Source: Branchiostoma lanceolatum (Eukaryota > Chordata > Leptocardii > Amphioxiformes > Branchiostomatidae). From it: 64,000 nt of DNA. A program made the position numbers and the translations under genes. Shown one piece after another: positions 1-64,000 of the stretch. The DNA is taken from NCBI RefSeq assembly GCF_035083965.1, contig NC_089727.1:11103501-11167500 (forward strand), given 5' to 3'. Position 1 is the first letter of the stretch, and every line of letters starts with the position of its first letter. Below the pieces are notes generated by a model. It was not told the DNA's origin. It made no database searches and saw only the letters and a list, made by a program, of their open reading frames with translations.

Positions 1-17674: not shown

Positions 17675-19734
17675 ACACCATATTTTGCTTTGAGCAGAGA
17701 ATGCACCGTTAACTTGTACATTTTGCATTCCACAATTATTTTAAATCATCTATTCATTGGTGATAATGCATGCGGGTCTTTCCTGGTTTCAACAGCAGTT
17801 GAGCTGAGCTAACGTTATCAATATTTCCGAACACAACAGAAGGTCGGACTTGCACGGACATGCATATCGATGTCGTTTGTACATGCAAGTCGGAGTTTGT
17901 AGCCGGCAGCTCGCACAGGTACTAGTAATTAGTTTTCGCTGACAGATACGTTTCCCAGTCTCCACACGGGCGTGCCCTATCGTTGATCCCTGACAGATAA
18001 AGAAATTTGACCAAATTACAGATGACCTACATGACCCGATTTGTTCCTTCCCCCATGGTATAGATAAATTGTCTCGCCGATGACATTAACGACACTTTCG
18101 GACCTAGTTCCAAAGATAGTGGAATCAACCAATTTTAGTGCCCTAGTGGTGAACTCCACTTCCCTGAAGTGACGATAGTTTGCCGTTTTTGCAAGCAAAT
18201 GAATTAAATATGGAGCAAAATGGTTTAACATTCTTGATTGATAGAAAAGGGGCGTGGTCCGACAGCTAAACCTGTTGAACCGACAGTGATTCGTGGAAAA
18301 GTATCGAAAAGGACGACTGAAGTGTCCAGCGTTTGACAGCTTTTCATTTGATCCAGAACACTGTATGGCGGCATAATGAAGTGAGGAAGTTTGTAAAAAA
18401 AATGTCTGGAACACTGATTGTATCATTTGCGTTACGACCAAATAGTGTGTAACCGTTACGCCAAAAATAGTTCCTCAAGCATATTGTTGTTTTTTTTTAA
18501 TTGGGACAGTATTATTTAAGAATGACAGGAATGGGTCAGCAGACAAGTGGGGTATGGAGTCATTATGACACCAACAGGGCAGAGGTTAGCTGTATAGTAC
18601 CAACGATTCACAGCCTGTATGTACACAAGCTCTCGCTGGCTGGCCTCTAAAGGTGGTAACCGTCGGGCCGGCCGCTAGGAGCGCGATTTAGTCGGGCTAC
18701 CATGACTCACATTCCCCAAAATTTTCGTATAGTATTATCCCTGGTAGCGAAGTTCATCACTAGGGGTGGCTTATTTTACAGCCATGGAAGCCAACATTCC
18801 ACGTTTGTGGATATACATGTACCTGAACATTTAGAGGGCTATTAATTCATGTTCATGGCATCACAAGGATCATGGCATCATCATCCAATGGAACAATTGC
18901 AAAATACAGAAGTTAGGTACAACTAACAAAAAGAGTTAACTACATTTATTCCGTAATCATCAGCTGATTCCTATTTCTAAAATGATTGGTAAGCTGATCA
19001 TTTGTGGGTGCTCCTAAATTCATATCGTTTCCAGGAACCCCAAATCATTAAAAAAAAAATCCATTCCACCGGGTACCTTTTGCATAACAGTGGCAGGCTA
19101 GCATACATCATTACAGCAGTTATTATAACCCTTCTACACTACCAGTATCGATATATCATTTCAACACTACTTCAATCAGGCTATACATTTGTAATTCTAT
19201 GATTTGCAAGGAGTCCATTCCAAGTCATTACACAGGTTTTTTAATGATATTTGTAGTATCTTCGAATTATTGTTATAAAATTACAAATCTCCTAGTAATA
19301 TTCATAAATGTTTCTAAAAAAAAGGAAATACGAGAGTACCATGTTTTAGAAGCTATGATAATTTGCAAACATTTAAATTCTAATGAAAATTGCTGTATTC
19401 TGGGGAAACATCACCGTTAACTGCTGTACTTTCACAAGTACACATACCTAAACCCAGCGACGGGTACCTATACAGATCAGGTACTGTACCAGTTATCGGT
19501 ACACTGATTCTTTAGAACCTGTACCTAAATGATTTCATACAACACAGCCCTATTTTTCATGTTACAAATGCTCTTGTTCTTGGCAGGAAAATTGGTATCA
19601 TGATGTCTTTCATTAGGATTAGGTACTTAGGAAAATCACTTGTTGTTTATAACTCTGAAGAGAAAAAAAGGACAACACGAACAGGACATTCCCGAGATAT
19701 TTTTTATTACATTGGATGTTGGTAATGTACTTGT
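17675..19734. other. Gene-free spacer between tRNA-Ser and RPL31
   Basis: No coding region was recognised. Around 18130-18260 a segment shares CACTTCC, TGAAGTGAC and GGTTTAACATTCTTGATTGA with 32570-32730, marking a dispersed repeat. A minus-strand open frame of 141 codons covers 18016-18441, but it lies partly over that repeat and has no recognisable domain. Confidence 0.5.
19703..19708 (-). terminator. RPL31 polyadenylation signal
   Basis: TTTATT on the plus strand is AATAAA in RPL31 sense, 26 bp after its stop codon. Confidence 0.75.
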
Positions 19735-21645
19735 CTAGTCCTCACTCTCCACATTCACTGTCCCCAGACCTGTAAACACAAAAGAAAAATTGTTAAACCT
19801 TGAGTGTCATATCAAAACCAAAGAAGCTTAAGGGACTAGGAAGGATATAAGGGGAAAGGGTTGTTGGAAAATATTGAAACAATCTTAAGGTCATGAACAT
19901 GTTTGATTCAGGTTCCTCATTATTATAGTTAAGATTTTTTCTACCTTAACTAGCATGTTCAAATTTGATATCATTATTGTATTTCCAGATATAATTGTTA
20001 CTCATACTGTTAACAATTCGAACATAATCTCAAGTCAAGATCAGTACTTTCCCCATCAGTATGTTTGGCCGTACTATTCAATTTCACGACCATGGATTAA
20101 AAGTCAAAGTTTGACACATATATAGCAATGACTCATGAAGAGTTTGGTAAAAGAGTTGTAAGTAAGTCACTGGATAACAAAATTTGTATACAACACAATT
20201 TAACTGATCTGGGGAAGCTGACAGACAGTCACCAAATTGTCAGTGTGTATAAAACACTTGGTTGTGAACAAAGAACTTTGTTATCCTGTATCAATGACCA
20301 CAAGTAGAATCCTGACTTTGTGGCTCTCCTTACGTTTGAATGTTGTGACTGGGACGTATGTGACCAGGGTATAAAGCTTGTTGGCAGAGTCCTCATCTTC
20401 GTTCCTCTTCCTGGCCAGACGGACCCGCAGCCTGCATGGGGGACTCCTGTAATAGGGGATATCAGGGTTTAGTACATGTATGTAACAAAGAACACCTGCT
20501 TCAACTACATTCTTTGTAACCATTTTACCTGCAATATCAATGGAAGCCAAAGGCTAAAACATTGACACTTAAAGAATGACCCAAATGTTTAAAAATGACT
20601 GTCTAACCCAACTACACAACTATCCTATCGGGAGTCTGACGGCTTGCACTCTTGAAGAGCAGCCAAGGCTGAAGTGTGTATACTTGTATGCATTTTCAAG
20701 GTTAAACAATGGTTAAAAGGGGTACAAAACAATGTGCATTTGTTTTGTGTATCCCACTGCACAAATGGGATGAATCAGGGAAGATGTTGGTCAGACTCAG
20801 GGGGTTATGTTGGACAATATTTGGTACATTTTCTAACATTAACAGTCAGTGCTAATTCTCTTTTCTTGCCAACTTCCTTGTGCAACCTATTGTCATTATT
20901 CTCCAAATATTTTTACCCAAGACAAATGTGTACCTGACACCCTTGGCCCAGACTTGCTTGTTCAGACGTGTGTCAATACGAACGTCTGGGGTGCCCATCA
21001 TCTTCTCTGCAAACTTACGGATCTCCTTCACAGCCCGGGGTGCCCGCTTCTTGAAACCCCTGTGAAAGTACAACATTCAATCAGTTTGTAACACAAATCC
21101 TAAAAGGAAGAAAGAATGAGGTAGATACACAAAGTACTTGTCAGAGAGACTGTCTTCATGAAGTTCATGTGGTTGAAATAAAACTTCATTCTATTCTAGA
21201 TTTGTTCTGCGACAACTTCATATAAGCTAGTTCACAGTTGCTACTACGCATGTGCAGTGTCAAAGGTGAAGGCCCCCAAGTAGTTATTCAAACAAAACCC
21301 GTTTGGGCACTGTTTCACCTTTGACACTGCACTCGCGTACATTGTAATTTGTAGTTGCAACCGTGAACTAGCTTATAATCAAAACTATTGATACAGACAT
21401 ATCTTGACTAAGGCTTGAGGATCCCTGGATACTATAGATACATGTATTACAGCATGTAATTAAGTAAATCCATGCATCTGTAACTACTTCCTGTTGGAGC
21501 TGTATCCTGAAGCTATTCTAAAATGACCTGACAGGAGTACTCACATGCCATGGACTCTCTTGTGGAGGTTGACGGTGTATTCTCGGGTCACCACCTCATT
21601 CATGGCAGAGCGCTTCTTCTTCTCACCCTTCTTGGTAGGAGCCAT
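19735..21645 (-). CDS. RPL31: 60S ribosomal protein L31
   Basis: Four coding exons (21645-21545, 21059-20934, 20446-20334, 19769-19735) join in frame to 124 residues; human has 125. The product follows human eL31 throughout: [80 protein letters not shown], and a short tail [10 protein letters not shown]. It sits at the polypeptide exit tunnel of the 60S subunit. A splice acceptor directly before the ATG implies an untranslated first exon, best placed at 22506-22494 (CTTCTCGCGATAC then donor GTAAGG), which also gives a TOP-like mRNA start. Intron 1 holds a hairpin MITE. Confidence 0.96.
21221..21377. mobile_element. Hairpin MITE in RPL31 intron
   Basis: ATAAGCTAGTTCAC at the left matches the reverse complement of GTGAACTAGCTTAT at the right. 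Further in, GCAGTGTCAAAGGTGAA pairs with TTTCACCTTTGACACTGC. At about 157 bp the whole insert can fold on itself and has no coding capacity. The flanking TA may be the target site. Confidence 0.8.
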
Positions 21646-21858
21646 CTAAGATTCAAATTCAATCATTGAGAGTGAGATCGAAAGCATGGATCCCCTTATG
21701 AGGCAAGCAAGATCATCGGTAAGCCTTGACAGTTTTTAATGTTTTATGTGTGTGAAAAGTTCTTCGAGCAGAAATAATATATCATTGGCCTGCGATCTGC
21801 AAACCTGGACATCACAACATACATGTAAGCACGATCTGTCTTTCTCACTGACTGGGAT

Positions 21859-21887
21859 CAAGGACATTATATAGGATATAATGTCCT
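21859..21887. repeat. Small hairpin AAGGACATTATA
   Basis: AAGGACATTATA and TATAATGTCCTT form a 12-bp stem with a 5-base loop. The same AAGGACATTATATA word recurs alone near 40598, and in reverse near 44189, so it may be the end of a dispersed element. Confidence 0.5.
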
Positions 21888-22493
21888 TGCTGGGATCTAC
21901 TATCTGACACCTGACTGACACAGTGTGATATTCTGATTGTGATGTTAAATACAGGAATAGGCCACCGAAAGGGACTCTTAGTGTGCCCGTCTTTGAAAAA
22001 TATAGTAAGAGAGCACCAGTAGCTGTATCGTCTCGGTATTTCTATAACGAATTTTACCAACATGTTACGAGAATAAAACTACAAAACTAATGATTTCATA
22101 TTCCGTGTAACCTGTTTTATCAATCTGGATGACAATTATTGCCAGATCGTCTACGCAGATGTCTGATTATGACTGATTTTAAAGGGATGTGAAAATGTTA
22201 GGGGAATCATACCTTGGAAAATGGCGAAGAGAAGGCCGCAAGGATTTCTGGGAGAAAGTATGGATTCGGTACCGTCCATTACAAAATAGGGGTTACTATT
22301 AGTTAAAAATATTTTCACGATAAAGTTATATTTTCCAAACTTACACATGATACATAATTAAAGAAATTCGAATGAAGTCTATCATCAGCTAGTTGATACA
22401 AACACAGTGTTTGTGTAATTTTCTTGGCTAGCTACTCACATTTATGGTTTTGTTAGATAAATGGTCACCATGTTCAAAATGAATGCCCCTTAC

Positions 22494-22589
22494 GTATCGC
22501 GAGAAGTTACGAGAAATCAACGAAGCTGGAGAGGTCAGGGGAGGGCACGTCGACTGAGCTGAGTTAGGAGCTGCAAAAAATATAAAATC
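22494..22589. promoter_or_regulatory. Divergent promoter of RPL31 and MRPL57
   Basis: About 80 bp separate the inferred RPL31 first exon (minus, ending 22506) from the MRPL57 start codon (22590). The RPL31 side carries TCTCGCGA, a motif of human housekeeping and bidirectional promoters, inside a TOP-like start. No TATA box was seen for RPL31. The pairing joins a cytosolic and a mitochondrial ribosomal-protein gene. Confidence 0.6.
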
Positions 22590-24268
22590 ATGCGGTTGTC
22601 CATGGTTTTATCGTATCTGCCAAAGACAGTGAGAGGAATGAGATACAAGTGGTACTACAACACGGAGCACGTCCCCGGAAAACAGTGGACTGGGTGAGTA
22701 GGAGCAGCACAGTCCTACCTGACCGAAAATATTATAAATTTCTAGTTTCTACTCTACTACAGTAGTACTCTACTCTACACTACACTACACAAACATGCGG
22801 CTGTCATCGCCGTCCGGGGCGGGCACATGCATCTGTTATCATCATGATATCAAAACTGACTTTGAGCCAGATATCATAGATAAGAGTAGAATAGAGTAGA
22901 GTAGATCCGTTCGGCCAGGTAGGAAGATCTCTTCCAGTTGAGGCCGCTCATCCATTTTACTGGACTGACAAAATTTTCCAGGCTTGTGTGGACAGTCTAA
23001 GGCTTTGTAGTTGTATACTACTGGGTGATGTTCCATGTGTTTGTCGAGTCATACCGTGCCAGGCAGATCCAACCATTGTGAGTTAATATTTGTCAGGTTA
23101 GGGCTCCCAGTCAGGAGAATGGTTAACTTAACACTGACCTTGTTGGAAGTTGTTACAATATATAATTGTAGTACCCACACAGGAACATCCTGCGACTGCC
23201 CATAGCCTCGGCCTTGTTAGAATGACAGCAGTGCTAACAACAGATTTACCGTACTTGTGACCCACAGAAAGCACCGTCGATGGCGGCCAATCACGTTGAC
23301 GATGAAGAGGAACACGGTCAAAAGATTGCGGTGGGAAGCAGAGACAGAGAAGTATCTGTCCACCTGTCACTTATCCCAGGTGAGCAGAAAAAACGGGTAG
23401 ACCAGGGAAGATGATAGGTGGGAACATGTGTCAAAATGGGAACTTAATTGTTCAGGAAAGGAACATTTCTAGATACATCTGAAAAGATAGTTAGTAATAG
23501 GAGCGGTACTATTGTACTTGTTTTTCTAAAACCAAAGGGAAGTTTTCAGTTTGAGAATCACAGCATATGGGTAAGCTGTCATCAATGAGATGCTGTTTAG
23601 TAAAGTAAACTATGAAAAAGGCCAAGGAGGTTTTATCTTGAAAAGGCCAAGGAGGTTTTCTCCTTGAAAAGGCTAAGCAGAACATAAACAATAACTAGAT
23701 TTGAATACAACAACATAATCTCATACACAAAGACTCTTTCAACACCTCATTTGTTTTATTCAAAATCAAATACCCACAGATGGGCTGCATTGGGGAATCC
23801 CTTCCAGATTTCAGGAACTTTGTGTTCAAATACTTGAGACCAAAAGAACAACTTTCTTTCATTATGCACATGTACTTAGTATTAGACTTCATAACAGTGT
23901 GATGTTACTTGAATTTGACAGTAGGGTTGAAAAGAGTATAGACTTACTGACACAGTATGGCTAAAATTAAATAATACTAGAGAAAGATCTAGAAAATGTC
24001 CTAACTCATCCCGGCGTGATTGTTAGTAACGTTACTAGTAATGCTTTATATTTCACAGGCGGAAGAGGCATATATTGATGATAAATCTCGTGCCACAAAG
24101 GAACATGAAGAGATGATTGATAAGAGGTACCGTGCAAAGATGCCTGCACACAAGTACATGCAGGATCAACTAGATCATCTGAATATCCACAAGAGATGGG
24201 CAGATCCCCAGGAATACCAGAGAGACATTCCTATTCGAAAGAAGAAGTCATACTTGGACTTCAAGTGA
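22590..24268 (+). CDS. MRPL57: Mitochondrial ribosomal protein L57 (MRP63)
   Basis: Three exons, 22590-22693, 23268-23379 and 24059-24268, join in frame to 141 residues. Key matches to human MRPL57 (102 residues) are VPGKQWTGKHRRWRPITLTM across the first junction, then AETEKYLS, and AHKYMQDQLDHLNIHKRW. The human protein ends just after that last block; this one continues about 22 residues with a basic tail ending KKSYLDFK, and its N-terminus is about 10 residues longer. It is a component of the large mitochondrial ribosomal subunit. The N-terminus is basic and hydrophobic, as expected for import. AATAAA near 24885 could be a distal polyA signal. Confidence 0.92.
22720..22950. repeat. AGAGT microsatellite segments in opposite orientation (MRPL57 intron 1)
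   Basis: A run of TACTCTAC-type units preceded by CTACCTGACCGAAAAT (22727-22790) faces a run of AGAGT units followed by CGGCCAGGTAGGAAG (22877-22925). The second form, with GGTCAGGTAGGACTGTTCCAGTT, also occurs at 13410-13460 inside the RPS3 intron element. Three copies in one window argue for a transposable origin. Confidence 0.55.
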
Positions 24269-24904
24269 ATAAGATTGAAGGTGTAGCCATAATGCGATAA
24301 TCAAAATACTGTATGTTAAGAACTACATTTTGACCTGGATGAATGGCCATGATTTCATTTTCAAAGTCAAGGCAGCCGAGTTGCTACACACATGTATAAC
24401 GAACTTTGTTTCTTTTTCAATCAGAGATGTCTCATTTTCAGCCAATGAAATCCCTGCTATGATAGTATCCTTTAATGAAAACACTCAATGATGCTTAAGA
24501 CCAGTGTACTCTTGCAAGTATTTGCAACAGGAGTGATACATAATATGTATAACATTACTGTTTGTCTGCGTTAACAAAATTACTATTGCACATGTTGAAA
24601 ACGGTTCTGTTTGATAAACTATGAAAAAGCAAAACTAAGATGTAGAGGAATATGAGTGAAATGGAATACAACAAAATAATCTTCCAAACAAAGTCTCGTT
24701 TTCAACACTTGTTTTATTTTATTCAAATTTCCGCTTTAACATAAAGCACTTCCTCACTTCACTGTGGAAAACACCATGGGATAGAACCATGTTTACCAGC
24801 ATGCTTGGTAACGTTACATAAATTTAGCATGTAATCTGAGGACAGAGACATTTTCTACATAATTGCCACACCACTTAAAGTCGTAATAAATAATTCATAC
24901 ATTT
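24269..24904. other. MRPL57 3' flank with short dispersed repeat
   Basis: No further gene was seen. The words GAATACAACAAAATAATC and TTTCAACAC near 24663-24705 recur with small changes at 23702-23745 in the MRPL57 intron. The rest is AT-rich sequence without recognisable features. Confidence 0.5.
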
Positions 24905-25345
24905 TGTAGAATAGACTCATTTGAACCACACAAACTTGTTTTGTCATAGGGGGTTGCTCACAAACTGCCTATGTCATCACGTAGGTACGTTAAGAAGAGA
25001 AGGCATTCCCACAAACCCGACCGGTGTCACAGAGCCCATTGTTTCGCAGGCATTCTTTTCCCGCGGGTGGACCTGGCGCCGTACACATGCCGTCAAACGT
25101 TTCAGGATATTGCTGTTCAGTGGCTGTTCCTCTTTTTTCATGAATACTGAGAAAAATGGCTGATTTTGTACTTATCTGTCGTAAATCAAATTGAAATGGA
25201 CACCTGCTTCCTCCAGGTTCGGGAGATGTCGTTCAAACACGTCCCATTCTTTACCGACATGCGCAGTGACATAGACAGTTTGTGAGCAAAACCCCCCTTT
25301 GATGAAACAAGATTGTGCGGTTCAACTTCGTCTATTGGATGTATC
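24905..25345. mobile_element. Foldback element with long inverted arms
   Basis: The left arm (about 24910-24985) contains TTGAACCACACAAACTTGTT and GCTCACAAACTG, CTATGTCA. The right arm (about 25265-25340) is its imperfect reverse complement, for example TGACATAG, CAGTTTGTGAGC and AACAAGATTGTGCGGTTCAA. The unpaired centre is about 280 bp and non-coding. Confidence 0.7.
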
Positions 25346-28300
25346 AAAACTCAATTACAGTTGCACCCATAATGACATTTAACTGTCACTTTCATTTTGA
25401 TCACAGATAGTTTCAAGCTTGTACTTGCCAACAAGAAGCTGCTTGCTTATGACAATATGAGTACAGTAAAGAACTTTTATACATACACATGTAGCCACCA
25501 TTACAATGTATTACATTTTACAATGTATTACATTTAGACAAACCATATCCAGTGTATCCACAAATGATAGGTTATAATTACCTGCTCTATGATATATCAC
25601 AGGAAGGATATACAAAATTTGCCTTGTCAGCTGTCATTTTTCCACCTTCTCAATACCTTGTTAAGGTATCTTTAATCTTTATTAAACATGTACATCAAAC
25701 AACTACTTGTTTGATAGTAAGTGCCACTCTTATATAAATACTTTTTTTTTACTTTTCTGAGCAAAAATAATGTACTGGCCATGGTTGGCTAGATGTTGAC
25801 TATGATACAGTGCGGACTAATCGTCTAACCTCATAACCAACATCTTTCGCAGGTAGTCATCCCTAAATGTGAAAGATGTTGGTTAGCTACTGGATCAGTT
25901 CACTTTCAATATAATCAAGTACTGGCTTGTTAGTAACTCAATGAGTTTTTGCAGCTGCCATTGTAGTTTGCTTTCATATCAATATCACTATCAGTGATTC
26001 ACCCTATGACTATGTTAACATATAAATGTGAAGAAAACTCAAGAATTTAGATGCTCATGTAGCTGTTTAATATACATCCGCCCCTCAGATCAAGTTTGTA
26101 GTTCAGCTATTTGAGATCACCCAGATGCAGTCAGTTTTAGCTCCTTCTTCAACAGTGCAGCCAGTCTCTGGATACCCTGGGGAAGTCAACAAGTTGATTT
26201 TAGCTTCCCTTTGTGTAAAAGGTACAACCATGATTACTGAGTATGAACTGCACCACACAATTAAGAGGCGTAAGAAAAGGCGTAAAAAGTCAAACAAGGA
26301 AACTTATACTACAACCCCAAAATATCTTTTGGCTCTTCTAATAGAATATTCGAATGATATGGATGCAAAACAACAACAGGATGTACTGTAGACAAAAATG
26401 TATGCATAAATTGCTCCACATTTTGTATGATATACTGTAATATTATCTTAAACGCTAAAAGATATGGCTTCAATCAAGGATGTAACGTTAGCTTCTGTTA
26501 TACACAGAGTTTGATTTTTTCAAGAAGAGGAAACTGTTTTCATACAAAGCTTAAAAACAGGATGTTTGTTCCATCAGACACTGTTTTCTTCAGACTGGAG
26601 GAGTTGCACGGAACTTCTTTTGAATGGAGGCGTGCATTTTTCATCAAGTTCACAGAATTTGGACAATAAACTCTATCGAGTAACAAAAAGCCTTTTTACT
26701 TGATGAGGAACAAGATTGGGTATAAATGTGGAGAAAACTCCCAGCTGCAGCACAGCTTCAGCAGGATTGAACAGAAGAGGCACAGTCAATCCAAGCACTT
26801 GAGGGAAGGACTCAGACTCCGGGGAGGGCATTCTTTCCTGAGTAGAAGGCTGCCTCCTGGCAACAACCAGGCAAGGAGAAAACCTCCATCTGTGACTCGT
26901 CCATGAATCTGGTTCTAGTAGCGGTGAGGAAGAAGTCTTTCAAGGTACGTAGCATGTCTCCTTCAAGTGTCTTTCTTCCCAAGGCGTATAGAAGGAACTC
27001 CTATGTTGATTTTTCGCATGTTGAGACTGCTTTGATTTTGTGTCATTCCCAATGTGCATTATGGTCCTCATGCATATGGAAGCCTACCATGAGCAGCTAT
27101 TCATCAATGCTAATGAATGCGACAACGTGCTGCCGAGTTAGAGGGACTTGTACATGTAAGCCTTTGAGGGATAGTACAGGTTGTGGATTCTATACTATGA
27201 AGATGGTAATAGAAAAACTACCAAATTCTGTTATATAAACAAGTTTTAACTTTACCACCGTCAGTCCCAATTTTATAACCATAAAAGACATCAGCTACAA
27301 TATAAAATTCATGTGACTATTGAGGACATTTTCCCATCAACAAAGGATACGAGAGATACAGGCTTCATAGAATTTTTAGCGGTTAAACATTTAACTCAAC
27401 ACTAAGAAACAATGGCTGTAATGTAATAATAACCATAATGTATGTATTGAACTTTCCTCTTACTAGTCTTAGGCTCCGTTAATGATGCGAAAATCAAAAC
27501 GGTTTGATTCCTTTTGGTTGATTATTTGTGAACACGAACGCTCCAAGTCAGATTGCTGAGCCACCTCTCGGAAGTGGTCTGTGACGGTTTGTAATAAGCA
27601 GGGACTGCGCAGGGTTCAACAAATTGTCATCATGAACAGCATGAATCCGGCTTTCCACCGTGTTAATGACATTGTACCACCGCATACTTGGGATCATAGT
27701 TCACAGCATCACTCTTGGTTAGCGTGGAAAAGTGAAAGTTTTTAGCTGTCAATGTGATATTTTGGCTGCAATTTTTAATCGTAAAATGTTATGGCCGCCA
27801 ACTCTACTTCTCACTGGTCCACTGAGGAAACTGTAGCTTGTGTAAGCACAAAGAACACTGGGAACTTTTTTGTTGAGGTGTAAGGAAGTATGTTTATCTT
27901 TTGACATCAATATGGCGGAAGACATTTGAGGAAGTTGTTGACATGTCGGCAGGTACTTGCAAACTTACTGAACTTTTCTACATATTTGGTAAGATATCAG
28001 TAACAGAGGAAGGACAGGAGAACAGGACCTTTGCAAAAAGTTTGTTCCCATTTGATACACACTGCTAATGCAAGAGTTTGGCCATGATAGCTTGAGTTCC
28101 ATGATCTAAAGTTATAAGCCAACATAACTTAGCGGCAGCTCTTTTCTTCACTTTTTCCCATAGTGAACAGTGCTTTTGATGCAGAATGGTTTAAACATGC
28201 AGTTTTAGTTTGGTAGAGATAATGAATTGTGCATACATCTATACTTCATTTGACATCTTGCTTTGAAAATATGACTTGCAATTTTCCAGGGTGGGATGAA

Positions 28301-28404
28301 TTGCTTAATCATTTTAATCCTAAGACTGCTGTTGCGCAAGTTCTCTAAGTATTTTGATAGTAGTAGTAGTCTTATCAAAGAGACCTTTGCTCACAGGCAT
28401 TTGA
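25346..28404. other. Gene-poor spacer upstream of the LRR receptor
   Basis: No gene was recognised. A hairpin (AACCAACATCTTTCGCA against TGTGAAAGATGTTGGTT) lies at 25834-25888. A plus-strand open stretch after an AG acceptor runs from about 26098 to 26391 and ends in a basic KRRKKRRKKSNKE tail; nothing matches it. GTATAAAT near 26718 and a donor GTACGT at 26945 could mark an untranslated exon of the downstream receptor, but this is weak. Confidence 0.4.
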
Positions 28405-28577
28405 TACTGTAAATCATGAAACTTTTGCGGTGTTTTATTTTCGCAGTGCTCGATCTACCACAAATTCATGGCACTGCAAATATATTGTATTGTATGGCTA
28501 CTTTAATACACAATTTATGACACAGCAACCTCCTGCCACAAAATAACACCACTGCAAAAGTAAATAAATTTACAGTA
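28405..28577. mobile_element. TACTGTAAAT-ended MITE, copy 1
   Basis: The ends are TACTGTAAAT and ATTTACAGTA. The inside has GCGGTGTTTTATTTTCGCAG and ATTCATG..CACTGCAAATA, words shared with the copy at 48841-49010. It is non-coding. Confidence 0.65.
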
Positions 28578-28834
28578 CTCCAAGCAGGCCCAATGGATTG
28601 CAAAGACCGTATCAAACTGGAAGAAGGAGCTTGTATAGCAAAACGTACCTCCTCTGTCAGTTTGATACGGTCTTCGCAACCTATAGATCTGCTTGGAGAT
28701 TACATGTACATAGTCTCCAAGCAGGCCCAATGGATTGCAGAGACCGTATCCAACTGGAAGAAGGAGCTTGTATAGCAAACGTACTTCCTCTGCCAGTTTG
28801 ATACGGTCTTCGCAACCTATAGATCTGCTTGGAG
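28578..28834. repeat. Two tandem copies of a 121-bp hairpin element
   Basis: Copy 1 is 28578-28698 and copy 2 is 28715-28834, about 95% alike. Each begins CTCCAAGCAG and ends CTGCTTGGAG, with a second internal pair (GACCGTATCAAACTGG against CAGTTTGATACGGTC). Each copy can fold alone, or the two can pair with each other. They end about 115 bp before the receptor start codon, so they may lie in its promoter or 5' UTR. Confidence 0.8.
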
Positions 28835-28949
28835 TTTACATGTACAGTGGTCCTCTTGTATGACCTCATACACCTTCATACTTTATTGCAGACAGTAACA
28901 ATAAGAACCTCGGACAAATTCTTGACTACGGTACATCAGCTGTGCAACC

Positions 28950-31900
28950 ATGAAAACTACAGGGAGACCAAGGCCTCACACACACATACTACTGAATCTG
29001 ATGGTGTGTCTGTCCCTGTGCTCCATTCATGGATGCCCAAACAACATCCTCGGAAGAGTGAACTGCAGAGAAAAGAATCTCTTGGCAGTGCCAAGCGGAA
29101 TTCCGGCCACCAATGTCACAGCTGACAACACCTTCCCCACAGTCAGACTAGACTTGCAGTTCAACTCAATAAGCGTCTTGGAACATGGCATATTTTCTAA
29201 CCTCACCAGCTTGCAAACCTTGAACATCTACAACAACAGGATACGTAGCATCCAAACAGGAGCCTTCATGGGGCTGGAAAATGTCACAACTCTTGACCTA
29301 ACCAGCAATCGGTTAGAGTCCTTAACAGAGGGAATGTTATCCGGGCTCCATTACGTAGAATACTTGGCTTTCAGCTATAACGACATAGCATACATGAGTG
29401 AGAACATTTTGGGTAGTTTTCCACGGTTGAAAGTGCTGAAGCTTGGATCAAACAAGCTGACGTCTTTGCCATCGTTTGCCACACATCCTCGTGAGAACCT
29501 CGAGCAACTCTACCTGCAGTACAACAGCCTCTCCCTGGTGCCATCCAGCACTTTGAACCAACTGCCAAGCCTTACAACTCTGGACCTATCAGGAAACCAG
29601 CTTACTCAGACCATCCCCGAGCCATTTACAGGAGTTCCTCTTCTCCATAGCCTTCAGTTGAATGACATAAAAACAGAACTGAGTTCTCACTTCACAGGAC
29701 AAATTTTCACAGGATTACAACAGCTTGCAATATTAGAACTGAATAATAATAGTATGGATGCTATTCCTTTCAATCTTCCCAAATATGTGCCCAACCTTGA
29801 GCAACTGTCCCTTCAGCGTAATAATCTGACTCAGATTCCGAATGATATCTTCTTCCCCCTCCCTAACTTGACCCATCTTGATTTTTGGTTTAATACCATC
29901 CAAACAATAGACATTGGTGCCTTCAGTGGTCTTCCCATGCTCAACAATCTAATCCTATCCAACAATATGTTGTCCACAGTTTCTGAGGGGACACTGGAGA
30001 ACATTACCCATGATGCCTATGTGTACCTGGACAGTAATCCCTTCAGTTGTGACTGTCGCCTGGCATGGCTGAGAGACTGGTACCAGTCTTCCAGTGTCCA
30101 CAGAATTTTCTACCCGACATGTGATACGCCCTCTGGACTGAAAAATCAAATGATTGCTGACATACCCTTTGAAAGCTTTATCTGTGTTGCCCCCAATATA
30201 GTTCAGGTTGAAAATGATTTGACAGCAGTAGATGCAGGGACTGTGACGTTACACTGCAACACCACAGGTTTTCCTGCACCCGTTGTCACATGGACACTAC
30301 CAGATGGAAGCATACAGAATGGTAACACCATACATGTCACAACCGCATCACACAGTGAAGGGACGTACACATGCCAAGCCAGCAATGTTGGTGGCAATGA
30401 CACACTTTCAATAGTCCTTAGTAGTCTTTCACTTTCCCCACAAAATAAGGAGCTTCAGCTCACTACAGAAGTCACAAGAATTTCCACATTCACTGGCCAT
30501 GGTTCATCTTTAGCCCCAGTAGGGAATGTGCAAAATGTTTCTAATGGTTCCAATCCTATCATTGGCATTGTTTTCGGCTCACTTGCATTTTTTATCATAG
30601 TTGTCATGGTTATTCTTGCCTTCACCTGCCACAAAGGTCACTGTTGGGGTCAAAAATCCTGCTTACACCAGGAGAGAAAAAACAAAAAGGCAGGACAAGA
30701 TCAGGAGGTTGTTATCACTCTTGAGGATGTAGAAATTACACCAACAGGGGAGGAGAACATTTATTCCACCCCAGAGGAGCCGGCATGTCCTGTAGAACAC
30801 TACTCTTCTTCGAGCAGAGGTCATCAAGGACAGTTAGGCATGAAACAGACTATGAGTATGACAACAGAAGATGAATGGGCATCTGACCATCACTATGAGG
30901 TACCCTCACATCTCAACCACAAGTATGGAAATATACATGGTAAAACCAATGGGACGACACAACCCTGTTACAACAGTCCTGGTGATCACAGTTCACCCTG
31001 TCACTCTGTAGGGTCGAAGGCAAACAAGTCTCAGAGTCCATTTCGTGCAGTTCTCACCTCCCCAATAAATCATGACAGTTGCAGTGAATCACGAGAAACC
31101 GATTATCCTGGGTCCCTGCCACGTGGCAAGATGGTGATCCCAAACCATGGCCAGGATAGGCCCGCTCTCCCTGCCAGGTTTCACAACATGTCCAGTGGAA
31201 ATCATCAGTCAGGATTCATACATGCCCCAGTGTCAAGTTACCCTACCGAGCCCATCTATGAGAACATACAAGAGGACAACTTCAGTGACAATAGAACGAG
31301 CCACACGCCTCCGAGACACACCATATCATTTGGTTACCATTCAGTCACACCAGAAAGAGCCTCCTGGCCAAACCGACAAAATCGAAGGCGCAGGAAAGAC
31401 CTTAGACAAAATACGCTGCCAGGCGCAGGTAGAGATAAACACAGCAACCAAGAGATCACAATTCACGGCTCCCGCCACTATAGTCCTTCCAGTCAGCAGA
31501 TGATGCCAAACATGGCTAGTGGCTTGGTGTCCCGGGCAGGGCCAATACCCACAGGCAATGGTCCTCCGAAACCACTGCATTCAAGTGCGGCAAAATTCCA
31601 TGCTATGGCCTATATGCTAACAAACACGGAAGGTGGGAGGAAAGTTCTGAGAAATCCTTCCAAACATCTACCCAACAAGCATCCCTCTGATGAAGCAAGA
31701 GATCCCACTGACTACATCATGGAAGAAAAGTCCAAACTCGACACAAAGGAAAAACTAAAGCATAAGGACAAATACAAATCTGAAAAAGCAAAAGCTGGAC
31801 AACAGAATAAGCTGCAAAAGGAAAGAGAGCCTCTTCCTGCTGGTCTAGTGATGAGTATTGCTAAATCTGTAACATCTGGTGATAGGACTGAAACACAGAC

Positions 31901-31964
31901 ATCCGGTAGTGTAAAGGCAGAGAAAATAGGAAGGTCAAGAAACATGTCTAAGCCATGGTATTGA
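28950..31964 (+). CDS. Single-pass LRR and immunoglobulin domain receptor (LRRIG type)
   Basis: One exon encodes 1004 residues; the ATG has a good context (ACCATGA). Residues 12-28 are a signal peptide. Cys29-Cys39 start an N-terminal LRR cap, and about 12 leucine-rich repeats fill 60-360. A C-terminal cap (NPFSCDCRLAWLRDW) covers 363-412, one C2-type Ig domain 413-493 (Cys near 435 and 474), and a membrane helix about 536-561. The roughly 440-residue cytoplasmic tail is low complexity and basic near its end. It carries tyrosines in SH2-type contexts: NIYSTPEE (Y605), HYEVPS (Y649) and IYENIQ (Y770). This is the AMIGO/LINGO/LRIG-like architecture of cell adhesion or guidance receptors, a group expanded in lancelets. 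The exact orthologue and ligand are unknown. Its 3' end faces AADAT. Confidence 0.88.
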   Translation: MKTTGRPRPHTHILLNLMVCLSLCSIHGCPNNILGRVNCREKNLLAVPSGIPATNVTADNTFPTVRLDLQFNSISVLEHGIFSNLTSLQTLNIYNNRIRSIQTGAFMGLENVTTLDLTSNRLESLTEGMLSGLHYVEYLAFSYNDIAYMSENILGSFPRLKVLKLGSNKLTSLPSFATHPRENLEQLYLQYNSLSLVPSSTLNQLPSLTTLDLSGNQLTQTIPEPFTGVPLLHSLQLNDIKTELSSHFTGQIFTGLQQLAILELNNNSMDAIPFNLPKYVPNLEQLSLQRNNLTQIPNDIFFPLPNLTHLDFWFNTIQTIDIGAFSGLPMLNNLILSNNMLSTVSEGTLENITHDAYVYLDSNPFSCDCRLAWLRDWYQSSSVHRIFYPTCDTPSGLKNQMIADIPFESFICVAPNIVQVENDLTAVDAGTVTLHCNTTGFPAPVVTWTLPDGSIQNGNTIHVTTASHSEGTYTCQASNVGGNDTLSIVLSSLSLSPQNKELQLTTEVTRISTFTGHGSSLAPVGNVQNVSNGSNPIIGIVFGSLAFFIIVVMVILAFTCHKGHCWGQKSCLHQERKNKKAGQDQEVVITLEDVEITPTGEENIYSTPEEPACPVEHYSSSSRGHQGQLGMKQTMSMTTEDEWASDHHYEVPSHLNHKYGNIHGKTNGTTQPCYNSPGDHSSPCHSVGSKANKSQSPFRAVLTSPINHDSCSESRETDYPGSLPRGKMVIPNHGQDRPALPARFHNMSSGNHQSGFIHAPVSSYPTEPIYENIQEDNFSDNRTSHTPPRHTISFGYHSVTPERASWPNRQNRRRRKDLRQNTLPGAGRDKHSNQEITIHGSRHYSPSSQQMMPNMASGLVSRAGPIPTGNGPPKPLHSSAAKFHAMAYMLTNTEGGRKVLRNPSKHLPNKHPSDEARDPTDYIMEEKSKLDTKEKLKHKDKYKSEKAKAGQQNKLQKEREPLPAGLVMSIAKSVTSGDRTETQTSGSVKAEKIGRSRNMSKPWY

Positions 31965-32087
31965 ACTGGATGTAATCTGGATGTAAACTATCATGGTTTT
32001 TCAAACAAATCAGAATAATTATATGTTTATGGTCCTGGCATAAGAATTGGTTTCTTGTATAAATGAGCAAACACCACTATCTCTTTT

Positions 32088-32230
32088 GTCCAGTAAGCAA
32101 AATACAGCCGCTATAACATTCTTATTTGAGTTATAAAACTTTTTGGATGACAAGTAGATTCTACTTGTCATCCAAAAAGTTTTATAACTCAAATAAGAAT
32201 GTTATAGCGGCTGTATTTTGCTTACTGGAC
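32088..32230. repeat. Perfect palindrome with 71-bp arms
   Basis: Bases 32088-32158 are exactly the reverse complement of 32160-32230, with a single T between. The arms begin GTCCAGTAAGC. Imperfect pairing continues about 12 bp further out. It lies 124 bp after the receptor stop codon and before an AATAAA at about 32329, so it is probably in that gene's 3' UTR. Confidence 0.9.
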
Positions 32231-32304
32231 GAAGTAGATATTTCTTGAAAGTTTTGTCATATTTCTAGATGTTTAAGGCTATGTCTTAAAAGTTAATTCA
32301 GTTT

Positions 32305-35300
32305 TCACAACTTTGGTTTGTGAAGGACAATAAATCGTAGCACTGAAAGGACCTCTAACAATGCTGTATGAAAAATTACCTTATCAATGTCCTCTTCAGG
32401 AGCCTGTGAATACGATGCCCTGATGTAGGGGCTGGGTTCTGCATCATTGGCAATAAACGCTTTGCCTGGAGCAAACAGCACACCTGAAACAGAGAACAAT
32501 GCATTAGGAAGGACATTTGAACACTGAAAATTGCTGGAACACTCTGCTATAGGATTTTTGAAGTAGGATCATGACCACGTTAAGTGGTAAACACCACTTC
32601 CGTGAAGTGACTTGTCACAGTATTTTGCTCTTGTTGCAGATTAATAAAATGTGCAGCATACTAGTATATGGTTTGCCCAAGAGGTTAACCTCCTTGGTTT
32701 AACATTCTTGATTGATGAAAAAGGGGTGTGGTCAAAGACAATTTTCAAATGATTGCACAAGTAGGACAAATTGACTATAATGTCGTTTAAAACTTTTTTA
32801 TCCCACGGCGTTCTATTGTTTACACCCTCTTTCTTTAACCTACTTGGATAGATCCAACTTGTCAAGCTGAAAAATGTTGTTCACATTACTCTGAATTCCG
32901 CTCTGTCCCTGATTTTTGTGACATGGTAAAATCCTATGTTTTCAGCATGAAAGATTCTCGTAGAAACAATTGCACCATATTTACCTGCATCCAGAGCTTT
33001 CTGCATGACCAGGTCAGCAGTATCTTGGATTCCCAGCAGCTTCATCCACAGGAACATACCACTGTCTGGGACGGTCCACTCTGCATAGTCTGCCACAAGT
33101 ACACCACGAAAAATAGGTTATTCACACACAAAAAATGGCAGGGATATAGTTATAATAATAGTTGAAGACAAAATGTGAACAAACTACTGGTTTCAAAAGA
33201 AATATCAGCATGGTGATCCTTCTTAGTTTTGACTTGATTAACATTACAGATTGATACACTAAATGATGTCAGGGTTAAATACCTTTTAACCAGGTGTCAC
33301 ATGACTCCACAATGATGTCTCTCCGCTTGCGGTAGAATTCTGTCACACTGTTAATAAAACATAGGCAGAGCAACAATGATAAAACAATGCCAGCGTCAAA
33401 CCAATACAATGCAGTTTTTAAACAAATTCTGAAGACAATAAAGAAAATCCACTGCACACTGAACAAGGAGTTTGAAGAACCATATCTTGAAACTCCTAGC
33501 TATAATTAACAATCTATTTCGGGGGCAACTTTCCACAGAAACAAACAATGAGGCAATTATTCCCTTTGTTGTATCTTTTTAACTAGGGTTTTTAAATGGA
33601 GTGTAACATTACATCAGATTTTAAGTACAATGACGCACCTCTCCGTGTGAGCATCAAAACCCTCATGTCCCCACTCCTGCAGAATCAGCAAGCAGATCAT
33701 CTGGGGAAATACAAAGATGCAACATCTCAGAGATGGCCATAATGTAAAATACATAATGTTAGCTTGCAAAATCATCATAATGATTGTTCTATAGTGTTCA
33801 GTAAGTTTGATTGTATCCTCCACTTTCACTCCTTGCTAGGACCAATAAACACACTTCTCCCATGATAATTACCTTCGGATGATATGGAAGAAAAAGAACT
33901 CAGAGAGACATCACAGGAATCAGATCTATTCATGATTTAACCTGTTCACCACAGAGCCAACACATGTTTATAGCAAACATAGGTACCAAATGATATATAG
34001 GTCTTGGCTTTTTCCTACCTGTGACAGTGTGTTGGCATGCTGGGTGCACACCTGCATGTGGAACACCAGTTTCTCGATCAGGGGCTGTGGACCTGTTGCA
34101 AAGCCAATGCGCATCCTGTGTACAGGATACAATTATGGTATTATCGTTATTAAGATACCAGACTTAAGCTTATAGCATTTGTTTGTATGGGCTATGTTTT
34201 AAATGTAAATGGCTGTATTGTTAGCCTGAGTGTCATCCTGTTTCAGTTCCAGGCTCTGCCTTCACCAAGGCAGAGCCTGGAACTAAAATAGGATGACACT
34301 CAGGCTAATGTGTTGTGACTTCTGGCTTAAATATTCACTTGACTTTTTCAGAAGGAACTCTGAGAGGAAACATCCACATCTACACGTAGTACTGTCAGTT
34401 CAAAAATACTTTCCTTGAAAGTGTTATAATTAGCAATTATAAAGTCCTCCTAGAGCAATTTTATGCACACCTACTCAGGTAGAATGGATAACATCAATAA
34501 AGATATTATCATTAGTTTTTCCAATAGGTAAAATTCATGTTTGGTGCCCATAGCTAGAACATACTCAAGAGTTATTGTGCTGCTATGGAAACTCGTTAAA
34601 CCATTTCACATCAACAGTTTGAAATAATTCAAATTGGATATGGATTACTTACCCTGCAGACAAAATCTTGGAGAAAGAGTCAAATCTGATGACTCGTCCA
34701 TCAACGTCCATAGACAGGTAGCTGGGCACAGGAGTCTAGAACATGCAGACGTGGCAGAGGTATAGTAAACGGTACTCTTACAATGTTACATTAACAGGTT
34801 TAGCAAAAGACTATTGATTGTTGACTAATCCTAACACTCAGAAATTAGAGCTATAATTGAATATGATATCTTGGCAGAAAACAGAAATTTTAAATGAATG
34901 CACATAGCTTTTGTCCCTAAAAATTCAAATAGGTGATAGAGTTGATAGCCTTACTTTAGCGTTTGATATCACATTAGCATCTTAAAGAAGCATTGTGTTA
35001 CTTACCTCTGAGAACTGGATGAAGTAGTACGGGTCATCCTCCAGGATGAGGAAGTCATACTCCCGGGCTATCTATGGGGTAAATGCAAAGATATCAACAG
35101 TCATGAATAGTACAAACTAAGAATGGGGAAGATACTTTTGCTCCCAGCTTTGAAAAACTACTAGGGGTTTATCTATAAGTATAAATCCAGTGCTCTTTTA
35201 CTGCAAAATGTTTTGCCATATACTATATAATACATATTATATAGATAGTGCACCTGATACACTTGCTGCTTCCGTTCGAAGGAGGTGGTGACCCCCGTGG

Positions 35301-38300
35301 GGTTGGATCCTGCGGAGACCGTGTAGAACACCCTTGGAATGTCTGACCACACGTCCGCACTCTCCGCAGGGTTCCAGTTGGACAGGATCTTGCGCAGGGA
35401 ACTTATCTTCGGTCCCTGCTCATCTGTCTCCACCTCCAGGATATTACATCCCATTGGTTTTGCCTACAGAAGGGGGAACAGTTCATCAGTTTAGACATTT
35501 CCAGTTTCATATCCACCTACCGTGGCAGCCAACTCATTTGGTACAAGCCCAATAAGCTCACAGTTTGAGGTGCACATGTGGGTTATGATTCAAAATTAAA
35601 GGCTTCTCAGGCAATACTATCAGAATGGCCAGGGGCCTTCAACTTGACATATTGCACACAGTATACATTGATCACACTTCGCATGTGAACTTAAACCATG
35701 AACTGGCTTTTTGAGATGAAGGCATACTTGCCTTTAAAAAAGTTTAAGCATCATGTGACAAAATATCTATCTGCTCTGTTTAGTGAAACAATATTCAGAT
35801 GATTCTTATTGATATACAGAATGTATATCATTGTACAGGTATACTCACAATAGACAGTATTCCAGGATATGTCGGGGTCTCGATCAGGACATTGTCACCT
35901 TGAGTCACCAGCATCTCCATAGTCTGATTTAGAAAAAAAAACATGTTGAATTTAAAGTGATGAATTTCACATATATCTCATTGCTTTTAAAGACCAACAT
36001 TCTTGCATATTTTGCACAATACACCAGATACACAGTCTCAGTACCTTGCACATGGCCTCCTGGCTGCCTGCTGTCACACACAAGTCCATCTTTCCCTCAT
36101 GATGCAGGTAGTCGGTGGGGGGGTTGTGTTTTCTCCTTTGAAGCTGCTTCCCCCATTCTACCATCTCTGGATGCCTAGAGATGACCCAAGTAGACATATA
36201 CTGTAATTCACTTTGTCTTCATGGTAGCAAAATATCATCATGGTGTAAGGAAAATGGACATTTTCACTGAACTTTAACTTCACGGTGGCGGCAAGTGATT
36301 TACAGAATGGATGTGTGAAGGAATCATAAATAATTACAACAGGTTTTTACTGTGATGATAAGTTCACGGTACAGAGTAACAGAGGTGACCGTGAAAACAG
36401 TGAAAGAACAAGAATTACAGTAATTCAACATCTGCAATCATAATGTGTAATTAGACAAACATCTTTTTGCTGGTTTTATAGGTGCTTGAAGAGCTTATTA
36501 TACTGTACTTTTAAAAAGACAGATGCATAAGAATGAGCCCAAATATCCTGACTTTCATGCAGGTTTGAGATTCCTCCATTGAAGCAAGCGGAAAGCTGAC
36601 ATGTGTTATAACAAAGAATTGTGCCTACCCTTGTGACATGGTGTACTGCAGACCCTGGTTCATCCAGAGTGGGGACAGGTCAAGTTTCTTCCCCTTCCTG
36701 TAAAGCAAAAAGGCATGATGTAATGAACATTATGCTGGTGCACCTAGCAAATAAAGAAGTATGCTATGATAATATTGCTGGCTTCCATATTAACGTTTCT
36801 CTACATTCGTTAGATCATGAAATCATGAAATTCTTACAATGGTTTTGTTTTAGCAGAAACCTCTTACCACAAAATCATAGCATAACTATGCATCTGCATG
36901 AGTTTTGTTGAAATTGGTCAATCCCAAACTTCAAACACTGCGAAAACATCCTTTAACCATCCCACCGCAAAGTCAAAAACCAAGTCAAAAGTACATGTAT
37001 TAACAGTAGCACTATTACAGGTTAGATAACCTACTTGGTGAACAGGTGTGCAGAGGACAGTGGGAAGCAGGAGGTGTTGGGCATGCCTGTCGACAGGGCG
37101 ATCAGCGATCCCGGAGTCGCCCGCTGCTGGATCTCAACTGCAAGGACAACATCAATATATATTAGCTAAAAGATCTTTAAAAGACTACATGTTCCATTAG
37201 CATATCTTTAACTTTGTTATAGAAAAATTCAATACATGTTACACTGACTGCGCTAGTAGACTCACCCGATATTTTCCACCCGATCTAACTACAGATGAGT
37301 TTACTGAAGACTTGGAGACAATGCATGATGGATGGCCTGTCAGCAAGCAGACCGATTATGATAAGGTCCATTGCAAATGTCACTTGTAGCAACTACCTCC
37401 AGCTTGGAGCACACTCCCGGTGTAGTGTCCTTTCTCTGCCATATTTGGATAGGTGGAGTGAGAATCTAGGTCAGAAGTTTAGAAATCTAGTTCGCTGGGG
37501 CTCCTAGGATCGTTTTGGTTGTTATTCTGGCTCTGTAGGTTGTGCTGTCGAGGAGTTACTTTTGTTTTTCTGACACCACCCCCTTCCACGTCAATCGTTT
37601 CATTAAAAAAACTTTGCCTTTCTACATATGCTTGGAGCTCCTCAAGTTTTGGAACATGCACAGAGGTTTTTTTGGCGGGATGCATGATGTTCAGCACGTG
37701 CTTGTGATGATAGATCAACTGGGGTGGGTCGAAAACCCTTTTCAAAGCTACAATGCTAGATTCGGTGTCCCGATAACTCCCACCAGTGCGAAATCGGATA
37801 CCACATAAGTAGGTCACCTGTCATCGACCTGCGTGCCGGGATGCCAGACAGTGCTATTAGACGAGGTATAGAGTGACAGGAAGACATCCACAGAGTTTGT
37901 GCAGATGGATTGCAGAAATTCCTGTGCAATTTTGGGAATTCTTGTAAATCGGGCGTAAAATTATTAAAGGCAGGCTAAACTAAAATTTCGTAAAGCATAC
38001 TGCAGTATGTTAAATATACCACTAAGACCAGTTCTGACTTGTTTTACGCTAGTCCATCATAGATTAGCGTTTTTACAACATTTGAAATTCGCGGTGTGGT
38101 GATGTCCAAAGCCCTTTGACCTTTCAGACGTCAGATTCCGAGTGGGAGGAATGGCGTCTGGAGCAATTCCTATGGTGAAGGTGTGGCCGACTCGGATTCT
38201 AACGTCACAAAGGTCAAAGGTCTTTGGACATCGCCAGTATTACATCACCACACCGCGAATTTCAAATATTGTAAAAACGCTAATCTATGATGGACTCATG

Positions 38301-41300
38301 TAGAAGAAGTCAGAACTGGTCTTAGTGGTATATTTAACATACTGCAGTATGCTTTACGAAATTAAGTTCAGCCTGCCTTTAAGCTCGCTCCTGAACCTTT
38401 GCCAAAAACAGTATAAACCTTCTTCTTGGGGGAGGTAATTGACATTTCATGTAAAAGTAGGCTGTGAACACCACAACCGCATGCTCCGTTATGCCCTTTA
38501 GGCAAATTTATCTGCGATTGACTTGATGGCATACGAAGATGACTGCCCCGCGCCAATCGCGACACTCAAATCAAAATTCCACAAAGACTGTTATGGATAC
38601 TCATTTTACCCTCAAACTGTGAGAGGCTGGAATTCACTACCTTAGGACGTCACGGACATAGCCGATCCTCCCAAGTTCAAGGAGGCTGAGTGCTCCTGCA
38701 CCTGAGAGGACAATAACAGCGCAGCGCACTCCCCTGGGCGCTAAAATTACCCCAACAAGAGGGGTGTTAACATGTTGCCCAGTACTCGATCAAGAAGATC
38801 AAGATCAAGATTTTGTCCTTAACGCTTAACGATGAATTCAGGATAACCAAAGAGGTTTTGTAAAACCTCCTTGGGATAACAAATAACGTGCCACCACATA
38901 GAAACTAAGCGACCAATCACGCTTCATTTTGGATCCTTGCAGTTATAATTTTTTACCGACACAGAAGACATGGAGACCCGCTGAATAACTCACCCAATCC
39001 ACGCAGAGGCGAGGCTGCCCTGGTCTTAGCCACAGCGTTCAGAAACTTGGCGTAGTTCATCTTTACAACAACACTCATTATGATCGGAAAACCTCGTCAG
39101 CAGTATGCCGACATTGCCTGGCCTCGTGAACTTCTCATGAACTCCAAGGTTAGTCCATTTATTAACCTGGGGGTGGCGCCAGTGGTGTCATTTTACCACG
39201 GCCGAAGTTAGGCCATGTTGATTTGATTACATGGATGACATCCCTTTGGTCACAAAAATTGATGTGAGCGTGCGAATAGAAATAATTATAAGTTTTGCAA
39301 AAAAAAGTTGTCTTCGTTGTGAAATCTAATGGGTCAGGAATGTTGATCAAATTGATTAACACACAGAGTATGGTCTACCGAATAATAGATTCTTCTTCTC
39401 TTTTTCTTCATCTTCTTTGACTTTGGCATACTATGACATTACTAGCCGTTTCACGAAATACTTTTCTGCAATTCACGGCATAACGTTATATCTACTAGTT
39501 TGCTTTGTACTATTTACAGTATGAGTATGGTCTAAAACTTCTTTTTTTTTTATTTTTGGAAACGGATGGCCTTGTGGACAGGATGCTCCTGTCAATAAGA
39601 ATTGCGGGTTTCTTTGCTGTCGATAAGAATTTTTGTACACTTTTTGTGCCCTCTTAAGTACTAGTATTTTTTTCTCAACAGTTAACTGTTAATGTGTGGT
39701 GGGAGCTGGGGGCAAGAAAGGTTTTAGAAGGAGCACCGGTCTGACCGGACGCGCGGGCAATGGGGAAAACAACGTTATAACCCGACCATATGATTTTTAA
39801 GAACACCCCTCCCTCGGACCTCCGGCTAAACATCAAAGAATTTTAGATCTGTGCAACTAAAAGTACTCTAAGAGTAGTCTGCACATGTATGGTCATGTAT
39901 CAGTGTCGTGCGCTCGTGCCCATTGTTGTTACCCAATACAACTTGACTACGTACTAGGCCGAAGGGGCCCACTGTCGAACTTGACCTTCGTTTTCCCAAA
40001 TCCTACCCACCTACAAGATATAACAGGTGAGTGGGAGTTGGGAAAACGAAGGTCAGGTTAATAAGGATCGATCCACAGCTTCTGCAGTTATGCTGTCCAT
40101 AGGCGCACGCGCACTCACAGGCGGACACGGCACAAAACATAACCTTCTTGGCGATGGTAACAACTTTAACAAAATATTCCAAGCATTTTACATTATATTT
40201 TATTGAAAATGGTAGGTAACTTTATTGTTTATGACATCAAGTACATGTTGAGTTTCCTAAAACAGCCTACTCAGTTCAACGTTCTGTTGTCGTTTTTATC
40301 TGAAGAAAAACACCATTTGGGGAAACTGCTGCAGTGGAAGGTAGTCTGGTTAGTCCTCTGTACATGTATACTGGTGAATCATTAGAGACTAATTCCTACC
40401 AGTGCCCTAGAATAATGTCCTTACTAGATCGTAATGCTAATCAAGACGCCGTCGAAAATTCGGACATCGAATTTGGGCATCTGAATTAGTGTTCTTACTT
40501 TGTTTTGTTATATCTGGAACCTGAGCCGGTCAGAATCCCGCCAGTCGGATCGCTGTCCCGGACTCCGTGCAACCCGACGCACGGGCAGTGATCTCAAGGA
40601 CATTATATACTACAAGATATTTATATACAAAATTGGCATTGCGCTATTCGAAACAATTCCAAACTTTCCTTTCTTTCTACCTTGAACAAGAATTATAAGC
40701 AAGAAAATTACCTTTCAAACATTAAGAGCCTTGATGTACATAGGGCAATCACAAAATTCAGAATTGTCTGTCATAAATTAAGTATAGAAACGGGGAGATT
40801 TCAAAAACTTCCTATCGACCAGAGGGTTTGTCCATTTTGTCCAGAGGTAGTTGAAGACGAATATCACTTTTTGATTGTATGTCCCAAATATTTTGATATA
40901 CGTAATTCACTATACTCAATGCTATCGTCGGATTTACCAGGATTTATCTCAATGGACTTGAATAGCAAATTTTAGTACATAATGACATGTGACAACCCAT
41001 GCATGGTATACATTGGGAAGTATATCAAAGAATGTCTAGACGTTCGAAACTCCTCCAACAAGAGTTCCGCGACCTCATATCTCCATGAACTATTCTGTTT
41101 ATGCAAATGACTTTCACATTCACATAATATATGCTTGGTCATGAACACATTTAACCAACTTACACATGTCGCAATGTTGACAAACCTTCATCTAACACTT
41201 AGATGAATTATGGCGCTTTTGCATTAATTATGCAAATTAGGAATATATATTTGCATAATTGGTAACTGTTGATACTTCACTTGCCATAAACTACATCTTT

Positions 41301-43609
41301 TACATGTATTTGAGTCTTGTAATGGAAAACACTTGCAAATGTAGATTTTCATCATTAGTTATGCAAATTAAGTCCAAATTAGCATAATTTGCACTTTACT
41401 GTGTACATCTCTTTCTAAGCTACCTGCATACTAAATATCATGGAAATCCGTCTTTCCTTTGTTCAGTTATTCCCCTTAGAAGATTTTCACAATAACGCCC
41501 CTGCAGTTCCTGTGCAAGCTGCTAGGGAGCCCAAACCGACACCACTTCTTTATTACATCACAAGCTATTTGCCACCCAAAAATTAAGACCATAGCACGTC
41601 CAGGTCAAAAGATACAAAAATGGAAGTTATGTTGCAGTACCAAGGTCACATACCAGGGAGCCCAAAATCGACCTTGAACTTCGGCTTCACAACACCTGCC
41701 CACATACCAAATATCATCTTAATCTATCAAGAGGTTCTTGAGTTATGCTGACTAGAGTAGTGCGGAAACACAAACAGACAGACAGACACACCCAAAACAA
41801 TATCTCAATTTTTCATGGAGATAATGACTGTAAAATCCCATTGTCATCCCATACTACTACACCATATTGTATAAGATAGACTGATTAGCCTTATAGAATG
41901 TTATCCATGTACCAGTGAATTCCATACTTTGTACCTTGCACAATTGTTGTGCAATAAAGTTATGTTTATAATGGATAATTTCCTTGGTGACCTCGGCATG
42001 GAAACATCATCGCAAGTATTGTATATGTATTTGTCGCGCGCTCATGCTCAAACTGATGCTGTTACTCACCTAAGTTGCTCAAAAACTCAGTGTTCCTGGC
42101 TCTGCTGACAGCAGTCAGAAACCGTCCGTAGTTCATTTTGTTCTTGACTGCGACAACTTAGCTTTTGAAAGTTACAAGCGATACAAAGTATGCTCGATCC
42201 GTCCCACTGCCAACCAATAGATCGACAGACAACGGTGCATGCCGTTGCACCGGTTTATCTTCAAGGCTAAGACATGTAAATTGTAATAGCACATTTCATT
42301 TTCTGTCAGGGGTCGACGATAGGTCAAGTCCATCTATCTAGGACTAGAACAGGCTACTTTCTCAGTCCCTCTATCTAGGACTAGAACAGGCTACTTTCTC
42401 AGTCCCTCTGTATATCTAGGACTAGAACAGGCTACTTTCTCAGTCCCTCTGTATATCTAGGACTAGAACAGGCTACTTTCTCAGTCCTGTATATCTAGGA
42501 CTAGAACAGGCTACTTTCTCAGTCCCTCTACATATCTAGGACTAAAACAGGCTACTTTATGTCTATCGTATTTTTTATCTGAAGAAAAAGTTTGCATCAG
42601 GAGAATTTCAGCTGTTCATTTGGATGAATGTCTGAAGTGGAATGCAGTCTGCCTCGACACGTTTAATACGTTCAACATTTTAGTATTCTGTATTTCTCGT
42701 ATTTAAGTGTCTATTCCCTAGGAGTCCCCTATAGCCGCGAGCTAATCAAGACGCTGTCGAAAATCTAAATATCGGATTCAAACGTTAGAATTGTTGTTCT
42801 AACATTTTTGTTGTCTTTTATAAATCCTTAAGCTGCCACTCTTGGAAAAATCCGTATGTTTTTTTAACTAGTAGAAATCCAGAATCCCGCCTGTCGGATC
42901 GCCGTCCAGGACACCATGTTTGTCACTTCCATTCTACAACAACTTTCATGGTGTCTATCTGGAAAAATTACCCATCTTTTTTTCGCCCTCTCGCATTGAA
43001 TTTGGTGTCTGCAGAGGATATCATCCACAAAATTTACATGATATTGGCCTTACGTAAAGTGCACTGAGTACGCTCTACACTAGTAAAGTAGGACAGGCCG
43101 ACTACACATTACGTAGAATCAAGAATCAATTATTTCAAACCTCCTTGGTAGAATCAAAATATATATCGCTCTACGGGAAAGGGCATGGACCACCTAGAAC
43201 CCCGGCCCCAGTCAGTTAAGGAATCCCACCAGTCGGATACTGGCCGGCCCGGCGGCCCCGGACTCCGGTGCAAGTGTAATCTCCATTCCAAGCAGATCTA
43301 CACGGTGCCAAAATCGTATAACTGGCTAGCCAGAGAAGCTCCAGTCGGCCAGAGAAGGTCCAGTCAGGCACCGTAGTTCTCTGGCTGACAGGAGCTTCTC
43401 TGGCTAGCTTATACGATGTTGGCACCGTGTAGATCTCGGCTCGGAGATTCAGAGTGCGCGTGCACTTCGGCATGGAAACATTGACACGATTACTGTACAC
43501 TGTATGTCGCGCGCTCATGCTCAAACTGATGCTGTTACTCACCTAAGTTGCTCAAAAACTCAGTGTTCCTGGCTCTGCTGACAGCCGTCAGAAATCGTGC
43601 GTAGTTCAT
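32305..43609 (-). CDS. AADAT: Kynurenine/alpha-aminoadipate aminotransferase, mitochondrial
   Basis: Twelve common exons follow one of three first exons: 37137-37035, 36697-36629, 36174-36045, 35923-35849, 35463-35254, 35071-35006, 34735-34653, 34115-34019, 33700-33639, 33347-33283, 33089-32985 and 32483-32380. With a 67-bp first exon these give 412 codons in register with human KAT2. The enzyme is a PLP fold-type I transaminase that acts on L-kynurenine and 2-aminoadipate. PLP Lys falls at 263 (SFSKIL), Asn202 in SNPTG, Tyr233 in DDPYYF, and substrate Arg399 in SPYIRAS, the same numbers as in human. The N-terminus MNYARFLTAVSRARN is a basic amphipathic presequence. The last about 13 residues are not resolved: the frame runs past a weak donor at 32379 to a stop at 32305-32307, or a small last exon was missed. 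Confidence 0.93.
34221..34308. mobile_element. Hairpin MITE in AADAT intron 8
   Basis: Two 42-bp arms, starting TTAGCCTGAGTGTCATCCT and ending with its complement, are separated by CACC. Only two or three mismatches interrupt the stem. It is non-coding. The family is not recognised. Confidence 0.8.
36195..36424. mobile_element. TACTGTAATTC-ended MITE in AADAT intron 3
   Basis: TACTGTAATTC on the left pairs with GAATTACAGTA on the right. Words such as CTTCATGGT and TTCACGGT recur inside. It resembles the other TACTGTAA-ended elements of this window but is a separate subfamily. Confidence 0.6.
37479..37817 (-). CDS. Orphan 112-codon open frame in AADAT intron 1
   Basis: The frame encodes LKRVFDPPQLIYHHKHVLNI and VHVPKLEELQAYVERQSF with non-random composition, and ends in an Asn/Gln-rich tail. 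No family was recognised. It lies inside AADAT intron 1 on the same strand. It could be a transposon-derived exon or an unrelated retrocopy. Confidence 0.2.
   Translation of the reverse strand: MTYLCGIRFRTGGSYRDTESSIVALKRVFDPPQLIYHHKHVLNIMHPAKKTSVHVPKLEELQAYVERQSFFNETIDVEGGGVRKTKVTPRQHNLQSQNNNQNDPRSPSELDF
37964..38382. mobile_element. TTAA-flanked MITE with about 150-bp inverted repeats
   Basis: The element is 37968-38378, with TTAA on both sides. The ends read AGGCAGGCT inward, and the arms stay about 90% complementary for roughly 150 bp (shared CATACTGCAGTATG, CACTAAGACCAGTTCTGACT and CGCGGTGTGGTGATG). TTAA target use points to the Kolobok or piggyBac groups. No transposase is present. Confidence 0.85.
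38480..38710 (+). pseudogene. CR1/L2-type LINE 3' fragment
   Basis: The plus-strand frame around 38590-38706 reads YGYSFYPQTVRGWNSLP, a stop, then DVTDIADPPKFKEA. This is the conserved C-terminal motif (SFFPRTxxEWNxLP) of CR1/L2-like ORF2 proteins. The in-frame stop shows it is dead. Confidence 0.6.
38994..39060 (-). other. AADAT: AADAT first exon A
   Basis: Encodes MNYAKFLNAVAKTRAASPLRGL plus one base, then a GT donor at 38993. An in-frame ATG 18 bp upstream could add MSVVVK. It joins exon 2 in phase. It is the most diverged of the three and the nearest to the gene body. Confidence 0.8.
39979..40059. repeat. Hairpin repeat near 40.0 kb
   Basis: TGACCTTCGTTTTCCCAA and TTGGGAAAACGAAGGTCA are exact complements, with partial pairing further in (ACCCACCT against AGGTGAGTGGG). 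The stem is about 35 bp with a 10-base loop. It is non-coding, between first exons A and B. Confidence 0.75.
40682..40975 (+). pseudogene. LINE reverse-transcriptase C-terminal fragment
   Basis: The 97-codon frame contains RVCPFCPEVVEDEYHFLIVC followed by PKYFDIRNSLYSML, the same CxxC...EDEYHFxxxCPxY tail as at 15820-16227 but better preserved. The upstream polymerase domain is missing. Confidence 0.65.
41200..41960. repeat. AT-rich dispersed repeat with octamer words and a CAGA run
   Basis: It contains TTATGCAAATT and AATTAGCATAATTTGCAC words like those of the 46-kb satellite, then a later segment ending in (CAGA)n near 41772. It has the look of a retroelement 3' tail. No open frame was found. 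Confidence 0.35.
42070..42136 (-). other. AADAT: AADAT first exon B
   Basis: Encodes MNYGRFLTAVSRARNTEFLS plus NL and one base, then the donor GTGAGT. The length and phase equal those of exons A and C. The exon and about 40 bp of its intron side are nearly identical to exon C. Confidence 0.8.
42333..42561. repeat. Minisatellite, 38-41 bp, six copies
   Basis: Six copies of a unit beginning TATCTAGGACTAGAACAGG and continuing CTACTTTCTCAGTCCCTCT lie head to tail just upstream of AADAT first exon B. Copies are nearly identical except the last (ACTAAAACAGG). Confidence 0.9.
43276..43450. mobile_element. Hairpin MITE upstream of the AADAT first exons
   Basis: AGATCTACACGGTGCCAA pairs with TTGGCACCGTGTAGATCT, and GCTAGCCAGAGAAGCT with AGCTTCTCTGGCTAGC. 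The arms are about 65 bp with few mismatches around a centre of about 45 bp. It lies between first exons B and C. Confidence 0.8.
43543..43609 (-). other. AADAT: AADAT first exon C
   Basis: Encodes MNYARFLTAVSRARNTEFLS plus NL and one base, then GTGAGT. It differs from exon B by a few bases, with one residue change (Ala4 for Gly4). It is the most distal first exon found. Confidence 0.8.
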
Positions 43610-43771
43610 TCTTGTTGTTGACTGCGACAAGATAGCTTTTAAAGTTGATCGGTGTCGCTACCAACGAAAAAGGGTGGTGCGGTTATTCGCGCTGAAATAC
43701 GGGCCAGATAGAACAGGTAGCATTGAAGACAAACCAGTTAGTCAAGACCCATGTGGAAATTTCCACTGGCA

Positions 43772-44562
43772 TAAGGCCACAGCAAGTAAATTTTATGGAT
43801 GACATCCTCCGCAGACTCCAAAATTAATGAGATAGGGCGAAAAAAAAACAAGGCGGACAAAAAAAAACAAGATTCCAATATTTTCAATTTTTGAGATCAT
43901 AAATCTTGTTAAACACGAATTAAGGTGACGAAATATGATATCATGACCAACAGGTCTTTTATTCCTGTATTCAACCAATGAGGTTTCATATATAATATAA
44001 AACTTCCTTGATTCAACAGTAAACATGTCCTTGTAGATGTGTATACATCATCTCAATAGACTAACTACAACAAATGCAGAAAAGAGCTTGTTGTACCATC
44101 ATCTGAAGCAATTACACTGGGTATTCATATGCGATGAAACACCTTGTGTATACAGCTCAATCAACTAGAACCCCTCCCATTATTTATATAATGTCCTTGC
44201 TAGAAAAAATGCAGAAAACAGCTTGTTATTATACCATCATGGGCAGGAACTACACTGGGTATTCATATTCAACGAAACATCTTAGACTGTCAACATTAAA
44301 CTGTTCTTGAAGATGTGTACACAGCTCAATTAACTAGAACAAATGCAGTAAACAGCTTGTCATACCATCATGGGCAGGAACTACACTGGGTATTCATATG
44401 CAATGAAACACCTTAGACTGTCAACGTTTACTACATATTTGCCAATTTTGGCATGTTGACCACCGTCGGAGGGCAATGAAATTTCTTGTTTTTTATTTCG
44501 AAATCAGGCGAAAATTAATGAGCGCGCTGATGTCATCCATAAAAATTACTTGCTGTGGCCTA
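43772..44562. mobile_element. Inverted-repeat element with three internal tandem copies
   Basis: The left end AGGCCACAGCAAGTAA, then TTTTATGGATGACATC, is matched inward at the right end with small gaps. Between them, from about 44065 to 44430, three imperfect copies of a unit of about 130 bp carry AATGCAG, CAGCTTGT, TACACTGGGTATTCATAT and CTCAAT in the same order. It is non-coding. Confidence 0.65.
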
Positions 44563-44914
44563 ATGATTATACAATGAAAGGATTCACTGACCAATCAGTG
44601 GCTTGTCAGCGTAGGGAGTGGACCGACTGTCAGACACCTTACCTTTGATAGCTCACATCTAATCTCCAAGCAGATGTAGAAAGGCAAACTCGTAACGTGC
44701 CGCTGCTCATGTCCTTCATTTTCATAAATAAGAATCGTGTGCATTGCCTGTCCAGAACACGAGATATCAAAACTGGAAGTCCCGATACCTGAAAAAGTCG
44801 CTAAAATGTAATCATTTGTATGTGTCATCAAAGCTAAGGAAGGTCTTAGGCGTGAATGACCGTGGGGTGGGGGTGGGGGGTTGTCACGCTCGTCCCTAGC
44901 CTGATTAGTCTATT

Positions 44915-45214
44915 CTATAGCGCCCCGCGACTTCTTTTTGTACTGGGCCGTTTGTGCAGCCAGTCCGGACCGTAGCCATTTGGCCCCAAGCCTGGAAACG
45001 GCACCTCAAAGCGAAATTGAAACACGCCTAGGAAACACCAACTCACCCGCCATCTTTCATCTCTGTTCAGAGACCTTTCAGTTACCCTTCGGATGACAGT
45101 AACTATTTTTGGCGTACCTTCGGGCGACACTTTTTTTGCAATTGGCTGCTTCGGATAATGTACTAACAGAACAATGAATGACCTTGGACAAAGAGCTAGC
45201 TGGTCGAGCGACAT
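44915..45214 (-). CDS. Unidentified 99-codon open frame
   Basis: The frame starts MSLDQLALCPRSFIVLLVHY and contains PEGTPKIVTVIRRVTERSLN. Nothing was recognised. No splice context or neighbour supports it, so it may be chance. Confidence 0.12.
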   Translation of the reverse strand: MSLDQLALCPRSFIVLLVHYPKQPIAKKVSPEGTPKIVTVIRRVTERSLNRDERWRVSWCFLGVFQFRFEVPFPGLGPNGYGPDWLHKRPSTKRSRGAL

Positions 45215-45229
45215 TTTAATTTTCTTAAG

Positions 45230-46350
45230 TAGGATGGGTGAAAGTGCGATGAAGGTTCGGTTAACACAGACAAAGAGATGGGTTTTATCATACTACGTAC
45301 AGCTGAAAGGTTAACCCTGTTCATTGGCGGGTAAAAGTAATGCTCCGGTCCCAGTTGGAACAAGAGAGGTGTTTAAAGAACACACCGGCGATGTGAGAAT
45401 TGTGCAAAGTAGGTCCTCATTTGCATGATTTATATCTTACTATGTTAGCCTTCACGAAACCTTCAAGTGCCACAAATATAAAGTTTCCGTTAATTAGAAA
45501 TATGGAATAATAGTATTTTCAACTTGATTATGCAAATTAAGTCTCAACTTTGATAATTTTACATCTATCCATATCCCTATCTTTCTCAGTAACATATCAC
45601 ATGTTTAGATAGTCCAATCATTGAACGCAGCGGGTTTGTAAAGTTTCTCATCATGCCACAATACCCTTACATATACTGCAGCAGAACTAAAGAGCCTGAA
45701 CAGCCATTACCCAGTTTGCAAGGTAGCTCTGTGCCGTATCAAACAATGCAGAATTGCCAGCTATGTAGGACGGTATAGAGGATGCAGGGGGGGTTCACAC
45801 CGCCGTTTCAGAATAGGTGTTGTGGTGGGTAGACGCCCATATCAGAAGAAGACTTACACCTAGGCGTACCCCACTCCCTTCTGTTCCCCCATGTGAACCT
45901 GGCTCTAGTAGTGACCAAAAAGCCTGTACCAAAGGCAAAGCAGTGCACATGCTTCCCTCAGTGTAACGTTACATGTGTAATGCAAGATCACTAGTGCGCG
46001 ATCGCCACACGTTGGCGATCTTGCTGCGACAGACCGATTTGACAACGCGCTCAACGAATTTCATCGATAAAAAACGAATATTTTTACGCTTTGTGTTTTT
46101 GTTGTCTTTTTTGTAATGCTTGTATGTTTTGCATGATATTCCCACAGCCAAGTCAAGGGTAACACAAATCCAATTAAGGACGCAGCGAGGTCGCTAACAT
46201 GTTGCGGGTCCAGTCACATGGCGTGATCAGTAGCGGACGCAGCCATCATGAGCCCGGCGCTGACTTTTTGATATAAGGCCCAAATGCAAAAATGAATTGA
46301 ATACTAGAAAGGCAACATTTTCAGGAAAATGCAGGATATTCCCCTTCCAT
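45230..46350. other. Gene-free spacer before the octamer satellite
   Basis: No gene was recognised. It includes TTATGCAAATTAAG near 45528, similar to the satellite beside it, and GGTTCACAC near 45793 facing GTGAACCTGG near 45893, possibly ends of a small element. Confidence 0.35.
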
Positions 46351-47745
46351 TACCTACACCTGAAATATGACATCCTTAGCATTGACTGTAATGGTATTAT
46401 GAAGTTTCTGCATATATTATGCGAACGAGGTCTGCAATAGCATAATTTATGGTCAGTTGTATTCACCTTTCGTAAAGGTACCTACATGTCAAATATGACA
46501 TCCGTAGCTTTTATGGCAAGGGATATGCATAAATTATGCATAAGGCCCTAATTATCATAATTTATGGCCATGCATGTTTTCTGACCTTTCCTAAATGTAC
46601 CTACATCTCAAATATGACATCCGTAGCCTTGACAGGAAAGACAAGTACATGCCTAAATTATGCAAATAAGGTCAGCATTAGCATGATTTATAGCCAGGTG
46701 TGTTCACTTTTTCTAAAGGTACCTACATCTCAAATATGACATCCATTGCTTTAATGGTGAGGAAAGTACAAGTTTATGCATACATTATGCAAATGGAGCC
46801 CTTATTAGCATAATTTATGGCCAGGTGTTTTCGCCTGTCCTAAAGGTACCTACATCTGAAATATGACATCCGTAGCTTTCATGGTATGGGGAATACAAGT
46901 TTATGCGTAAATTATGCAAATATGGTCCTCATTAGCATAATTTATGGCCAGATGTATTCACCTTTCCTAAAGGTACCTACAACTCAAATATGACATCCGT
47001 AGCTTTTACGGTAAGGAAAATACAAGTTTCTGCATAAATTATGCAAATGAGGTCCTCATTAGCATAATTCATGGCCAGGTGCGTTGACCTCTCTTAAAGG
47101 CACCGACATCTCAAATCTGACATCTGTAGCTTTCATGGTAAGGGAAATACAAGTTTATGCCTAAATTATGCAAATGAGGTCTGCATTAGCTTAATTTATG
47201 GCCAGGTGTGTTCGCCTTTCCTAAAGATACCCACAACTCAAATGTGACATCCGTAGCTTTTACGGTAAGGAAAAAACAAGTTTATGCATAAATTATGCAA
47301 ATGAGGTCCTCATTAGCATAATTTATGGCCAGATATATTCACCTTTCCTAAAGGTACCTACATCTCAAATATGACATCTGCAGCTTTTACGGCAGGGGAA
47401 ATACAAGTTTATGCATAAATTATGCAAATGAGGTCCTCATTAGCATAATTTATGGCCAGGTGTGTTAACCTTTCCTAAAGGTACCTACATCTCAAATATG
47501 ACATCTGCAGCTTTTACGGTAAGGGAAATACACATTTATGCATAAATTATGCGAATGAGGTCCTCATTAGCATAAGTTATGTCCAGGTGCATTCATATTT
47601 CCTAAAAGATGACATCCGCGGCTCTTACGGTAAGGGAAATACAAGTTTATGCATAGATTATGCAAATTAGGTCCTCATTAGCATAATTTATTGTCAGGTG
47701 TATTCACCTTTCCTATAGGTACCTGCATCTCAAATATAGCATCCG
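46351..47745. repeat. 126-bp satellite with a POU octamer in most units
   Basis: Eleven to twelve head-to-tail units each contain CCTACATCTCAAATATGACA, then ATTATGCAAATGAGG and ATTAGCATAATTTATGGCCA. ATGCAAAT is the octamer bound by POU-family factors; it is exact in about eight units, facing a near-complement (TTAGCATAAT) some 12 bp later. Units lie 120-128 bp apart and differ by a few percent; the outer copies are more diverged. Confidence 0.9.
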
Positions 47746-48840
47746 TACCATGTTACATATAGTACATATAACTTTCTGCAACATCATTAGTAGAGCTACC
47801 ACCGCACATCTACTTGGTTTTTGGCAGAAGAAGAAGAAGAAGAAGAACAGGCAAGCAAAAACAGTATATCCCCCTTCCCACTGGAAGGGGAATATAATTA
47901 TCTGAAAACCCTCTCGGTGACATGGAATTGACTCTCTCAGTCTCTGTACGGTCGTAATCTCAGACATCATCCATTCTCTCTCTTAGTTACAGTCTCTATA
48001 CGTTTGTACACTATATTAGAAATTTGCTTGAAAATCATTTCATGGAAGAGTTCTACTTTTGATTTTTGGACTTCTCTGTAATGGAATGAACTGCTACCTG
48101 GTCTGTGGAGGAGACCAGAGTCATGATATCACTAGCGGTTTCGAGCTGAACTGCATTTATTTTAGGTTGTTGTGGATCTAATTTTGGACAGGATTCAGGC
48201 AGACAGATTTCACAAACCCTGTTACTAATGCAAATGACCTAAGCAGGATTAACCCCGAGCCTGAGTGAATACAGATTCACGAACCGTGGTATTAACAGGA
48301 TCTTATTGTTGAAGGCACTTGAGGATTGGAATGTAACTTGGCATGTAATTGCTTTTGCACGTGTCATGGTACATTGTGCACACAACGAGAGTGGTAACAA
48401 TATGTGAACTGATTTCTGTTCTTTTGGATATGAATAATTATATAATGGGAATGATATACTGAAATCCATTCATAAATAGTCATCTAAATCAACCTCAAAA
48501 TGGTAAGTCTAAAAGTTGGAAGGACTCAAAGTAAGAGAAACCTTCACTTTATTCCATAAATTGTGTTGTGCTGTAACACTGATTCTTAAAAAAAGATAAA
48601 AATGGGAAAACACAAGTGCTGTTAATTCATCAAACTTCAAACCAATATTGTATGTTACAATAATATCTGCCAGGACAATACCTATATAATTGTCTATCAT
48701 TTGCATCAGGCACTCCACTAACATCATAGCAAAGTCATAAAGAAGCAAAAAGAAAACATTACAAATACAGAGAATGACAGGCATTCCCTACTTTCAACTT
48801 CTCTTTGCTGCCTAATGCGGTTAACCAAAATAAACTTGAG
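47746..48840. other. Gene-free spacer
   Basis: Apart from an (AAG)n run near 47825, no repeat or gene was recognised. Confidence 0.4.
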
Positions 48841-49010
48841 TACTGTAAATTCATTGATTGTCCCTGGGACTTGATTTCACAGAAGAAGGTTTTAAGTTTG
48901 TGATGCATTAAGTAATGCATTAAAGACGCATACTATTTGCAGTGTCATGAATTTGTGGCACCGCAAAAACTGCAAAATAAACCAATGCAAACATTTCAAG
49001 ATTTACAGTA
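48841..49010. mobile_element. TACTGTAAAT-ended MITE, copy 2
   Basis: It starts TACTGTAAATTC and ends GATTTACAGTA, with AGTGTCATGAATTTGTGGCA inside, the reverse of words in the copy at 28405. It is non-coding and sits in the 3' flank of TXNDC9. Confidence 0.65.
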
Positions 49011-49226
49011 AAACAACCCACAGCAGGAATAAGGTTACACAGAAGTCCTGAACATACATGGAGGCAGAATGTGATTTCCCTTTGTACAGACTCTGACAGC
49101 TGTTTGGCAATTAACAAGTTTTGCTCCCCTCATTCACGTAATATGCAAATGTACATGAAAAATCACACCACAAGGTTTCACATAAATTACTTCAAATGAA
49201 GTTCATGTTTACAGAGATATGAAGAG

Positions 49227-50548
49227 TTAATCATCATCAGAATCGTCATCAGAATCGTCACCCCCACCCCTGATGGCCTTCTTCCCTCTCGCTCCCTTGG
49301 GTTTCTGCCCCAGGGTGGGGGGGTTGGTGGGGTCGGCGTCACAGTCAATGACCCCAGATAACCCTAACCGCCACTCCATCATTTCTGTGGGGAAGTCGTC
49401 CACCCCTCCGAGGTCATCGAACCCTACGACAAAGTCCTTTGTCTTCCCGTCGATCAGCAAGCAGATGGTGGGCAGGACACGCACCTTCAGCCTCTCACAC
49501 AGCCACTTGCACTTCTCGGCATCGATCTTGCAGAACTTGGTGCCCACGTGCTTGGGTGCCAGAATGGCCAGGTGCTTGTCCACGATCTTGCAGCGGAATG
49601 TGCTCTCACGGTAGAAGTGGCACACCACACGGGGGCTCTTCTGGCAGATGGGAAAAAACTCTTTCTCTTCTGGGATCTCTGTGTACTGGCCATGTCCCAT
49701 CTGAAGGAGTTCCTGTGAGTAAGAAAGTAACTTGGTCACCAGGTAGTCTCTACCATCCTCCATGAAAAAAAATGAGGTGAGCTTTCCTAGCAGAGTTCAT
49801 AGCAGGGTTGAACGTGAAAACCATTCTCCACTACATCAGTACCAGTTACCACTAAGTACAGTGGTGGCATCCTTGCTAGATACATGGTATGGTATCAGGT
49901 GTGAGTGATTGTTCTGTGTAATATAACCGGCTGTTGCTGCACTGCATGCCTGTGAAGCTGCTGTGTTACACCAAAGGGCAGTTATACCGGATATACAGAT
50001 ACAGACTGTCACCCCTAGTGCCATAATAATTTGGCATGGGCAGAAACAGCACATCCTATGGAATAGGTGAACTGTAATGCTTCCACTCACTGTTTTAAAT
50101 AGTTCCACCCAACTACTGTAAATACAGAAATGTTCGCTGGGATTTAATTATGCGGTAGGAAGAAGATGGAGTGTTTGCGGTGGTTTTGAGTTCGCATTTG
50201 AAATGATAGTAGCGCTACACAATGGAACGGCTTTTCGTGGTGGTTTTATGTTTGCGGTAAAAAGTTCACTGCAAAAAACGTGAACATTTCTGCATTTACA
50301 GTAATTGATGACATGGAAAACAATAAGATGTCGACCTTAAGCAAGTTGAATTCTACCTGAGGAGTCCCAGTGAGTCTCACCTGTTTTTTAGAGGCCTGTT
50401 TTTTCAGGGCTGCCAGGCGTTTCTGGTGGATCCTGTCCAAGTCATCCTCGTCCATGTTGTCCAGACGGCTCATCTCAGCATCAATCTGCTCCTCCACCGC
50501 CTGCGCCGCCTGCAGGACCTGCTGCTCCACTATCTTATTAACATCCAT
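49227..50548 (-). CDS. TXNDC9: Thioredoxin domain-containing protein 9
   Basis: Two coding exons, 50548-50381 and 49712-49227, join in frame to 217 residues (human 226). Residues 1-56 form an acidic helix (MDEDDLDRIHQKRLAALKKQ). A phosducin-like thioredoxin fold follows, with CHFYRESTFRCKIVDKHLAI at the usual active-site position; the CxxC pair is absent, as in human. DGKTKDFVVGFDDLGGVDDF precedes the C-terminal tail, which is basic then Asp/Ser-rich (DDSDDDSDDD). In the family this protein binds the TCP1 (CCT) chaperonin and slows actin and tubulin folding. An acceptor about 17 bp before the ATG implies an untranslated 5' exon. The intron holds a MITE and a dispersed repeat. Confidence 0.94.
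49885..50030. repeat. Dispersed repeat, copy 2
   Basis: This TXNDC9-intron segment shares GTGTAATATAACC, GCATGCCTG and a following CTGTGTTA with the NFXL1-intron copy at 6718-6842. Both keep the same order and spacing over about 90 bp. Confidence 0.5.
50114..50303. mobile_element. TACTGTAAAT-ended MITE, copy 3 (TXNDC9 intron)
   Basis: A 22-bp terminal repeat begins TACTGTAAATACAGAAATG on the left; the right end is its complement with one change. GCGGTGGTTTT is repeated inside. It lies within 80 bp of the TXNDC9 exon 1 donor. Confidence 0.8.
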
Positions 50549-50562
50549 GTTGGCTTCAGACT

Positions 50563-50735
50563 TCTAGCTGCAGAGGAAACATCAATATCACCATTATCAT
50601 AAATTCATAGTCTATAAGGTAAGGGATATCAGACTGAACATGGACTGCACTACAAGCTGCAGAGGAAACATCAATATCAGCATTATCATCATCTGTAAGG
50701 CGAGGGATATCAGACTGAACATGGACTGCAGTGTT
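50563..50735. repeat. Tandem duplication across the TXNDC9 5' splice acceptor region
   Basis: Two copies of a unit of about 84 bp, each starting AGCTGCAGAGGAAACATC and ending near GACTGAACATGGACTGCA, lie directly upstream of the TXNDC9 start. In gene sense each carries the same candidate acceptor (CCTCTGCAG). Confidence 0.8.
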
Positions 50736-51780
50736 TAACACAGAAGATAGGATACATCATCATCATCGGTCGGTCGCGCAGCGGCCGATCACACGTCCTC
50801 TCCACGTCCGCCGGTCAGTGGCCAGTGTGAAATTATCACAAGAATGGGCAAAAAAATTATTGGGCCTTTTTAAAACCTAATCAGTTTTTATTTCACATAT
50901 AAACCCGTGGGATGGATTGATATCATTATTGATGAATAAATTATGGGGTGGATTGGTGACGCTCATGACCAACCTCCTTGTCATGACGAAAACTATGGAA
51001 TAAAAACTGACATCATAATATTATAAAAATCGGCCACGTCTTCGCATAGACAATGCAGTATGCTGACTACGCCATGGTTCCAGGTAACGTTAAAATGTAG
51101 GCTTCCACAAGGAGGTTAAATCGAATTTGATTAAATTACGTGATGAAAATTTACGTGATGAAAATTAGCATGGCATGACTCACCAAGGCCCCCCTCCCCT
51201 ATCAGTGGCCGTTTACTAAACATTGCGTTACTAGGCACGAGATACAAACTATAGCCACCAACAAAATGTAAAAGAATATGGTCATCGGATTAAATGTACA
51301 ACTCTTTCACATACCTTCCGTAACACACCACTTCAACTGTCCTAAACGTAGAGTTTGTAAAGGATAATAGTTACGGTTCCTCCTCACTTTGCTCGGTCGA
51401 CCTATTTTTCGGCTGCGCACTAGAATGTTAGACTGATCCACTTGAAATGATGGGAGTGACTTTCCAAATTTTCTTGTTCAGAGACTTATTGGGTCTAAGA
51501 ACAGATCTGTGACGTTCATGTAAAGAAAAAATAATCTTTTTGTTAAATTCAACTTATTTTATACGCTATCAAATGACACATGCAAAAGTAAAGCTAACAC
51601 TTTTCAAGCATGGGATTACCTTATACTGTAATGGTTCAGTCGATCTGAAAGAGGTCGTGCCATTGGTCCAATTAGTCAGTATTTGTCCAATCAACGCTGG
51701 CCAGTCATTTGCCAAGATGCTGAAACACCGGGTTGCAGTTTACTTCAACTTCAACTTAGTAAACCCCCAGATAACCCCGC
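50736..51780. other. Gene-free spacer upstream of TXNDC9
   Basis: No gene was recognised. AACCTCCTTG at about 50973 and CAAGGAGGTT at about 51108 face each other and may be the ends of a small element. A GC-rich run GGTCGGTCGCGCAGCGGCC lies near 50770. Confidence 0.4.
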
Positions 51781-51799
51781 GAGGGGCAAAGTAGGGGGG

Positions 51800-52117
51800 G
51801 GAGGAGGTCCCAGGCTAAGGCGGGCAGGCCTCCAGCCTGGCGCGGAAAGACTCAACGGTGGGAGCCGTAACAACCGCGCCAGGCAGGGCGTTCCACTCGG
51901 GTATGGTGCGAGGGAAAAAAGAATATTTAAATGAGTCTGTTCGGGCGTAAAGTGGTTGAAATTTGAGCGTGTGGCTTCCCCGGGTGCGCCCCTGAGCTGG
52001 TTTCAGTAGACTATCTGTATCAATATTGATGTGGTTATTAACTAGCTTATAGAAAAAGGTGAGACGGGCGTTCCTCCTCCTTTCAGAGAGAAGGGTCCAC
52101 TGCAGGTCATTGAGCAT
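51800..52117 (-). pseudogene. CR1-type LINE 3' end
   Basis: The 100-codon frame contains SERRRNARLTFFYKLVNNHI and YSFFPRTIPEWNALP with SFRARLEACPP. This is the conserved C-terminal segment of CR1-family ORF2. It is open here, but the polymerase and endonuclease are absent, so it is a 5'-truncated copy. Confidence 0.8.
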
Positions 52118-53398
52118 TTAAACAAATATCGAAAGAGGTCACTGCTGCAAAAGCTTTGTTGAAGCCCAGGGGAACACACACTGATTCGGGGGAAACATAA
52201 ATAATCAGAAAGCAGCCAAATAGCTACACACATTGAATGAACTCAACTCTGCAGAAAAATGGCTTCATAACGTTATGTTTGAGTAGTTTTGTTTGAGTAG
52301 TTTTGTTTTACCCAACAACTTACTCATAATATTCCTAGGTTTGCATATCTTCTATGGGCAGTTCCATGCAACAGGGGTCCAGTAGACCAAGAAAATTTTG
52401 GAGTGTGTCAAGAGGGACATCAAAGTGTGCGACCTCATCAGAGCAACCCTGCTGGACAGAGCTGTCTGCAAGACTGGCAGCAGTGTAATCAAATACGGGA
52501 TACAACTACTGACATTACTTCTAAACATGACAGTGTGTACATTGTTGTTTCCTATGATCACCAAATAAACCACTGAGTGCTGCATTTGTCAAGTAATAGG
52601 TCAAGTTGAAGGTAACAGACCCACTTCTAGAACACCTGATCGCTGTATTGTATTTACTAGTATGTTGAGAGTTCATATGTGGTGAATATGGAGTATCAAT
52701 CACTGGTGGTTATGGGAAAATGGAGCCTTCTCATTGGTCAACGTCATTTGGCTATATGATAATCAGGAACAAGGGACAGCATTTGCCATTTTCATATCAT
52801 TTAATATGTTCACAAATTGATAGTGGCCATGTAAAACCACATGACAAAACAGTAAGTATCTATGCCTTACTTAGATTCATATCAATATCAGCACTATAGT
52901 GTTTATGTGCTAATAATCCATGCATTTTTCTTCTAAGCTAAACAAGACTCTTCATCCTTACATGGTTGACATAATTGTGTCCCATTTTATGACAATGTAA
53001 TCTTTCGTTCAAGTAAATAAACTGTTCCATCCGTCAATAAGGTATAAACATCTTGAAGATCATAGGAATATATTTCTTCACTATTTCCAGTTTTAATTTT
53101 TGTACCAAATCAAAATCTTACCTAAAAAAACCCCATAAAATTCTTTTTTTTTCATCTCAGAACCTCCGTACCTTTTTCAGTATTACAACTGAAAAGAGCC
53201 TCATCTAGAGTGAGATTGACTTCAGAGGCAGCCTTATCTTCCTGTTAATTTACTGTTATCACATACAGTAGGTTTTGAGGATTTTTGGCTGCTCATGTGA
53301 CAGCAAGAAATAAGCTGATTCAACAATGTTATTTCTACTACAATAGCAGATACAGGACATAACATAAATCATGTATTACAACGTTTCATCTGTCAAGT
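52118..53398. other. Spacer between LINE fragment and nucleostemin gene
   Basis: No gene was recognised. Near 52395-52500 one plus-strand frame reads VKRDIKVCDLIRATLLDRAV, which may be retroelement debris. The part nearest 53398 is likely the 3' UTR of the minus-strand GTPase gene. Confidence 0.35.
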
Positions 53399-55288
53399 CT
53401 ACTTGAAATCTGTGTCAAAGTTGTAACTGTCGTCCTCTCCCAGACCAAAGTCCATGGCTGCAGACAATGTGTCAGACAGCTGGGTGGACAGCTTGTCGGC
53501 CCTTTTCTGCTGCTTCTTCCTTCTTTTCTGTGCCACTTTGGCAGCCTTTCCCAGCTGGAGATTTCCCTCAAGCACTGAGGGGATCTCGAGGCCTGTACCA
53601 GGCTTCTCTTTTGGGACAGAGTCAGGCTCAGACTTCTTTTCCTTAGACTTAACACTGACCGAAATGGTGCTCAGTTCAGCAAGGTTACTTTCTGGGACAT
53701 GCTTGATGGACTCATCTTCCTCTTCATCCATTTCATCTATTTCCTCGCCATCTTCTGAACTCATTTCTTCATCTTCTTCTACTTCCTCCTCTTCATCTCC
53801 CTCCTCCTCCTGCATGGTTCCTTCCATCGGACCCATGGACTCCATGGCCATCATGTGACTGGTGGTTTCCATGGTGAGGTTTCCGAGAACTTTGTCAATG
53901 TCCTTCTCTATTGTGCTGATGTCAAAAGCCTTTCCCATCTCGGATACAATCTCGGCTCCAAGATGGACAGGCATGTTGTGGGACTCTGGAGGATGGGTGA
54001 AGTAGGTGATTTTCCCAATTGTCCAGTCCTGTAGCACGAGCTTGGCTGCTTTGTCGACATCTGGCACTCCCCCTTTCTTCAACTTCCCCTGTCGTTTGGC
54101 AAGGAGTGCCAGAAACTCGTGGACGTTGGCGTAGTCTGGAACACCGTAGTGGAGCATGATCTGCTGCTTGTTGCACCTGCGCAGGATGGCGTCAACCGGA
54201 GTGACCACGTCGGCAATGTTTTCCACCTTCAGACAGTTACGGAGGATGAGAGCAGCATCTGACAGCCCCGACGTCATGACGATACCGGGACTGTCAATCA
54301 ACTTGATGTGCTTGTCGATCTGAACCTCTTGCAGAGTCTTGGTGACCCCAGGAGTCCCACCGACGGCACAGGCACGGGAACGCTTCAGACTGTTGATGAT
54401 GGAGCTCTTTCCAACGTTGGGGAGCCCGATGATCCCGACAGAAATGGTGGTCTTGATGTTCATGTTGCGGCAGTAGTTGTTGAGGAGTTGCATGAGACTG
54501 TCTGCTCCCAGGCAGCGGCTGGACGTCAGCAGGTCCTTGTTGGCCAGGTTGACTGGGACTTTGCTCTGAGAAAGATTATGGGTCTGGCTCTGGGTAGATG
54601 CTTTGAAGGCTATGGTTGGAAACTCATTCCGAAGATACTTGAGCCACTTTTCCACGATCTCGCGGGGTACCAAGTCTATCTTGTTCAGGATGATCACAAT
54701 CCGCTTGTTGGGACCAGCGGCGAGGATGGACTGTTCCACCTGAGGGCAGCGACAACCCAGAGGATCTCTGGCATCTAATACCTCCAGCACAACATCAGCT
54801 GCCTCAACCACCTTCCTGAACTCTCTGTAAAAGGCTTTCCGTGAACTCTCCGTACTCTTCACGCCTTTGTTGGAAGCATCTGTCTCCATTTGTAGCATGG
54901 TGGCCTGCTTCTGATCAAATGCCTTTTGCCTTTTGAGAGCATCCTTCTGTAGGCTGGCCACGTCTCGTTTAGCCTTCTCCGCCTTACGTTTCTTTTCCAA
55001 CATCTTCTGTCTTTTGACTTTGCGCTGTTCTCTCTCCTCTTCAGCCTTCTGCTTTCTCTTCTGGGCTTCCCGCAATATCTGTTCCTTGAAAGGAGCTTCT
55101 GAGGGCACTCCTGGATCTTTCCTGGCTCTTGATACCTTGGTAGCAGTGCCCTTCTTCTTTGCCGCTTTGCGAACTTTCCTGTTGTGCTCCTTTATCTTTT
55201 TCTTGATCTTGTATTTCTTGTGGCAGGTGAGACGCTTGCTCTGCTTGTTCTTGAAGGGTCTGTTTGTCATGTTGACTTCTTTACTCAC
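53399..55288 (-). CDS. GNL3: Nucleostemin-family nucleolar GTPase (GNL3/GNL3L pro-orthologue)
   Basis: A single uninterrupted exon encodes 629 residues. A Lys/Arg-rich N-terminus (SKRLTCHKKYKIKKKIKEHN) is the nucleolar and RNA-binding part seen in vertebrate GNL3. A coiled coil covers about 65-130. The circularly permuted GTPase domain follows: DARDPLG (172), G4 NKID (202), G1 GLPNVGKSS (288), G2 near TPGVT (312) and G3 DSPG (332). The middle and the RRKKQQKRADKLSTQLSD block resemble GNL3L, whereas the end EDDSYNFDTDFK resembles GNL3. An acidic run occupies about 490-540. The family acts in the nucleolus in 60S maturation and growth control. A second ATG seven codons in (MTNRPFKN) could also start it. 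An untranslated first exon is likely near 55790. The choice between GNL3 and GNL3L as symbol is arbitrary. Confidence 0.92.
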   Translation of the reverse strand: MSKEVNMTNRPFKNKQSKRLTCHKKYKIKKKIKEHNRKVRKAAKKKGTATKVSRARKDPGVPSEAPFKEQILREAQKRKQKAEEEREQRKVKRQKMLEKKRKAEKAKRDVASLQKDALKRQKAFDQKQATMLQMETDASNKGVKSTESSRKAFYREFRKVVEAADVVLEVLDARDPLGCRCPQVEQSILAAGPNKRIVIILNKIDLVPREIVEKWLKYLRNEFPTIAFKASTQSQTHNLSQSKVPVNLANKDLLTSSRCLGADSLMQLLNNYCRNMNIKTTISVGIIGLPNVGKSSIINSLKRSRACAVGGTPGVTKTLQEVQIDKHIKLIDSPGIVMTSGLSDAALILRNCLKVENIADVVTPVDAILRRCNKQQIMLHYGVPDYANVHEFLALLAKRQGKLKKGGVPDVDKAAKLVLQDWTIGKITYFTHPPESHNMPVHLGAEIVSEMGKAFDISTIEKDIDKVLGNLTMETTSHMMAMESMGPMEGTMQEEEGDEEEEVEEDEEMSSEDGEEIDEMDEEEDESIKHVPESNLAELSTISVSVKSKEKKSEPDSVPKEKPGTGLEIPSVLEGNLQLGKAAKVAQKRRKKQQKRADKLSTQLSDTLSAAMDFGLGEDDSYNFDTDFK

Positions 55289-55299
55289 AGAGTGGAGAG

Positions 55300-56050
55300 A
55301 AACTGTTCTGAAGCTGAAGTATGTCCTGAAATCAATAAATACTCATGAGGCCTTAAAACGTACTATAACCTTTGTACATACGCACATGTACTGCAAGGTA
55401 GTTTGTTGGTCTATCTAGGCACCCGTGATCACAATTTTGCATATCTTTCATGTTAGGGTAGCTTTCCTTAATATAATAGCACACAAAAAAATCACCTTGT
55501 GATGCTGAATACATTTGCACTTCTTCTCTTAGTACCTCACTCTCAGTCCGCCCCCCTCCCCCCAAAAACACGTGCAGACAGTTGGCTACACTTCTGAACA
55601 ACTGGTTTCTAAGTTATAGGACGTTAACGTCTATTAGCGTTACCTGCACAAGATAAAAACACTCACAATGCTAATATATGCTTCGTTGCAGAACTTAAGA
55701 CAAAACTAACCTTGATTACAGAAGCGCACGCTGGTGATAGCACTGAAAGTTGGAGCGAGTCCGTCACGCGTCGTCTACTTGGCAGTAGGCAGCCATGTTG
55801 GGCAAGTCTAGTTCTTGCAATGGGAGGGCTAATCCTGTTTGCCTAAGAATATAAATAGGCACGTCAATCAGTAAAATTACTACTAATCAGACAGGTATTA
55901 CAGCATTGATATATTAGATACTTATGATACTGATAGAATGATAAAAAACTTTATAAGGACCTAACTATAGAAAACTTACAACTCCCACCATATGGAGAAT
56001 GGAATAAGCCAGAGATTGCGCAACTCGTGACTTCCGCTTCCGCTGGCTGC
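55300..56050. other. Upstream region of the nucleostemin gene
   Basis: In minus sense a YY1-like word (CCAACATGGCTGCC) at about 55788-55801 followed by a possible donor (AAGTAGAC), and an AG acceptor at about 55308, would make an untranslated first exon and a 450-bp intron. The rest is AT-rich, with no further gene seen. Confidence 0.4.
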
Positions 56051-56056
56051 AGAAAC

Positions 56057-56064
56057 TATATAAA
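56057..56064 (+). promoter_or_regulatory. TATA box of the secreted-protein gene
   Basis: TATATAAA lies about 120 bp before the signal-peptide ATG, placing the start of transcription near 56090. A 13-bp-arm hairpin (CAAGG..GTTTTATC / GATAAAAC..CCTTG) at 56083-56114 would then lie at or near the 5' end of the mRNA. Confidence 0.55.
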
Positions 56065-56175
56065 CTTTCGGTCACGTTTGTGCAAGGATGTTTTATCGAG
56101 ATAAAACCTCCTTGCTTTGTGCAAGGCTCAATTTCTGAAGTAATTTTGACAGATGGAACAAGTCATCGTGAGAAG

Positions 56176-56245
56176 ATGAGGGCAACAACAGCTACAGTGG
56201 CCATATGCCTTCTGTTTGTACAGTGTTTTGCAGTTTCAAAGGACG
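56176..56245 (+). CDS. Signal-peptide exon of an unidentified secreted protein (5' part)
   Basis: The exon reads MRATTATVAICLLFVQCFAV then SKD plus one base, and ends at a strong donor (GTGAGT). It has a short basic start, a hydrophobic core of about 15 residues and a small-residue cleavage site, so it is a good secretion signal. The TATA box and ATG context support a real gene. Downstream exons are uncertain. Three phase-compatible candidates start with GT after an AG acceptor at about 57081 (TQSTAGRHAAS), 57621 (SERAAGSRSTQ) and 58052 (TQVTPGTEAATKDWAHRRRP, then stop). They look like diverged copies of one another. The function is unknown. Confidence 0.55.
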
Positions 56246-56639
56246 GTGAGTGAATATAATTTTTGACGCCTCAGAAATTCTATTTTTACAAGCCATGATA
56301 GACCACTACTGTGGGGGCGTATTTACATAGTGGCTTATGTTATTAGTATAAGTAAATTAGCATGTAAATAAGCCTCGGTATCAAAGAGTCTAGTAGGGCT
56401 ACGTTAACAAGTTACAAGTTAACGTTAACCAGTTTCATTAAAGTTTGAATGTGGCATTATAAATCATGTTGAAACTGTTTGACAAGCTGATGCTAAAAAT
56501 CACCAAATTCCAGACTTGATACATTTGCATTTAAGCGGCATTCTCTCACTATTCCCACTGCGCACTGATTGGATCAGACTAATGAGTACACCTGTACATA
56601 CCATATAAGTACATGAGGGACAGACTACCCATTGTCACT

Positions 56640-58500
56640 TCAGCGGATTCTTCCCCCACAACCGGAGGTGCTAGACTTGCGCTCCTTTGTCTAAGCGGGG
56701 CGCGTGGCGTGGACAGTGGCTGAGTTTTGGCTATGTTTCTTTCTTCTTCTTTTTTTTTTTTCTAGGTGGTTCCCTGTAAGGGGGGAAACGTTAAGGCTCT
56801 GGACGTTGATTCCTGTTCATTTGGGACAGGGTTTAACGCTTTTGGAGTGCATTATGTCCTAACGTCGTTGTAGTTTTTGTTCTGGTGCAGACGTGATATT
56901 TTTGCATGTCTTTACGTTGACGTTACTTCTGAGTTCTGTTTTGCTTTATGCTACCGGTTTGGGGGAGGGCTTCCTTTCCTGGCTTGTTTCTGCCAACCTG
57001 GTGCCTTGCCACGGTTCTGGTGAGTAACCGCGGTAACTGGCGTTATCCAAACGCACGTTTCTGTCTCAGTATTTTTCAGGTACGCAGTCCACAGCAGGGA
57101 GGCATGCAGCGAGCAGTTTCGCGCACGACAAGGGCAGGCCAGGTGTCGGGCTTGTTGGGTGACATCGTTATCATGCCGACAATTAACAGCCTCGACGGAG
57201 CACGTGCAGTCTCAGCGAAATCATCCGACACTGCGTACGAAGCTGACGGTCAGGCGGGATACTTCCACGTGGCGTGGCCCGACGTTCTTTCTCGTGAGCC
57301 AAGTGACTCGTTTATGGAGCAGGTTTGAACGTATTGGTGGCCTGGTGTCACGTACTTTGTGGGGCTTTTTGTATTAATGGGCACGGGCGCCTTGTTCGTT
57401 AAGGCCGTTATAACCCTTGGTTCTATTTCCGTAACGTGCCGTTGACTTAGAGTTGTAGAGGTGTGTTCCTTTCTCGGCTCAGGACCGGAGGACAGCTTCC
57501 CACAGGACTGTGATACAATGCTTCCAGCCTGGCCGGGTCGTCCTACTCCGGTGCGGCTGATTTGTGCTGTCGTGGGTTGAGTGCCTCATGATATTGCTTT
57601 CTGTATTAGCATGTCACAGGTTCCGAACGTGCAGCAGGGAGCCGGTCAACCCAAACCGAGGGCACAGGTGCCGGCCGCGCCGGCAGCGACTGGTTCAGGC
57701 GGGGAAGCATGGGAAGGTGACTGCAGAGGTTTCATCCGGCACAACGCAAGCGCTAAACTTGGACCCGCCGCACAGAAGCGTGGTGCTGACCAGGCAGGAG
57801 TAGGTGACGTGCCTCAAGAGTTATCTCCTGAAGGGGAGAAGGTTGAAGGTTGAGGTATAATTTACTTTATTCGCGTCGGACTTTGGGCGACGTTCTGTTG
57901 ATAGTGGTTTTCACACAGTCCTCAGTCTCGTGTGTTGATCCTTCTTCCGGCGTGGGGATTGCCTTACATTACTACGGTGCGGATGGTTTAGGATTGTGAA
58001 AGAAGTTTGAGTGATTTGTGCTAATAGAATTATCATGTTAGCCCATCGCAGGTACCCAGGTCACACCTGGCACGGAGGCGGCAACCAAAGACTGGGCGCA
58101 CAGGAGACGACCCGTATGCTGACTGAAAACGCTGTTTGCTGACACCGGAGCAGGGAGTCAGGACCACACGGCACAGGGTTTACCCCAAGGCTCCATGGCC
58201 ACGGCTCCCCGGGCAGACACTGCCGGAGCTATAAACGGGAGGTAAATGTGGGAGTTAGGTTTTCACTTGCTTCGGGGCGGTGTCTTAATATACGTTATCG
58301 ACGTGTTGTCCTTTCTGAACCTCGAGCTGCGGAGGTACTTAGTGTTTAACGGGGGGCGCTTCCTACAGTTTGTTTTGTGAGTAAGCCGTTAGGGAAAGGT
58401 TAGTCGGTGCTTCAACTGCAGTGTTTTCTTTCTGTCGTGTTGTGCGCATCGTTTCGTGCAATGCAAGAGCGCCAGATTTAATATTACACGTTTTGCTGAG
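56640..58500. other. GC-rich region with repeated candidate exons
   Basis: Three spaced segments carry AGCAGGGAG words (about 57088, 57632 and 58147) and CAG|GT acceptor-like starts. Open frames of 80-126 codons occur but have frames broken by stops, and no domain was recognised. It could be the body of the gene starting at 56176 or the flank of the satellite that follows. Confidence 0.3.
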
Positions 58501-61500
58501 AACTACGACGGGCGAATGTTGGTGCACTCCGGGAATCACCTGAGTAGTTTTAACGTGATTTGCTGTACCATGATCATGACGTGCGCCGGGCGTACGATGT
58601 TGCACTCCGGGAGTGCCTGAGTAATTTTAACATGATTTGCTGTATCATGGTCATAAATGTGCGCCGGGCGTACGATGTTGCACTCCGGGAGTGCATGAGA
58701 AATTTTAACTTGCTGTACCATGGTTATGATGTGCGCCGGGCGTACGATGTTGCACTCCGGGAGTGCCTGAGTAATTTTTAACTTGCTCTGTTGTACCATG
58801 ATCATGATGTGCGCCGGGCGTACGATCTTGCACTCCGGGAGTGCCTGAGTAATTTTAACTTGCTTTGTTGTACCATGATCCTGACGTGCGCCCCGGCGGG
58901 CGTACGACGTTGCACTCCGGGAGTGCCTGAGTAATTTTAACTTGCTTTGCTCTATCGTAATCATGATGTGCGCTGAACGTACGACGTTGCACTCCGGGAG
59001 TGCCTGAGTAATTTTAACTTGCTCTGTTGTACCATGATTTTGATGTGCGCCGGGCGTACGATGTGGCACTCCGGGAGTGCCTGAAGTTTAACGTGATTTG
59101 TAGTACCATAATCATGATGTGCGCCGGGCGTACGATCTTGCACTCCGGGAGTGCCTGAGTAATTTTAACTTGCTCTGTTGTACCATGATCATGATGTGCG
59201 CCGGGCGTACGATGTTGCACTCCGGGAGTGCCTGAGTAATCTTAACTTGCTTTGTAGTACCATGATCATGATGTGCGCCGGGCGTACGATCTTGCACTCC
59301 GGGAGTGCCTGAGTAATCTTAACTTGCTCTGTTGTACCATGATCATGATGTGCGCCGGGCGTACGATCTTGCACTCCGGGAGTGCCTGAGTAATCTTAAC
59401 TTGCTTTGTTGTACCATGATCATGATGTGCGCCGGGCGTACGATCTTGCACTCCGGGAGTGCCTGAGTAATTTTAACTTGCTCTGTTGTACCATGATCAT
59501 GATGTGCGCCGGGCGTGCGATGTTGCACTCCGGGAGTGCCTGAGTAATCATCATGGCTTTACTTGCTCTGTCGCAATATGATCAGGATGTGCGCCGGGCG
59601 TACGATGTTGCACTCCGGGAGTGCCTGAGAAATTTTAACGTGAGTGGCTGTATCATGGTCATGATGTGCGCCGGGCGTACGATGTTGCACTCCGGGAGTG
59701 CCTGAAGTTTAACTGGATTTGTTGTATCATGATCATGATGTGCGCCGGGCGTACGATGTTGCACTCCGGGAGTGCCTGAAGTTTAACTTGATTTGTGGTA
59801 TCATGGTCATGATGTGCGCCGGGCGTACAATGTTGCACTCCGGGAGTGCCTGACGTTTAACTGGATTTGTTGTATCATGGTCATGATGTGCGCCGGGCGT
59901 ACGATGTTACACTCCGGGAGTGCCTGAGTAAGTTTAACTTGATTTGTTGTACCATGATCATGATGTGCGATGGGCGTACGATGTTGCACTCCGGGAGTGC
60001 CTGAAGTTTAACTGGATTTGTTGTATCATGGTCATGATGTGCGCCGGGCGTACAATGTTGCACTCCGGGAGCGCCTGAAGTTTAACTTGATTTGTTGTAC
60101 CATGATCATGATGTGCGCCGGGCGTACGATGTTGCACTCCGGGAGTGCCTGAGTAAGTTTAACTTGATTTGTTGTATCATGATCATGATGTGCGCCGGGC
60201 GTACAATGTTGCACTCCGGGAGCGCCTGAAGTTTAACTTGATTTGTTGTACCATGATCATGATGTGCGCCGGGCGTACGATGTTGCACTCCGGGAGTGCC
60301 TGAAGTTTAACTGGATTTGTTGTATCATGGTCATGATGTGCGCCGGGCGTACAATGTTGCACTCCGGGAGTGCCTGAAGTTTAACTGGATTTGTTGTATC
60401 ATGGTCATGATGTGCGCCGGGCGTACAATGTTGCACTCCGGGAGTGGCTGAAGTTTAACTTGATTTGTTGTACCATGATCATGATGTGCGCCGGGCGTAC
60501 AATGTTGCACTCCGGGAGTGGCTGAAGTTTAACTGGATTTGTTGTATCATGATCATGATGTGCGCCGGGCGTACAATGTTGCACTCCGGGAGTGCCTGAA
60601 GTTTAACTTGATTTGTTGTATCATGGTCATGATGTGCGCCGGGCGTACAATGTTGCACTCCGGGAGTGCCTGAAGTTTAACTTGATTTGTTGTATCATGG
60701 TCATGATGTGCGCCGGGCGTACAATGTTGCACTCCGGGAGTGGCTGAAGTTTAACTTGATTTGTTGTACCATGATCATGATGTGCGCCGGGCGTACGATG
60801 TTGCACTCCGGGAGTGCCTGAAGTTTAACTTGATTTGTTGTAACATGATCATGATGTGCGCCGGGCGTACGATGTTGCACTCCGGGAGTGCCTGAGTAAG
60901 TTTAACTTGATTTGTTGTACCATGATCATGATGTGCGCTGGGCGTACGATGTTGCACTCCGGGAGTGCCTGAAGTTTAACTGGATTTGTTGTATCATGGT
61001 CATGATGTGCGCCGGGCGTACAATGTTGCACTCCGGGAGTGCCTGAAGTTTAACTTGATTTGTTGTACCATGATCATGATGTGCGCCGGGCGTACGATGT
61101 TGGCACTCCGGGAGTGCCTGAAGTTTAACTTGATTTGTTGTAACATGATCATGATGTGCGCCGGGCGTACGATGTTGCACTCCGGGAGTGCCTGAGTAAG
61201 TTTAACTTGATTTGTTGTACCATGATCATGATGTGCGCTGGGCGTACGATGTTGCACTCCGGGAGTGCCTGAAGTTTAACTTGATTTGTTGTAACATGAT
61301 CATGATGTGCGCCGGGCGTACGATGTTGCACTCCGGGAGTGCCTGAATAAGTTTAACTTGATTTGTTGTACCATGATCATGATGTGCGCTGGGCGTACGA
61401 TGTTGCACTCCGGGAGTGCCTGAAGTTTAACTGGATTTGTTGTATCATGGTCATGATGTGCGCCGGGCGTACAATGTTGCACTCCGGGAGTGCCTGAAGT

Positions 61501-63125
61501 TTAACTTGATTTGTTGTACCATGATCATGATGTGCGCCGGGCGTACGATGTTGCACTCCGGGAGTGCCTGAAGTTTAACTTGATTTGTTGTAACATGATC
61601 ATGATGTGCGCCGGGCGTACGATGTTGCACTCCGGGAGTGCCTGAGTAAGTTTAACTTGATTTGTTGTACCATGATCATGATGTGCGCTGGGCGTACGAT
61701 GTTGCACTCCGGGAGTGCCTGAAGTTTAACTTGATTTGTTGTAACATGATCATGATGTGCGCCGGGCGTACGATGTTGCACTCCGGGAGTGCCTGAATAA
61801 GTTTAACTTGATTTGTTGTACCATGATCATGATGTGCGCTGGGCGTACGATGTTGCACTCCGGGAGCGCCTGAAGTTTAACGTGATGTGTTGTACCATGA
61901 TCCTGACGTGCGCCGGGCGAACGATGTTGCACTCCGGGAGTGCCTGAGAAATTTTAACGTGAGTGGCTATATCATGGTCATGATGTGCGCCGGGCGTACG
62001 ATGTTGCACTCCGGGAGTGCCGGAAGTTTAACTTGCTTTGTTGTATCATGGTCCTGACGTGCGCCGGGCGTACGATGTTGCACTCCGGGAGTGCCTGAGA
62101 AGTTTAACGTGATTTGCTGTATCATGATCATGATGTGCGCCGGGCGTACGATGTTGCACTCCGGGAGTGCCTGAGAAATTTTAACTTGCTCTGTTGTAAC
62201 ATGATCATGATGTGCGCCGGGCGCACGATGTTGCACTCCGGGGTGCCTGAGTAAATTTTAACTTGCTTTGTTGTACCATGATCATGATGTGCGCCGGGCG
62301 TACGACGTTGCACTCCGGGAGTGCCTGAGAAATTTTAACTTGCTCTGTTGTAACATGATCATGATGTGCGCCGGGCGCACGATGTTGCACTCCGGGGTGC
62401 CTGAGTAAATTTTAACTTGCTTTGTTGTACCATGATCATGATGTGCGCCGGGCGTACGACGTTGCACTCCGGGAGTGCCTGAGAAATTTTAACTTGATTT
62501 GCTGTATCGTGATCCTAATGTGCGCCGGGCGTACGATGTTGCACTCCGGGAGTGCCTGAGTAATGTTAATTTGATGTGCTGTACCTTGATCGTGATGTGC
62601 GCCGGGCGTAAGAGGCTACACTCCGGGAGTGCCTGAGTAAGGTTAACTTGCTGTGCGGTACCGTGATCCTGATGTGCGCCGGGCGTATACGACTTTGCAC
62701 TCCGGGAGTGCCTGAGAAATTTCAGCTTGAGTTGCCGTGCCATGATCCTGAGGTGCGCCGGGCGTACGATGTTGCACTCCGGGAGTGCCTGAGAAATTCT
62801 AACATGAGTTGCTGTGCCATGATCATGATGTGCGCCGGGCGTACGATGGTGCACTCCGGGAGTGCCTGAGAAATTTTTTACATGATGTCGTGATGTAGGT
62901 CGGGTGTACCTGAGAGATCTTATGCATGTTGATGTGATGTGCGCCGGGCGTAGGATTGTACACGCAGGGAGTGCCTGAGAGATCTTACACATGCCGTGAT
63001 GTGATGTGCGCCGGGCGTAGGATTGTACACGCAGGGAGCGCATGAGAGTGAGATATCTTACACATGTTGATGTGATGTGCGCCGGGCGTATGGTGGCGCA
63101 CTCCGAGAGTACCTGAGGATTTTTA
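58500..63125. repeat. 74-77-bp satellite array, about 60 monomers
   Basis: Each monomer contains CATGATCATGATGTGCGCC, GGGCGTACGATGTTGCACTC and CGGGAGTGCCTGA, then a TTTAACTTG spacer of variable length. GCACTCC-G-GGAGTGC is a perfect inverted repeat, and ATCATGATCATGAT is a palindrome. Left and right edges are diverged, as in aging satellites; the last four monomers have TACACGCAGGGAG instead. Between about 60.8 and 61.9 kb, variants recur with a period of about 450 bp (six monomers). Minus-strand frames MQHRTPGAHHDHGTTNQVKL are translations of the repeat, not genes. Confidence 0.95.
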
Positions 63126-64000
63126 ACACATTCTGCGGCGAGTGTACGCCGGACGGATGACGGGGCACCCCGGTTTGCATATGTAGATGAGGTTTATGAC
63201 TTTAACTCATTGACCACTAATTGAGAGGAACATAACATCGTGATAGTCCAGCTACCCGTAGCTTGGTGTTATATTTTAACGTTCTGAGGACGATCGGGGC
63301 CTCTCTCGCCAATTCAATGCAAGTAACGGTATATCACAGAAAATTAATGAATACTGCCCCCCCCCCCCGTTAATGTGAATATTGCCGACCCCAGGGGGAC
63401 ATGAACTTTAATGGTGTTGGTGGCGACATGATCACTTTTTTCCTATGAGTAAGCAGATGACCTATGTGACATTTCTAAGGTCAGAAAAAGCTCAATTCGA
63501 TGTGCGAATGTCGTGATCCCGAAAACTCAGTTTATCGAGAAGAAATATGTATGTAACGCTACTCTCCATGAGGTAATTTCAGATGGAACTTCTCGCCCCA
63601 TTCTGTAAAACTCTGATCTGTGGTACAAACTTGGAGTGTTCCATCTGTGAGCTACTTTGGCAACCCGATAACTACCAGCCTGTATGACGATAACCCTTGC
63701 TCGCAACAAGGACCTCTATGCTAGAGCCAAGTCCCTGGTTCGTAGTTTAAAGCTCGCGTCTGCATGTATCTCGTTCCATGTATATTGTTTCCAAAGGTAC
63801 TGGGCCTAGTTGTGACCACAAGGTACTCTGGGGGCAATCCATAACTATGAGTCGCTCACAACAGTCCATGAATGTTTGTGCATGCATTAAGGTGCGATCG
63901 AATTAGCCAGCCTGCGTTCGTGTCACTGACGATGCAGACACTTATGATTCCCGCAGAAGGAGGCTATCGCATTTATGTGTCACACCCGTTACCAGCTAAT
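63126..64000. other. Unannotated right edge
   Basis: Unique-looking sequence follows the satellite. A run of C residues (about 11) lies at 63358. The longest frame (60 codons, minus, 63527-63709) is not recognisable. Nothing else was found. Confidence 0.4.

Follow-up and report, generated by a model that had tools for sequence, protein, structure and literature searches.

The AADAT locus of Branchiostoma lanceolatum raises the question of what three homologous coding first exons, arranged in tandem in front of a single gene body, could do for the enzyme that the gene encodes. The window analysed here is the whole stretch of 64,000 nucleotides of contig NC_089727.1 from position 11,103,501 to 11,167,500, and all coordinates are counted from its first letter. 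It contains one complete 14-exon AADAT (kynurenine/alpha-aminoadipate aminotransferase, KAT II) gene on the minus strand, in which 13 exons (2-14), spanning 37137 to 26117, make up the common body:

37137-37035, minus strand: exon 2, shared; acceptor CCTTGCAG; codes for the remaining lid, residues 23-39, and further
36697-36629, 36174-36045, 35923-35849, 35463-35254, 35071-35006 and 34735-34653, minus strand: shared exons 3-8 (within 36697-32380)
34115-34019, 33700-33639, 33347-33283, 33089-32985 and 32483-32380, minus strand: shared exons 9-13 (within 36697-32380); exons 3-13 match PF00155 and human KAT II
26176-26117, minus strand: exon 14, shared, the last exon, which carries the stop

Inspection of the splice signals of the body showed AG at 13/13 acceptors (exons 2-14) and GT at 12/12 donors (exons 2-13). 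The AADAT model is 49% identical to human KAT II over the whole length, matches PDB 3ue8 (human KAT II) with 478 bits over 1-426 and contains the PF00155 (aminotransferase class I/II) domain with an E value of 4e-21. Asn202, Tyr233, Lys263, Arg270 and Arg399, which comprise the PLP lysine and substrate- or PLP-contacting residues, are all identical in the shared body. The full-length similarity and the catalytic residues indicate that the product is a member of the AADAT/KAT II group of fold type I aminotransferases, with a predicted activity on kynurenine or aminoadipate.

The three full models were used as tblastn queries against the 64-kb window (E up to 10), and no further copy of exons 2-14 was found. 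The matches obtained were the gene's own exons, matches between B and C, and weak matches at E ≥ 1.4 with stop codons in four of five places, and a second gene body in the window was therefore rejected. The initial annotation, which had seen no second copy of the gene body, holds for the window in this respect, except that the shared exons are 2-14 and not 2-13.

The introns of the gene also hold features of their own:

28926-31964, plus strand: a single 1012-codon open frame, containing leucine-rich repeats plus an immunoglobulin domain, antisense in the last AADAT intron, a nested gene
32078-32240: 81-bp near-perfect hairpin (96%) in the last intron, perhaps a small transposon
37984-38363: 122-bp inverted repeat (95%) in intron 1, perhaps a small transposon

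The first exons lie upstream of exon 2 on the same strand:

39060-38994, minus strand: first exon A, 67 bp, MNYAKFLNAVAKTRAASPLRGL, phase 1; Ser17 and Arg20 kept
42136-42070, minus strand: first exon B, 67 bp, MNYGRFLTAVSRARNTEFLSNL, phase 1; Glu17 and Ser20
43609-43543, minus strand: first exon C, 67 bp, MNYARFLTAVSRARNTEFLSNL, phase 1; Glu17 and Ser20

The N-terminal start MNYxxFL is common to A, B and C, and each exon is followed by a donor of the GTGAG type (GTGAGTTA after A; GTGAGTAA after B and C). The description in the initial annotation of three 67-bp, phase-1 first exons that start with MNYxxFL, end at a GT donor and can each be joined to exon 2 was confirmed, and A, B or C together with exons 2-14 gives an open frame of 431 amino acids in every case. 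The donors scored 5.0 (A), 6.9 (B) and 6.9 (C) with a position weight matrix, compared with 1.3 to 10.0 for the gene's own 12 donors in a leave-one-out calculation. In both B and C the start codon (with A at −3), the frame, the donor and the exon length are intact. These tandem, homologous coding first exons in the same orientation and compatible phase, in front of a single body, form a variable-first-exon layout. Within 200 bp upstream of the ATG, the top-scoring AG sites reached 5.3 for A, 6.4 for B and 4.0 for C, scores that the 13 true acceptors of the gene also span (2.5 to 8.6), so untranslated exons may lie further upstream. No recognisable promoter was identified for B or C. On the minus strand at 39061-39078, an in-frame ATG precedes the ATG of A by 18 bases and would add MSVVVK to isoform A only.

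The resemblance of the three exons to one another and to the human enzyme was compared with chance expectation. When all open 22-codon windows starting with ATG on both strands of the whole window (948 windows) were scored with BLOSUM62 against residues 1-22 of human KAT II, C (60), B (56) and A (56) took ranks 1-3, and the next score was 16. GT occurs at the donor position in 52/948 windows, A, B and C among these. With the full models, tblastn at E up to 10 linked neither A to B/C nor the reverse, and blastn gave an E value of 0.16 for A versus B/C; the kinship of A with B/C therefore rests on position-by-position comparison. In that comparison A and C have 38/67 bases and 11/22 residues in common, and the initial annotation was right that A differs at about half its residues. 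The A-C score was reached by 0 of 200,000 shuffles with positions kept, and a chance likeness of A to B/C was rejected. Residues 11-22 of A and C are weakly alike, their score being reached by 3,158 of 200,000 shuffles.

In human KAT II, residues 16-39 are described as a lid swapped onto the partner subunit, where it shields and shapes the partner's active site (PMC6400995); residues 15-33 move when substrate binds (PMC11354673), and residues 20-32 are termed the entrance gate (PMC4926479). Structures of the human enzyme place Arg20 in the active site (PMC4926479, PMC6279937), where it stacks on L-kynurenine and shares in the binding of glutamate, and fungal Aro8/AroH carry Lys at its position (PMC6279937). 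One resting-state human structure has the N-terminal arm rolled away from the active site (PMC4848902). Since exon 1 codes for residues 1-22 and the lid comprises residues 16-39, exon 1 enters the active-site lid. Residues 16-22 read A-S-P-L-R-G-L in A and T-E-F-L-S-N-L in B and C. At the ungapped exon-1 positions, Ser17 and Arg20 are both present in A, and B and C have Glu17 and Ser20 instead.

The conservation of these two positions was assessed in prokaryotic relatives (bacteria and archaea) that had been retrieved with two peptide patterns and ordered by their similarity to an archaeal enzyme; at least 593 were confirmed with the broader alignment A2 and the best 80 were aligned. In this sample, which is only part of the family, position 20 is Arg in 80/80 and position 17 is Ser in 79/80 of the best 80 of at least 593 relatives, and both positions lie outside the search patterns. 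Ser17 and Arg20 are also invariant in 5/5 aligned sequences of solved structures, human included. Serine at position 20 was not seen among the best 80 of at least 593 relatives or the five solved-structure sequences. With the two-sequence alignment A1, no relative was confirmed in genome contigs (70 pattern matches) or viral contigs (44 pattern matches). Exon 2 also departs from these relatives, with Thr at human Gly38 and at human Pro43. Each of these residues is invariant in 80/80 prokaryotic relatives (best 80 of at least 593), an invariance that may partly reflect selection because the search patterns took in that stretch. Given these two departures in exon 2, the pocket may be unusual whichever first exon is used.

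The two parts of exon 1 were then compared separately with the human enzyme. Over residues 1-15 the identity is 7/15 for A, 11/15 for B and 12/15 for C, and over residues 16-22 it is 3/7 for A and 0/7 for B and C. These identities indicate that B and C have kept the signal-like half and that the lid half is what changed, and the choice of first exon may alter the function of the enzyme besides its location.

The explanation that we prefer, and to which we give about an even chance of being right, is that this is one AADAT gene in which three alternative coding first exons would exchange the beginning of the lid together with the N-terminal signal, in a layout like that of UGT1A. Transcription starting before A, B or C would pick the N-terminus that is spliced to exon 2 and would thereby also determine how the lid begins; each first exon presumably has its own transcription start, so that B and C would be transcribed from separate, putative promoters. 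Exon 1 would consist of two parts, a positively charged stretch (residues 1-15), kept in B and C, and the start of the lid (residues 16-22). If A is chosen, the enzyme would carry the family-standard lid with Ser17 and Arg20; if B or C is chosen, it would carry a lid with Glu17 and Ser20 and would probably bind kynurenine- or glutamate-type substrates more weakly or differently. Because the lid of one human KAT II subunit covers the site of the other, mixed dimers would carry hybrid sites. The frame-compatible exons with usable donors, the single body and the two silent differences among the three coding differences between B and C were counted in favour of lid exchange. Counted against it were the resting-state human structure with its arm rolled away (PMC4848902), the high conservation of the B and C intron start and the weak likeness of A and C over residues 11-22. 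A further and speculative step, which we hold to be on the unlikely side, is that the choice of first exon tunes the turnover of kynurenic acid and aminoadipate, with the B and C forms acting as catalytically different or regulatory subunits that reshape the sites of A in mixed dimers.

The relations among the copies were traced through the exons and their flanks:

41990-42173, minus strand: B segment homologous to C, comprising 37 bp of 5′ flank, the exon and about 80 bp of intron; 89% identity over 186 columns
43464-43646, minus strand: C segment homologous to 41990-42173; 89% over 186 columns
40569-40257, minus strand: three short blocks upstream of A, colinear with blocks upstream of B, 73-87% identity
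42918-42542, minus strand: the matching blocks upstream of B, in the same order; the third overlaps local direct repeats

The B and C exons differ at 3/67 bases (64/67 the same, 96%), and two of the three differences are silent. The 37 bp before the ATG show 33 matches, 3 mismatches and 2 gap columns between B and C. In the intron the first 37 bases are all identical, followed by a fading stretch with 32 matches, 9 mismatches and 3 gap columns. Differences are thus fewer in the coding exon (3/67) than in the alignable flanks (17/82 columns; Fisher p = 0.004). However, conservation is better still over the first 37 bases of the B and C introns, so that a recent conversion tract explains the pattern as well as coding constraint does. 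The near-identity of B and C including the intron flank, as claimed in the initial annotation, stands for about 186 columns but does not extend to a whole promoter. Between A and C, nothing alignable was found next to the exon.

With an E limit of 0.01, the blocks upstream of A and B have no further match in the window, save part of B's third block in the adjoining direct repeats, and an 18-bp piece of the first block recurs at 43238-43221 with E 0.03-0.05. These blocks are compatible with an old tandem duplication that took upstream DNA along, but they could also be a dispersed repeat. An old duplication would have separated A from the ancestor of B and C, and a recent duplication or gene conversion would account for B versus C. 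The earlier proposal of a stepwise duplication of promoter plus presequence therefore fares well for the stepwise part (an old split of A from B/C and a recent B-C split or conversion); for the promoter part, the upstream blocks give weak support in the case of A and B, and B and C share only 37 bp of 5′ flank.

Several repeats and one frame lie around the first exons:

42330-42558: imperfect direct repeats of about 40 bp, upstream of B
43268-43465: imperfect palindrome (78% over 209 columns), which begins about 80 bases after C
40592-40975, plus strand, between A and B: 127-codon frame

The 127-codon frame at 40592-40975 gave no Pfam match; we take it to resemble the C-terminal end of a retrotransposon reverse transcriptase.

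The loss of the substrate-binding Arg20 counts against functional B and C in so far as a useless exon would show the same. B and C might be unused relics, copied from exon 1 or from the opening exon of a tandem paralogue since lost, and might have dropped out of transcription or splicing. Besides the loss of both Ser17 and Arg20, this explanation would account for a B-C similarity that is restricted to about 186 columns and is best conserved in the intron part, and for the repeats around B and C; the debris there is presumably transposon-like. However, a relic would hardly be expected to keep the start codon with A at −3, the frame, the donor and the exon length in both copies, and two of three coding differences are silent. 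Moreover, B and C are closer to human over residues 1-15 than the intact A, which is not what a decayed relic should show. Taking both sides together, we consider the relic explanation rather improbable but the one to be taken most seriously among the alternatives.

Another explanation confines the difference to targeting: A, B and C would be alternative presequences that differ in how efficiently they direct one identical mature enzyme to mitochondria or cytosol, residues 16-22 being cleaved off or tolerated. Exon 1 encodes exactly 22 residues, the length of the mitochondrial signal predicted for human KAT II (PMC11354673); if such a signal is removed, residues 16-22 would be missing from the mature enzyme. 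The net charge of the N-termini is positive throughout (A +4, B +2, C +2, human +3) and the maximal hydrophobic moment is 0.24 for A, 0.42 for B, 0.41 for C and 0.25 for human, figures that are not those of a trained import predictor. A review states that the N-terminal arm of aminotransferases also governs subcellular location (PMC6400995). On the other hand, Arg20 is found in 80/80 prokaryotic relatives (best 80 of at least 593), which have no mitochondrial import, and it belongs to the active site in human structures (PMC4926479, PMC6279937); in addition, the signal-like first half is best preserved in B and C, and it is in the lid half that they are changed. Since B and C alter the lid and all the N-termini are net positive, a change of targeting has no more support than a change of the active site. 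The reading of exon 1 as a targeting presequence in the initial annotation is consistent with the net positive N-termini but is incomplete, as B and C change exactly the part that belongs to the lid. Targeting as the sole difference appears unlikely.

An assembly artefact, in which B and C would be two alleles placed in tandem, is very improbable and was rejected. Their exons are 96% identical (64/67), but the alignment ends at about 186 columns and is flanked by unrelated sequence, and alleles joined in this way should match over most of the 1,473-bp spacing between B and C. Such an artefact would also leave A versus B/C unexplained.

Exchange of the lid by variable first exons, as preferred here, would have known parallels in layout. 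In UGT1A there are more than ten variable first exons, and the variable exon encodes the N-terminal domain. Tandem variable first exons joined to common downstream exons have been described for UGT1/UGT1A and GCNT2, with the variable acceptor-substrate pocket placed in the N-terminal domain (PMC1885805). Like UGT1A and GCNT2, the lancelet AADAT gene has tandem variable first exons and one common set of exons. Unlike UGT1A, its variable exon is 67 bp and encodes only an N-terminal stretch and the start of the lid, the product is an aminotransferase, there are three copies and their own promoters are putative. The gene resembles human AADAT/KAT II (PDB 3ue8, 2qlr, 2r2n) in its 49% identity, MNYARF-type start and catalytic residues, and differs from it in having three first exons, in the lack of Arg20 and Ser17 in B and C, and in the Thr at Gly38 and at Pro43 in exon 2. 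Another kynurenine aminotransferase with a choice of N-terminal exon is KAT III, in which alternative splicing of exon 2 is reported to set cytosolic or mitochondrial location (PMC11354673); however, KAT III is a different isozyme, in which one leader exon is included or skipped and there is no choice among homologous first exons. No report of variable first exons in AADAT was found among the matches listed in the open-licence literature. The layout as such is already known from UGT1 and GCNT2.

In mammals, kynurenic acid is considered to come mainly from KAT II, which is also a drug target and whose broad substrate range has been attributed to the unusual swapped N-terminal lid (PMC6400995, PMC11354673). 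If lid exchange is true, nature would have supplied a swap experiment in the form of one gene that combines the same body with two different lids. Such a gene would test whether the N-terminal 22 residues of KAT II are removed as an import signal or contribute to the active site, a question on which the predicted signal and the crystal structures disagree.

Elsewhere in the window, another open frame and two tandem arrays were observed:

53399-55342, minus strand: uninterrupted 647-codon frame with GN3L_Grn1 and MMR_HSR1 domains (GNL3/GNL3L-like), apparently intronless
58539-63117: tandem array with units of mostly 74/77 bp, in which one 61-nt segment is present in 59 copies
46326-47760: tandem array with units of about 127 bp
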